From: Myxococcota bacterium
GTDB taxonomy: Bacteria > Myxococcota > JAJVIH01
DNA: 45,878 nucleotides
Assembly: GCA_022072125.1 (NCBI GenBank)
Contig: JAJVIH010000065.1
Span: 1 to 45,878 of the forward strand
Reading direction: 5' to 3'
How positions within the stretch are numbered: the stretch's first letter is position 1; each line of letters starts with the position of its first letter. The notes below the pieces were generated by a model. It saw only the letters and a list, made by a program, of their open reading frames with translations, ran no database searches and was not told the origin of the DNA. Position numbers and translations under genes: made by a program. Positions 1 through 45,878 of this stretch are shown here, piece by piece.

Positions 1-207
1 GTGCGAACCCGGTGCGGGCGAAAAAAATCCCGGGCGATCCCGCGGAAGATCTTTGACAACCGAATATTCAGCGAAAGCGGGCGGGGAAAAAAACGCCCGT
101 TGTTGAGAGCAGGGTGGTGGGGGATGGAGAGGGTGGGGCGCCGGAACCGGATCAACCGTCAGGCGAAGCAGGGTGCTTGTTCCGCTTCCCCTTCTCGCCA
201 TCGGGGT
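1..207. other. Left edge, no gene recognised
   Basis: This stretch lies downstream of the minus-strand lipoprotein gene. I see no convincing gene in it. A 6-bp inverted repeat (CGGGCG at 78-83 and CGCCCG at 94-99) brackets an A-rich loop. It lacks the T-tract expected after an intrinsic terminator stem, so it is only a weak candidate for ending the lipoprotein transcript. Confidence 0.4.
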
Positions 208-972
208 TTATTTCTGGTCCGCCGCAGGGGGAGATTTTCGCCAGCCCAGGTGCAGGCGGGCGGTCACTTCCACCTCGCCGGGACCCGAAGGGGGACGGTA
301 ACTGGGCCGTTGCAGGGCTTCGGTCAGGCAGGCGATGTAGTGCAGCGGCTGCTTGTCGCTCTTCGGAAAGCGGATATGTTCCGCCCGCCCCTGCTGGTTC
401 AGGTTGAAGATCACCTGAAGATCCCGGCTGGCGGTATCGCTCTCGGGGAGGTGTTGGGCGTGGCAGACCTGCAAATCAATCCGGTACTTCTGAATCACGA
501 AATCCACGTCACTTTGTTCGACCGGGCCTTTGGACTTGACATGATCAATCACCACATCCACCCGGTTGATGGTGTCGAGGGGAATGCCCCAGTCCGGTTG
601 GGCGGCAATGGGTTTGCCGTTGACGATCACGCCGCTGGGGGCGCGGCGCAACACACCCTTGAGCAATTCGCCGGGAGGAACCGCCAGGGCGGGCGGGGTG
701 GCGGCGCCATCCGGAGGGTTGACCAGCAAGGGCTTGAGCTTGGCGAACAGCGGGGCGTTCACGGCCGGGGTGGGAGCGGAAGGAGCAAGCGGGGCGTTGG
801 CGGCCTCCGCGGGCGGCCGCGGCAAAGGTCCGGCGCGGGTTTCCGGCTGGGCTTGCGGGGCTGGCGCCTGGGCCGCCGCTTTTTTCGCCGAGTCGGACTG
901 GCCGCACGCCGCCAGGGATGTGGATGCAATCAGAAGACACGGAATCGCCACTTGATTGAAATTGATATTCAT
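208..972 (-). CDS. Lipoprotein with Pro-rich linker and AgmX/PglI-like (TonB-like) C-terminal domain
   Basis: This is a predicted 254-residue lipoprotein. A hydrophobic N-terminal segment ends in the lipobox LAAC, with Gly after the Cys. Residues about 28-75 are rich in Pro and Ala, like the periplasm-spanning linker of TonB. The C-terminal ~110 residues fit the AgmX/PglI C-terminal pattern: an amphipathic helix followed by a Cys, a central strand with NxxG, a second Cys, and a closing Pro-rich turn and beta strand. I chose the ATG at 972 because AAGGG lies 8 bases upstream; an in-frame TTG at 1002 would add ten residues before the signal. The gene is divergent from a TonB-dependent receptor and a Fur-box match covers its start. 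A role in energising or assisting that receptor is inference; an unrelated envelope role is possible. Confidence 0.75.
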   Translation of the reverse strand: MNINFNQVAIPCLLIASTSLAACGQSDSAKKAAAQAPAPQAQPETRAGPLPRPPAEAANAPLAPSAPTPAVNAPLFAKLKPLLVNPPDGAATPPALAVPPGELLKGVLRRAPSGVIVNGKPIAAQPDWGIPLDTINRVDVVIDHVKSKGPVEQSDVDFVIQKYRIDLQVCHAQHLPESDTASRDLQVIFNLNQQGRAEHIRFPKSDKQPLHYIACLTEALQRPSYRPPSGPGEVEVTARLHLGWRKSPPAADQK

Positions 973-976
973 TATC
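958..976. promoter_or_regulatory. Candidate Fur box
   Basis: The 19 bases gaaattgatattcattatc match the classical Fur consensus GATAATGATAATCATTATC at 16 of 19 positions by hand alignment. The site overlaps the start codon of the minus-strand lipoprotein (970-972) and lies 118 bases upstream of the TonB-dependent receptor start. That position fits iron repression of both divergent genes. It also encodes the first codons of the lipoprotein, so chance similarity cannot be excluded. Confidence 0.5.
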
Positions 977-1093
977 AAAACCCTTGCTTCTGATTGGGAC
1001 AATCAGATAGAGTCCCGTCCGTCAAAGCGACAAGGTTTAACGTCCTTTCCCGGGACAGCGCAAGCCAGAACAGACTTGTTCAGGGAGGTGTTC

Positions 1094-3361
1094 ATGAAAG
1101 CGTTCCCCATCCCGCTGTGGGTCATTTTCCTGATCTCCGGCCTGTTTGGTCTGTCTCCGGCCCATGCGGATGATGGGGTGGATGAGCAGGGCAACCCCAT
1201 CGAAAGAGATGAGGATGGCGATGCTTCCGGCGGCGCCCATTCAGATGACGACTCCGGGCGGCGCTCCGGGATGAAAATCATCGTGACGGGTTCCCGCTCC
1301 GCGCTGGACCCTTTCGATGTCGCCCGCGGGCTGTCGGTGCTGGACGTCCATGACCTGAAACTGCTCGCCCCGCGCACCACGCCGCAGGCGCTTCATTACA
1401 GTACGGGCGTGTGGGTGCAGCGCACCAACCACGCGGGCGGCTCGACCTTTGTGCGCGGCCTGACCGGCCGCCAGGTGTTGCTGATGCAGGATGGCGTCCG
1501 CCTGAACAACAGCGTGTTCCGCGCGGGACCCAGCCAGTACCTGAACACCATCAGCCCGTTTGATATCCAGCGCATTGAAATCGTGCGCGGCCCCGGCAGC
1601 GTGCTCTATGGATCCGACGCGCTGGCGGGAACCATCAACGTCATCACCACGGAGCTTCAGCCCTACCGTTCCATGCGCTGGGAAGGCGTCGAGTTTCTGG
1701 GCCAGACCAACAGCTCGGACCGGGAGAAAACCGGCGGGGCCTACACCCAGTTCAGCCTGATCAACACCACCCTGCGGCTGGGCGGCAACTACCGGGATTT
1801 TGACAATGTGCGCGGCGGGTATCTCACGGGGGTTCAGCCCTTCACCGCCTACCAGGAAGGCGCGCTCATGGCCAAGGCCCGGCATGACATCAACGATCGC
1901 CATTATTTTCTCCTGTCCGTATCCATGTTCCGGCAGACCAACGCGGCGCGCACCGACCGCTATCGCGCGCCCAAACCCGCCGCCAGGACGGGAGAAAAAG
2001 GGACCGACGGGCGCCTGAACAAATACGAAGAACAATGGAATGACATTGTCTGGGCGCGGTATCATGGAGATGTCTCCCGGTTGCTCAACTACCAGCTCTT
2101 CGCATCCCTGGTGCATATGCGGGAACAGCGATCCGAAACCGCCATTCCGTGGGACAATCCGGTGGCCGATCCAACCCGGCGCAAGCTGCAACTGGAGACG
2201 GACAATGTCTGGACCCTGGGAACCGGGCTTCAGTTCAACTCCCGCAAGTCCTGGTGGCTGGACGCGGCCTATGGCGCCGAGTTTTACAACGACTGGGTGA
2301 GCAGCCAGCGCGAGGACGCCAGTTTCAACGGTGAAGCGATGAGTCTGGACACCGCGAACGCCTATCCGCGCGGGCGGTTCATTGACGGCGCCGGATACCG
2401 CCAGCTTGGCGTGTACCTGCAGGACACCCTGCGTCCCTTCGACTGGTGGGGGATCACGCCAGGGGTGCGGTTCAACTGGATTTCATCGAACGTGGCCAGC
2501 GACCCTGATTTCGGCGACCCCAGCTTCAGCGAGGCGAATGTGGTGGCGTCGCTGTCCACCATCTTCCATGTGATTGACGGGTTGAATCTGTTCGCCGGCG
2601 TCCATCAGGGTTTCCGGGCTCCCAACCTCGATGACATGCTCGGCCAGGGTGACTTCGGCGGTGGTTTCGATCTGCCCAACCCGGCCCTGACCTCGGAAAA
2701 ATCCCTGACCTTCGAGGGAGGCCCGAAATGGCGGTCCGGGTGGCTGCACGCCGGGGTCACCGGCCACGTGACGAAGTACGATGGCCTGATGGTGCGATCC
2801 CCGGCCAAATACCATGACAGGGACAAGAACGATCTGGGTCTCCAGTACTACAGGCGGGAAAACAGCACCAACGCCCTGATCTGGGGCGTGGAAAGCGAGG
2901 CCACGCTCATTCCCCAGAAAAACTGGGAGGTCTTCGGCAACGCCACTTATACCTATGGGGTCAACCGCGACAGGAAGCTCGAAAACGACACCGGTCCGGT
3001 CAAGAAAGGGGAGAGCGAGCCGATCTCGCGCATCCCGCCGCTCAACGGAATTTTCGGCGTGCGATACCGCTTCCTCGATCCCAACCTGGTGCTGGAACTG
3101 GCGGGCCGCTGGTCCACCCGGCAGGATCGCCTGGCCATCAGCGACACCACCGACACACGCATCCCCACCGGGGGCACGCCAGGCTTCTTGGTGTTCGATT
3201 CGCGGCTGGGCTACCAGCACGAGGTCTTCGATGTGTCGCTGGGCGTCGAAAACATCACCAACGAGACCTACCGCTATCATGGCAGCGGCGTGGACGCCCC
3301 GGGAACCAATGTGTTCATGATGCTGCGCCTGCGCACCCCCGAAGTAGGCGAGGATGGCTGA
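1094..3361 (+). CDS. TonB-dependent outer-membrane receptor
   Basis: This 755-residue protein is an outer-membrane beta-barrel receptor for active uptake, likely of an iron or heme compound. The start at 1094 has AGGGAGG five bases upstream and begins a signal peptide ending AHA at about residue 25. An acidic Asp/Gly-rich stretch follows, then a possible TonB box around KIIVTG (61-66). A plug domain spans about 65-190 and carries the typical segments FVRGLTGRQVLLMQDGVRLN and IEIVRGPGSVLYGSDALAG. The remaining ~560 residues form the barrel, ending in a repeat-like segment with ENITNETYR near the C-terminus. The length is normal for the family. The gene is divergent from the lipoprotein at 208-972 with a Fur-like site between them. 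The exact ligand cannot be read from the sequence. Confidence 0.92.
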   Translation: MKAFPIPLWVIFLISGLFGLSPAHADDGVDEQGNPIERDEDGDASGGAHSDDDSGRRSGMKIIVTGSRSALDPFDVARGLSVLDVHDLKLLAPRTTPQALHYSTGVWVQRTNHAGGSTFVRGLTGRQVLLMQDGVRLNNSVFRAGPSQYLNTISPFDIQRIEIVRGPGSVLYGSDALAGTINVITTELQPYRSMRWEGVEFLGQTNSSDREKTGGAYTQFSLINTTLRLGGNYRDFDNVRGGYLTGVQPFTAYQEGALMAKARHDINDRHYFLLSVSMFRQTNAARTDRYRAPKPAARTGEKGTDGRLNKYEEQWNDIVWARYHGDVSRLLNYQLFASLVHMREQRSETAIPWDNPVADPTRRKLQLETDNVWTLGTGLQFNSRKSWWLDAAYGAEFYNDWVSSQREDASFNGEAMSLDTANAYPRGRFIDGAGYRQLGVYLQDTLRPFDWWGITPGVRFNWISSNVASDPDFGDPSFSEANVVASLSTIFHVIDGLNLFAGVHQGFRAPNLDDMLGQGDFGGGFDLPNPALTSEKSLTFEGGPKWRSGWLHAGVTGHVTKYDGLMVRSPAKYHDRDKNDLGLQYYRRENSTNALIWGVESEATLIPQKNWEVFGNATYTYGVNRDRKLENDTGPVKKGESEPISRIPPLNGIFGVRYRFLDPNLVLELAGRWSTRQDRLAISDTTDTRIPTGGTPGFLVFDSRLGYQHEVFDVSLGVENITNETYRYHGSGVDAPGTNVFMMLRLRTPEVGEDG

Positions 3362-3416
3362 GCCGGTAGGATTGGCGGCCGGCGCATCCTGTATGGGCGT
3401 CAGGGGAAAAATTCCG

Positions 3417-3453
3417 GCGGGATGGCGGTCTGACGCGAAGGCGTCCGTCCCGC
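3417..3453 (+). terminator. Hairpin after the receptor gene, possible terminator
   Basis: GCGGGA at 3417-3422 pairs with TCCCGC at 3448-3453. Inside it, GACGC at 3432-3436 pairs with GCGTC at 3441-3445 around a GAAG tetraloop. The structure lies 56 bases after the receptor stop. No T-tract follows directly; the nearest A/T run is about 20 bases on. It could be a Rho-independent-like pause or an element of the leader of the next operon. Confidence 0.35.
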
Positions 3454-3600
3454 TCATTCCATCCGGATAAAAAACCACAGGATTTTCGACGGGTTGACGC
3501 CCATCACAGACGGCGGCCTGCCGGCATGCTGCAATGGGCGGTGGAATCAGGGTTTTTGTCCGCCGTGACCTTGCCTTGATGGGTTCCGTGTGGCATAGAA

Positions 3601-3620
3601 CCGGCCATTGAAACGGCCGG
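3601..3620 (+). repeat. Inverted repeat in the operon leader
   Basis: CCGGCC (3601-3606) and GGCCGG (3615-3620) form a perfect 6-bp stem around an 8-base loop, 46 bases before the start of the NusG paralogue. In RNA it would be the first of three consecutive hairpins. Confidence 0.55.
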
Positions 3621-3626
3621 ATGGGA

Positions 3627-3643
3627 AAGTTCCCTGGGAACTT
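3627..3643 (+). repeat. 17-base palindrome in the operon leader
   Basis: AAGTTCCC-T-GGGAACTT is a perfect palindrome with 8-base arms around one central base, 23 bases before the NusG paralogue. The tiny loop makes a DNA operator for a dimeric repressor more natural than an RNA hairpin, but both are possible. Confidence 0.55.
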
Positions 3644-3666
3644 GAAGGGGGCGAAGCCCGCCCGGA

Positions 3667-4203
3667 ATGGACATGTTGATCGAATCCGCCATATCCCCGC
3701 CCAGCGAATTATGGGGCGTTTCCGAGTGGGCCGCGGCGCGCACCCATTCCCGCTGTGAAAAGATCCTTCTCAAGCGGTTCCAGGGCCGCGGAGTCCGCGC
3801 CTACCTGCCTGCCGCCAGCCAACAGCGCCTTTACGAAGGCCGCCGCCGCACGGTGGAAATCCCCCTGTTTCCCGGCTACTTGTTTTATGACCGCTCCGCC
3901 ATCCGCAGGCTGGAAGTGCTTTCCATCCGCGAAGTGGCGCAGGTGCTGGAACCCGCCAATCCCGTCGAGCTTCGCGAAGAGTTGCTGCGCCTGGAAGACG
4001 GGCTATCCAGGGCGGGACGCTCCTGGAGCGAACTCAGCTTCACGATTCGCGGCGCGCCGGTGGAAGTGGTTTCAGGGCCGCTCAAGGGGTTGCGTGGCGA
4101 ATTCATCGAACACAAAACCGGCGGATCGCTTCTCATTCGCGTCACCCTGCTGGGCCGTCTGGTGGAAACCTCACTTGACGCCGTGTTTGTCCGGCCGCTC
4201 TAG
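3667..4203 (+). CDS. NusG-family transcription antiterminator (RfaH/UpxY/LoaP-like paralogue)
   Basis: This 178-residue specialised NusG paralogue probably rides on RNA polymerase to carry it through the long polysaccharide operon behind it. An NGN domain spans about 14-115: an early Trp, the charged helix around RCEKILLKRF, YLP at 46-48 and the hallmark PLFPGYLF at 66-73. A KOW domain spans about 128-178 with RGAPVEVVSGPLKGLRGEF. The length matches UpxY and RfaH proteins. It is the first gene of a run of twenty collinear genes, the usual place for operon-specific NusG paralogues. The start at 3667 lacks a close Shine-Dalgarno (the nearest G-run is about 15 bases away); an in-frame ATG at 3673 is an alternative. 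It is unlikely to be the housekeeping NusG, which usually sits beside secE and rplK. Confidence 0.85.
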   Translation: MDMLIESAISPPSELWGVSEWAAARTHSRCEKILLKRFQGRGVRAYLPAASQQRLYEGRRRTVEIPLFPGYLFYDRSAIRRLEVLSIREVAQVLEPANPVELREELLRLEDGLSRAGRSWSELSFTIRGAPVEVVSGPLKGLRGEFIEHKTGGSLLIRVTLLGRLVETSLDAVFVRPL

Positions 4204-4223
4204 GTTCTCCATTCTCCCGCCGC

Positions 4224-4580
4224 ATGGCGCCCACCCGCATTGAATACGACAACTCTTCCAGCGGACTGGAAGGCATGTTCACCCAACTGCTGCCCAAGCT
4301 GCTGCAGCGCATCGAGTTTGACGCGGTGGACCTGCATGCGGGTCAGGCGGGCAAACAGGCCACCCTGTGGCTGCGCAGCCAGGGCAAGACCGTCTACCAC
4401 ATCCGGGTCGTCCGCCGCGGCGTGCGCACCGTGCTGGAACTGGGGCATATCAGCCCGGCGGCGGGACTGGAACTGGCGAGAATCTGCAAAACCCATTTCG
4501 ATAGCTGGTTTGGAATCACCCGTGAAGACATCCTGGCTTACGAAGACCATCACCAACCACCCAATGGAGGGAAGCCATGA
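4224..4580 (+). CDS. Small conserved-looking protein of unknown function
   Basis: I do not recognise this 118-residue protein. It has no signal peptide or membrane segment. Its middle has alternating strand-like stretches (ATLWLRSQGKTVYHIRVVRRG) and a C-terminal half with helical, acidic character, so a small soluble alpha/beta fold is likely. It begins 20 bases after the NusG paralogue and its stop overlaps the start of the WbpA gene by four bases (ATGA), so it is translationally coupled to the first sugar-nucleotide enzyme. Another frame over the same bases is open (4240-4602), but it does not form the ATGA junction and runs into wbpA. Sitting between regulator and pathway, it could be a partner of either; no function is assigned. 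Confidence 0.65.
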   Translation: MAPTRIEYDNSSSGLEGMFTQLLPKLLQRIEFDAVDLHAGQAGKQATLWLRSQGKTVYHIRVVRRGVRTVLELGHISPAAGLELARICKTHFDSWFGITREDILAYEDHHQPPNGGKP

Positions 4581-5890
4581 GCGAAGTCCAGCAGTTTGTT
4601 GACAAGGTGAAGAACAAGGAGGCCCTGATCGGCATCATCGGTCTGGGGTATGTCGGATTGCCGCTGGCGCTGCGGTTTTCCGAGGTCGGCTTCAAGGTGC
4701 TGGGGTTCGATCTGGACGGATCGAAAATCCAGAAGATTCACTCCGGCCAGAGCTACATCAAGCATATTGACTCGTCGAAGATCGCCGGCGCGGTTCAGCG
4801 CGGGTTCACCGCCACCACCGATTTCAGCCGCGCGAAGGAGCCGGACGCCATCCTGATTTGCGTGCCTACGCCGTTGACCCATCACCGCGAACCGGACATG
4901 TCGTACATCGTCAATACGGCCAACCAGATCGCCAGATACATCCGCAAGGGCCAGCTTGTGGTGCTGGAATCCACCACCTACCCGGGCACCACGGTGGAAA
5001 TATTGATCCCGATTCTGGAAAAGGCGACCGGGCTGAAGTGCGGAACCGATTTCTGGGCGGCGTTTTCGCCGGAGCGCGAGGATCCCAACAATCCCGATTA
5101 CCATACCGCGACCATTCCCAAGGTGGTGGGCGGGGTGAATCCCGACGCCCTGGCCGCCGCCAAGACGCTCTATGATCAGGTCATCGTCAAGACCGTGCCG
5201 GTGTCCAACACCCAGACCGCGGAAGCGGCCAAACTGGTGGAAAACATTTTCCGCTGCATCAACATCGCCATGGTCAACGAACTGAAAATGGTCTTCGACC
5301 GCATGGGCATTGACATCTGGGAGGTGATTGACGCCGCCAAGACAAAACCCTTCGGTTTCATGGCGTTTTACCCCGGCCCCGGCCTGGGCGGTCACTGCAT
5401 TCCCATTGACCCGTTCTACCTGACCTGGAAAGCCCGGGAATTCGGCATCTCCACCCGCTTCATCGAACTGGCGGGCGAGATCAACACCGCCATGCCGGAA
5501 TATGTCGTCCAGCGCACCATGGACGCCCTGAACGACCGCGAGAAATCGCTGAAGGGAAGCAAGGTGCTGATCGTGGGCCTGGCCTACAAGCGCGACATTG
5601 ACGACATGCGCGAGAGCCCCTCGCTGATCCTGATCGATCTGTACGAGAAGAAGGGCGCCAAAGTGGATTACTACGACCCCTATATCCCCGTGGTCCCGCC
5701 GACCCGCGAACATGCCCACCTGGCGGGCCGGGTTTCCGCCAAGCTGGAGGATGTCAAGAACTACGATGTCGTGGTCATCAGCACGGACCACAGCAACGTG
5801 GACTACAACTATGTCCTCAAGAACGCCAAACTGGTGGTGGACACCCGCAACGCCATCAAGGAAGGCGCTCCCAACAAGATCAAGGCCTGA
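4577..5890 (+). CDS. wbpA: UDP-N-acetyl-D-glucosamine 6-dehydrogenase (WbpA type)
   Basis: This 437-residue enzyme of the UDP-glucose/GDP-mannose dehydrogenase family oxidises C6 of a UDP-HexNAc to the uronic acid with two NAD+. A Rossmann motif GLGYVG lies at 22-27, and the thiohemiacetal Cys is C274 in GPGLGGHCIPIDPFYL. A C-terminal UDP-binding domain contains GLAYKRDIDDMRESPS. The gene is coupled to the upstream small gene by an ATGA overlap. It is assigned as WbpA rather than UDP-glucose dehydrogenase because WbpB-, WbpD/E- and WbpI-type genes close the same cluster; WecC (UDP-ManNAc dehydrogenase) remains an alternative because a second 2-epimerase is also present. It would catalyse the first committed step to UDP-ManNAc3NAcA in the cytoplasm. 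Confidence 0.88.
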   Translation: MSEVQQFVDKVKNKEALIGIIGLGYVGLPLALRFSEVGFKVLGFDLDGSKIQKIHSGQSYIKHIDSSKIAGAVQRGFTATTDFSRAKEPDAILICVPTPLTHHREPDMSYIVNTANQIARYIRKGQLVVLESTTYPGTTVEILIPILEKATGLKCGTDFWAAFSPEREDPNNPDYHTATIPKVVGGVNPDALAAAKTLYDQVIVKTVPVSNTQTAEAAKLVENIFRCINIAMVNELKMVFDRMGIDIWEVIDAAKTKPFGFMAFYPGPGLGGHCIPIDPFYLTWKAREFGISTRFIELAGEINTAMPEYVVQRTMDALNDREKSLKGSKVLIVGLAYKRDIDDMRESPSLILIDLYEKKGAKVDYYDPYIPVVPPTREHAHLAGRVSAKLEDVKNYDVVVISTDHSNVDYNYVLKNAKLVVDTRNAIKEGAPNKIKA

Positions 5891-5904
5891 ACGTTTCTGG
5901 AAGC

Positions 5905-5928
5905 GGAGGCGCCGGAAGCGGCGCCTCC
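5905..5928 (+). repeat. Strong hairpin between wbpA and the first flippase
   Basis: GGAGGCGCC (5905-5913) and GGCGCCTCC (5920-5928) form a perfect 9-bp GC-rich stem with a 6-base loop, 15 bases after the wbpA stop. No T-tract follows, so full termination is unlikely. It may pause polymerase, protect mRNA ends or act as a cleavage boundary in the long operon. It also carries the only Shine-Dalgarno-like GGAGG before the flippase, in paired form. Confidence 0.6.
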
Positions 5929-5933
5929 CGCGC

Positions 5934-6113
5934 CCATGACGCATGGAATCCGCCAGCCCGAGTCCAACGCCCAGCCGCGGGTTGATGTCCCGCATCACCT
6001 CCGGGACCTTTCACTACGGTCTCGCCCGTGTGATGCCGCAGGCCGTCGGCTTTCTGCTGATCCCGCTTTACGCGGCGCTGCTCACCCCTCACGACTACGG
6101 CCTGGTGGATATG
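5934..6113 (+). repeat. Direct repeat copy 1, start of first flippase gene
   Basis: These 180 bases match 7516-7695 with only 8 mismatches by hand alignment (172/180) and no gaps. The repeat begins 9 bases before the start codon and ends abruptly after the codons for GLVDM. It is in the same frame in both genes, at a constant offset of 1582 bases. Confidence 0.9.
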
Positions 6114-7439
6114 TACAACCTGCTGTTCGTGGTTCTGGCGATTGTCTCGCGGCTCGGCCTTGGCGGGTCGGTCGCGCGCTTCTATTTCGATTTCAAGGAA
6201 GGTCCGGAACTCAGGAACTATCTGTCCACCATGGGCTGGTGCATGGCCGCCAACAGTCTGCTGGTTGCGGCGGTGTTGCTCGCCACGGCCCCGCTGTGGC
6301 TGGACGCCCTGATTCCCGGGTTTCCCTATTTCCCGTTTTTCGTCATGGCGGTGCTGGTTTCCGTGATCAATACCGGACCAGAGATCCAAAACTGGCTGCT
6401 GCAATCCCGGGAGCAGAGCGCCCTGTCCGCAAAGCTGAATGGCTCCTTCGCAGCCGCCGGAATCGTGCTGGCCTTGTTTTTCGTGGCGGGCTTGCGATGG
6501 GGAGCGTTTGGGATGGCGTTCGCCCAATTCCTGGCCGCGCTGCTGTTTTCCATTCAGTCCATCCATTACCTGCGCCAGGATTTCTCGGGCGGCTTCAAAC
6601 GGGAATATGTCAAAAACTCGCTTGTCTTCGCGGGCGCCCAACTCCCCGCCCATTTGCTCGCGGCGTTTTCCCCCATGATGAACCGGAGCATTCTGGCGCA
6701 TTCCGGCTCCCTGGAGTCCGTCGGCCTGATCGCCCTCGCCAACCGCTTTTCTCAGCCCGTGGTGCTGGCGGCGGATTCCCTGGCCATGGCCTACCCGCCG
6801 ATTTATTACCGGGTTCGCACCGAAAACCAACCCGGGGATACCCGCCAGTTGGTGACCGCGGAGCGCACCATCTGGTTTTTGACGGTTTCCGCGGCCGCTT
6901 TTGTCGCCATGGCCGGTCCCCCGGCCCTGCGGGTGTTGACGCCTTCCGCCTATCACGAAGCCGCCGCGGTGATTCCGGTTCTGGTTCTGGTTCCGGTGAT
7001 GAACGTGGTGTTCACGCTGTTTGGTTCGGAACTCTACTTCAGCAAGAAAACCTGGATCCTCACCGCCGCCCAGACGGTCTGTATCCTGGTGAACTCGGGG
7101 ATTACCTGGGCGCTGGTTGGGTTCATGGGCCCCCTGGCCGCGGCCACGGGCATGGCGGCGGGTCAGGCGGTATTCGCCATCATTACCGCCGCCGCCGCCT
7201 ATCAATTCGCCCAGGTGGAGCACGACTGGTTCTCGATATGGAGAACTTCGCTGGTCATGGCGGGGGTGTCTTGCATACCGCTTGTCTTGCCGCCCCTGCC
7301 CGATTTGTTGAGCATCCCGCTCTGGACAATGCTCCTCGCGGGAGCGATTGGGGGCCTTCACCTGTTGGGAGATCCCACGCCCGGTTTGCTTTTTCGTCGG
7401 GCCGCCCGGTCAACTGGCTTCCTGCGCGGTGCGCCATGA
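5943..7439 (+). CDS. Polysaccharide flippase, copy 1 (Wzx, MOP superfamily)
   Basis: This 498-residue integral membrane protein probably flips undecaprenyl-linked repeat units across the inner membrane. It has a hydrophilic N-terminal tail, then about 12-14 hydrophobic helices. The opening helix pattern GLARVMPQAVGFLLIPLYAA and the following TPHDYGLVDM are typical of MOP-family polysaccharide flippases. The start at 5943 matches the paralogue's start; the internal ATG at 5985 (MSRITSG) is a possible alternative and neither has a clear Shine-Dalgarno. It is paralogous over its whole length to the next gene, from which it is separated by 85 bases. Its first 57 codons are almost identical to the paralogue while the rest has diverged. 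Two flippases in one locus may handle two lipid-linked units or be partly redundant. Confidence 0.85.
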   Translation: MESASPSPTPSRGLMSRITSGTFHYGLARVMPQAVGFLLIPLYAALLTPHDYGLVDMYNLLFVVLAIVSRLGLGGSVARFYFDFKEGPELRNYLSTMGWCMAANSLLVAAVLLATAPLWLDALIPGFPYFPFFVMAVLVSVINTGPEIQNWLLQSREQSALSAKLNGSFAAAGIVLALFFVAGLRWGAFGMAFAQFLAALLFSIQSIHYLRQDFSGGFKREYVKNSLVFAGAQLPAHLLAAFSPMMNRSILAHSGSLESVGLIALANRFSQPVVLAADSLAMAYPPIYYRVRTENQPGDTRQLVTAERTIWFLTVSAAAFVAMAGPPALRVLTPSAYHEAAAVIPVLVLVPVMNVVFTLFGSELYFSKKTWILTAAQTVCILVNSGITWALVGFMGPLAAATGMAAGQAVFAIITAAAAYQFAQVEHDWFSIWRTSLVMAGVSCIPLVLPPLPDLLSIPLWTMLLAGAIGGLHLLGDPTPGLLFRRAARSTGFLRGAP

Positions 7440-7515
7440 GGCCGCCGCCGGCCTCTTCCTCTCTTGCGTTGTCAGCAATCAGGAAAACCATCGGACTTGT
7501 CCTGTGTCCGTTCCG

Positions 7516-7695
7516 CCATGACGCATGGAATCCACCAGCCCGAGTCCAGCGCCCAGCCGCGGGTTGATGTCCCGCATCACCTCCGGGACCTTTCACTACG
7601 GTCTTGGCCGCGTGTTGCCGCAGGCCATCGGCTTTCTGCTGATCCCGCTTTACGCGGCGCTGCTCACCCCCCACGACTACGGCCTGGTGGATATG
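7516..7695 (+). repeat. Direct repeat copy 2, start of second flippase gene
   Basis: This is the partner of 5934-6113, with 172 of 180 bases identical. Elsewhere the two flippase genes are far less alike: 42 of 60 bases agree between 6661-6720 and 8243-8302. The sharp edge suggests recent gene conversion or duplication of the 5' end. Recombination between the copies would remove 1582 bases and leave one in-frame hybrid flippase. Confidence 0.9.
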
Positions 7696-9012
7696 CATGC
7701 GCAATGCGGCGGCGTGCTTGTCCTGCTGATGCGTTTCAGCCTCGGCGGCTCGATTTCCAGGTTTTATTACGATTACAAGGAAGGCCGGGAACTCCAGAAC
7801 TATGTGGCGACCATCGGCGGATTCATGGTCATCAACAGTTTGCTGGTTGGGGGGATCGTCCTGATCAGCGCCCCTTTCTGGCTTCACCGGATTCTTCCCG
7901 GGTTTGGGTATTTTCCCTACTTTGTACTGGCGGTGCTGGCTTCCATATTGTCCGTGGGATCGGAAATCCAGCGCCGGCTCATGCAGGCCCGGGAACAGAC
8001 GGCGATGACCGCCAAACTCAACCTGATCACGGCTCTGGCGGGAATCGCCCTGGCGCTGTTTTTTGTCGCCGGGTTGCGCTGGGGCGCCTTTGGAATGGTC
8101 TTCGCCCAATTCCTGGCAGGGCTGGTGTTTTATATCCAGGCCATCGCCTATCTGAAGCATGACGCCCGGGGATCGTTCGAGAAAGATCGCTTGAAAGGCT
8201 CCTTGGCCTATGCGGCAGGATTGTTTCCCTCACATGCCATCGCCGCGTTTCTTCCCGTGGCGAACCGCGCCATACTGGCCCAGACAGGGGCCCTGGAATC
8301 CGTCGGTTTGGTGGCCCTCGCCAACCGCTTCGTGCAGCCGGTTGTCATCGCATCCGAATCATTCGCTTCCGCCTACCCGCCCATCTATTTCGCCGTTCGC
8401 AAACAGGGCGGCGCCGCGGAACTGGACCAGTTGCGTTCCGTGGAACGCCTGATCTGGTACGTCACCATGGCGGCCGCCGCTGGCGCCGCCATGTTTGCTC
8501 CACCGCTGATCCGGTTGTTGACCCCGGAAACCTACCACTCCAGTGCGCCGCTCGCCCCAATCCTGGTCGCGGTTCCGGTGCTCAGCATGATGTACACGCT
8601 GTTTGGAATGGAGTTGTTCTACAGCAAAAAAACCTGGGTCCTGCCCCTGATTGCAGCATGCGGCGCGGCGGCGAATTGGGGAAGCACCTGGCTGCTCTGC
8701 CAGCGTTATGGGGCCGCGGGCGCCGCCTGGGGAATGGTCGCTGGACAATCCGTATTCAGTCTCCTGGCGGTGGCCGCGGCTTCACGGCTTACGGTGGTTT
8801 CACATGACTGGACGGCCATTCTCAGAACATTGGCGGTCTGGAGCGCCGCAATCGCGGCCGGCCTGGCGCAACCGGTCCAAAATGACTGGCTTGCGATACT
8901 GGTCAGGTCAGGCATCTTCATTGGCGCCGTGGTTCTGCTGCATTTGTCCGGCGATGATACGGCTTCACGCCTGATTCAGCGGATCAACGGCAGGGTGTTT
9001 TCCCGGAAGTAG
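7525..9012 (+). CDS. Polysaccharide flippase, copy 2 (Wzx, MOP superfamily)
   Basis: This 495-residue membrane protein is a tandem paralogue of the preceding flippase, collinear with it and of nearly equal length. It has the same N-terminal tail and first helix, then about 12-14 hydrophobic helices. Shared landmarks include the LGGS(V/I)(A/S)RF(Y)F/Y segment after the third helix, the ALFFVAGLRWGAFGM helix and the Y/FFSKKTW(I/V)L turn. It would move a lipid-linked oligosaccharide to the periplasmic face for polymerisation. The next gene starts one base after its stop region, so they are co-expressed. Whether the two copies differ in substrate cannot be read from the sequence, but their central regions have diverged enough to allow it. 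Confidence 0.85.
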   Translation: MESTSPSPAPSRGLMSRITSGTFHYGLGRVLPQAIGFLLIPLYAALLTPHDYGLVDMHAQCGGVLVLLMRFSLGGSISRFYYDYKEGRELQNYVATIGGFMVINSLLVGGIVLISAPFWLHRILPGFGYFPYFVLAVLASILSVGSEIQRRLMQAREQTAMTAKLNLITALAGIALALFFVAGLRWGAFGMVFAQFLAGLVFYIQAIAYLKHDARGSFEKDRLKGSLAYAAGLFPSHAIAAFLPVANRAILAQTGALESVGLVALANRFVQPVVIASESFASAYPPIYFAVRKQGGAAELDQLRSVERLIWYVTMAAAAGAAMFAPPLIRLLTPETYHSSAPLAPILVAVPVLSMMYTLFGMELFYSKKTWVLPLIAACGAAANWGSTWLLCQRYGAAGAAWGMVAGQSVFSLLAVAAASRLTVVSHDWTAILRTLAVWSAAIAAGLAQPVQNDWLAILVRSGIFIGAVVLLHLSGDDTASRLIQRINGRVFSRK

Positions 9013-9013
9013 C

Positions 9014-10813
9014 ATGGGAACGCCGGTTTTCATTGATTATCCGCGCGTGGACGAAGTTCTTCTGCAACACGCGCTGGCGCGCCAGCCGGATTCCATTCTG
9101 GTGGCGAGGGACGCCGTGTGGGATTGCGCGGTTCCCGGATCAGCCAGGATCGTTCCCGATTTCAAATCCCCCGAATTTCGCGATGAATATATAGATGATC
9201 TTCAGCGCTGGTTTTCCCTGCTCCGGGAAAAAATCCGGCCCTCGTCCCTGTATCATCGCGCCGGCGTGGATCTGTTCGAGGCGGTTCTTTACAATTATCT
9301 CTTCACCACCGAGGAATACGTATATCGTTCCTGGCTGGTGAACCGGAAACTCGCCACGGAAAATGGCTCGTCCGGCCTGCGGGTGATTGTTGATGCGCAG
9401 CGCGTGGGGCATTGGTTTGTTCCGGAGTTGATCGAGAAACACGCGGGAACCATCCTTGAGATTGGTCCTGGGACGGAAAAACAGGGGGCTTCCACGCCGC
9501 GACACAGGTTCATGAAGGAACTGATCTATCCGGTCTTCCGGGACATCAGGAAAATCAAATCATTCGTTCCCCGGCGCGATATCGTCAAACCGGATATCCT
9601 TTTTGTGGAGAGCTACCCAAACAGCATTTTCATGGGGGCGGCGACCTGTCAGGAACTGGAAAAATCGTTTGGAATCATCGCGCGGATATTGGTCTGCCAT
9701 GAAAAAAACTGGATGTTGATCCGTGATTCCGCGCAAGCGCGGTACTGCATATTCCTTGGCGACCTGATTTCCCCGGACATCCAGATGGGCGCGTTGTTCA
9801 AAAAAGGCGTGGCGGCGTCCTTTTTTGAACTGGCGGCGGAAAAAATATTGGCGGACGCCTGGCGGCGCGCAAATGGATATCCGATCAATCTTTGCAGAAA
9901 ACACCGGACAGCCATGGTGAATGTATTCACCGAAGCCGCCGGCTGGATTGAACTGGCTTCGCGCATTCTTGAAGAGCTGCGTCCCCAGGTGCTTTGTTCC
10001 CATAACTTCAGCAACCTGTTCAGCCGGGCGTTTGTTCTCACCGCGAAATCCAGAGCGGTTCCAACGGTTCTGTTTCAGCATGGACAATTCGCCCTCCACC
10101 GGTTTGAAAGGTTTCATATTCATGACCACATCGTTGTGTGGGGGGAATATTTCAGGGATGGTCTGAAAATGCTGAGCGCCGGAAACGCCAGATTTCATGT
10201 CACTGGATGTGTAAAATACGAGGGCGATATAGGCGGGGCGAAATCCCCCGCGGTCAATAACGGATTGAAGGTATTGTTCCTGCCTTCCAGAACGGATGGC
10301 AGTTTCGTCTCCTATCCCGTCGCCGAAAGCATCGCGCGCGCGGTGATCGAGTGCGCGAAACAGCGTCCGGAATACCGGTTTATCATCAAGCCGCATCCGA
10401 GCGATGACTCGATCCTGTGGAAACGCCTGGATTTCCCGGAAAACGTCGCATTCATGAATGCGCTCTCCTCGATTCAACTGGTCCGCGATTCGGATGTTGT
10501 GATCATTTCAACGAGCAGCAGTGGTTTTGAAGCTTGCGCCATTGGGAAAGATCTGATTGTCACGCAGTTTCCGGGGCAGCCCGTGTCCCGCGACTATCAG
10601 GCGGCTCCCTGCGCGATTTGGGCGGACTCCGCCGGCGGGTTGCTCAAGGCGCTGGATGATATTCACTCGGACGCGGATATCCGTCTCAAGCTGGAGAAAG
10701 GGAGGGCGGAATTCAGGAGGAAGCTGTTGAACGATCTGCAACCTGGAGTCGCGAACAGGAACGCCGGGTTATTATCCTCTCTGTTGCGGGAGAAACATTG
10801 GTTGACGCCGTGA
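9014..10813 (+). CDS. Putative GT-B glycosyltransferase / surface-polysaccharide transferase
   Basis: This 599-residue cytoplasmic protein has no signal peptide. The C-terminal half shows GT-B features seen in capsule and CDP-glycerol-type transferases: an FQHG motif at 354-357, an acceptor-side segment VVWGEYFRDGL, KPHPS at 459-463, and a donor-binding serine-rich loop STSSSGFEA at 499-507. The first ~300 residues do not match a family I know and may be an additional domain; they include a GPGTEKQGASTPRHRF stretch. It starts one base after the flippase stop and its end overlaps the next glycosyltransferase by 16 bases. It probably adds a sugar or a polyol-phosphate to the repeat unit; donor and linkage are unknown. 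The gene is more AT-rich than wbpA. Confidence 0.65.
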   Translation: MGTPVFIDYPRVDEVLLQHALARQPDSILVARDAVWDCAVPGSARIVPDFKSPEFRDEYIDDLQRWFSLLREKIRPSSLYHRAGVDLFEAVLYNYLFTTEEYVYRSWLVNRKLATENGSSGLRVIVDAQRVGHWFVPELIEKHAGTILEIGPGTEKQGASTPRHRFMKELIYPVFRDIRKIKSFVPRRDIVKPDILFVESYPNSIFMGAATCQELEKSFGIIARILVCHEKNWMLIRDSAQARYCIFLGDLISPDIQMGALFKKGVAASFFELAAEKILADAWRRANGYPINLCRKHRTAMVNVFTEAAGWIELASRILEELRPQVLCSHNFSNLFSRAFVLTAKSRAVPTVLFQHGQFALHRFERFHIHDHIVVWGEYFRDGLKMLSAGNARFHVTGCVKYEGDIGGAKSPAVNNGLKVLFLPSRTDGSFVSYPVAESIARAVIECAKQRPEYRFIIKPHPSDDSILWKRLDFPENVAFMNALSSIQLVRDSDVVIISTSSSGFEACAIGKDLIVTQFPGQPVSRDYQAAPCAIWADSAGGLLKALDDIHSDADIRLKLEKGRAEFRRKLLNDLQPGVANRNAGLLSSLLREKHWLTP

Positions 10814-12039
10814 CATCCCCTGTCTGGCCGGCGGAAAAAAAACTGCTCGTCTGGTCCAAATCGGCGCCCGATTTTCCGTCGGGCAGTCCGGCGATTCTGG
10901 CCGAACTGCTCCGTCACGCGCCGCCGGGCCATGTTCGCGTGGTGGCGGAAGACAGTCCCTTGCGCCGCCAGATGGATATCGCCTATCCAATCCGCCGGCT
11001 GAACATCCGCCGGATGAGTTGGCCATTTCCGCGCGGCGCGAGGGTGATCCCCTGGGCGAGGCTTTTGGCGGCGTTTCCAATGACCGCGATCGGATTGCGG
11101 GAGGTCCTCAGCTTTCAACCTTCAGCCATTCTGACCATTTACTTTGATGATGCGTGGATGATCAGTTCCTTGCTTGTTTCCCTGATCACTGGGACGCCAT
11201 TGATTGTTTATGTTCATGATCCGTACTTGGAGAATGTCAGGGCCTCTTCCTCCATGCGTCTCAAGCTGATGAAGCCAGTGGAGAAAAGCATCATGCGGCA
11301 GGCGCAAATCCTGACGCTGTACGAATCCCTCTCAAGACATTACCACGAGTTGTATCAGGTCTCGCCTTCCGTGATTCCGCATCTGGTGACGAAAAAACGG
11401 CTGTCCTGGACGCCGCCCGGCGGGAAGCCCCCTTTGGTGATCGGATTCGCCGGTTCAATCTATGCAAATAACCTGAGGCAGATGAAAGACCTGGCTGGAA
11501 TCTGCGGGAACAATGAAAATATTCATCTGCGCATTTTCACGCCCACCAAAAAGGAAGAGCTTCTCAAAGCAGGGATTTCAGGAGAGAGAATTTCCGTGAT
11601 GTTCGCGGACAATCAGGACAAGCTGTTGGCCGAATTAAACAAATGCCATTTGCTCTACCTGCCGCTCGATTCAGAAGGGGGTGAGGGATTGACCCGGCTC
11701 AACCTGAAGGTGGTGTTGCCCACCAAGGCGGTGGATTATCTGCTGGCTGGGCCGCCTGCGCTTGTTCACGCGCCCTCTGACTATGAGGTTTTCCGGTTTT
11801 TCCAGACAACCGGATCCGCTCTTCTTCTGGATGCGGATTCGTCCGAGACCCTGGAACAGCGCTTGAACCGTTATCTCGATTCCGGGATACCCGGGATTCC
11901 GGAACATCATCTGCTCGCGGCGCTGGATCATTTCTCTTCCGGAAAAGTTCTGGAGAAGTTTTTTACCGTTCTGCGGAACGCCTCTCCATCACCCCGTCAC
12001 TCAATCCGCTCGTCATTGACAAGGTCTCACGCAACATGA
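10798..12039 (+). CDS. Glycosyltransferase, GT4-like
   Basis: This 413-residue GT-B fold protein resembles family 4 glycosyltransferases. The N-terminal half carries IVYVHDPYLENV. The C-terminal half opens with VIGFAGSIYANNLRQMKDL, a typical second Rossmann start, and continues with CHLLYLPLDSEGG and PTKAVDYLLAGPPALVHAP in the donor-binding position. The EX7E element is not obvious, so the fit to GT4 is loose. I kept the TTG start at 10798 because GGGAG lies five bases upstream; a GTG at 10810 forming a GTGA overlap with the previous stop is an equally natural alternative. Its own stop overlaps the following methyltransferase start (ATGA). It likely extends the repeat unit at the cytoplasmic membrane face. 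Confidence 0.72.
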   Translation: MVDAVTSPVWPAEKKLLVWSKSAPDFPSGSPAILAELLRHAPPGHVRVVAEDSPLRRQMDIAYPIRRLNIRRMSWPFPRGARVIPWARLLAAFPMTAIGLREVLSFQPSAILTIYFDDAWMISSLLVSLITGTPLIVYVHDPYLENVRASSSMRLKLMKPVEKSIMRQAQILTLYESLSRHYHELYQVSPSVIPHLVTKKRLSWTPPGGKPPLVIGFAGSIYANNLRQMKDLAGICGNNENIHLRIFTPTKKEELLKAGISGERISVMFADNQDKLLAELNKCHLLYLPLDSEGGEGLTRLNLKVVLPTKAVDYLLAGPPALVHAPSDYEVFRFFQTTGSALLLDADSSETLEQRLNRYLDSGIPGIPEHHLLAALDHFSSGKVLEKFFTVLRNASPSPRHSIRSSLTRSHAT

Positions 12040-12941
12040 AATCAAACCAGGAATACCAGATTTCCTTCCATGGCAGCCGTTTTGGTTCTCTCAATGAGTT
12101 GGTTCTTCCGGAAACCAGGGCGTTGTACGAAGATTTGAGGAAATTTTCGGATGATTACATTCGCAGGGCCACCGTTTCCAAAGCGTGGCCTACCGCCTAC
12201 CCTTGGCCTTTGGACGCGCTTCATTGCAACACGCGGTTATGGGAATATCCGTTCGTGCTGGACGCCATGCGGCGCCATACGCGAGGGGAAGGTCAATTGC
12301 TGGATATTGGATCCGCGATGACCTTTTTCCCGGGGTATTGTGCTGGAAACAGGTTTTCCGTCATCGCCAGCGACATTGACGCCAGAATGAAAACCTGGGC
12401 GGATGCTGTCTGGCGGGAATTGAGGGAGACCGGAACATGGCCGCAACCTTCCCAACTGGAATATCGCACCGAGGATGCGACCAGACTGACCTTGCCCAGC
12501 GAAAGCTGTGACGTGGTGACCAATATTTCCGTTCTCGAACACATGCCTCTCCATCTGCTGGTCAAATCCCTCCAGGAAATCCACCGGGTGCTGCGCCATG
12601 GCGGCGTCTTCATTTGCACCCTGGATTGCTGGATTCGCGGCGCCAGGGATGATCACCATCATCCGCTGGATCAGGCGGAATTCACCCGTTTCATGGGAGA
12701 GTTGACCTCTCTGTTTACGCCGGTGGAGCCTCATGTCTGCCGCACGCCATCGGATTTGATCACCAATTTCAAATACCCGGTTGAACTGGTCTCCAACAGC
12801 CCTGTGTTCAGGGCGGCGCAGTCTGCCGCCCCTGGCGTCAAAGATCGGCTGAAATCGAGACTCCGGCTGGCTGTCAAGGGCCCGCCTTCCTCCAATCAAT
12901 TGGAGTGGTGCGCCTTCGGAATCACCTTGCGGAAAGAGTAA
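12036..12941 (+). CDS. SAM-dependent methyltransferase (class I)
   Basis: This 301-residue cytoplasmic protein has a class I methyltransferase core in the middle. Motif I is LLDIGSAMTFFPG, where GS replaces the usual GxG. An acidic strand end ASDID follows, then CDVVTNISVLEHMPLHLLVKSLQEIHRVLRHGGVFICTLD, the standard motif IV to post-motif region. It is coupled to the preceding glycosyltransferase by an ATGA overlap and lies six bases before the epimerase. In this setting it probably O-methylates a sugar of the repeat unit or caps the chain, but the acceptor is unknown. The N-terminal ~75 residues are outside the core and may hold the acceptor site. Confidence 0.8.
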   Translation: MKSNQEYQISFHGSRFGSLNELVLPETRALYEDLRKFSDDYIRRATVSKAWPTAYPWPLDALHCNTRLWEYPFVLDAMRRHTRGEGQLLDIGSAMTFFPGYCAGNRFSVIASDIDARMKTWADAVWRELRETGTWPQPSQLEYRTEDATRLTLPSESCDVVTNISVLEHMPLHLLVKSLQEIHRVLRHGGVFICTLDCWIRGARDDHHHPLDQAEFTRFMGELTSLFTPVEPHVCRTPSDLITNFKYPVELVSNSPVFRAAQSAAPGVKDRLKSRLRLAVKGPPSSNQLEWCAFGITLRKE

Positions 12942-12947
12942 GGAAAA

Positions 12948-13919
12948 ATGATCGCCAATACACCCGTGGCTTTGGTGACTGGCGGAGCCGGGGCAATCGG
13001 CTCCCGTTTATGCGCGCGTCTGATAACGGATGGTTTTCAGGTGATAGCGCTGGATGACCTCTCCTCCGGCTACCTGGAAAACCTCCCGCCGAGTGCGGAA
13101 TTCGTATCGGGCTCCATCTGTGAGGCTGATCTGCTGAACAGGCTTTTTGAGCAGTACCGGTTCACCCATGTATTTCACCTCGCGGCCCTGTTCGCCAACC
13201 AGAACTCGGTGGATCATCCGGAGCGCGATCTGGATGTGAACGGCCTTGGAACCATGCGCATCGGGCTGGAGGCCTGCCGCCCGGATTCTCTCAAACGGCT
13301 CAGGCGCCTTGTTTATACCTCCTCCTCGTGCGTATATGGGAACTGCGCTGGAAAGGTCAGTGAAACGGCGGCCTTTGATTTGGATACCCCATACGCCATC
13401 ACCAAGCTGCTGGGCGAACATTATTTCCGGTATTTCTCCCGGCAGTATGGCGTTCCGGTCTCCATTGTGCGCCTGTTCAATTCGTATGGTCCCGGCGAAA
13501 GGCCCGGCAAATACCGGAATGTCATTCCCAATTTTATCTGGAAAGCCCTGAACAACGAACCGCTCACCATCACGGGCACAGGCGAGGAAACCCGTGATTT
13601 CACCTATATCGAGGATGTGGTGGACGGCATCGTGCTGGCGGCGACATCGGATAACGCCGCTGGAGAAACCTTCAACCTGGCCACTGGCCAGGAGACTCCC
13701 GTGGGAGAACTCGCCCGGATGATCGTCGAGATGACAGGATCCAAAAGCGAAATCCGCCATGTGCCGCGAAGATCATGGGATCATGTTCTTCGCCGCTGCG
13801 GGGATATATCCAGAGCACGGGAACGGCTGGGTTATGATCCCAAAACCACGCTGCCAGAGGGGCTGCGTCCCGCCATTGAGTGGATCCGGCGGCTTCCTCC
13901 TTCCTCCATCCGTCTCTGA
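12948..13919 (+). CDS. NAD-dependent sugar epimerase/dehydratase (extended SDR)
   Basis: This 323-residue extended short-chain dehydrogenase acts on a nucleotide sugar. It shows the NAD-binding GGAGAIGS near the N-terminus, a DDLSSG loop after the second strand as in GalE/WbpP proteins, HLAA, the catalytic Ser-Tyr-Lys arrangement (YTSSSCVYG and YAITK), and the substrate-side RLFNSYGPGERP and TRDFTYIEDVVDG. AAGGA precedes the ATG closely. The UDP-glucose/UDP-GlcNAc 4-epimerase subgroup is the best guess; a 4,6-dehydratase is less likely because the SYYxK/TDE pattern of dehydratases is absent. It would supply a C4-epimeric sugar for one of the transferases. Three bases separate it from the 2-epimerase gene. 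Confidence 0.85.
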   Translation: MIANTPVALVTGGAGAIGSRLCARLITDGFQVIALDDLSSGYLENLPPSAEFVSGSICEADLLNRLFEQYRFTHVFHLAALFANQNSVDHPERDLDVNGLGTMRIGLEACRPDSLKRLRRLVYTSSSCVYGNCAGKVSETAAFDLDTPYAITKLLGEHYFRYFSRQYGVPVSIVRLFNSYGPGERPGKYRNVIPNFIWKALNNEPLTITGTGEETRDFTYIEDVVDGIVLAATSDNAAGETFNLATGQETPVGELARMIVEMTGSKSEIRHVPRRSWDHVLRRCGDISRARERLGYDPKTTLPEGLRPAIEWIRRLPPSSIRL

Positions 13920-13922
13920 ACC

Positions 13923-15011
13923 ATGAAAGAACTGCTGCTCGTCGCCGGGGCGCGCCCCAATTTCATCAAGGTGGCCCCCGTATGCCACGCCCTGGCCGGC
14001 CATCCGCGGCTCGGCTTCACCCTGGTCCATACGGGACAACATTACGACGACGCCATGTCGCGCCGTTTCTTCGAGGTGCTGGACATTCCCGCCCCTGGCG
14101 TCAATCTCGAAGTGGGATCGGGCAGCCATGCGGTCCAGACCGCCCGCATCATGGAGCGCTTCGAACCGGTGGTGGCGGAGCGCAAACCCGCCGCGGTCGT
14201 CGTCTTCGGAGATGTCAACTCCACCGCCGCATGCGCGCTGGTCGCTTGCAAGCTCAACACGCCGGTGGTGCATGTGGAAGCGGGGCTGCGCAGCTTTGAT
14301 CGCACCATGCCCGAGGAGATCAACCGCATCGTCACCGATGTGTTGAGCAGCCTGTTGCTGGTCAGCGAACCCTCGGGACTGCGCAACCTGCTGAACGAGG
14401 GAATCTCCCGGGACAAGATCGTGGAAGTTGGCAATGTCATGATTGACTCGCTTCAGCGGGTGCGTCCCCGGGTGGAAGCCCAGCAGCCATGGACTACCTT
14501 TGGATTGAGCCGGGGCGGATATGGACTTGTCACCCTGCACCGTCCCGCCAACGTGGATGACGACACCGTGCTGAAGGCGCTGCTTGGCGCGCTGGGGAGA
14601 GTCTCGGAAAAACTTCCGCTGATCTTCCCCATGCATCCGCGCACCCGCGCGCGCATCCAGCAACTGGGATGGAATCCTCCCGCCGGCTTCCAGATGGTCG
14701 AGCCGGTGTCCTATATTGACAGCATCGGACTGCAACTGGGCGCGCGGGTGGTGCTGACCGATTCCGGCGGACTTCAGGAAGAGTCTTCCTGCCTGGGAAC
14801 GCCATGCCTGACGCTGCGCCCCAACACCGAACGGCCCGTCACCGTCGAGTTGGGCAGCAACATCATTCTGGGCAATGATCCCGCCGCCGTGGAATCCGCG
14901 GTCCATGAAGTGATCGCGGGCAGGATCAAGCGCGCCCAACCGATTCCGTTGTGGGATGGCCGCGCCGCCGAAAGGGTGGTGGCCGCGATGGACGCCTTCC
15001 TGCACCCCTGA
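13923..15011 (+). CDS. wecB: UDP-GlcNAc 2-epimerase, non-hydrolysing (WecB type)
   Basis: This 362-residue GT-B-like epimerase interconverts UDP-GlcNAc and UDP-ManNAc. The family's key residues are present: GARPNFIK at 9-16, Asp97 in FGDVNST, Glu119 in HVEAGLRSF, Glu131/132 in MPEEINR and His206 in LHRPAN. The DSGGLQEE segment near residue 284 binds UDP. It is assigned to WecB rather than WbpI because a second paralogue at 29183-30277 sits beside the WbpD/E fusion. The UDP-ManNAc it makes could be a donor for one of the glycosyltransferases or, less likely, a substrate of the dehydrogenase at 4577-5890. The next gene begins two bases after its stop. Confidence 0.85.
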   Translation: MKELLLVAGARPNFIKVAPVCHALAGHPRLGFTLVHTGQHYDDAMSRRFFEVLDIPAPGVNLEVGSGSHAVQTARIMERFEPVVAERKPAAVVVFGDVNSTAACALVACKLNTPVVHVEAGLRSFDRTMPEEINRIVTDVLSSLLLVSEPSGLRNLLNEGISRDKIVEVGNVMIDSLQRVRPRVEAQQPWTTFGLSRGGYGLVTLHRPANVDDDTVLKALLGALGRVSEKLPLIFPMHPRTRARIQQLGWNPPAGFQMVEPVSYIDSIGLQLGARVVLTDSGGLQEESSCLGTPCLTLRPNTERPVTVELGSNIILGNDPAAVESAVHEVIAGRIKRAQPIPLWDGRAAERVVAAMDAFLHP

Positions 15012-15013
15012 TC

Positions 15014-16702
15014 GTGATCCCCAACACCGCCGACATCTCCGTGCTCATCCCCGCCGCGGGCAGGGTCCCCGAAGGCGTGCTCGCGCTCGCCAATGTGGGC
15101 AGTCCGGCCATGATCCCCGTGGCGGGCCGCCCGGTCATCCACTGGACCCTGTCCTATCTCCGCAAGCTGGGGCTCTCGCGCTTTCATATCGCGGTTCCGC
15201 GCCGCGGCATGTTCGTGGAAGACTATGTGGACTCCGCTTTCGGGGGCGATTGCGAGGTGTCCTTCATGTCGCCCGATCGCGATGGCGGCGTGGGGCTGAC
15301 CCTGTGGAGCCTGGCCCGCGAGGCGTCCAGCAAATCCGTGCTGGTGGTGTTGGGGGACACCCATTTCCAGTTCAAGGATCCGGCGGTCATCCAGTGGGAC
15401 AGGCCGTTCGTGCTGACCCACCCGGTGGAGGAATCCTATCGCTGGTGTCTGGCCCAGACGGCCCCGTCGGGGGAGATCGTCCGTCTGATTGATAAACAGC
15501 CGGAAGCCGCGCCGCCCCGCGAGGCGCTGATTGGCGTATACTGGTTTCCCGAAAGGCAGGCGCTGGTCAACGCCTGCGAGGAATGTTTCGCCAGCGCGGA
15601 ACCCGGGCAACGGGTCGAGTTGTCCGCGATTTTGCAGCGCGTGATGAAGGACAGCCCGATCATGCGCGTGGAAGCGGGCGCCTGGCTGGACTGCGGCAAC
15701 CCCGATCGCCAGGCCAAGTCCCATCAGGCGTTGCTGCAGAAGCGGGCCTTCAACGAACTCACCATTGATCCGGTGTTTGGGACCATCACCAAGCGCAGCC
15801 AGCATGTGGATAAATTCCTCGACGAGATCAATTACCTGCGCCTGCTTCCGCCGGAAATCGCCGTGCTGTTTCCACGGGTGCTCCATTATTCGTTGAACTG
15901 GGAAAACCCCTCTCTCACCATGGAGTATTACGGATATCCCACGCTCGCCGATTTGTTCATCTTTGAAAATGTGGACGCGGGCATTTGGGAAAGCATTTTC
16001 CTGCATCTGCGCGACATCATCACCGGCGGTTTCATGCGTTTCGAGCGTCCGGTTCCGCTCGACGCGGTGAAGGAAATGTACCTGGGCAAGACCCGCAAGC
16101 GGCTGGCCGGCACGCGCTTCATGCCGGAATACGCCGATCTCCTCGCCCAGGCGGACGAACTGACCATCAACGGCCGGAAACTGCGCAATCTGCGGGCCCT
16201 CTGGCCGGATCTGGAGCGGCGCGTGGAGGAACTCGCCTCCGCCTGCCGCGGGGCGGTGATTCACGGGGATTTGTGCTTCTCGAATATCCTGTACGACCTG
16301 CGTTCCCGCATCTGCAAGCTGGTGGACGCGCGCGGCAGCTTCGGCAACTCGGGGATTCATGGCGACCCGCGCTACGATGTCGCCAAGCTGTTTCATTCGG
16401 CGCGCGGTAAATATGAGTTTATTGTCAACGATCTCTTCCGCATCGGCCGGCAAGGCGATGAACTTTCGTTGGAAATCCGCTCCCGCCCCCTGCATGACGA
16501 AATCGAGCGGCGATTCGAGCGGGTGTTCTTCCCCCGCTTCGACCGCGCGGACATCACCCTGATCACGGGATTGTTGTTCGCCAGCATGCCGGCCCTGCAC
16601 TACGACCACCCGCGCCGGCAGGTGGCGATGTTTCTTCAGGCGGTGTTGCTGCTCAACGAAGCGCTGGACTTGGCGCCTCCGGCAGGGGGTGCGGCGGCAT
16701 GA
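15014..16702 (+). CDS. Fusion of an atypical nucleotidyltransferase domain and a kinase-like phosphotransferase domain
   Basis: This 562-residue two-domain protein uses a GTG start two bases after the previous stop. Residues ~8-245 follow the sugar-phosphate nucleotidyltransferase fold, with PAAGR at 13-17, GDTHF at 114-118 and WLDCGNPDRQAKS at 224-236. The signature loop is altered: the glycine-rich GxGTR is replaced and the usual Pro-Lys is SPAMIPV, with Ala for Lys at 32. Residues ~270-562 resemble aminoglycoside/choline-kinase-type phosphotransferases, with HGDLCFSN at 417-424, a metal-binding Asp at 438 in VDARGSFG, and GDPRYDVAKLFHS at 450-462. It is coupled by ATGA to a normal nucleotidyltransferase gene. 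Likely it phosphorylates and activates an unusual substituent of the polymer; the substrate is unknown. Confidence 0.8.
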   Translation: MIPNTADISVLIPAAGRVPEGVLALANVGSPAMIPVAGRPVIHWTLSYLRKLGLSRFHIAVPRRGMFVEDYVDSAFGGDCEVSFMSPDRDGGVGLTLWSLAREASSKSVLVVLGDTHFQFKDPAVIQWDRPFVLTHPVEESYRWCLAQTAPSGEIVRLIDKQPEAAPPREALIGVYWFPERQALVNACEECFASAEPGQRVELSAILQRVMKDSPIMRVEAGAWLDCGNPDRQAKSHQALLQKRAFNELTIDPVFGTITKRSQHVDKFLDEINYLRLLPPEIAVLFPRVLHYSLNWENPSLTMEYYGYPTLADLFIFENVDAGIWESIFLHLRDIITGGFMRFERPVPLDAVKEMYLGKTRKRLAGTRFMPEYADLLAQADELTINGRKLRNLRALWPDLERRVEELASACRGAVIHGDLCFSNILYDLRSRICKLVDARGSFGNSGIHGDPRYDVAKLFHSARGKYEFIVNDLFRIGRQGDELSLEIRSRPLHDEIERRFERVFFPRFDRADITLITGLLFASMPALHYDHPRRQVAMFLQAVLLLNEALDLAPPAGGAAA

Positions 16703-17436
16703 AACTGGTGATTCCCATGGCGGGACGCGGTTCCCGCTTCGCCGGCCGCGGGGTGACCACGCCCAAGCCCCTGATCGAGGCCAGGGGCAGGCGTCTGTTC
16801 CAGTGGGCGCTGAAAACCTTTGACGGCATGTCCTTCTCCAGCGTGGTGTTTATCGCGCTCCGCGAACATGAAGATGCTTTCGGGGTGACGGAGATCATCC
16901 GCCAGTCCTGCCCCTGGCCTGCGTCCACGGTGCTGATTGACGGCGTGACCGAGGGTCAGCTCTGCACGGTGCTGGCGGCGCGCGAACACCTGGAGTCCGC
17001 GGACGAGGAACTGATTGTGTTCAACGCCGACAGCTACGTGGAGGGAGGGACCGCCTCCGATCTGGCGGCGCGCGCGGCGGAGGTTCACGGCCTGATTTCC
17101 GTGGTGAATCTTCCCGGCGACCGCTGGAGTTTCGCCCGCGCCAACGCGGACGGCGACGTGGTGGAGGTGGCGGAGAAGCGGCGCATTTCCGATCATTGCA
17201 GCACGGGCTTGTACCACTTCGCGTCCGCCAGGGAGTTCCTGTGGGCCGCCGATCAGGTGATCTCCCGCAATCTCCGGACGAACAACGAATTTTATGTCAT
17301 CCCGGTCTACGGCATGTACCTCGAACGGGGTTGGCGCATCCGGCTCTCGCACGCCCGCCGCATGTGGGATCTGGGAACCCCTGAGTCGCTCGCGGAGTTC
17401 GAGCGGAATTTTGTCCAGCCGGAGGGCCAGCAATGA
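16699..17436 (+). CDS. Nucleotidyltransferase (sugar-phosphate or phospho-substituent activation)
   Basis: This 245-residue single-domain nucleotidyltransferase has an intact active-site loop. MAGRGSRF (7-14) and TTPKPLIEA (20-28) carry the Gly/Arg and Lys that the preceding fusion lacks. A metal-site NAD follows in VFNADSY, and the C-terminal WDLGTPESLAEF is typical of the family. At 245 residues it is compact, like the CTP-using or small RmlA/HddC-like members. It overlaps the fusion by ATGA and the next glycosyltransferase by ATGA, so the three are made together. It probably transfers a nucleotide to a phosphorylated intermediate made by the fusion protein's kinase; the base and the acceptor cannot be told from sequence. 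Confidence 0.82.
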   Translation: MKLVIPMAGRGSRFAGRGVTTPKPLIEARGRRLFQWALKTFDGMSFSSVVFIALREHEDAFGVTEIIRQSCPWPASTVLIDGVTEGQLCTVLAAREHLESADEELIVFNADSYVEGGTASDLAARAAEVHGLISVVNLPGDRWSFARANADGDVVEVAEKRRISDHCSTGLYHFASAREFLWAADQVISRNLRTNNEFYVIPVYGMYLERGWRIRLSHARRMWDLGTPESLAEFERNFVQPEGQQ

Positions 17437-18536
17437 GCGCGTTCCATCCGTCGTTTTCCATCTGTATCCCCAATTTCAACTACGCCCGGTATATTGGGGA
17501 GACCATTCAGAGCGCATTGAACCAGACCTGGGACAACTTCGAGATCGTGATTTGCGACAACGCCTCGACGGACAAGTCCATGGAGGTGATCCGGTCATTC
17601 CAGGATCCGCGCATCCGGGTGTTCGAGAATCCGCGCAACATCGGTTTCGCGGCGAATGTGCAGCGGGTCGCCTCCGAGGCGAGGAATGATTTCATGATCA
17701 TGCTGTCGTCGGACGATCTGATGCGCGGGGACGCGCTGGCCGAGTACGCCGCCATCCTCCGGGAGCAGGGCGAGGAACGCGCCCACAAGACCGTCTGCTG
17801 CTCGGCGGTGGAGCGGATTGATGAAGAGGGCAGGCCCAAACAGATAGACATGATCAAATCCGGCCAGATCGTCATATCGCCCGCTTCGCTTGAGACCGGG
17901 TATCGCCTGCTTGCTGAAAATCCCGCCAACCAGAAATTCAGCGGACACGATGTTCTGCGCGCCATGGTGCTGGAATGGCGGACCACCTGCGGTTTTCTAG
18001 CCACCATGTACCCGCGCAGGCTGTTTCAACAAGTTGGCGGCTACGACATGACCACGTGGATATGGCCCGACATGCTGTTTCTGGATCGTATTCTCGCCTT
18101 CAATCCCGATGTGTTTTATGTCCCCAAACCGTTGTTTCAATACCGTGAACACCGTTCCGGCCAGAATGCGCAGGCGATGGGGGCCGGGGCTCTCAAGGCG
18201 GAGACGGATGGTTATATGCGCACCGTCAATTTTGACGGCAAGGTGTTGCAGGAACTGGGAGTGACCCGGGACCAAATGATCAAGGGCTACCTGAATACGG
18301 TCATTCTGGCAGGCGGTATTGTTGTCGCGCTGGAAGCGGGCGCCTGGCTCCGGGCCCTGAGGATCTGGCTGTTCGCTGCTTCGCTTTACCCCAACCACTG
18401 GTTGTCTGATCCGCGCGCCATCGCCATCGGAGCATTGTTGACCAGCGGTCCCGCCGCGACCCCCCTGGAAAAATCCTTGAGGCAGTTGGCGCGCAGAATC
18501 AATATTCTGCACCATATCAGGGGATTTCGTACTTGA
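17433..18536 (+). CDS. Glycosyltransferase family 2
   Basis: This 367-residue protein begins with a GT-A domain: SICIPNFNYARYIGETIQSALNQ, then the Asp-containing VICDNASTD and the metal-binding SSDD at 92-95 (the DXD equivalent). WPDMLFLDRILAF lies in the acceptor part, followed by the closing YREHRSGQN that is common in polysaccharide GT2 enzymes. The C-terminal ~110 residues have one or two weakly hydrophobic stretches that may anchor it to the membrane. It is an inverting transferase that adds one sugar to the lipid-linked repeat. ATGA overlaps the previous stop and its own stop overlaps the TTG start of the next transferase. Confidence 0.88.
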   Translation: MSAFHPSFSICIPNFNYARYIGETIQSALNQTWDNFEIVICDNASTDKSMEVIRSFQDPRIRVFENPRNIGFAANVQRVASEARNDFMIMLSSDDLMRGDALAEYAAILREQGEERAHKTVCCSAVERIDEEGRPKQIDMIKSGQIVISPASLETGYRLLAENPANQKFSGHDVLRAMVLEWRTTCGFLATMYPRRLFQQVGGYDMTTWIWPDMLFLDRILAFNPDVFYVPKPLFQYREHRSGQNAQAMGAGALKAETDGYMRTVNFDGKVLQELGVTRDQMIKGYLNTVILAGGIVVALEAGAWLRALRIWLFAASLYPNHWLSDPRAIAIGALLTSGPAATPLEKSLRQLARRINILHHIRGFRT

Positions 18537-19750
18537 GGGTGTTGCTGGTTCTGAACTCCACACAGGGCGGAGCCAATATCAGCGCCGCTGAATTTGTCGA
18601 GGAACTCACCAGGCGTCATGGGGTTCAATTCAGCGTGGCCTATCACAACCCCGGGGTCGAGGGAGAACTGGAGCGTTTCCGGGCATGTTCCGGAGCAGTC
18701 GAACCGATGTACCTGGCGGCATGGAATTGCAATTATCGCCTGACCCCTGCTCAGCGGATGAAATTTTTCCTTGGCCGCAACGCCAGAAACTGGTTCAGAA
18801 CCAAGGCGGTCGCCCGGATGATCCGGTTCATCCGGCAGGTGCGTCCGGATATCATTCACACCAACACCTCGCTGAATCTGGAAGGCGCCCTGGCGGCGAA
18901 AATCCTGGGGATTCCTCATCTCTGGCACGTTCGTGAACTGATCGGGGACGACAAGGAATTCCGTTTTCATCTTCCGGTTCCCCAGCTTGTACGGCTCATG
19001 GGAAATCTCGGCAAGCTGATTGTCTGTAATTCGGAGGCGACAGCCGAACCCTTCAGGAAACATCTTCCGCGAGGTCAGGTCCGGGTTATCTACAATGCGG
19101 TGAAACCCGGGGATTTTGACGAAGATGCGCGCCGGCGGGGGAGGGAGTTGCGAAAGCAGTGGACCCAGGGAACGGACAGGAGCGTGGTGATCGGGCTGGC
19201 GGCGAACGTCAGCAGCCCCTCCAAGCGCCATGACCTGTTCATCTCCATCGCGGCCCGGGTTGTCCGGGAGAATCCCGATGCCTGGTTTGTCATTCTGGGG
19301 GATATCCCGGAGCCCTCCGACAAAATCGTATTTCAGCGGTACCAGGGGTTTGTTGATCTGGCGAGGAAATCAGGCGCAGCTTCCAGAATCGTGTGGGCGG
19401 GATATCACAAGGATATGGCCGCCGCGTTATCCGGACTGGATTTTCTGGTCCATTGCAGCGCACAGGAGAGTTTTGGCCGAGTCATCGCAGAAGGCATGAC
19501 CGCTGGAGCCGCCATATTGGCGCCCAGGGCGAATGTCATGACCGAGTTGATCCGGGAGGGCTCCACGGGATTTCTCTATGAACAGGACAACGCGGACGAT
19601 GCCGCCAGAATCCTGCTGGAGTTAATCCGCAAACCGGAGCTTTGTGACGAGGTGCGTTCCCGGGCCAGTCCGGAAGCCGTCACGAGGTTTGGTCTGGCAA
19701 GGCTGGGCGATGAAATGATGGATGCTTACCAGCACATGGTGAAGGTCTGA
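18533..19750 (+). CDS. Glycosyltransferase family 4
   Basis: This 405-residue retaining GT-B enzyme starts at TTG, overlapping the previous stop as TTGA; an in-frame GTG at 18539 is an alternative. The N-terminal half has a glycine-containing NSTQGGANISAAEF loop and IIHTNTSLNLEGALAAKILGIPHLWHVRE. The C-terminal half has NAVKPGDFD, VVIGLAANVSSPSKRHDLFISIAARV, WFVILGD and the EX7E element in ESFGRVIAEGMTAG. The 95 bases after it contain a promoter candidate. It adds a sugar to the repeat unit on the cytoplasmic side. Donor is unknown. Confidence 0.88.
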   Translation: MRVLLVLNSTQGGANISAAEFVEELTRRHGVQFSVAYHNPGVEGELERFRACSGAVEPMYLAAWNCNYRLTPAQRMKFFLGRNARNWFRTKAVARMIRFIRQVRPDIIHTNTSLNLEGALAAKILGIPHLWHVRELIGDDKEFRFHLPVPQLVRLMGNLGKLIVCNSEATAEPFRKHLPRGQVRVIYNAVKPGDFDEDARRRGRELRKQWTQGTDRSVVIGLAANVSSPSKRHDLFISIAARVVRENPDAWFVILGDIPEPSDKIVFQRYQGFVDLARKSGAASRIVWAGYHKDMAAALSGLDFLVHCSAQESFGRVIAEGMTAGAAILAPRANVMTELIREGSTGFLYEQDNADDAARILLELIRKPELCDEVRSRASPEAVTRFGLARLGDEMMDAYQHMVKV

Positions 19751-19787
19751 ACTGGAAACCGCCACTCTCCATGCTCCCAGGCGGCAG

Positions 19788-19817
19788 TTGGAAAAAACCA
19801 TTGATTCTGGCTAAAAT
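19788..19817 (+). promoter_or_regulatory. Candidate internal sigma-70-like promoter before wzy
   Basis: TTGGAA (19788-19793) and TAAAAT (19812-19817) are separated by 18 bases and match the -35 and -10 consensus at 4 and 5 of 6 positions. The pair lies 28 bases upstream of the polymerase start, in one of the two largest gaps inside the operon. It could restart transcription for the second half of the locus. Confidence 0.35.
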
Positions 19818-19845
19818 TGTGAACTGACGCTCGACGCGGTTTCGC

Positions 19846-21144
19846 ATGACGGATTACATCATACTTATCGCGGCATCCATGGTCTGCGCCTTCGCGCCAT
19901 ATCGCTGGGCGGCCGGCCTGATCCTGGCGACAGGCATCATGGATCGTCTGATTGATATTGGTTTTCGCCAGTTCGCGTTGTCCACCCTGCTGCTGGTTCT
20001 TGTGGCGGCCCGCTTCACGATTTTTAACTGGAGGAACCGTATCCCATTTAATCCGGTCATGTGGGCCGCACTGGGATATTTGGGCCTGAAGCTCGTGGGA
20101 ACCACCTGGAATGACTTTCCCCAGTACGCTGTTTATTACCAGCTTGCCATATCCAGAACGCTATTGACCGTATTGGTTCTCTGGCAAATCGTGCGGACCG
20201 CCGAGGATGTAAAAGTGGTGATTTACCTGGCCATCGCCTTTGCCTTGTTCATGGCTTTGCAAAGCATCCCCTTTATCGGCGCGTTATTTGGCGTTGAGTA
20301 CAATACGGGTTACGGCGACCGGCTCGTTGTGTTGGGTGCGGGCGACCCAAACGTGTTGTCCTTTAACATCGGCGTGGCGGGTCTTCTCTTCCTTTGGTGG
20401 AATCAAATGCGTGGCGAGTTGTTATCCACTTATGCAACCATCGCCTTGTTTTTGGTGTTGATCACGGGCATTGCATTCACCGCCTCCCGATCCGGATTGT
20501 TGGGGCTGTTTATCGCCCTTGGGATTATTTATATCAGAAAAATATCGGCTTTTTTGATTGTGGCTCCCCTCGTGGCGCTGCTCATGATTTCCTATTCCGC
20601 GTTTGAACTTGGAAAGGTTTTCAGCGTGGCCGAGGATCGGTTCTCCGGCACCTCCGCGTTTACCGAGAATGAAAGATTCCGGATCTGGGAGCTTCACTCA
20701 CAAATCTGGCTTGAATCCCCGCTATTCGGGAAAGGCACGGGCAGTGAATTTCCAGAATCTTTCAGCCGCCAGGAATTTCAGGACGAATTCAATACCTATG
20801 ATTATTACGAGGGCACCGCCACCCACAATATGTTCATGAATTCCCTGGTGGAAACCGGGCTTTTCGGATTGCTCACCACGCTGTTCTTTTTATACCGGGC
20901 TTTCATGGCGAGCAGAAAATCCATCCTTCTGTTGTCAACCTTTTTCTTCATGAGTTGGATGTGCATGTTCAACCCCGTTTTTTATGGCGCGTCATTCTGG
21001 TTCTTCGCGGCCTTTCTGTTCACCATCTTCCGGATATTTGGCGACGAGGCCCGCCAGGTATTGCAGCCGTCTCAGGAACCCGTTCGCGGATCCCCCGGGC
21101 GGCTGGTGACCGTCTCCAGATCGGTTCCCGCGCAATCCAAATAA
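19846..21144 (+). CDS. O-antigen polymerase/ligase-like membrane protein (Wzy)
   Basis: This 432-residue protein has about ten to twelve hydrophobic helices and a large periplasmic loop between the late helices (roughly 255-320), which contains ENERFRIWELHSQIWLESPLFGKGTGSEF and THNMFMNSLVETGLFG. That loop pattern is the Wzy/WaaL hallmark. It would join repeat units on the periplasmic side after flipping; ligase activity cannot be excluded. It is the only such gene in the locus, which favours polymerase. It is noticeably AT-richer than its neighbours: 26 of 60 bases at 20521-20580 are G or C, against 38 of 60 at 29941-30000. That is common for polymerase genes exchanged between strains. Confidence 0.85.
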   Translation: MTDYIILIAASMVCAFAPYRWAAGLILATGIMDRLIDIGFRQFALSTLLLVLVAARFTIFNWRNRIPFNPVMWAALGYLGLKLVGTTWNDFPQYAVYYQLAISRTLLTVLVLWQIVRTAEDVKVVIYLAIAFALFMALQSIPFIGALFGVEYNTGYGDRLVVLGAGDPNVLSFNIGVAGLLFLWWNQMRGELLSTYATIALFLVLITGIAFTASRSGLLGLFIALGIIYIRKISAFLIVAPLVALLMISYSAFELGKVFSVAEDRFSGTSAFTENERFRIWELHSQIWLESPLFGKGTGSEFPESFSRQEFQDEFNTYDYYEGTATHNMFMNSLVETGLFGLLTTLFFLYRAFMASRKSILLLSTFFFMSWMCMFNPVFYGASFWFFAAFLFTIFRIFGDEARQVLQPSQEPVRGSPGRLVTVSRSVPAQSK

Positions 21145-21243
21145 CCACCCCCGGACGGAGCCAACCCCACTATCGTGGATTGAATCATTCTTGCTGGTCA
21201 TTGCGGCCGCCGCATCACCAGCTTCCGGACCCCCTGAATCACA

Positions 21244-22545
21244 GTGTCTCCCCACAACCCTTCCACATTGGTTTTGCTGACCACCGCGTTTCCGTATGGC
21301 GACAAGGAGGCGTTTCTCGAGGTGGAGTTGGACTACCTCAGACGCCGGTTTTCCCGGATCATGATCGTTCCCAATGGGGTGAGTCCGCGGGATACGGCTT
21401 CGTCCAGGCGGCGGAAAACCCCGGAAGATGTGATTGTCAGGGAGGATTTGGCGCGGAATATCGCGCGAATCCGCGAGTCCCCGTTGCCATTGCAGGTGCT
21501 CAAGTCATCCCTCCGTCTGCTGACCCTGGATGGATATCGCGGCGAACTCAATCGCCTTGACAGGATAACCGGGTTTCGCATGGCGTTGATGCTGAATTTT
21601 GAACGGAATACCCGGGCGATAGAGGAATCCGTCCGCACACTCGCCAGGGAGGAAAGCGCCAGAGGGCCTGTCCTGTTCTATTGCTACTGGACGGATCAGG
21701 CCGCCCTGGCGGCGCTGCGCATGCGGGATATGTTGCGCAGCATGGGCGCGCGTTCCTGCGCCATCGCCCGGACCCACAATGCGGACCTGTTTGATTACGA
21801 TTTCGTTGTTCCAGGGGGGTACCAGCCCTTCCAGTGGAATATTGTATGGAACCTGGACAAAATTTATCCGGACTCCGCCGTGGGGGCCGATTATCTGATT
21901 CGCCGCTGGGGATTGAATCCCGGCCGCATCGAGGTCAATCGCCTGGCCGCAAGAAAACGTCCGGATGAAATACTGTCCCGGCCCAGCAACGACGGGGTGT
22001 TCAGGGTGGTGTCGGTTTCCTATATCGCCAACTACAAACGGGTGAATTTGATCGCCAGGGTGTTGAAGAAGGTGAACCGGCCTATTGAATGGACTCATAT
22101 CGGCGACGGCGACGACCGTCCCCTGGTCGAACAGGAGATTGCATCTTCACCCGGTCACTTCAAGGCGAGATTGACCGGGATGATGCCCAATCCGGAGATT
22201 TACCGGTACTACAGCGAAAACCCGGTTGATTTGTTCATCAATCTCAGCGACACGGAAGGCCTGCCCCTGGCCGTGGCGGAAGCCCAGAGTTTCGGCATCC
22301 CCGTGCTGGCGACGCCCGCGGGCGGAATGAGCGAATTGGTCAATGAAAAAACCGGATGGATATTGCCCTCCATTGATGTGGACGAGGAGGCCGCCGCCCG
22401 CCTGATTGAGTCCATCATTGACATGCCCCCTGAAAGCCGGGAAGCGCGCAGGGTGGCCGCCCGCGAGAGTTGGCGGGAAAACAGCAATCCGGATCGCAAT
22501 TATGAGCGTTTCGCGGATTCCCTGCTGGAAGTGATGGGGTCCTGA
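21244..22545 (+). CDS. Glycosyltransferase family 4
   Basis: This 433-residue GT-B enzyme starts with GTG at 21244, giving an N-terminus TLVLLTTAFPYGDKEAFLEVELDYL typical of WcaL-like GT4 enzymes. The second half carries VSVSYIANYKRVNLIARVL, HIGDGDDRPLVE, the NLSDTEGLPLAVAEAQSFGIPV element with the EX7E acid pair, and ATPAGGMSELV. It acts in the cytoplasm on the lipid-linked repeat unit with an unknown donor. A 99-base gap separates it from wzy and 45 bases separate it from the amidotransferase gene. The ATG alternatives lie well inside the fold, so the GTG start is preferred. Confidence 0.85.
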   Translation: MSPHNPSTLVLLTTAFPYGDKEAFLEVELDYLRRRFSRIMIVPNGVSPRDTASSRRRKTPEDVIVREDLARNIARIRESPLPLQVLKSSLRLLTLDGYRGELNRLDRITGFRMALMLNFERNTRAIEESVRTLAREESARGPVLFYCYWTDQAALAALRMRDMLRSMGARSCAIARTHNADLFDYDFVVPGGYQPFQWNIVWNLDKIYPDSAVGADYLIRRWGLNPGRIEVNRLAARKRPDEILSRPSNDGVFRVVSVSYIANYKRVNLIARVLKKVNRPIEWTHIGDGDDRPLVEQEIASSPGHFKARLTGMMPNPEIYRYYSENPVDLFINLSDTEGLPLAVAEAQSFGIPVLATPAGGMSELVNEKTGWILPSIDVDEEAAARLIESIIDMPPESREARRVAARESWRENSNPDRNYERFADSLLEVMGS

Positions 22546-22565
22546 GCGGGGGAACGCCTCTGTTT

Positions 22566-22578
22566 CACCGGACCGGTG
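22566..22578 (+). repeat. 13-base palindrome before the amidotransferase gene
   Basis: CACCGG-A-CCGGTG is a perfect palindrome with a single central base, 12 bases upstream of the ATG at 22591, where the ribosome would bind. It resembles the odd-length palindrome at 3627-3643 in layout but not in sequence. Confidence 0.35.
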
Positions 22579-22590
22579 GTTGAAGAACTG

Positions 22591-24468
22591 ATGTGTGGAA
22601 TTACCGGTATTGTACGCTCCGCGGGTGGACAGGTTTCCGCGGAAACGCTGAAAGCCATGACCGATGTCATCGCGCACCGCGGACCGGATGATTCGGGGCT
22701 GGCCTGGTTCAGAAGCGATGGCGGGGCCGTGGGCGGGGATGGAGACTGGAGCGTCGCCCTGGGGCACCGGCGGCTGTCCATTCTCGATTTGAGCCCGGCC
22801 GGCCATCAGCCGATGACCCGCGACGGGAAGGTCTGGATCACCTACAACGGCGAAGTGTACAACTTCGTGGAATTGCGCGGCGAACTGGAAAAAGCAGGCC
22901 ACGAATTCAAGTCACAATCCGATACCGAGGTGATCCTGGCGGCGTATGCGCAGTGGGGAACTTCCTGCTTCCGGCGATTCCGCGGCATGTGGGGGATGAT
23001 GATCGCGGACTTCCACAAACGGAAGGTCATTCTCTGCCGTGACCGGATTGGCATCAAGCCGCTTTATTACTGGAAATATCAGGGCTCCGTATTTGTCGCG
23101 TCCGAAATCAAACAGTTCTCCAAAATCCCGGCCTTCCGGGCCAGGGTCAATCCGCAGGCCGCCGCGGAATATCTGGGTCAGGGATATGAAAACCCTGTTC
23201 GATCGCTGTTCGATACGGTGGAAACCGTTCCCGGCGGTTGCTGGATCGAGATGGATGTGGCCGCCCCATCCCCCCGCATCAGCGCGCCCCAATCCTATTG
23301 GGAGCCGGAGCGTGTAAGCGTCTCGGTTACGGATGCAAACGAAGCCTCCCGGCTGTTTCTCGACAAATTCCGTGAGTCCGTGGCCCTGCACCTGCGCAGC
23401 GATGTTCCGGTTGGATGCGCGCTTTCGGGAGGACTTGATTCCAGTTCCATCGCCGCGCTGGTTCACGAATTGAACGGACCCCAGGGGGCCCTCCATTGTT
23501 TCAGCACGATATATCCCGGCGACAAGGCTGACGAGCGGGAGTTCATTGACGCCGCGTTGAGCGGAATCCGGGCGGAGCCGCATATGGTCAGCCCGCGTCC
23601 CGGGGAGTTCCTTCGGGATCTCGATCTGCTGTTATGGCACCAGGACGAACCGATTGGCTCCGCATCCATCTACAACGGCTTCAGGCTTTCCAGAATGACG
23701 CGCGAGGCGGGCGTGCCCGTGACCCTGAATGGGCAGGGCGGCGATGAAATTCTTGGGGGATACTATCAGTCGTTTCTCATGTATCTCCGCGCGGCCATCC
23801 GCCGCAAACAACTGATTCCATTGCTGGAACATTCGGCCGGAGCCCTGTTGCCGGGCGGGAATCCGGATTTGCTCCGGGAGTTGCCGCGCTTCGCCCGGCG
23901 ATTCAAACACCGGAAACGCAAGAGCAACCTGATCCGGGTCAAGAATCATGAGCGGGGATCCGGGGTTTCCGGGATGTTTGAACAGGCGCTTTCAGCGGAT
24001 GAACAAAACCGCCGGGTGTTTGATATCCGGGCCATGTACCTTCCCCGTCTTCTGAAGTGGGACGACCGGAACTCCATGGCGTTTTCGGTGGAGGGGCGCT
24101 ATCCGCTGCTCGATCACGAACTGATCGAACTGTGTTTGAGCTTTTCGCCCCGGGTCTTATATCATCGCGGCTGGACCAAATGGCCGCTCCGTCTGGGCAT
24201 GGGCCGGCTGTTAACTGAAAAAGTGTTGTGGAGAAGGGACAAACTGGGTTGGGGCGTCCCCCAGCAACGCTGGCTGCAACAGGAGTTCCGTCCCACGCTG
24301 GAAAGCTGGCTCAATTCCGATTCACCGCTGTGGAGTCTGGTTGAACCCAATGATGTCCGGTCCGTGGCGAACGGAGCATGGAGTCGTCGCAATAACACGG
24401 AGCATGGCGAAATCCTGTTCCGGTTATTCATGTTTGACCGGTGGATGCGGGTTTTTCACATAAACTGA
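22591..24468 (+). CDS. asnB: Glutamine-dependent asparagine-synthase-like amidotransferase
   Basis: This 625-residue protein begins MCGITG, so Cys2 is the glutaminase nucleophile and the ATG at 22591 is the true start. A class II glutamine amidotransferase domain (1-~210) contains HRGPDDSG, LGHRRLSILD and YNGEVYN. The synthetase domain has the ATP pyrophosphatase loop SGGLDSS at 279-285 and GQGGDEILGGY. In surface-polysaccharide clusters such AsnB-like enzymes (for example WbpS in Pseudomonas aeruginosa) convert uronic-acid carboxyls to amides. That suits a locus making a diacetamido-mannuronic acid. Free asparagine synthesis is the alternative. A carbamoyltransferase follows after 44 bases. 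Confidence 0.85.
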   Translation: MCGITGIVRSAGGQVSAETLKAMTDVIAHRGPDDSGLAWFRSDGGAVGGDGDWSVALGHRRLSILDLSPAGHQPMTRDGKVWITYNGEVYNFVELRGELEKAGHEFKSQSDTEVILAAYAQWGTSCFRRFRGMWGMMIADFHKRKVILCRDRIGIKPLYYWKYQGSVFVASEIKQFSKIPAFRARVNPQAAAEYLGQGYENPVRSLFDTVETVPGGCWIEMDVAAPSPRISAPQSYWEPERVSVSVTDANEASRLFLDKFRESVALHLRSDVPVGCALSGGLDSSSIAALVHELNGPQGALHCFSTIYPGDKADEREFIDAALSGIRAEPHMVSPRPGEFLRDLDLLLWHQDEPIGSASIYNGFRLSRMTREAGVPVTLNGQGGDEILGGYYQSFLMYLRAAIRRKQLIPLLEHSAGALLPGGNPDLLRELPRFARRFKHRKRKSNLIRVKNHERGSGVSGMFEQALSADEQNRRVFDIRAMYLPRLLKWDDRNSMAFSVEGRYPLLDHELIELCLSFSPRVLYHRGWTKWPLRLGMGRLLTEKVLWRRDKLGWGVPQQRWLQQEFRPTLESWLNSDSPLWSLVEPNDVRSVANGAWSRRNNTEHGEILFRLFMFDRWMRVFHIN

Positions 24469-24512
24469 ATTGGCGGAAATGCTCCGCCCGGTAAAAAACG
24501 GGAGATGTTGAC

Positions 24513-26240
24513 ATGAATATTCTGGCCATCGCGGATGGTATCGCTTCCATTGTTTACTTCACGGAAGGCAAGGTGAAATACGCCATCCAGGAGGAGAGGC
24601 TGGCCTATGAAAAGAATTACATGGGCCACCCAAGGAGATCGATTGACTGGCTGTTAAACCGGATTTCACCGGGGGAAATCGATCTGATCGCCTACGCGGG
24701 CAAACAGACGTTCAACGACTATGAGAACCGGGATACCTACGTGGCGCGCTACAAACAGGGATTTGAGCGTCACCCCATCCAGATGCTGCGGGGCACATTG
24801 AAGGATGTCTCCGTCATCAACAATCTGCGGGATCAGATCAGGTCGAAAAAAAGGCCCGCCCGTTTGAACCCGCCGCTTCAGGGCAAGCGGACGGTTTCGC
24901 TGGATCACCATCTGTGCCATGCGGCGTCCGCGTATTACTCGTGGGGCGTTCTGAACGAGCCGGTGCTGGTTTTCACCTGCGATGGAGAGGGAGATCGTCT
25001 GTCCGGTTCTGTTTGCGTGGGCGAAGCAGGAAAACTGCGCCGCGTTTCGGAGATCCGGCACAATGCGTCTCTTGGCGCATTCTTCGCCGACATCACCTTT
25101 CTCATGGGGATGATACCCCATGAACATGAGTACAAGGTGATGGGGCTGGCGCCCTACTGCAAGGATGAAAAACGCATCAACGCCCTCAAGGAGAAATTCG
25201 CCAAATGGTTCACCATGGACCCTGATGGGATGAGTTGGCGATATACCGGTCCCCAGCGTTCCGTGCATACCGCGCGCGCGGAACTGGGAGAAATGATCAA
25301 GCTTCAACGTTTCGACATCATCGGCGCCGCGGCCCAGGAGTTTCTGGAGGAGTGGCTTTTGCGCTGGGTGAAGAACGCCATCGCAAAAACCGGCATCCGC
25401 AAGGTTTGCGCCGCGGGCGGAACCTTCATGAATGTTAAGGCCAACCAGAAGATCGCGGAGCTTCCCGAGGTGGATGCCTGTTTTATCATGCCCTCTTCCG
25501 GCGATGAGACCCTGGCTTTCGGCGCCGCCTACCTGGCGGCCGCGGAAAACGGGAATCCGCTGGACATCCAGCCGCTGGGCTCACTCTATCTTGGCGATGA
25601 CATCGCCGACTACGACGTGGAACACGCGGTCGGAAATTACCGCTTCCAGAATGAAGTCGAGGTCAAACGGTGCGAACACATCAACCGGGAGGTCGCCGCC
25701 ATTCTCGCCCGGGGCGGAATTTGCGGGCGGGTCAACGGGCGCATGGAGTTTGGCGCGCGCGCTCTGGGCAACCGTTCCATCCTCGCCTGTCCCAACAGCT
25801 ACCAGGTGGTCCGTGTGATCAACGACATGGTGAAAAACCGGGATTTCTGGATGCCTTTCGCGCCATCCGTCATGGCGGAGAATGTGGAAGTCTACTTCGA
25901 GAATCCCAAAAAACTGCATGTGCCCTACATGACGTTCACCCTGAACAGCCGTCCGGAAAAACGCTCCAAAATGGAAGCCGCGATTCATCCGCAGGACGCC
26001 ACCGGACGGGTGCAGGCGGTATACAAGGACTGGAATCCCGGATATTACGAGGTGCTCTCGTGCTACAAGGAACTGACGGGCGAATCGCTGATCCTGAACA
26101 CCTCCTATAACCTGCACGGTTTGCCGATTGTGCATACGCCCAAATACGCGATGGATGTGTTCGACCAGTCCGGGTTGCCCAACCTGGCGCTGGGGGACTT
26201 TCTCATCAGCAAGAAGAACATCCGCGTGGAAGGGATTTGA
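24513..26240 (+). CDS. O-carbamoyltransferase (NodU/CmcH/TobZ family)
   Basis: This 575-residue enzyme probably moves a carbamoyl group from carbamoyl phosphate, via a carbamoyl-adenylate, to a sugar hydroxyl. The Kae1-like domain shows the metal-binding DHHLCHAASAYY, TCDGEGD and PSSGDETLAFGAAY. The C-terminal YrdC-like domain shows GRMEFGARALGNRSIL, FWMPFAPSV and LNTSYNLHG. The start has GGGAG nine bases upstream. The very N-terminus reads AIADGIASIVYF where the family normally has a His-Asp-Ala/Ser motif, so one active-site His is absent or displaced. Carbamoylated surface sugars are known from nodulation factors and some polysaccharides; here the target is probably a sugar of the repeat unit. 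Confidence 0.85.
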   Translation: MNILAIADGIASIVYFTEGKVKYAIQEERLAYEKNYMGHPRRSIDWLLNRISPGEIDLIAYAGKQTFNDYENRDTYVARYKQGFERHPIQMLRGTLKDVSVINNLRDQIRSKKRPARLNPPLQGKRTVSLDHHLCHAASAYYSWGVLNEPVLVFTCDGEGDRLSGSVCVGEAGKLRRVSEIRHNASLGAFFADITFLMGMIPHEHEYKVMGLAPYCKDEKRINALKEKFAKWFTMDPDGMSWRYTGPQRSVHTARAELGEMIKLQRFDIIGAAAQEFLEEWLLRWVKNAIAKTGIRKVCAAGGTFMNVKANQKIAELPEVDACFIMPSSGDETLAFGAAYLAAAENGNPLDIQPLGSLYLGDDIADYDVEHAVGNYRFQNEVEVKRCEHINREVAAILARGGICGRVNGRMEFGARALGNRSILACPNSYQVVRVINDMVKNRDFWMPFAPSVMAENVEVYFENPKKLHVPYMTFTLNSRPEKRSKMEAAIHPQDATGRVQAVYKDWNPGYYEVLSCYKELTGESLILNTSYNLHGLPIVHTPKYAMDVFDQSGLPNLALGDFLISKKNIRVEGI

Positions 26241-26276
26241 ACCGAAATTCCTTTTGCCGGTTTCAACGGAGAATCC

Positions 26277-27269
26277 ATGTCATCACCAGTGAAAGTGGCT
26301 GTTTTCGGGTGCGGTTACTGGGGAAAGAACCTCGTCCGCAATATGAAGGAACTCGGCGCCCTGGCCGCCGTGGTGGACCCCTCGGAAGGGGGACGGAAAA
26401 CCGCCGCGGGCATCGCCCCGGATGTTCCGGTTCATGAAACCCCGGACGCGGTCCTCCGCGATCCCTCGATTCAAGGAGTCGTGGTGGCCACGCCCGCCGA
26501 AACCCATATGCCCATGGTGAACGCCGCCGTGGACGCGGGCAAGGACGTGTTGTGCGAGAAGCCGCTGGCCCTCCGGTACGAAGACGCCCGGTTCATGGCC
26601 CGCAACGCGGAGGAAAAAGACCGCATCCTGATGGTCGGGCATATTCTGGAATATCACCCGGCGGTGCTGAAGCTGCAGGAACTGATCCGCGAAGGCGTGC
26701 TGGGCAAGGTGCAGTATATCTATTCCTCCCGCCTGAACCTGGGGAAAATCCGCACGGAAGAAAATATCCTGTGGTCGTTCGCGCCGCACGATATCGCGGT
26801 GATCCTGCGGCTGGTGGGGGCGGCGCCGTTTCAGGTGATCTGCGCGGGCGGCTCTTACCTGCAGCCCAATATCGCCGATGTGACGGTCACCCAGTTGCTG
26901 TTCGACAATGGCGTGGCGGCCCATGTGTTTGTGTCCTGGCTGAATCCTTTCAAGGAGCAGAAGCTGGTGGTGATCGGCTCCCAGCGCATGGTCACCTTTG
27001 ACGATGTCCGCAAGGAGTTGATGCTCCACGATCAGCGCGTGGACTGGAAAGCGGGAGAGCCGGCGCCGGTCAAGGGCGAGGGCAGGCTGATCGAATACGC
27101 CGCCGATGAACCGCTCAAGCGGGAATGCCGCGCGTTTCTGGAGGCCATCGCCACGCGGAAACCGCCCATCACCGACTCGGCCAGCGCGCTGCGCGTGCTC
27201 CGCGTGTTGCAGGCGAGCCAGCGTTCGCTGGTCACGCAGGGCCACCCGGTCATGCTTCCCCTCGACTGA
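26277..27269 (+). CDS. wbpB: UDP-GlcNAcA 3-dehydrogenase (WbpB-type Gfo/Idh/MocA oxidoreductase)
   Basis: This 330-residue NAD-dependent oxidoreductase oxidises C3 of UDP-GlcNAcA to the 3-keto sugar, preparing it for transamination. The Rossmann loop is GCGYWGKNLVRN at 11-22 and the family's catalytic Lys is in EKPL (94-97). GHILEYHPA at 121-129 fits the WbpB subgroup, and FAPHDIAV carries the conserved acid-His pair. GGAG lies five bases before the ATG. It is followed after 29 bases by the fused aminotransferase/acetyltransferase that uses its product. The order wbpB, wbpD/E, wbpI matches the Pseudomonas pathway, with wbpA 20 kb upstream. Confidence 0.88.
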   Translation: MSSPVKVAVFGCGYWGKNLVRNMKELGALAAVVDPSEGGRKTAAGIAPDVPVHETPDAVLRDPSIQGVVVATPAETHMPMVNAAVDAGKDVLCEKPLALRYEDARFMARNAEEKDRILMVGHILEYHPAVLKLQELIREGVLGKVQYIYSSRLNLGKIRTEENILWSFAPHDIAVILRLVGAAPFQVICAGGSYLQPNIADVTVTQLLFDNGVAAHVFVSWLNPFKEQKLVVIGSQRMVTFDDVRKELMLHDQRVDWKAGEPAPVKGEGRLIEYAADEPLKRECRAFLEAIATRKPPITDSASALRVLRVLQASQRSLVTQGHPVMLPLD

Positions 27270-27298
27270 TTTCTTCCAACTCCAACCAGGGTCCATCC

Positions 27299-29167
27299 AT
27301 GTCAAATCCCAACCGCCCGTATTTCGCCCACGAATCCGCGTATGTAGACGAACCTTGCGAGATCGGCGAGGGCACCAAAATCTGGCATTTCTGCCATGTC
27401 CTGAAGAATGCGAGGATCGGCCGCAACTGCGTGCTGGGGCAGAATGTCTCCATCGCCGACGGCGTGGTGATTGGCGACCGTGTCAAAATCCAGAACAACG
27501 TATCCGTATACACCGGCACGGTGATTGAGGATGAGGTCTTTCTGGGGCCTTCCTGCGTGCTGACCAACGTCACCAACCCGCGATCCCAGGTCAACCGTCA
27601 TTCGCTGTACGAGAAGACGCTGATCCGGCGCGGCGCCAGCATCGGCGCCAATGCGACGATCGTCTGCGGCACAACCATCGGACGTTATGCGTTCATCGCC
27701 GCGGGCGCGGTGGTGGCGAAGGATGCGCCTGATTATGCGTTGATGGCGGGCGTTCCCGCCCGGCAGATCGGCTGGATGAGCCGTCATGGGCACCGGTTGA
27801 CTCACCACGATGCGGATGGCGTGTATACCTGCCCCGAAAGCGGGTTCCGTTACAAAGTCCAGGAGGGCGTGATGCGCTGCCTTGATCTGGATGAAGAGGC
27901 TCCCCTGCCGGAGAACCTGTCGAAGGGAGAAGTCAGCTACGACGCCTTCAAATCAAAAGCACCCGCGGCGCCGCGGAAGGTGACATCGGTTCCGTTGCTC
28001 GATCTCAAGCGCAACAACGAGCCCATCGAAGGGGAACTGCGCGAGGCGTTCGAGAAGGTGCTGCGCGAGGCCCATTTCATCATGGGACCCGAGGTCAAGG
28101 AACTGGAGACGGAGTGCGCCCGGTACACGCACTGCAAGCACGCCATCGGCGTGTCATCGGGCACCGACGCCATCCTGCTCGCCCTGATGGCCCTCGATAC
28201 CGGTCCGGGCGATGAAGTGATTTGCCCCACCTATACCTTCTTCGCCACCGCCGGTTGCATCTGGCGCACCGGCGCGAAACCGGTGTTCGTGGATAGTGAT
28301 CCCTGGTCCTACAACTGCGACCCGGAAGACATCCGGAAGAAGATCACGCCGCGCACCAAGGCCATCATGCCTGTTCACCTGTACGGCCAATGCGCCGACA
28401 TGGACCCGATCCTGGCGCTGGGCCGGGAGTTCAATATCCCCGTCATTGAAGACGCGGCGCAGGCGATCGGATCCGAATACAAGGGGCGCGCGGCGGGCAG
28501 CATGGGAGCCTTTGGCTGTTTTTCGTTCTTCCCGTCCAAGAATCTGGGCGGATTTGGCGACGGCGGCCTGGTGACGGCCAACGACGATACGCTGGCCGAA
28601 AAGGCGCGTGTCCTGCGCGCGCATGGCTCCAAGCCCAAGTATTTCCACAAGCTGGTGGGCGGAAATTTCCGGCTGGACACCCTGAACGCGGCCCTGTTGC
28701 TGCCCAAGCTGCGCCGGCTGGATGAATACACGCTGGGCCGCCAGCGCAACGCCCGCCTGTACACCCGCCTCCTGCTGGAAACCGGGCTGGCGGCGCACAA
28801 TTGCCCGGCCTCCCAGTTGCCGCAGGGAATCGAGCCGGGGCCCGCGATGGACAAGGCGAAGCTGCTTCTGCCGGTCGCCTTCGCCAACCGCCACATCTAT
28901 AACCAGTATGTCATCCGCGCGCCGGGCGATGGCGTGCGCGATGCGTTGATGAAACACCTCAAGGACAAAAAGATCGGCACGGAGATTTATTATCCCCGCC
29001 CCATGCACCTGCAGGAATGCTTCGCCCAGCTTGGGCACAAGCCGGGCGACATGCCGCACAGCGAGCGGGCCGCCAACGAAACCTTCGCCGTGCCGGTTTT
29101 CCCCGAACTGACGGAAGCGGAAATCCGCTACGTGGTGGATTCCCTGGCGGAGTTTTTCCGGGGCTGA
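27299..29167 (+). CDS. wbpD-wbpE: Fused N-acetyltransferase and aminotransferase (WbpD-WbpE)
   Basis: This 622-residue protein combines two pathway steps. Residues ~8-165 are a left-handed beta-helix acetyltransferase of WbpD type: hexapeptide repeats, NPRSQVNR, and the end GVPARQIGWMSRHG. A short Cys-containing tail (170-200) and a linker follow. Residues ~228-622 are a DegT/DnrJ/EryC1 PLP aminotransferase of WbpE type: SSGTDAILLAL, the PLP-ring Asp385 in EDAAQ, and Schiff-base Lys414 in FPSKNLGG. In most organisms these are separate proteins. The aminotransferase converts UDP-3-keto-GlcNAcA to the 3-amino sugar, and the acetyltransferase then N-acetylates it to UDP-GlcNAc3NAcA. Fusion would hand the unstable amino intermediate from one site to the next. 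The reading frame is continuous across the linker. Confidence 0.9.
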   Translation: MSNPNRPYFAHESAYVDEPCEIGEGTKIWHFCHVLKNARIGRNCVLGQNVSIADGVVIGDRVKIQNNVSVYTGTVIEDEVFLGPSCVLTNVTNPRSQVNRHSLYEKTLIRRGASIGANATIVCGTTIGRYAFIAAGAVVAKDAPDYALMAGVPARQIGWMSRHGHRLTHHDADGVYTCPESGFRYKVQEGVMRCLDLDEEAPLPENLSKGEVSYDAFKSKAPAAPRKVTSVPLLDLKRNNEPIEGELREAFEKVLREAHFIMGPEVKELETECARYTHCKHAIGVSSGTDAILLALMALDTGPGDEVICPTYTFFATAGCIWRTGAKPVFVDSDPWSYNCDPEDIRKKITPRTKAIMPVHLYGQCADMDPILALGREFNIPVIEDAAQAIGSEYKGRAAGSMGAFGCFSFFPSKNLGGFGDGGLVTANDDTLAEKARVLRAHGSKPKYFHKLVGGNFRLDTLNAALLLPKLRRLDEYTLGRQRNARLYTRLLLETGLAAHNCPASQLPQGIEPGPAMDKAKLLLPVAFANRHIYNQYVIRAPGDGVRDALMKHLKDKKIGTEIYYPRPMHLQECFAQLGHKPGDMPHSERAANETFAVPVFPELTEAEIRYVVDSLAEFFRG

Positions 29168-29182
29168 CCGTTTTTTGGGACC

Positions 29183-30277
29183 ATGACTCACGTCGTCTCC
29201 ATCGTTGGCGCCCGGCCGCAGTTCATCAAGGCGGCCGTGGTTTCGCGGGCTCTCGCCGCGGCCGGAGTGCGCGAGACCCTGGTTCATACAGGCCAGCATT
29301 ATGACGCGGCCATGAGCGACGTGTTTTTCCAGGAACTGGGGTTGCCCCCTCCCGCGCATCATTTGGGAGCCGGCGGGTTGGGGCACGGCGCCGCCACCGG
29401 CCGCATGCTGGAAAAAATCGAAGCGGTATTGCTGGAAACCAGGCCTGACTGGGTGCTGGTATACGGCGACACCAATTCGACCATCGCGGGCGCGCTGGCC
29501 GCCGTGAAGCTGCATATTCCGGTCGCTCATGTGGAGGCCGGCATGCGTTCGTTCAACCGGCGCATGCCGGAGGAGATCAACCGCGTGCTCACCGATCACG
29601 CCGCATCGCTGCAACTGCTCACCCATGAGCACCCCCGCAAGTTACTGGCCGATGAGGGGATCACCACGGGCGTTCACACCGTCGGCGACACCATGTACGA
29701 CGCCGCCCTCTTGTTCCGGCCCGCGGCGGAGCGTTCCGGCGCGCGCCGGCGTCTGGGGCTGGAAGACGGCGGATACGCCCTGGCGACGCTCCACCGCGCG
29801 GAGAACACCGATGATCCGGCGCGGCTGCGCGGGATCATCACCGGATTGACGGCGGTGGGGGCCATGATTCCCGTTCTGCTGCCGCTGCATCCGCGCACCC
29901 GCAAGATGCTGGGCGAACTGGGATTGGCCTTTGATCCGCTGCGTGTCCGCGTGATCGATCCCATTGGCTATCTGGACATGCTGGACCTGGAACGCGGGGC
30001 CCGGCTGATTCTGACGGATTCCGGCGGCGTGCAGAAGGAAGCGCTGTTCAACGGCGTTCCCTGCATCACCATGCGCGATGAAACCGAGTGGGTGGAGACC
30101 GTGGAACTCGGATGGAATATCCTGGTCGGCGCGGACGCCGTTCGCATCGAGGCCGCCGCCCGCCGGTTTTTGTCTCACCCGCCAAAGGAAGCGCCGCCGC
30201 CGGTTTACGGCGACGGCCGCGCCGGAGAGAAGATCGCCATGTTGCTCCGCGATCTGGCCGGCAAAGTCCACATCTGA
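29183..30277 (+). CDS. wbpI: UDP-GlcNAc3NAcA 2-epimerase (WbpI type)
   Basis: This 364-residue non-hydrolysing 2-epimerase is paralogous to the enzyme at 13923-15011. Key residues are conserved: GARPQFIKAA at 9-18, Asp96 in YGDTNST, Glu118 in HVEAGMRSFNRR, Glu130/131 in MPEEINRVLTDH, LHRAEN, and DSGGVQKE for UDP binding. RPQFIKA and the RRMPEEINRVLTDH stretch fit the WbpI subgroup better than WecB, and it directly follows the wbpD-wbpE fusion. It would give UDP-ManNAc3NAcA, the last step of the pathway. It is the final gene of the plus-strand operon; 125 bases later yebC ends on the opposite strand. Confidence 0.87.
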   Translation: MTHVVSIVGARPQFIKAAVVSRALAAAGVRETLVHTGQHYDAAMSDVFFQELGLPPPAHHLGAGGLGHGAATGRMLEKIEAVLLETRPDWVLVYGDTNSTIAGALAAVKLHIPVAHVEAGMRSFNRRMPEEINRVLTDHAASLQLLTHEHPRKLLADEGITTGVHTVGDTMYDAALLFRPAAERSGARRRLGLEDGGYALATLHRAENTDDPARLRGIITGLTAVGAMIPVLLPLHPRTRKMLGELGLAFDPLRVRVIDPIGYLDMLDLERGARLILTDSGGVQKEALFNGVPCITMRDETEWVETVELGWNILVGADAVRIEAAARRFLSHPPKEAPPPVYGDGRAGEKIAMLLRDLAGKVHI

Positions 30278-30379
30278 TCGCCGGTCAAACGGCCATTCCC
30301 CAACAGGTCAGCCGGAAGTCTGTTCGCGCATGCGAGGACAGCAGCGCTTCGTCCTTGGGGCGGACCCGCTTTCGCCCTG

Positions 30380-30395
30380 CCGGGCGCAAGCCCGG
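30380..30395. terminator. GC-rich hairpin between convergent genes
   Basis: CCGGGC (30380-30385) and GCCCGG (30390-30395) pair around a GCAA tetraloop, between the end of wbpI and the end of yebC. It could mark transcript ends on either strand. No T-tract is present, so it is not a classical intrinsic terminator. Confidence 0.35.
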
Positions 30396-30402
30396 GATGG
30401 AA

Positions 30403-31152
30403 TCAGCCGTCCTGGGATTTCAGGAATCCCTCATCCAGTTCAAAATTGGCGAAGGCGTTCTGCACGTCGTCGTGGTCTTCGAGCGCGTCCATCAGGTTCA
30501 TGGCGATTTCGGAATCGTGGGCGTCCAGTTTGATGGTGTTCGCCGGAATGCGGGCCAGGGTGGCCGATTTGGGCTCCAGACCTTTCTTGACGAAGGCGTC
30601 GCGGACGGCTGCGAAATCGCCCGGATCGCAGGTGACCTGCCATTCCTCTCCCGCCAGGATGACATCCTCGGCGCCGCATTCCAGGGACAGATCCATCATC
30701 TTTTCCTCGGAGCCGGCGGAGAGCGGGAAGGTCAGCAGCCCCTTGCGGTTGAAATTCCAGGCGACGCTGCCGGATTCGCCCAGGTTGCCATTGTGCTTGG
30801 AGAATATCTTGCGGATTTCCGAGGCGGTGCGGTTGCGGTTGTCGGTCATGATCTCCAGCATGATGGCGGAGCCGCCCGGACCGATGCCTTCATAGACAAT
30901 CTCTTCGTAGTTGGCGTCATCGCCCTGCCCGGAGCCGCGTTTGATGGCGCGCTCCATGGTGTCGCGCGGCATGTTGGCGGCGCGGGCGTTGTCAATGGCC
31001 AGGCGCAGGCGCGGGTTGGAATTGGGATCGGGCAATCCGGCGCGCGCGGCGACGGTGAGTTCGCGGATCAGCTTGGTGAAGACCTTGCCCCGCTTGGCGT
31101 CTTCCTTTTCCTTGCGGTGCTTGATGTTTTTCCATGCGCTATGGCCGGCCAT
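30403..31152 (-). CDS. yebC: YebC/PmpR-family protein
   Basis: This 249-residue conserved protein begins MAGHSAWKNIKHRK, the universal YebC start. Three domains follow as usual, with NMPRDTMERAIKRGSG, YEGIGPGGSAIMLE, TDNRNRTASEIRKIFSKHNGNLGESGSV and a C-terminal NLMDALEDHDDVQNAFANFE. The start at 31152 is confirmed by GGAAGGA five bases upstream; the frame stays open further upstream without signals. The family has been described as transcriptional regulators and more recently, for some members, as helping ribosomes at proline-rich stretches. It is normal housekeeping and lies outside the polysaccharide operon, convergent to it. Confidence 0.95.
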   Translation of the reverse strand: MAGHSAWKNIKHRKEKEDAKRGKVFTKLIRELTVAARAGLPDPNSNPRLRLAIDNARAANMPRDTMERAIKRGSGQGDDANYEEIVYEGIGPGGSAIMLEIMTDNRNRTASEIRKIFSKHNGNLGESGSVAWNFNRKGLLTFPLSAGSEEKMMDLSLECGAEDVILAGEEWQVTCDPGDFAAVRDAFVKKGLEPKSATLARIPANTIKLDAHDSEIAMNLMDALEDHDDVQNAFANFELDEGFLKSQDG

Positions 31153-31252
31153 AGAAGTCCTTCCAGTATCGCCAGACCGCCGTACAAAAAACCATGGGCG
31201 GCGGCGGGCGCGGATGTGTAGCATGGCGGCTGAAAAGCGGTCAAAGCCAGAG

Positions 31253-31273
31253 GGAGCAAGGCCTTGTTGCTCC
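31253..31273. repeat. Inverted repeat in the yebC-queE divergent gap
   Basis: GGAGCAA (31253-31259) and TTGCTCC (31267-31273) form a perfect 7-bp inverted repeat around a 7-base centre, in the 214-base gap between the divergent yebC and queE genes. It could be an operator or a hairpin in the queE leader. I saw no preQ1-riboswitch-like structure. The rest of the gap shows nothing clear. Confidence 0.4.
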
Positions 31274-31366
31274 GTCCGGTTCAATCCGGGGCCGCCACCG
31301 GTCCAGCCGCGCGCATGATGACGCCCGTCTTCACCCCGGCCTGGATCACGTGGTACAGATTCCGCG

Positions 31367-32002
31367 ATGCAGCGGCCATACGCCATCAAGGAATTGTTCT
31401 TCACCCTGCAGGGAGAAGGAATCAACGCCGGAAAGCCCGCGGTTTTCTGCCGGTTCGCGGGCTGCAACCTGTGGAGCGGACGCGAGGCGGATCGGGCGGA
31501 CGCGGTTTGCAGCTTCTGCGACACCGATTTCGTGGGAACGGACGGCGTCAATGGCGGGCGTTATTCCGCGGGGGAACTGGCGACGCGCGCCCGCGCGCTC
31601 TGGCCGGACGGAGCCAGCCACCCGTTCATGGTCTGCACGGGCGGCGAACCCCTGCTTCAACTGGACCCAACCCTCATCGCCGCCCTGCATGGTGAGGGTT
31701 TCCGCATCGCGGTGGAGACCAACGGAACCCTGCCCGCGCCTCCGGGGATCGACTGGATTTGCGTCAGCCCCAAGTCCGCCGCGCCGCTGGCGCAAACCAC
31801 CGGCGACGAACTCAAGCTGGTATATCCGCAGCCGGACGCCCCGCCGGAACGGTTTGAAATCCTCGGCTTCCGGCATTTCGTGCTGCAGCCGATGGACGGG
31901 CCGGAGCGGTTGCGCAACACCCGCCTGGCTGTGCAATACTGCCTCGACCATCCACGTTGGAGACTGGGTCTGCAGACCCACAAACTGCTGGGCATTCCTT
32001 GA
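31367..32002 (+). CDS. queE: 7-carboxy-7-deazaguanine synthase (QueE), radical SAM
   Basis: This 211-residue radical SAM enzyme converts 6-carboxytetrahydropterin to 7-carboxy-7-deazaguanine in the queuosine/7-deazapurine pathway. The cluster-binding motif is C33-x14-C48-x2-C51, the spacing known for some QueE enzymes, followed by DTDFVG. FTLQGEG near the N-terminus, TGGEPLLQ, VETNGT and the C-terminal LGLQTHKLLGIP are also typical. The length is usual for QueE. No other queuosine gene lies in the window. A small lipoprotein gene starts 22 bases downstream, so they may be co-transcribed. The ATG at 31367 gives the standard N-terminus although no strong Shine-Dalgarno precedes it. Confidence 0.92.
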   Translation: MQRPYAIKELFFTLQGEGINAGKPAVFCRFAGCNLWSGREADRADAVCSFCDTDFVGTDGVNGGRYSAGELATRARALWPDGASHPFMVCTGGEPLLQLDPTLIAALHGEGFRIAVETNGTLPAPPGIDWICVSPKSAAPLAQTTGDELKLVYPQPDAPPERFEILGFRHFVLQPMDGPERLRNTRLAVQYCLDHPRWRLGLQTHKLLGIP

Positions 32003-32024
32003 TGCGTCCAGCCCGGGAGGAACC

Positions 32025-32486
32025 ATGTTGGTGAAATTTCAGACAGCGGCGGTGTTGGCTGTGGCGGTGCTGGCCGGATGCGGCGACAGCGCCGGAACCG
32101 GAGACGCGGGAGCGGCCGCCAGCGGCGCCTGCAAATCGGTTCTCAATCCGAAGACGGGAATCTGGACCGCGAAATCCGTGAAGCCGTCCATTGACGGCGA
32201 GTTCAAGGTATTCAAATTCCGGGTCAGCTCCAGTTCCGTCACCCTGCTGAGCGGGTCGGCCCTGTGCGAAGGCGCCTCTTCTTCCGACAACGCGCGCATC
32301 TCCTTCAGTTCGGAACAAGAGGGGGCCACCGCCAATTTCACCGCGGACGGCTTCAGCATCAAATACACCCAGATCGAGGTGCAGGGCTGCTTCAATGAAG
32401 CGGCCAAGGCGACCGGTGAAGCGACCTGGATCGCCAAGGGGCTCTGTACGCAAAAGGCGGCCTTTGAAGCGGCGCCCGATCCCTGA
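32025..32486 (+). CDS. Small lipoprotein of unknown function
   Basis: This 153-residue predicted lipoprotein has the lipobox VLAGC with Cys19, and GGGAGG four bases before the ATG. After a short Gly/Ala linker, a ~110-residue domain contains mainly strand-like segments (IDGEFKVFKFRVSSSSVTLL, ISFSSEQEGATANFTADGFSI) and four Cys residues that could form two disulphides. I do not recognise the fold. The domain ends with EATWIAKG, a pattern that suggests a small beta-barrel or sandwich. It lies between queE and a sugar-dehydrogenase-like lipoprotein, two bases before the latter. Confidence 0.7.
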   Translation: MLVKFQTAAVLAVAVLAGCGDSAGTGDAGAAASGACKSVLNPKTGIWTAKSVKPSIDGEFKVFKFRVSSSSVTLLSGSALCEGASSSDNARISFSSEQEGATANFTADGFSIKYTQIEVQGCFNEAAKATGEATWIAKGLCTQKAAFEAAPDP

Positions 32487-32488
32487 TC

Positions 32489-33772
32489 ATGGCGATTCAC
32501 TCCATGGCGAAGTGGAATAACGGGGCGCGATGGAGCCACCCTCTCCCGCTGTTTGTCCTGTTCTTCATGGCGGCGGCGGCATGCGAATCCGGAGAGCGCA
32601 AGGATAATCCGGCGGCGATCAAACCGGACGCCCCGCCCATGCAGTTCTTCACCGCCAGCGGCAGCCTGAAGACGGTTCCCGGAACGGGGTTGAAGGCGGA
32701 ATTGGCCGCTGGAGGGTTTGTCTTTCCGTTGGGGCTGGAGGCGATCCCCGGCGGCCGCGACCTCGCGGTGCTCGAACAGAAAGGCAAAATCTGGCTGCTG
32801 CGCGACGGCCGCAGGGCGGAGACGCCCCTTCTGGATTTGAGCGGCATGGTGACGCAATTCGAGGGCTTCTCCGAACAGGGGCTGCTGGGTCTCGCTTTTC
32901 ATCCCGGTTATCCATCGAACCGGAGGTTGTTCGCGCATTATACGGACCAGGCCGGCGGCACGGTCCTCGCCGAGTTTTCCGCCGCCGCCGGGAGCAGCGC
33001 CGTTGACCCGGCCACGCGGCGTATCCTGTTTCAGGTGAAGCAGCCATATCCCAACCACAATGGCGGCAAACTGGCGTTTGGTCCCGATGGGTTTCTCTAC
33101 CTGGCGCTGGGCGATGGCGGATCGGGGGGCGATCCGGAAGGCAACGGGCAAAAGCTCTCCACGCCGTTGGGAAAAATCCTGCGCTTCGATGTATCCAAAC
33201 CCGGGCAGGCGCTGCCGGCGCCCGGCAATCCGCTGGCTGGACGCGAGGGAGCGCGCCCGGAAATCTGGCATTGGGGGCTGCGCAATCCGTGGCGCTTCAG
33301 CTTTGATCGCAAAACCGGCGAGATGTTCATTGGCGATGTGGGGCAGGGAACCTGGGAAGAGGTGGATGTGGTTCCCACCGGCGCGGGCGGCAGGAATTTC
33401 GGCTGGGTGATCCGCGAGGGGTTCCATTGTTTTTCCGCGGCCGAATGCTCCAGCGAGGGATTGACCCCGCCTGTCCTGACCTACCGGAATACCGGATTTC
33501 GCGGCAACTGCTCCATCACCGGCGGGCATGTATACCGGGGAAAACGCTCGCCGCGCCTGGAGGGACATTATTTCTTCGGCGATTATTGTTCGGGGGCCGT
33601 GTGGTCCGTTCGCATTGAAAATGGCCGCGTCACCGCGGCCTTCGACTGGTCCCAGGCGCTGGCGGCCATGCGCCCGGCCAGCATCAGCGCTTTTGGCGAG
33701 GACGCCGATGGCGAGATCATCGCGATCGACCACCGCTCCGGCAAACTCTGGCGTCTGGCCCCCACACAGTGA
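32489..33772 (+). CDS. Lipoprotein with glucose/sorbosone dehydrogenase-like (PQQ) beta-propeller
   Basis: This 427-residue exported protein has a hydrophobic N-terminus ending in a lipobox-like AAAAC, then a six-bladed propeller of the soluble glucose dehydrogenase family. Family landmarks are EQGLLGLAFHPGY, the NHNGGKLAFGPDGFLYLALGDGG segment with its catalytic His, LGKILRFDV, WHWGLRNPWRFSFD, IGDVGQGTWEEV and GGRNFGW. It probably oxidises an aldose or a related substrate with PQQ; eukaryote-like adhesive homologues without enzyme activity exist. Its stop codon overlaps the GTG start of the ABC transporter gene (GTGA), so the two are coupled, although a functional link is not evident. Confidence 0.85.
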   Translation: MAIHSMAKWNNGARWSHPLPLFVLFFMAAAACESGERKDNPAAIKPDAPPMQFFTASGSLKTVPGTGLKAELAAGGFVFPLGLEAIPGGRDLAVLEQKGKIWLLRDGRRAETPLLDLSGMVTQFEGFSEQGLLGLAFHPGYPSNRRLFAHYTDQAGGTVLAEFSAAAGSSAVDPATRRILFQVKQPYPNHNGGKLAFGPDGFLYLALGDGGSGGDPEGNGQKLSTPLGKILRFDVSKPGQALPAPGNPLAGREGARPEIWHWGLRNPWRFSFDRKTGEMFIGDVGQGTWEEVDVVPTGAGGRNFGWVIREGFHCFSAAECSSEGLTPPVLTYRNTGFRGNCSITGGHVYRGKRSPRLEGHYFFGDYCSGAVWSVRIENGRVTAAFDWSQALAAMRPASISAFGEDADGEIIAIDHRSGKLWRLAPTQ

Positions 33773-34563
33773 GTTCGTTCTCCGGTCATGATGTTTCAAG
33801 CGCCAGGGCGGCGGCGGATGCGGGCTCTCCCGTCGTATGGGCGCGCGATGTGGTCAAGCGTTTTGGCGGCGTCGAAGCGGTCAACGGCGTGAGTTTTGAA
33901 ATCGCGGCGGGCGAATGCGTGGGGCTGCTGGGCCCCAACGGCGCGGGAAAAAGCACGACCATCCGCATGATTCAGGGCCTGAGCCCGCGCGACGGCGGCG
34001 AACTCCGCGTGTTCGGACAGGATCCCGCGCGCGAAGGTCCGCGGGTGCGGCGAATGATCGGCGTGGTTCCGCAGGAGGACAACCTGGACCCCGATTTGCG
34101 CGTCCGCGAAAACCTGTGGGTGTACGGGAATTATTTCCGCATCCCGGCGGCGCGGCTGAAACCGCGCATCGAAGAACTGCTCGAACTCATGGCGCTCACC
34201 GCCCGCGCGGACGCCCTGGTGGATGAACTGTCCGGCGGCATGAAACGCAGGCTGGTCATCGCCCGGGCCCTGTTGCATGAGCCGCGCATGCTGATCCTGG
34301 ATGAACCCACCACGGGCCTCGACGCCCAGTCGCGCCGCATGGTGTGGGACAAGGTCACGGCCCTGCGCGAGGCGGGCATCACCGTATTGCTGACGACGCA
34401 TTATCTGGAAGAGGCGGAGCGCCTGTGCGGCGTCGTCCTGATGATGGATCACGGGCGCATCCTGCAAAGGGGATCTCCCGCGGAGTTGATCGCCGGCGCG
34501 CCCGGCTGCCGGACCCTGGAAGATGTTTTTCTCGGCCTGACAGGGCGGGGACTGCGCGACTGA
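33769..34563 (+). CDS. ABC transporter ATP-binding protein (NodI-like)
   Basis: This 264-residue nucleotide-binding subunit carries Walker A GPNGAGKST (55-63), the ABC signature LSGGMKRR (154-161), Walker B LILDEP (175-180) and the switch His in LLTTHYLEEAERLC. The segments around the signature and D-loop are close to NodI, the exporter ATPase for nodulation factors, and to DrrA-type drug exporters. GTG at 33769 overlaps the previous stop. About twenty extra residues precede the domain. It pairs with the permease starting eight bases after its stop; together they would export a lipid-like or glycolipid substrate across the inner membrane. Confidence 0.93.
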   Translation: MSSFSGHDVSSARAAADAGSPVVWARDVVKRFGGVEAVNGVSFEIAAGECVGLLGPNGAGKSTTIRMIQGLSPRDGGELRVFGQDPAREGPRVRRMIGVVPQEDNLDPDLRVRENLWVYGNYFRIPAARLKPRIEELLELMALTARADALVDELSGGMKRRLVIARALLHEPRMLILDEPTTGLDAQSRRMVWDKVTALREAGITVLLTTHYLEEAERLCGVVLMMDHGRILQRGSPAELIAGAPGCRTLEDVFLGLTGRGLRD

Positions 34564-34571
34564 AGGCGGTC

Positions 34572-35354
34572 ATGCAAAACCTGCGCGGCTATATTCCCGG
34601 ATACGGCGCGTGGCTGGTGACAGCCCGCAACCTGCGGATGTGGCGGCGCTACTGGGTTTCCTCTCTGGCGGGGTTGTTGGGGGAGCCGATCCTGTTTCTG
34701 CTGTCGCTGGGGTTTGGCGTGGGAAGCCTGATCTCCAGCGTGCAGGGGCGCAGCTATCCTGAGTTCATCGCGCCGGGGCTGGCGATCAGCGCGGCGATGT
34801 ACGCGGCGGCGTTTGAAGCGGTCTATGGCGGCTACACCCGCATGGTTCCGCAAAAGACCTACGACGCCATTCTCGCCACCCCGCTGGGAATCGCGGATGT
34901 GGTGGGCGGCGAGGTGCTTTATTGCGGAATCAAGGGATTGCAGGCGTCGGCGGCCGTCACCCTGGTGGTGGCGTCGGCGGGCCTGCTGCCGGATGTGTGG
35001 CGCGCGGCGGTTTTCCTGCCGCTGTTGGGTCTGCTGACCGGACTGGTCTTCGGCGCGCTCTCCATGCTGGTGGTCGCGTTCGCGCGGTCCTATGATTTTT
35101 TCAACTACTATATCTCGCTGGGGCTCGCGCCGATGTTTTTGTTTTCCGGCATCTTCTATCCGCTGGACACCCTGCCGCCCGCGGCGCGCGCCGCCTCGGA
35201 ATGGATGCCGCTGGGGCAATTGGTGGCCCTTTCCCGCGCGGCGGCGTTTGGAACCCCGCCGCCGCACGGTTGGGGAGTCCCCTTCTTGCTGGCGCTGGGC
35301 CTGGCCGCATACCTGCCCGCCGTGGATCGCATCCGTTCGCGCCTGCTCAAGTAA
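34572..35354 (+). CDS. ABC-2 type transporter permease (NodJ-like)
   Basis: This 260-residue membrane protein has six hydrophobic segments and the ABC-2 layout. Landmarks are the N-terminal RNLRMWRRYW amphipathic stretch, FGVGSLI, YPEFIAPGLAISAAMYAA, the coupling-helix-like TYDAILATPL, and SGIFYPLDTLPP before the last helices. These match NodJ-type permeases. The ATG at 34572 has GAAGG a few bases upstream. It forms the exporter with the NodI-like ATPase just before it. The substrate is unknown; there is no sign that this exporter serves the Wzx/Wzy locus. Confidence 0.9.
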   Translation: MQNLRGYIPGYGAWLVTARNLRMWRRYWVSSLAGLLGEPILFLLSLGFGVGSLISSVQGRSYPEFIAPGLAISAAMYAAAFEAVYGGYTRMVPQKTYDAILATPLGIADVVGGEVLYCGIKGLQASAAVTLVVASAGLLPDVWRAAVFLPLLGLLTGLVFGALSMLVVAFARSYDFFNYYISLGLAPMFLFSGIFYPLDTLPPAARAASEWMPLGQLVALSRAAAFGTPPPHGWGVPFLLALGLAAYLPAVDRIRSRLLK

Positions 35355-35500
35355 ATCCGGGAAGCCGTCCGCCGCCGTTCCGCAAGGCGGGGAGAAGGGG
35401 CGCTTCATGGCCCAGGGTGAGACCCGCGGCGCGGAACCTTTTGCGCCCCATCGTCCACCTGTCCGGTTGCCCGTGAGCGCTGTTGTGGCACAATCCAGAC

Positions 35501-37501
35501 ATGGCAGTCCGTCCGGTTCATGCGCTGGTGTTGGCGGCGCTGTTCGCCGCCGCGCCCGCGTTCGCGCAGACCGCTTCAACCGAGCGGGTATGGGCGCTGT
35601 ACACCCTGGGCTACGGCGGTCCGGAAGACGCCTGGCCGGGCTGGTCCCTGAACCGGTCGGAAGGTGATTACGAAGGGGTGATCGATCCCGCCCAACGGGC
35701 GCCCGGATCGGATCAGCGCTGGCGCCGTCATCTGAAGGTGGGCCGTCCGGAACTGTATCCGTTGATGGGTCCCGCGGACCTGACCGGCGGCGGCGAGCGC
35801 GAGCGCGAGACCCTGCGTTACCACGTCCGGCTGGCGCGGGCGGCGGGCATCGGCGCGTTTATCGTGCGGCTCGGCGAGGATTCCATTCCCCTCGACAGCT
35901 TCGAGGCGCTGGTGGATGTGGCCTCCAGCGAACGGTTTTTCATCGCCATCCTGGATGATCGCATGGGGCTGGATCGCTCGGGATCGCGGGTGGAGACCGC
36001 CGCGCGCCGCGCCGAGTCCTTCCTGAAGAAATACGGCGGGCGGGCGGCCTGGCTGCGCATGGAGGGCAAGCCCGTGTGGTTGATCCGCCGCCTCGGCGGA
36101 GACGCCAGCAACCAGGAGATGGGCGATTATCTCCTGCGGGTGGGCGAACTGGCGGGGCCCGTCTGGATCGGGGGGTATCTCAACGGCAATTTCGAGGCGG
36201 GGGGGGAAACGGTGATGCGCGCCACGGCGGCGGAGCCCAACGCCGCCCGCGAACCGGATACGAGCTTGTCCCGTGCGGTCGCGATGCGCGCCCTGTTTTC
36301 CCCCGATCCCTGGTTCGCCCTGCGCCTGAGCCCGGTCAGTCTGGAGCGGATGTGGCGGTTTTACTCCCTCGCCAGCCGCAACGCCGGGCTGATCGCCATC
36401 GCCTCCGCCGCGCCGGGGTATGATGATGATTACTGGCGCGGTCCGCCGGCGCATCCGGTGGATTGGCCCGCCCCCACCACGCCGCCGTCGGAGGATTTGT
36501 TCCGCGCCATGGTGCGGGCCGCGCTGCGCGGCGATCCCGACGTGCTGTTTCTTCAGTCGTTCAACAACTGGGGCGATTCATCGGCGCTGGAGCCTTGCGC
36601 CATGGAGGAACGGGAGCGCCAGCCCTGCCGCTACCTGAGGGTGTTGCGCGAGGAGTTGTACGAAGCCGGATGGGTGCGTTCGCGGCGCCACCACGAAACC
36701 CCGCTTCCCGCCTCCGCCGTGGATGGACTGCGCCGGCCGTTTCTGCCGCGCGAAATCCTGACCGCCCGCCTGGATCTGCTGGATGGAATCCACGGCGACA
36801 ACCTGGCGCTGGGCCGTCCGGCGCTGGCGCGGCAGGCGGGCCTGGATGTATCGCCCATCAACGACGGCGCCACCGCCACCTCGCTCACCCGGGCTGGAGA
36901 GCCCGAGCCCATCGTGATTGACTTCGGCGGCGATCGCGAACTGACCGGCCTGCAACTGTTGGGCGAGGCCTCGACGCCGCAGTTGTTCGAGGTCGCCAAA
37001 AGCGTGGATGGCCCCTGGAAACCGGTCGCCCGCATCCAGCCCGCGCAACTAAATATCGAAGTGGATACGCCCAACGCCGTCGCGCGATTCCTCCGCTGGA
37101 CACCCGTCGCCGGTGGCGACAACTCCGCCGTCATCGCCATCAGCGAACTGGAGGTGTACGGCGAGGACATTGCCGTGGTCGAGGACCCGCCGCCCGGGGA
37201 TGGGGGCGCCCCGGATTCCGGTGCGGCTGATATCCAGCCCGTGATGGATGCGGACGGCTTTCCGCCGCCCTGGAACACGGGAGGCGAGCCCCCGCCGCCG
37301 CCCTCACGGAGCGGGCAGGACGCCTCGTTGATTGCGGACCAGGTGATTCCGCCGCCGCGCGGAGATTGCGGATGCTCGTTTTCACAAGACCGGACCTCAC
37401 CCCCCGCCGCCTGGCGGATGCTGGGGATGATCGCGGTGTTGTGGGGCCTGCGGCGCGGCGTGTTCCGCCGGCTCGCCGGAAATTCAGGGGGGTGGTCATG
37501 A
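35501..37501 (+). CDS. Secreted GH99/WbsX-like glycosidase-type protein with MYXO-CTERM-like tail
   Basis: This 666-residue exported protein has a signal peptide ending AFA. Residues ~30-385 resemble the GH99/GH71-like fold also found in WbsX proteins: AAGIGAFIVRLGED, RAAWLRMEGKPVWLIRRLG and the closing FLQSFNNWGDSSALEP, where most relatives have Trp-Asn-Glu-Trp. The equivalent acidic residue is therefore changed. Residues ~430-565 look like a discoidin-type carbohydrate-binding domain (IVIDFGGDRELTGLQLLGEA, ISELEVYGED). A Pro/Asp/Gly linker leads to Cys-Gly-Cys at 623-625, a hydrophobic helix and Arg residues, the MYXO-CTERM sorting layout. The ATG at 35501 starts the signal; a -10-like CACAAT seven bases before it hints at a leaderless transcript. 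ATGA couples it to the next gene. Confidence 0.72.
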   Translation: MAVRPVHALVLAALFAAAPAFAQTASTERVWALYTLGYGGPEDAWPGWSLNRSEGDYEGVIDPAQRAPGSDQRWRRHLKVGRPELYPLMGPADLTGGGERERETLRYHVRLARAAGIGAFIVRLGEDSIPLDSFEALVDVASSERFFIAILDDRMGLDRSGSRVETAARRAESFLKKYGGRAAWLRMEGKPVWLIRRLGGDASNQEMGDYLLRVGELAGPVWIGGYLNGNFEAGGETVMRATAAEPNAAREPDTSLSRAVAMRALFSPDPWFALRLSPVSLERMWRFYSLASRNAGLIAIASAAPGYDDDYWRGPPAHPVDWPAPTTPPSEDLFRAMVRAALRGDPDVLFLQSFNNWGDSSALEPCAMEERERQPCRYLRVLREELYEAGWVRSRRHHETPLPASAVDGLRRPFLPREILTARLDLLDGIHGDNLALGRPALARQAGLDVSPINDGATATSLTRAGEPEPIVIDFGGDRELTGLQLLGEASTPQLFEVAKSVDGPWKPVARIQPAQLNIEVDTPNAVARFLRWTPVAGGDNSAVIAISELEVYGEDIAVVEDPPPGDGGAPDSGAADIQPVMDADGFPPPWNTGGEPPPPPSRSGQDASLIADQVIPPPRGDCGCSFSQDRTSPPAAWRMLGMIAVLWGLRRGVFRRLAGNSGGWS

Positions 37502-40002
37502 AATCCAGTTCAGGCGGGATGATTGTTGTTTTTTTGTCAATATCGGTCTGGACGGCGGCGGCGCGGGCGCAGACCTGTCCGAAAGCCGAGTTGCGGGTGG
37601 ACAATGATATCGCCGGTTCGGGTTATTCCGAGGAGAAACCGGAGAATTGGGAGAGCCGCGACGTCGGCGCCTGCCACAAGACCTACCGGTATCTGAGCCA
37701 GTATATTGGGGATCGCACGCGCAAGGGCAAAGCCATCTGGAAGCCGAAGGTGACGGTATCCGGCTGGTACGCGATCCGGAGCGGGTGGAGGGCCACCGAA
37801 AACCGCGCCTCGTCGGTCGCCTACCTGGTGTACGACGATCTGGGAAACACCAGAAAAACCACGATTGACCAGCGCGGCGACGGCTGCAAATACGTGGAGT
37901 TGGGCGAGCATTTCTGCAAGGCGGGCGGCCAGTGCCGCGTGGTGCTGGATGGAAACAACGGCCAGTCGGCGGCGGCGGACATGACCATCTTCACGCTCAC
38001 GCGCTGCGAGGGGCAGCCCCCCGCGGACGCCGGCGCGCCGGACAGCGGGGCTGGCGCCTGCGACGGCATCCGCAAGATCGCCTCCCATGAGGTCTGCGGA
38101 GAGACCGCCAACTCCTGTCAGGGCGTGTTCGCCAAGGGCGAGGGCTGCGAGAAATACTGCGCCGCCGCGGGCATGGTATGCACCGCCCGTTTCGGCGGCG
38201 AACCAGGTTGCCAGAAAGAGCCGCGGAATCCCATTCCCTGCGGCGCCAGCAATGGCCATCTCTCCGACTGGTGCGAATGCCAGCACGTGGGCCCGCCCGA
38301 CGCCGGTCCCGCCGATATTTCGCCTCCGGACAATGCCCCGCCGGATTCCGGTTCCGCCGATACCGGTCCCGCGGAGCCCCCGCCCCAGCAGCCCGGCGCG
38401 CTCCGGCGCGTGGGCGGCGTACTGCAATTCTGCGGCGCTCCGGTGCGGCTGGTGGGATACGGAGACTACGGCCTGCTCGCCGAGGAGGCGTTTGATTTCA
38501 ACCCCTTCCTCGACCAACTCCGCACGAAGCGGCTGAACCTGGTGCGCGTCTGGATTCCCTACCAGTTCGCCGCGTCGCTGGCGCCCTTCGCGGGCGCGAA
38601 GGGATCGTGGGATTTGCGCCGGATCAATGAAGGGCTCATCCAGCGCCTGCGATCCTTCGTGGCCGCCGCCGCCCAGCGCAATATCGTGGTTCAGGTGACT
38701 GTTTTCGACAGCGTGGGGCTGGAGGGGGACGACAAATCCGGCAACCGCTGGATCAATTCCTTCTATCGCCCCGGCAACCACATCAGCCCCTGGCCGCGCA
38801 ACAAGGAAGAGTTCAACCGCTTCCCCGGCAGGGATGATCCGCCGGTGTGGAAGGAAATTCACCAGCCCTATATCGCCCGGGCGGTCAGCGCGATTTGCGA
38901 TCAACCCAATGTCATCTACGAGATCATGAACGAGCCCGACGGCTCCGGCGCCGAACCGGGAATCGGCGTGCGCGGATTCGTGGACGCCGCCGCCGCGGAA
39001 ATCCGCGCCTCGTTCCGCCAGCCGCAATGCACGGGCTCGCGCGTCATTTCCGCCAACGATCACACCATGCGCGCGATGGATGTGGACGAGGTGGACGTGA
39101 TCTCCATGCACTTGGGGCCTTCCATGCCCGTGTCGCGCATCCCGGATTTTCTGGCGCTGGGCAAGCCGGTCATCATCAGCAACGACGGCGATGACACCCA
39201 GACCTCCACGAAATACGGTTTTGGCGCCCTGAGCAATGCGGATCGCGCCAGACGCATCGCCGGATTCGCCGCCGCGGCTTTTGATCGCAAATACGAAACC
39301 GGTCATGCGCACCTGGAAATCCTCGACAAGGATATCAACGGCGCGAGCTGGAAATCGCAGAATTACGAACCCCGCCACGCCAACACGACGATGGAAATCC
39401 TGGATGCGCTGGGGCCGTTCAGCATCACCCCGCCCGCTTCCTGCGGCGCTCCCCCCGAAGTTCCCGATGCGGGGCTTCCGGATGAAGACGGCCCCGATGG
39501 CGGCAAGCCGGATGAAGAAACTCCGGATGGCGGAGCGGAGCCGGATTCCCAGGCTCCAGACGCTGGTGATGGAATATGCCGGAGCGATCAGGAATGCGCG
39601 GAGGATCAGTTTTGCAACATTGACTTGGGGGTGTGCGTGCTCCGCGATACGGACAGCGGCGGTCCGCCGCCTCCACCGGAAGGCGATGCATTCGTGGATG
39701 ACGTTCCAGCGGCGGACAGTGATGGAGCCCCTCCCGCGGGAGGTTGCATCAAGGACACCGATTGCAAGGGGTCGCGTATTTGCATCGAGGGCGTTTGCAC
39801 GGATCCGGCGGCTTCGCAGCAACGTCCGGCGGCGCGGACGGATGCGGGCGCGGCGGCGATTTCCGGACAAACCGCCGGCGGCGGGTGCGGATGCGATCTC
39901 CAGCCCCGGCGTGGGGACCCGGGGGCGTGGTGGTGGCTGGCCGCCGCCGCGGCGCTGGTCATCCGGCGGCGATGGCCGCCGCGGCCGCGCGCCCGGCGAT
40001 GA
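37498..40002 (+). CDS. Secreted multidomain GH5-like protein with golvesin-like domain and MYXO-CTERM tail
   Basis: This 834-residue exported protein has a signal peptide ending ARA. Residues ~27-170 resemble a golvesin C-terminal-type beta-sandwich (IAGSGYSEEKPENW, VSGWYAIRSGW, TIDQRGDG). A Cys-rich segment (~185-262) and a Pro/Asp/Ala linker follow. Residues ~302-640 resemble a GH5-like barrel with MNEP at about 477-480 (acid/base Glu479); the strand-7 nucleophile position reads KPVIISNDGDD with no obvious Glu. Two short Cys repeats (C-x4-C-x5-C-x6-C type, near 690 and 748) precede the end. The tail has Cys-Gly-Cys at 797-799, a hydrophobic Trp/Ala helix and a run of Arg, a convincing MYXO-CTERM signal. 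It probably binds and perhaps cleaves surface or environmental polysaccharide. Confidence 0.8.
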   Translation: MKSSSGGMIVVFLSISVWTAAARAQTCPKAELRVDNDIAGSGYSEEKPENWESRDVGACHKTYRYLSQYIGDRTRKGKAIWKPKVTVSGWYAIRSGWRATENRASSVAYLVYDDLGNTRKTTIDQRGDGCKYVELGEHFCKAGGQCRVVLDGNNGQSAAADMTIFTLTRCEGQPPADAGAPDSGAGACDGIRKIASHEVCGETANSCQGVFAKGEGCEKYCAAAGMVCTARFGGEPGCQKEPRNPIPCGASNGHLSDWCECQHVGPPDAGPADISPPDNAPPDSGSADTGPAEPPPQQPGALRRVGGVLQFCGAPVRLVGYGDYGLLAEEAFDFNPFLDQLRTKRLNLVRVWIPYQFAASLAPFAGAKGSWDLRRINEGLIQRLRSFVAAAAQRNIVVQVTVFDSVGLEGDDKSGNRWINSFYRPGNHISPWPRNKEEFNRFPGRDDPPVWKEIHQPYIARAVSAICDQPNVIYEIMNEPDGSGAEPGIGVRGFVDAAAAEIRASFRQPQCTGSRVISANDHTMRAMDVDEVDVISMHLGPSMPVSRIPDFLALGKPVIISNDGDDTQTSTKYGFGALSNADRARRIAGFAAAAFDRKYETGHAHLEILDKDINGASWKSQNYEPRHANTTMEILDALGPFSITPPASCGAPPEVPDAGLPDEDGPDGGKPDEETPDGGAEPDSQAPDAGDGICRSDQECAEDQFCNIDLGVCVLRDTDSGGPPPPPEGDAFVDDVPAADSDGAPPAGGCIKDTDCKGSRICIEGVCTDPAASQQRPAARTDAGAAAISGQTAGGGCGCDLQPRRGDPGAWWWLAAAAALVIRRRWPPRPRARR

Positions 40003-41236
40003 AACCCGTGGACCACGCCCACTGGAAGTTGTAGCCGCCGATGCGGCCATCCACATCGAGGATTTCCCCCGCGAAATACAGGCCGGGAGCGATCCGGGAC
40101 TCCATGGTGCGGAAGTTGATCTCATGGAGAGGCACGCCGCCCGCCGTCACCTCCCCATGGTTCCACCCGCGCGGTCCGGTGACCGGAATGTCCAGCGCCG
40201 TCACGGCTTTCGCCAGCGCCGCGCGCGCGGTCCGGGTGAGCTGTCCCGCGCGCTGTTCCGGGTCTACGCCCGCGTGAAGCGCCAGCGCCTGTGACAACGA
40301 ATACGGCAGCCGCCGGGATATTATCGCGGCGGCGGATTTTCCGGGTTGCGCACGGGCCTCGCCCGCGAGCCGGCGATCGAGGGACGCCGTATCTTCCCCC
40401 GGTGCGAAATTGGCGGTGAGCGCGGCCGTTCCCGATTCATCCCGGGCGATGATCCAGTGGCGGCTGATGTCCATGGCCACAGGCCCGCTGATTCCGAAAT
40501 GGGTGAACAGCAGATCGCCCTTGTATGCGGCGATGGTTTTTCCCCCGGCGATGACTTTTAACTCCGCGGGCGTGCTGACGCCTGACAGCTTGTGGTGGAA
40601 AAACTCCGGCGCGCACAGCAGGGGAACCAGCGCCGGGTATGTTTTCGTGACGGTATGGCCCAGGGCTTGGGCAAGCTGGTATCCGCCGCCGTCGCTGCCG
40701 GTGGAAGGAACGGTTTTGCCGCCGGTGCAGAGCATCAAGCGCTCCGCCGTCATGACGCCGCCATTCCATGTCAGGCGGAAGACGCCCGCCTCGCGGGATA
40801 CGCCGGTGATTTTCACGCCGGTGATTGGGCTGACGTCCAGGTCGCGGGCGCGGTTGAGCAGCGCCCCCAGCACGTCGCTGGCGCGATCCCGCACGGGAAA
40901 CAGCTTGCCGGTTTCTTCCACCTTGAGCCGGACGCCCAGCGATTCAAACCAGCGGCGCGCGGCCTGTTCATCAAACGCCGCCAGGATATTGCGGACCACG
41001 TTGGGGTTGCCGTTGAAATCCGCGGGCCGCACCACATCGTGGGTGATATTGCACCGGCCGCCTCCCGAAATCAGGATTTTCCGGCCCACCTTCGCCGCCC
41101 CATCGAGCAGGGCGATGCGCGATGCGCCGGCCTGGATTCCGGATTCACGCAGCTTTTCCGCGGAGAAAATCGCCGCCGCCAGGCCCGCTGCTCCCGCGCC
41201 CGCAATGACCAATTGGCTATGTTCCGGCGGTTTCAT
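39959..41236 (-). CDS. NAD(P)/FAD-dependent oxidoreductase, HI0933/YhiN family
   Basis: This 425-residue flavoprotein of unknown cellular role has the FAD-binding [33 protein letters not shown] (the HI0933 family signature), [27 protein letters not shown]-like TYPALVPLL and the terminal [31 protein letters not shown]. Its 3' end overlaps the 3' end of the MYXO-CTERM protein gene on the other strand by 44 bases. The start at 41236 gives the standard N-terminus; the upstream bases are pyrimidine-rich on the coding strand and lack a clear Shine-Dalgarno. It is divergent from the phosphatase at 41311, with 74 bases between them. Confidence 0.92.
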   Translation of the reverse strand: [425 protein letters not shown]

Positions 41237-41310
41237 GGTAGAAGAAAAAATCCCCGCGTGAATACCGTCCCTGTCACCGCAATGTCACGCCGCCCATCCA
41301 TGATCAAGCC

Positions 41311-43092
41311 ATGAAGAATCGTTCCTTTCCGTTGTTGGGAGTCATCCTGCTGGCCGCCGGGCTGTTTTCCTGCGCGCGGCGGAGCCCGGCCGCGGCCGAT
41401 CAACCCGCGCGGCCCGAACCTTCGCCCCCGGGCCCTGTGGTGATCGCCGTGGTGATTGACCAACTCTCCGCGTGGGCGGCGGACGAACGCCTTCCCCTGT
41501 TTCCCGGCGATGGCGGGTTCGCGCGTCTGCGCCGCGAAGGTCTGTGGGTGAAGGAAATGCATTTCCAGCACGCCGCGACGGACACCGCCCCGGGCCATGC
41601 CGCCATCTTCACCGCCTGCACCCCACGGGAGTCGGGAATCGTGGCCAATGAAATCTGGCGCGAGGATTGGCGGCGCTCCGTGGCGATTGTGCTGGATGAA
41701 CAGGCCGCGCTGGTCAATGATCAGGGCGTCATCCGCAAGGATGGCGAGCCGGTTCCGGGATCATCCGCGCGGACGCTGTTGTGTCCAGCGGTGGCGGATC
41801 AACTCCGCCGTGTGCGGCCGGATGCACGGGTCATCGCGCTCTCGCTCAAGGATCGCGGCGCGGCGTTCGCGGCGGGGAACGGGCCCGCGCACGCCATCTG
41901 GTTTGATTACAATCAGGGCGGGGCTGTGTCATCCACGCAGTGGGCGAGGGATTCGCGGCTTCCGGCCTTTGCGATGGAGGTGTTGCGGAAATATCCCTTG
42001 GATTCGTGGTTGCGGATTGCGTGGAGCCCACTGCCTGGAAACAACTTGAAGCAGTTGAGCGGGATCGCCGATGACGCCCCCGGCGAAGGGGATTTTCCCG
42101 CATTCGGAAAGGTGTTTCCGCATCTGCCCGAGGCCACCGGCAAGTCCCTTGCGGTTTTCCGGGCGACGCCCGCGTCGGATGATCTGTTGCTGGAGTTGGC
42201 CCGCGCCGCCCTGAACGAACCCAGGGAATCTCCTTTGTCTCCCGTGTTTCTCTCCCTGTCGCTCTCCGCCCACGATTATACGGGCCATCTTTTTGGCCCC
42301 AATTCCTGGGAGGCGTGGGATATGTTGTTCCGCTTGGATCAATCGCTGGGCCGATTCATGGAATTTCTCGACGGGAAGTTTGGGCCGGAAGGCTGGTCCA
42401 TGGTGCTGACTGGTGATCATGGGGTTTCTCCCATGCCGGAAGCATTTGACGCCGGTGCTCCGCCGTGGTGCGGAGACAAGCCCGATCGCTGGCGGCGCCC
42501 GTGCGAAAGAGGCGGACGCATTCAGGCGAAGCATCTTGCCGGCGCGCTCAACCAGGAACTGGCGAAGGATTTTCCCAACACGACTCCCGCCGTTCAGACG
42601 ATTGTGGATCCCTGGCTCTACCTGTCGCCGCAGGTGCGTGGGATGGAGCCGGGCGGGCGTTCATTGTTGATGGATGCGCTGATCCGGCGGCTGGAACGCA
42701 CTCCGGGCGTTGAAGCGGTATTCCTCCCCGGGGATTTCAGTGGAGACTGCCCGGATCTGGAGGATGAGTCCGTGCGCGCGCTGGTTTGCCGCTCCACATC
42801 TCCGGGGCGGGGAGGCGATCTGTATCTCGTCACGCGCCCGGGCTGGTATTTCGATCCGGAACTGGTGGAAAACCACGGCGCCAGCCATGGAACTCCGTGG
42901 TTGTATGATCGCGCGGTTCCCTTGCTGGCGCGCGCGCCGGGCCGTGTGTTCAAGGGAGTCATGGATGAGCCCCGGCATTTCGGGTCCGCCGCCCGCACGC
43001 TGGCCGATCTTCTGGGCGCGCCGCCCACTCCGGCGATGGAGCGCTTCAAATCATTCGCCGCTGCTTCAACGCCCGCTTCCTTGAGGCCGTGA
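41311..43092 (+). CDS. Lipoprotein phosphatase/phosphodiesterase of the alkaline phosphatase superfamily (PafA-like)
   Basis: This 593-residue exported enzyme has the lipobox LFSC with Cys21. The metal site and Thr nucleophile (Thr92) are in DTAPGHAAIF, after VVIDQLS, which supplies the first Asp ligand. SAHDYTGHLFGP, LTGDHGV and the late NHGASHGTPWLYDRAVPLL provide the remaining Asp/His ligands. This order fits PafA and nucleotide-pyrophosphatase-like enzymes. It would release phosphate from organic phosphomonoesters or diesters at the cell surface or periplasm. Its last 47 bases overlap the end of argH on the opposite strand. The start at 41311 places the signal sequence correctly. Confidence 0.88.
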   Translation: MKNRSFPLLGVILLAAGLFSCARRSPAAADQPARPEPSPPGPVVIAVVIDQLSAWAADERLPLFPGDGGFARLRREGLWVKEMHFQHAATDTAPGHAAIFTACTPRESGIVANEIWREDWRRSVAIVLDEQAALVNDQGVIRKDGEPVPGSSARTLLCPAVADQLRRVRPDARVIALSLKDRGAAFAAGNGPAHAIWFDYNQGGAVSSTQWARDSRLPAFAMEVLRKYPLDSWLRIAWSPLPGNNLKQLSGIADDAPGEGDFPAFGKVFPHLPEATGKSLAVFRATPASDDLLLELARAALNEPRESPLSPVFLSLSLSAHDYTGHLFGPNSWEAWDMLFRLDQSLGRFMEFLDGKFGPEGWSMVLTGDHGVSPMPEAFDAGAPPWCGDKPDRWRRPCERGGRIQAKHLAGALNQELAKDFPNTTPAVQTIVDPWLYLSPQVRGMEPGGRSLLMDALIRRLERTPGVEAVFLPGDFSGDCPDLEDESVRALVCRSTSPGRGGDLYLVTRPGWYFDPELVENHGASHGTPWLYDRAVPLLARAPGRVFKGVMDEPRHFGSAARTLADLLGAPPTPAMERFKSFAAASTPASLRP

Positions 43093-44515
43093 GAGCGGCT
43101 TTCACGCGGCGCCGTGCGGGTCCTCCAGGCAAATCCCGCCGATCCACCGCCAGCACGGGGTCCAGCACCGCCTTGAGTTCCCCGGCGTCTCCGCCAACCT
43201 CCCGGGCGATTTCCTCCAGCGGCATCCGGGATAAATCCAGCCCGCGCCTTTCGGCCTCGCCGACCAGCCGGCCCACCACGTGATGGGCTTCGCGGAAGGG
43301 CGCGCCGCGCGCGACCATCCACTCGGCCAGATCCGTGGCGGTCAGATGACCCTGGCGCAGCGCCGCCGCGCAGCGGTCCGCACGCACGCGGACATGGGGC
43401 AGCATGGCGGTCATGACCTCCAGGCACAGGTCCAACTGATCCGACGTATCGAAGAAAGGCTCTTTGTCTTCCTGCATGTCCTTGTTGTAGGTCAGCGGCA
43501 ACCCCTTGAGGACGGTGAGCAGGGCGATCAGATTGCCATGAATGCGCCCGGTTTTTCCGCGGATCAGTTCGGCGGCGTCCGGGTTTTTCTTCTGCGGCAT
43601 CATGGATGATCCGGTGCTGAAGGCGTCGCCGATGGCGATGAATCCGAACTCTGCGGAACTCCAGATCACCAGTTCCTCCGCGAGTCTGGAGAGGTGGGTC
43701 TGCGCGATGCAGGCCGCCGCCATGTATTCCAGAAGAAAGTCGCGGTCGCTGACGGCGTCCATGGAGTTGGCGGTCACGCGATCAAAACCGAGTTCGCGCG
43801 CCGCCGCCTGGCGATCAATGGGGAAGGTCGAACCGGCGAGCGCGCCGGATCCGAGCGGCGATTCATTGGCGCGCGCCCGGGCGTCGAGAAAGCGTCCGGT
43901 GTCGCGGCTGAACATTTCCACATACGCCAGCCAATGGTGAGCCAGCCGCACGGGCTGTCCGCGCTGCATGTGCGTGTATCCGGGCAGGATGACATCCAGG
44001 CCGCCGGCCGCGGCTTCAATCAGCGCCAGTTGAAGCCCAGTGAGCAGGTTCGCCGTGCGGCCGGCCGCGCGCCGGAAATACAGGCGGATATCCAGCGCGA
44101 CCTGATCGTTGCGCGAACGGGCGGTATGCAGCCGCGCGCCCGCGTCGCCGGTATCCTGACGCAGGCGCGATTCGATATTCATGTGGATGTCTTCCAGATC
44201 CTCGCGGAAGACAAAGGTTCCGGCTTCGATTTCTCCCGCGATCTTGCGCAGTCCGGCTTCGATCAGACGCCCGTCTTCCTCCGGAATCACGCCGCGGGCG
44301 GCGAGCATGCGGGCATGGGCGATGGAGCCTTCGATATCCTCGCGGTGCAGCCGCTTGTCCACGCCGATGGAGGCGTTGAAGCGCTGCATCAGCGGTGCTG
44401 TCTCCTCCGCGAAGCGACCGCCCCACGAGGATTGGGGACCAGGCTTCGCAGCCGGGGTTGCTTTCCGGCGCGTGGTTCCGGTTGCCGGTTTTTTGCTTCC
44501 GCCTTTGGTCTTCAT
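43046..44515 (-). CDS. argH: Argininosuccinate lyase
   Basis: This 489-residue enzyme splits argininosuccinate into arginine and fumarate, the last step of arginine synthesis. Family landmarks are WGGRFAEET, HTARSRNDQVA, GYTHMQRGQPV, the fumarase-superfamily signature GSSMMPQKKNPD at 302-313, and TYNKDMQEDKEP. The first ~28 residues are a Lys/Ala/Pro-rich extension that most ArgH proteins lack. The ATG at 44515 overlaps the stop of the MFS gene (ATGA), so argH is translated after it; no other arginine gene is in the window. The C-terminal coding end overlaps the phosphatase gene by 47 bases. Confidence 0.96.
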   Translation of the reverse strand: MKTKGGSKKPATGTTRRKATPAAKPGPQSSWGGRFAEETAPLMQRFNASIGVDKRLHREDIEGSIAHARMLAARGVIPEEDGRLIEAGLRKIAGEIEAGTFVFREDLEDIHMNIESRLRQDTGDAGARLHTARSRNDQVALDIRLYFRRAAGRTANLLTGLQLALIEAAAGGLDVILPGYTHMQRGQPVRLAHHWLAYVEMFSRDTGRFLDARARANESPLGSGALAGSTFPIDRQAAARELGFDRVTANSMDAVSDRDFLLEYMAAACIAQTHLSRLAEELVIWSSAEFGFIAIGDAFSTGSSMMPQKKNPDAAELIRGKTGRIHGNLIALLTVLKGLPLTYNKDMQEDKEPFFDTSDQLDLCLEVMTAMLPHVRVRADRCAAALRQGHLTATDLAEWMVARGAPFREAHHVVGRLVGEAERRGLDLSRMPLEEIAREVGGDAGELKAVLDPVLAVDRRDLPGGPARRRVKAALTASRKRALKQRRMI

Positions 44516-45822
44516 GTCTGTTCCGCCGCGGGAGAACCGGCCGGATGGTTGTCTCCGCCTGCTTCCGGTTCGCACAGGTTGAGCATCGCCCAGATCGCCA
44601 GCGAAGCCCGCAGGGCCGACGACGCCAGAAACAGCGTCACAAAGGAGATGGCGGTCTCTCCGCCCAGGAATTTCATCAGCACGCCGCCCAGCAGCATGGA
44701 GGCGAAGGCGCAAATTCCTCCGCCGGCGTTGATCCACGCCAGGCCGCGGCTGCGATCCGGCGGGTCGAAGCGGCGGATGGGCTCCATGAAGGCCGCCTGG
44801 TTGAAACCATTCCAGAAGAAACCCGTGAGCACGCCTTCAAACCAGATCGGCCATAGAAAATCCGGCGTGGGAAACCACCAGATCAGCGGAATGGAGCTGA
44901 CCGCGGCGGCGCAGCCCGCCAGCGTCCGGGAACTTCCCCGGCGGGCGATCACCCCGCCCCACCAGCGGCTGGTCGCCACGCGCGTGCCCATTTCAATCAC
45001 GCTGTGCAGGGCGATCTGGGTGAAGCTCATGTCCAGGTGGCGCAGCATGTACAACATCCAGAACGGGCGCGCGATCCCGGTGGCGATATTCCAGGCCAGA
45101 AACCAGTGGATGAGCTTTCCGTATGCGGGCCGCTCCAGCATGGCCAAGCCCAGCACATCCGGTTCGTCCCGCCGCTCGATTCTCGCGTCCGGATAGCGCA
45201 GCAACACCCACCCCGCCATGGCGCCGCAAATCACCGCCGCCGTTCCGACCAGGCCATATCCCGCCCGTTCCATGCCGTTGCGCTTGAATTCATCCAGCAA
45301 CAACCCGGCCAGCGGTTCAGCCAGCAGCGTGCCCAAGGCGACCGCGGCGGCGCGGCGTCCGAATACCTCCGCATGGGAATGTTTCGGCGTGGCGGCGGAC
45401 ATCCAAGCCAGCCAGCCGTTGGTTCCCGCCATGGAAAACATGACCGCGCCGGCCACCGCCGCCATGGCCAGGCCCAGCGCCAACGGCCCGCGGGCTCCCG
45501 CCGCCACCAGCAGGACCGGCAGCAACCACAACCCCCTGCACGCCAGAAAGAAGGGCAGAACATACTGGCGGCGCGACCGCACCCGGCCTTCCAGCCAGGG
45601 GCCCAGCCAGTGGGCCGATTGGGCCAGCCATGGCAGCGCGAACAGGATGGCCAGCGTCAGTTCATCCGCCCCCAGCAACAGCGCCATGCCCACCAGCACG
45701 GGCCCGTTCCAGGTGAGGGTAGAGTAAATCTCCGAGAAGAACCCCTCCGCCGCCACGCGATCGTGATCGTCCACGGGATGAAAGGGCGCGATCAGCCTGC
45801 GCCCGGCGGCGGTGAGGTTCAT
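44512..45822 (-). CDS. MFS-like membrane transporter
   Basis: This 436-residue membrane protein has about twelve hydrophobic helices in two halves separated by a polar loop with RYPDARIERRDEPD. The first loop region contains WLGPWLEGRVRSRRQYVLPF, and the second half contains GTRVATSRWWGGVIARRGSSRTL, both like the conserved MFS loop-2 signature and its repeat. The substrate is unknown. AGGA lies nine bases before the ATG at 45822. It overlaps argH by four bases; the link to arginine metabolism is only positional. Fifty-six bases beyond it complete the window, with no feature seen. Confidence 0.82.
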   Translation of the reverse strand: MNLTAAGRRLIAPFHPVDDHDRVAAEGFFSEIYSTLTWNGPVLVGMALLLGADELTLAILFALPWLAQSAHWLGPWLEGRVRSRRQYVLPFFLACRGLWLLPVLLVAAGARGPLALGLAMAAVAGAVMFSMAGTNGWLAWMSAATPKHSHAEVFGRRAAAVALGTLLAEPLAGLLLDEFKRNGMERAGYGLVGTAAVICGAMAGWVLLRYPDARIERRDEPDVLGLAMLERPAYGKLIHWFLAWNIATGIARPFWMLYMLRHLDMSFTQIALHSVIEMGTRVATSRWWGGVIARRGSSRTLAGCAAAVSSIPLIWWFPTPDFLWPIWFEGVLTGFFWNGFNQAAFMEPIRRFDPPDRSRGLAWINAGGGICAFASMLLGGVLMKFLGGETAISFVTLFLASSALRASLAIWAMLNLCEPEAGGDNHPAGSPAAEQT

Positions 45823-45878
45823 GGCGCGCGCGTCCTACCACATCCGGCGCATATGGTCATGGATTCATGCCATGTTAG

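Follow-up and report, generated by a model that had tools for sequence, protein, structure and literature searches.

A kinase fused to a degenerate nucleotidyltransferase domain and encoded beside an intact nucleotidyltransferase in a polysaccharide gene cluster of a Myxococcota bacterium

The gene at 15014-16702 of the window (i.e. the whole stretch of 45,878 nucleotides that was analysed, on the forward or + strand of which all its features given here lie) encodes a protein of 562 amino acids, from a GTG start to a stop codon at 16700-16702, in which a nucleotidyltransferase (NTase)-like domain is fused to a kinase-like one; this is the architecture of the KfoE type. As read from the sequence, the residues of the kinase are intact, the NTase-like domain has lost its pyrophosphate loop and kept its metal aspartates, and an intact NTase adjoins. 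This architecture and the partnership with an NTase are well supported, and the neighbour most likely supplies the activity that the fused domain has lost. The reading that we favour, and to which we give a good likelihood as a whole, is that of a sugar kinase carrying a dead NTase domain as scaffold or sensor, with the neighbouring NTase making the nucleotide sugar.

The N-terminal domain (residues ~7-242; 15032-15739) has an NTase (GT-A-like) fold. Searches with NCBIfam and PDB profiles group it with GlmU/RmlA-type nucleotidyltransferases (NCBIfam Arch_glmU, 5e-15), Pfam NTP_transferase matches it under the cut-off (E 4.7e-4), and an AlphaFold2 model made from 37 relatives (pLDDT 93.3, pTM 0.91) finds RmlA enzymes as its best Foldseek matches in the PDB, with 4ecm (RmlA) on top (E 1.4e-12). 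The fold marks PAAG, GDT and WxDxG, which an earlier note on this DNA had listed as PAAGR, GDTHF and WLDCGNPD, are all present. Both metal-binding aspartates of an active NDP-sugar pyrophosphorylase are there as well: Asp115 in the retained GDT motif (15353-15361) and Asp226 in the second metal motif, WLDCGNPD (15683-15706); they are found in 24/24 degenerate and 13/13 intact fusions, i.e. in 37/37, and W-x-D-x-G in 24/24 degenerate ones. What is absent is the GxG(T/S)R-X4-8-PK loop of active enzymes of the RmlA, LicC or HddC type, the published catalytic consensus being GXG(T/S)RX4-8PK (PMC6697681). The site of the lost loop is PAAGRVPEGVLALANVGSPAMIP (15050-15118), and alignment with the intact fusion of the same phylum, L113, where the loop reads PAAG-LGTRMLPTSARIPKAMIP, sets GLGTRMLPTSARIPKAMIP of that relative against GRVPEGVLALANVGSPAMIP of the window. 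The loop Arg is found in none of the 24 degenerate relatives versus all 13 intact fusions, and the loop Lys gives the same counts (0/24 versus 13/13), which confirms the degenerate first active site that had been proposed. The Arg column holds Gly in 5/5 members of the window clade and an acidic residue, Gly or Thr in the KfoE clade; the Lys column of the degenerate relatives holds Pro, Ala or Ser. The suggested replacement of Pro-Lys by Pro-Ala was right as to the loss of Lys and off by one as to the residue, since it is Pro that stands in the Lys column (GSPAMIP against RIPKAMIP in L113). With Arg and Lys absent and the metal aspartates present, the pyrophosphate-handling loop is gone and the metal sites remain.

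The C-terminal domain (residues 243-562; 15740-16699) is an APH/choline-kinase-like kinase by its motifs rather than by its Pfam score, which is 19.8 bits against a gathering cut-off of 23.2 (PF01636, E 7e-4). The catalytic loop HGDxxxxN (HGDLCFSN, residues 417-424; 16262-16285; H417-G-D419 and N424), the second aspartate, Asp438, and the Lys260/Glu271 pair are invariant columns in the family; the motifs are intact, as had been stated. A family signature, D(P/A)RG...GDxRYDxAKLxHS (16325-16399), is conserved whether the kinase stands alone or is fused to an intact or a degenerate NTase, and forms a probable metal/substrate region. A sequence search returned no relative of the kinase half with a solved structure (best E 0.011). 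We discarded Pfam alone as a source for the name of the protein, because both domains are under the cut-off, and also an assignment to the LicCA choline kinase/cytidylyltransferase, because the loop is lost and the polysaccharide cluster holds no recognised choline genes.

The fusion ORF, which has one exact match in the host genome, is tightly packed among its neighbours. Upstream lie an NAD-dependent epimerase/dehydratase (12948-13919; PF01370, 2.3e-58) and, in the same operon, a WecB-type UDP-GlcNAc 2-epimerase (13923-15011; TIGR00236, 2.5e-85, over the cut-off), the stop of which ends at 15011. Downstream, the ATG of the separate NTase (16699-17436; Pfam NTP_transf_3, 5.8e-8) overlaps the stop codon of the fusion at 16699; its loop, GRGSRF...PK, is intact (GRGSRFAGRGVTTPK, 16723-16767), SRF and PK being invariant in the alignment. 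A single-sequence AlphaFold model of this NTase was poor (pLDDT 40) and was left out of the analysis. The start of a family 2 glycosyltransferase (17433-18536; PF00535, 1.3e-25) overlaps in turn the stop of the NTase. The whole is a surface-polysaccharide cluster, with flippases, glycosyltransferases, a Wzy/ligase, sugar epimerases and a dehydrogenase, and an aminotransferase. A UDP-sugar dehydrogenase, a Gfo/Idh oxidoreductase, a fused hexapeptide acetyltransferase/aminotransferase and a second WecB-type epimerase (4577-5890 and 26277-30277) look like a diacetamido-mannuronic acid pathway; elsewhere in the cluster there are two flippase-like ORFs (Polysacc_synt) in tandem (5943-9012) and an asparagine synthase-like protein followed by a carbamoyltransferase (22576-26240).

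Relatives of the kinase come in three forms: stand-alone, fused to an intact NTase and fused to a degenerate one. The survey of gene context that the earlier note had called for, limited for the association test to loci with at least 2.5 kb of flank on each side, found a separate, motif-intact NTase beside all of the degenerate fusions (20/20) and beside none of the intact ones (0/16); the Fisher p of 1.4e-10 ignores kinship, the kinase tree offering only 1-2 independent contrasts. One intact locus, L048, was scored as lacking a separate NTase: an unrelated protein of 598 aa, encoded at a distance of 1.9 kb, has a part that resembles an NTase, and this was discounted. Two further loci behaved as predicted: in Enterococcus phage 9183 the fusion is intact and has no separate NTase, and in Variovorax (L122) it is degenerate and has one. 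L113, a fusion with no separate NTase beside it, had been considered as an exception, but having an intact loop it fits the pattern. Three roles had been offered for the domain (sensor, partner for the normal nucleotidyltransferase, enzyme with a new substrate), and the association makes the partner the best supported. Against the reading that we favour, no separate NTase is encoded near the kinase at 6/25 stand-alone loci.

The tree of NTase domains bears on the origin of the dead domain. A branch supported at 99 splits the fused domains, intact and dead, from all separate NTases; the window clade is joined by intact L113, from its own phylum (support 88), and the KfoE clade is distinct from it, so that two separate losses of the loop are possible. 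Judged by this tree, the dead domain descends from a fused NTase and not from the neighbouring NTase, which rules out a duplicate of the latter.

One named member of the family belongs to the capsule locus of E. coli K4 (L111), recognised by its 686-aa polymerase, which matches the structure of K4 chondroitin synthase, 2z86. The delta-kfoE primers (PMC7429809) match, at 50/50 nt on both sides, the sequences that directly flank L111:10001-11569. This ORF is a degenerate fusion, and by its sequence KfoE is thus a kinase with a dead NTase. A small HAD phosphatase lies upstream of it and an intact NTase downstream. Deletion of kfoE gives unfructosylated chondroitin (PMC7925653, PMC7429809), and it is from genetics that KfoE is called a 'fructosyltransferase' (PMC7925653). 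Since KfoE is needed for the fructose of the capsule, the probable task of the gene family is to provide surface polysaccharides with activated sugars. The earlier note knew of no characterised protein of such design; KfoE, characterised by genetics, is one, and ORF53_52c of phage RB69 is an intact relative. Nor is the new chemistry on the polymer that it expected indicated, the family having the look of a supplier of activated sugars, not of a polymer modifier. We give even chances to a joint proposal for the KfoE group, namely that it is misnamed, that the kinase yields fructose 2-phosphate, that the NTase turns this into nucleotide-activated fructofuranose and that the actual transfer of fructose is done by a DUF7796-like or WavE protein. 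Fructose 2-phosphate could be formed from free fructose, or else by way of fructose 2,6-bisphosphate, on which the HAD phosphatase would then act. Searches of the open-access literature for nucleotide-activated fructose gave nothing relevant.

DUF7796-like proteins include a 477-aa ORF of K4 (L111:8146-9579), relatives of which are encoded at plasmid, O92-type and Variovorax loci and at many viral ones. Either such a protein or a WavE protein co-occurs with the kinase/HAD/NTase set, and the DUF7796-like protein is a candidate fructosyltransferase; kinship between the two families was considered and dropped, no relation being detectable. These candidate transferases accompany most relatives, and the window contains none. 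It likewise contains no small HAD phosphatase adjacent to the fusion, a feature of the KfoE type; in a close relative (L004) a HAD lies 13 nt downstream. The only HAD relative in the host genome, a weak one, is on another contig (G000:C18:24431-24748, L117/L119; 38% identity to the module phosphatase) and could act in trans. As DUF7796-like, WavE and HAD genes are all absent from the window, the sugar made here is uncertain: fructose, the first candidate, has in our estimate slightly less than an even chance, and otherwise it would be another sugar, possibly a furanose. Among solved structures, PDB 1xpj ('hypothetical protein'), which we take to be Vibrio cholerae VC0232, is the K4-type HAD (E 5e-49).

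The set of HAD, degenerate fusion and NTase is found at other E. coli loci. One is L106, in ST69 O15:H18 strains, which we infer to be the K52 locus; K52 is the commonest CC69 capsule (PMC13171598) and contains fructose, according to a title cited in PMC5566550. Others are the O78, O92 and O20/O137 antigen clusters. Fructofuranose is also a constituent of the capsules of P. multocida types B/E and C. jejuni HS:1. In the O78 O-antigen cluster the three genes lie between wzy and wzx (L107:10001-12728). The published O78 polysaccharide is not known to contain sugars other than mannose and GlcNAc and would need no extra one; the module predicts that the antigen has a missed, possibly acid-labile residue, and an acid-labile fructofuranose could have been lost during preparation. 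The fusion gene of an O92 strain is split into several annotated pieces (L104:12372-13911), and the module may be off there.

The pathway that we propose would run as follows. The kinase would phosphorylate a sugar, or a sugar phosphate, on its anomeric carbon; the small HAD phosphatase, where present, would take off the other phosphate; the neighbouring NTase (16699-17436) would make the nucleotide sugar, and a separate glycosyltransferase would transfer the sugar onto the polysaccharide. The dead domain would be the decayed NTase half of an enzyme that once had both activities; it would have been retained as a scaffold or product sensor and probably contacts the neighbouring NTase, by analogy with inactive GMPPA and GMPPB.

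Other readings of the dead domain have to be weighed. It could be a changed GT-A fold that transfers the sugar, i.e. a true fructosyltransferase in which the aspartates bind metal and the NDP-sugar donor. The loss of fructose upon kfoE deletion fits this, and aspartates kept in 24/24 together with a lost pyrophosphate loop are what a donor-binding GT-A domain needs. But the same kinase, HAD and NTase set exists at stand-alone kinase loci, where no NTase-like fused domain is present; K4 and many relatives have a separate DUF7796-like protein, and others WavE, as an alternative transferase; and a plain transferase would not explain why the kinase half is fully conserved. We therefore consider this reading unlikely. 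A functionless remnant, passively carried along with the kinase, would agree with descent from an active fused NTase and with the stand-alone kinases, which manage without the domain. Against it, constraint within the window clade is as strong on this domain as on the kinase (identity between window and L003 of 57.8% and 55.0%, respectively, with dN/dS <1 in both), and the domain is thus not simply decaying; the metal aspartates, Trp144 and WxDxG are near-invariant across very large distances, and the AlphaFold2 model is confident throughout. We regard such a remnant as very unlikely. Finally, the domain might still work as an NTase, either because its loop residues are displaced or because it uses another catalytic mechanism, as its overall fold and metal aspartates would allow. 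The displacement, which the earlier note had proposed to check by alignment, is not what is seen with L113 and the 24 degenerate relatives: neither in the loop nor close to it is there a conserved Arg or Lys, Arg17 occurs in 3/5 members of the window clade only, and the Arg column of that clade is uniformly Gly. This makes an active enzyme highly improbable.

Intact fusions of phages bear on the substrate of the kinase. Phage RB69 arabinosylates its own DNA, and ORF53_52c has been proposed to help make UDP-arabinose (PMC6024577). In the RB69-homologous region of Proteus phage phiP4-3 a SIS isomerase, an intact-loop fusion (kinase profile 3e-30) and a HAD (1e-18) follow one another, an order that fits a sugar phosphate as the kinase substrate. 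The isomerase would give arabinose 5-phosphate, the kinase would add the anomeric phosphate, the HAD would remove the 5-phosphate and the NTase would activate the product; by the same logic fructose 6-phosphate would lead to fructose 2-phosphate and then to NDP-fructose. The HAD of the RB69-like phage type is PDB 9iqw ('Capsule biosynthesis protein', E 1.5e-48). In Enterococcus phage 9183 (L121) the HAD and the intact fusion have a glycosyltransferase-like gene as neighbour and are surrounded by genes for thymidylate kinase, thymidylate synthase and DNA polymerase, a setting that suggests sugar modification of the phage DNA.

If these proposals are right, an APH-type kinase forms, with a small HAD phosphatase and an NTase, a portable module that provides activated and possibly furanose sugars in capsules, O antigens and phages; the module marks unnoticed acid-labile fructose in other antigens, that of E. 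coli O78 included; and kfoE, named but biochemically unexplained, becomes a testable pathway. The window would also show, in a bacterium, an NTase half that is dead and yet under constraint, its activity having moved to the neighbouring gene.

Of the known systems that come near, K4 KfoE agrees in design: like the window protein, it joins a degenerate NTase to a kinase and has an adjacent intact NTase. However, its kinase is of a different clade, so that fructose is not secured for the window; a HAD and a DUF7796-like protein are adjacent, and its dead domain is only 16% identical to that of the window. RB69 ORF53_52c is also an NTase and kinase fusion, and a HAD adjoins the fusion in its homologue L124, but in the RB69 type the NTase loop is intact, a SIS isomerase adjoins, and phage DNA modification is served, not a polysaccharide. 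FKP is a bifunctional fucokinase/GDP-fucose pyrophosphorylase (PMC11982464). It resembles the window protein in having kinase and NTase in a single chain, and it makes an activated sugar; unlike in the window protein, both of its sites are active. The kinase of FKP has the GHMP fold, and Treponema LicCA carries kinase and NTase in one chain, both active, and makes an activated alcohol. Pairs of a catalytically dead and an active NTase are represented by GMPPA/GMPPB and by the large and small subunits of ADP-glucose pyrophosphorylase. In these the dead partner is an unfused paralogue of the active one, whereas that of the window descends from a fused domain.
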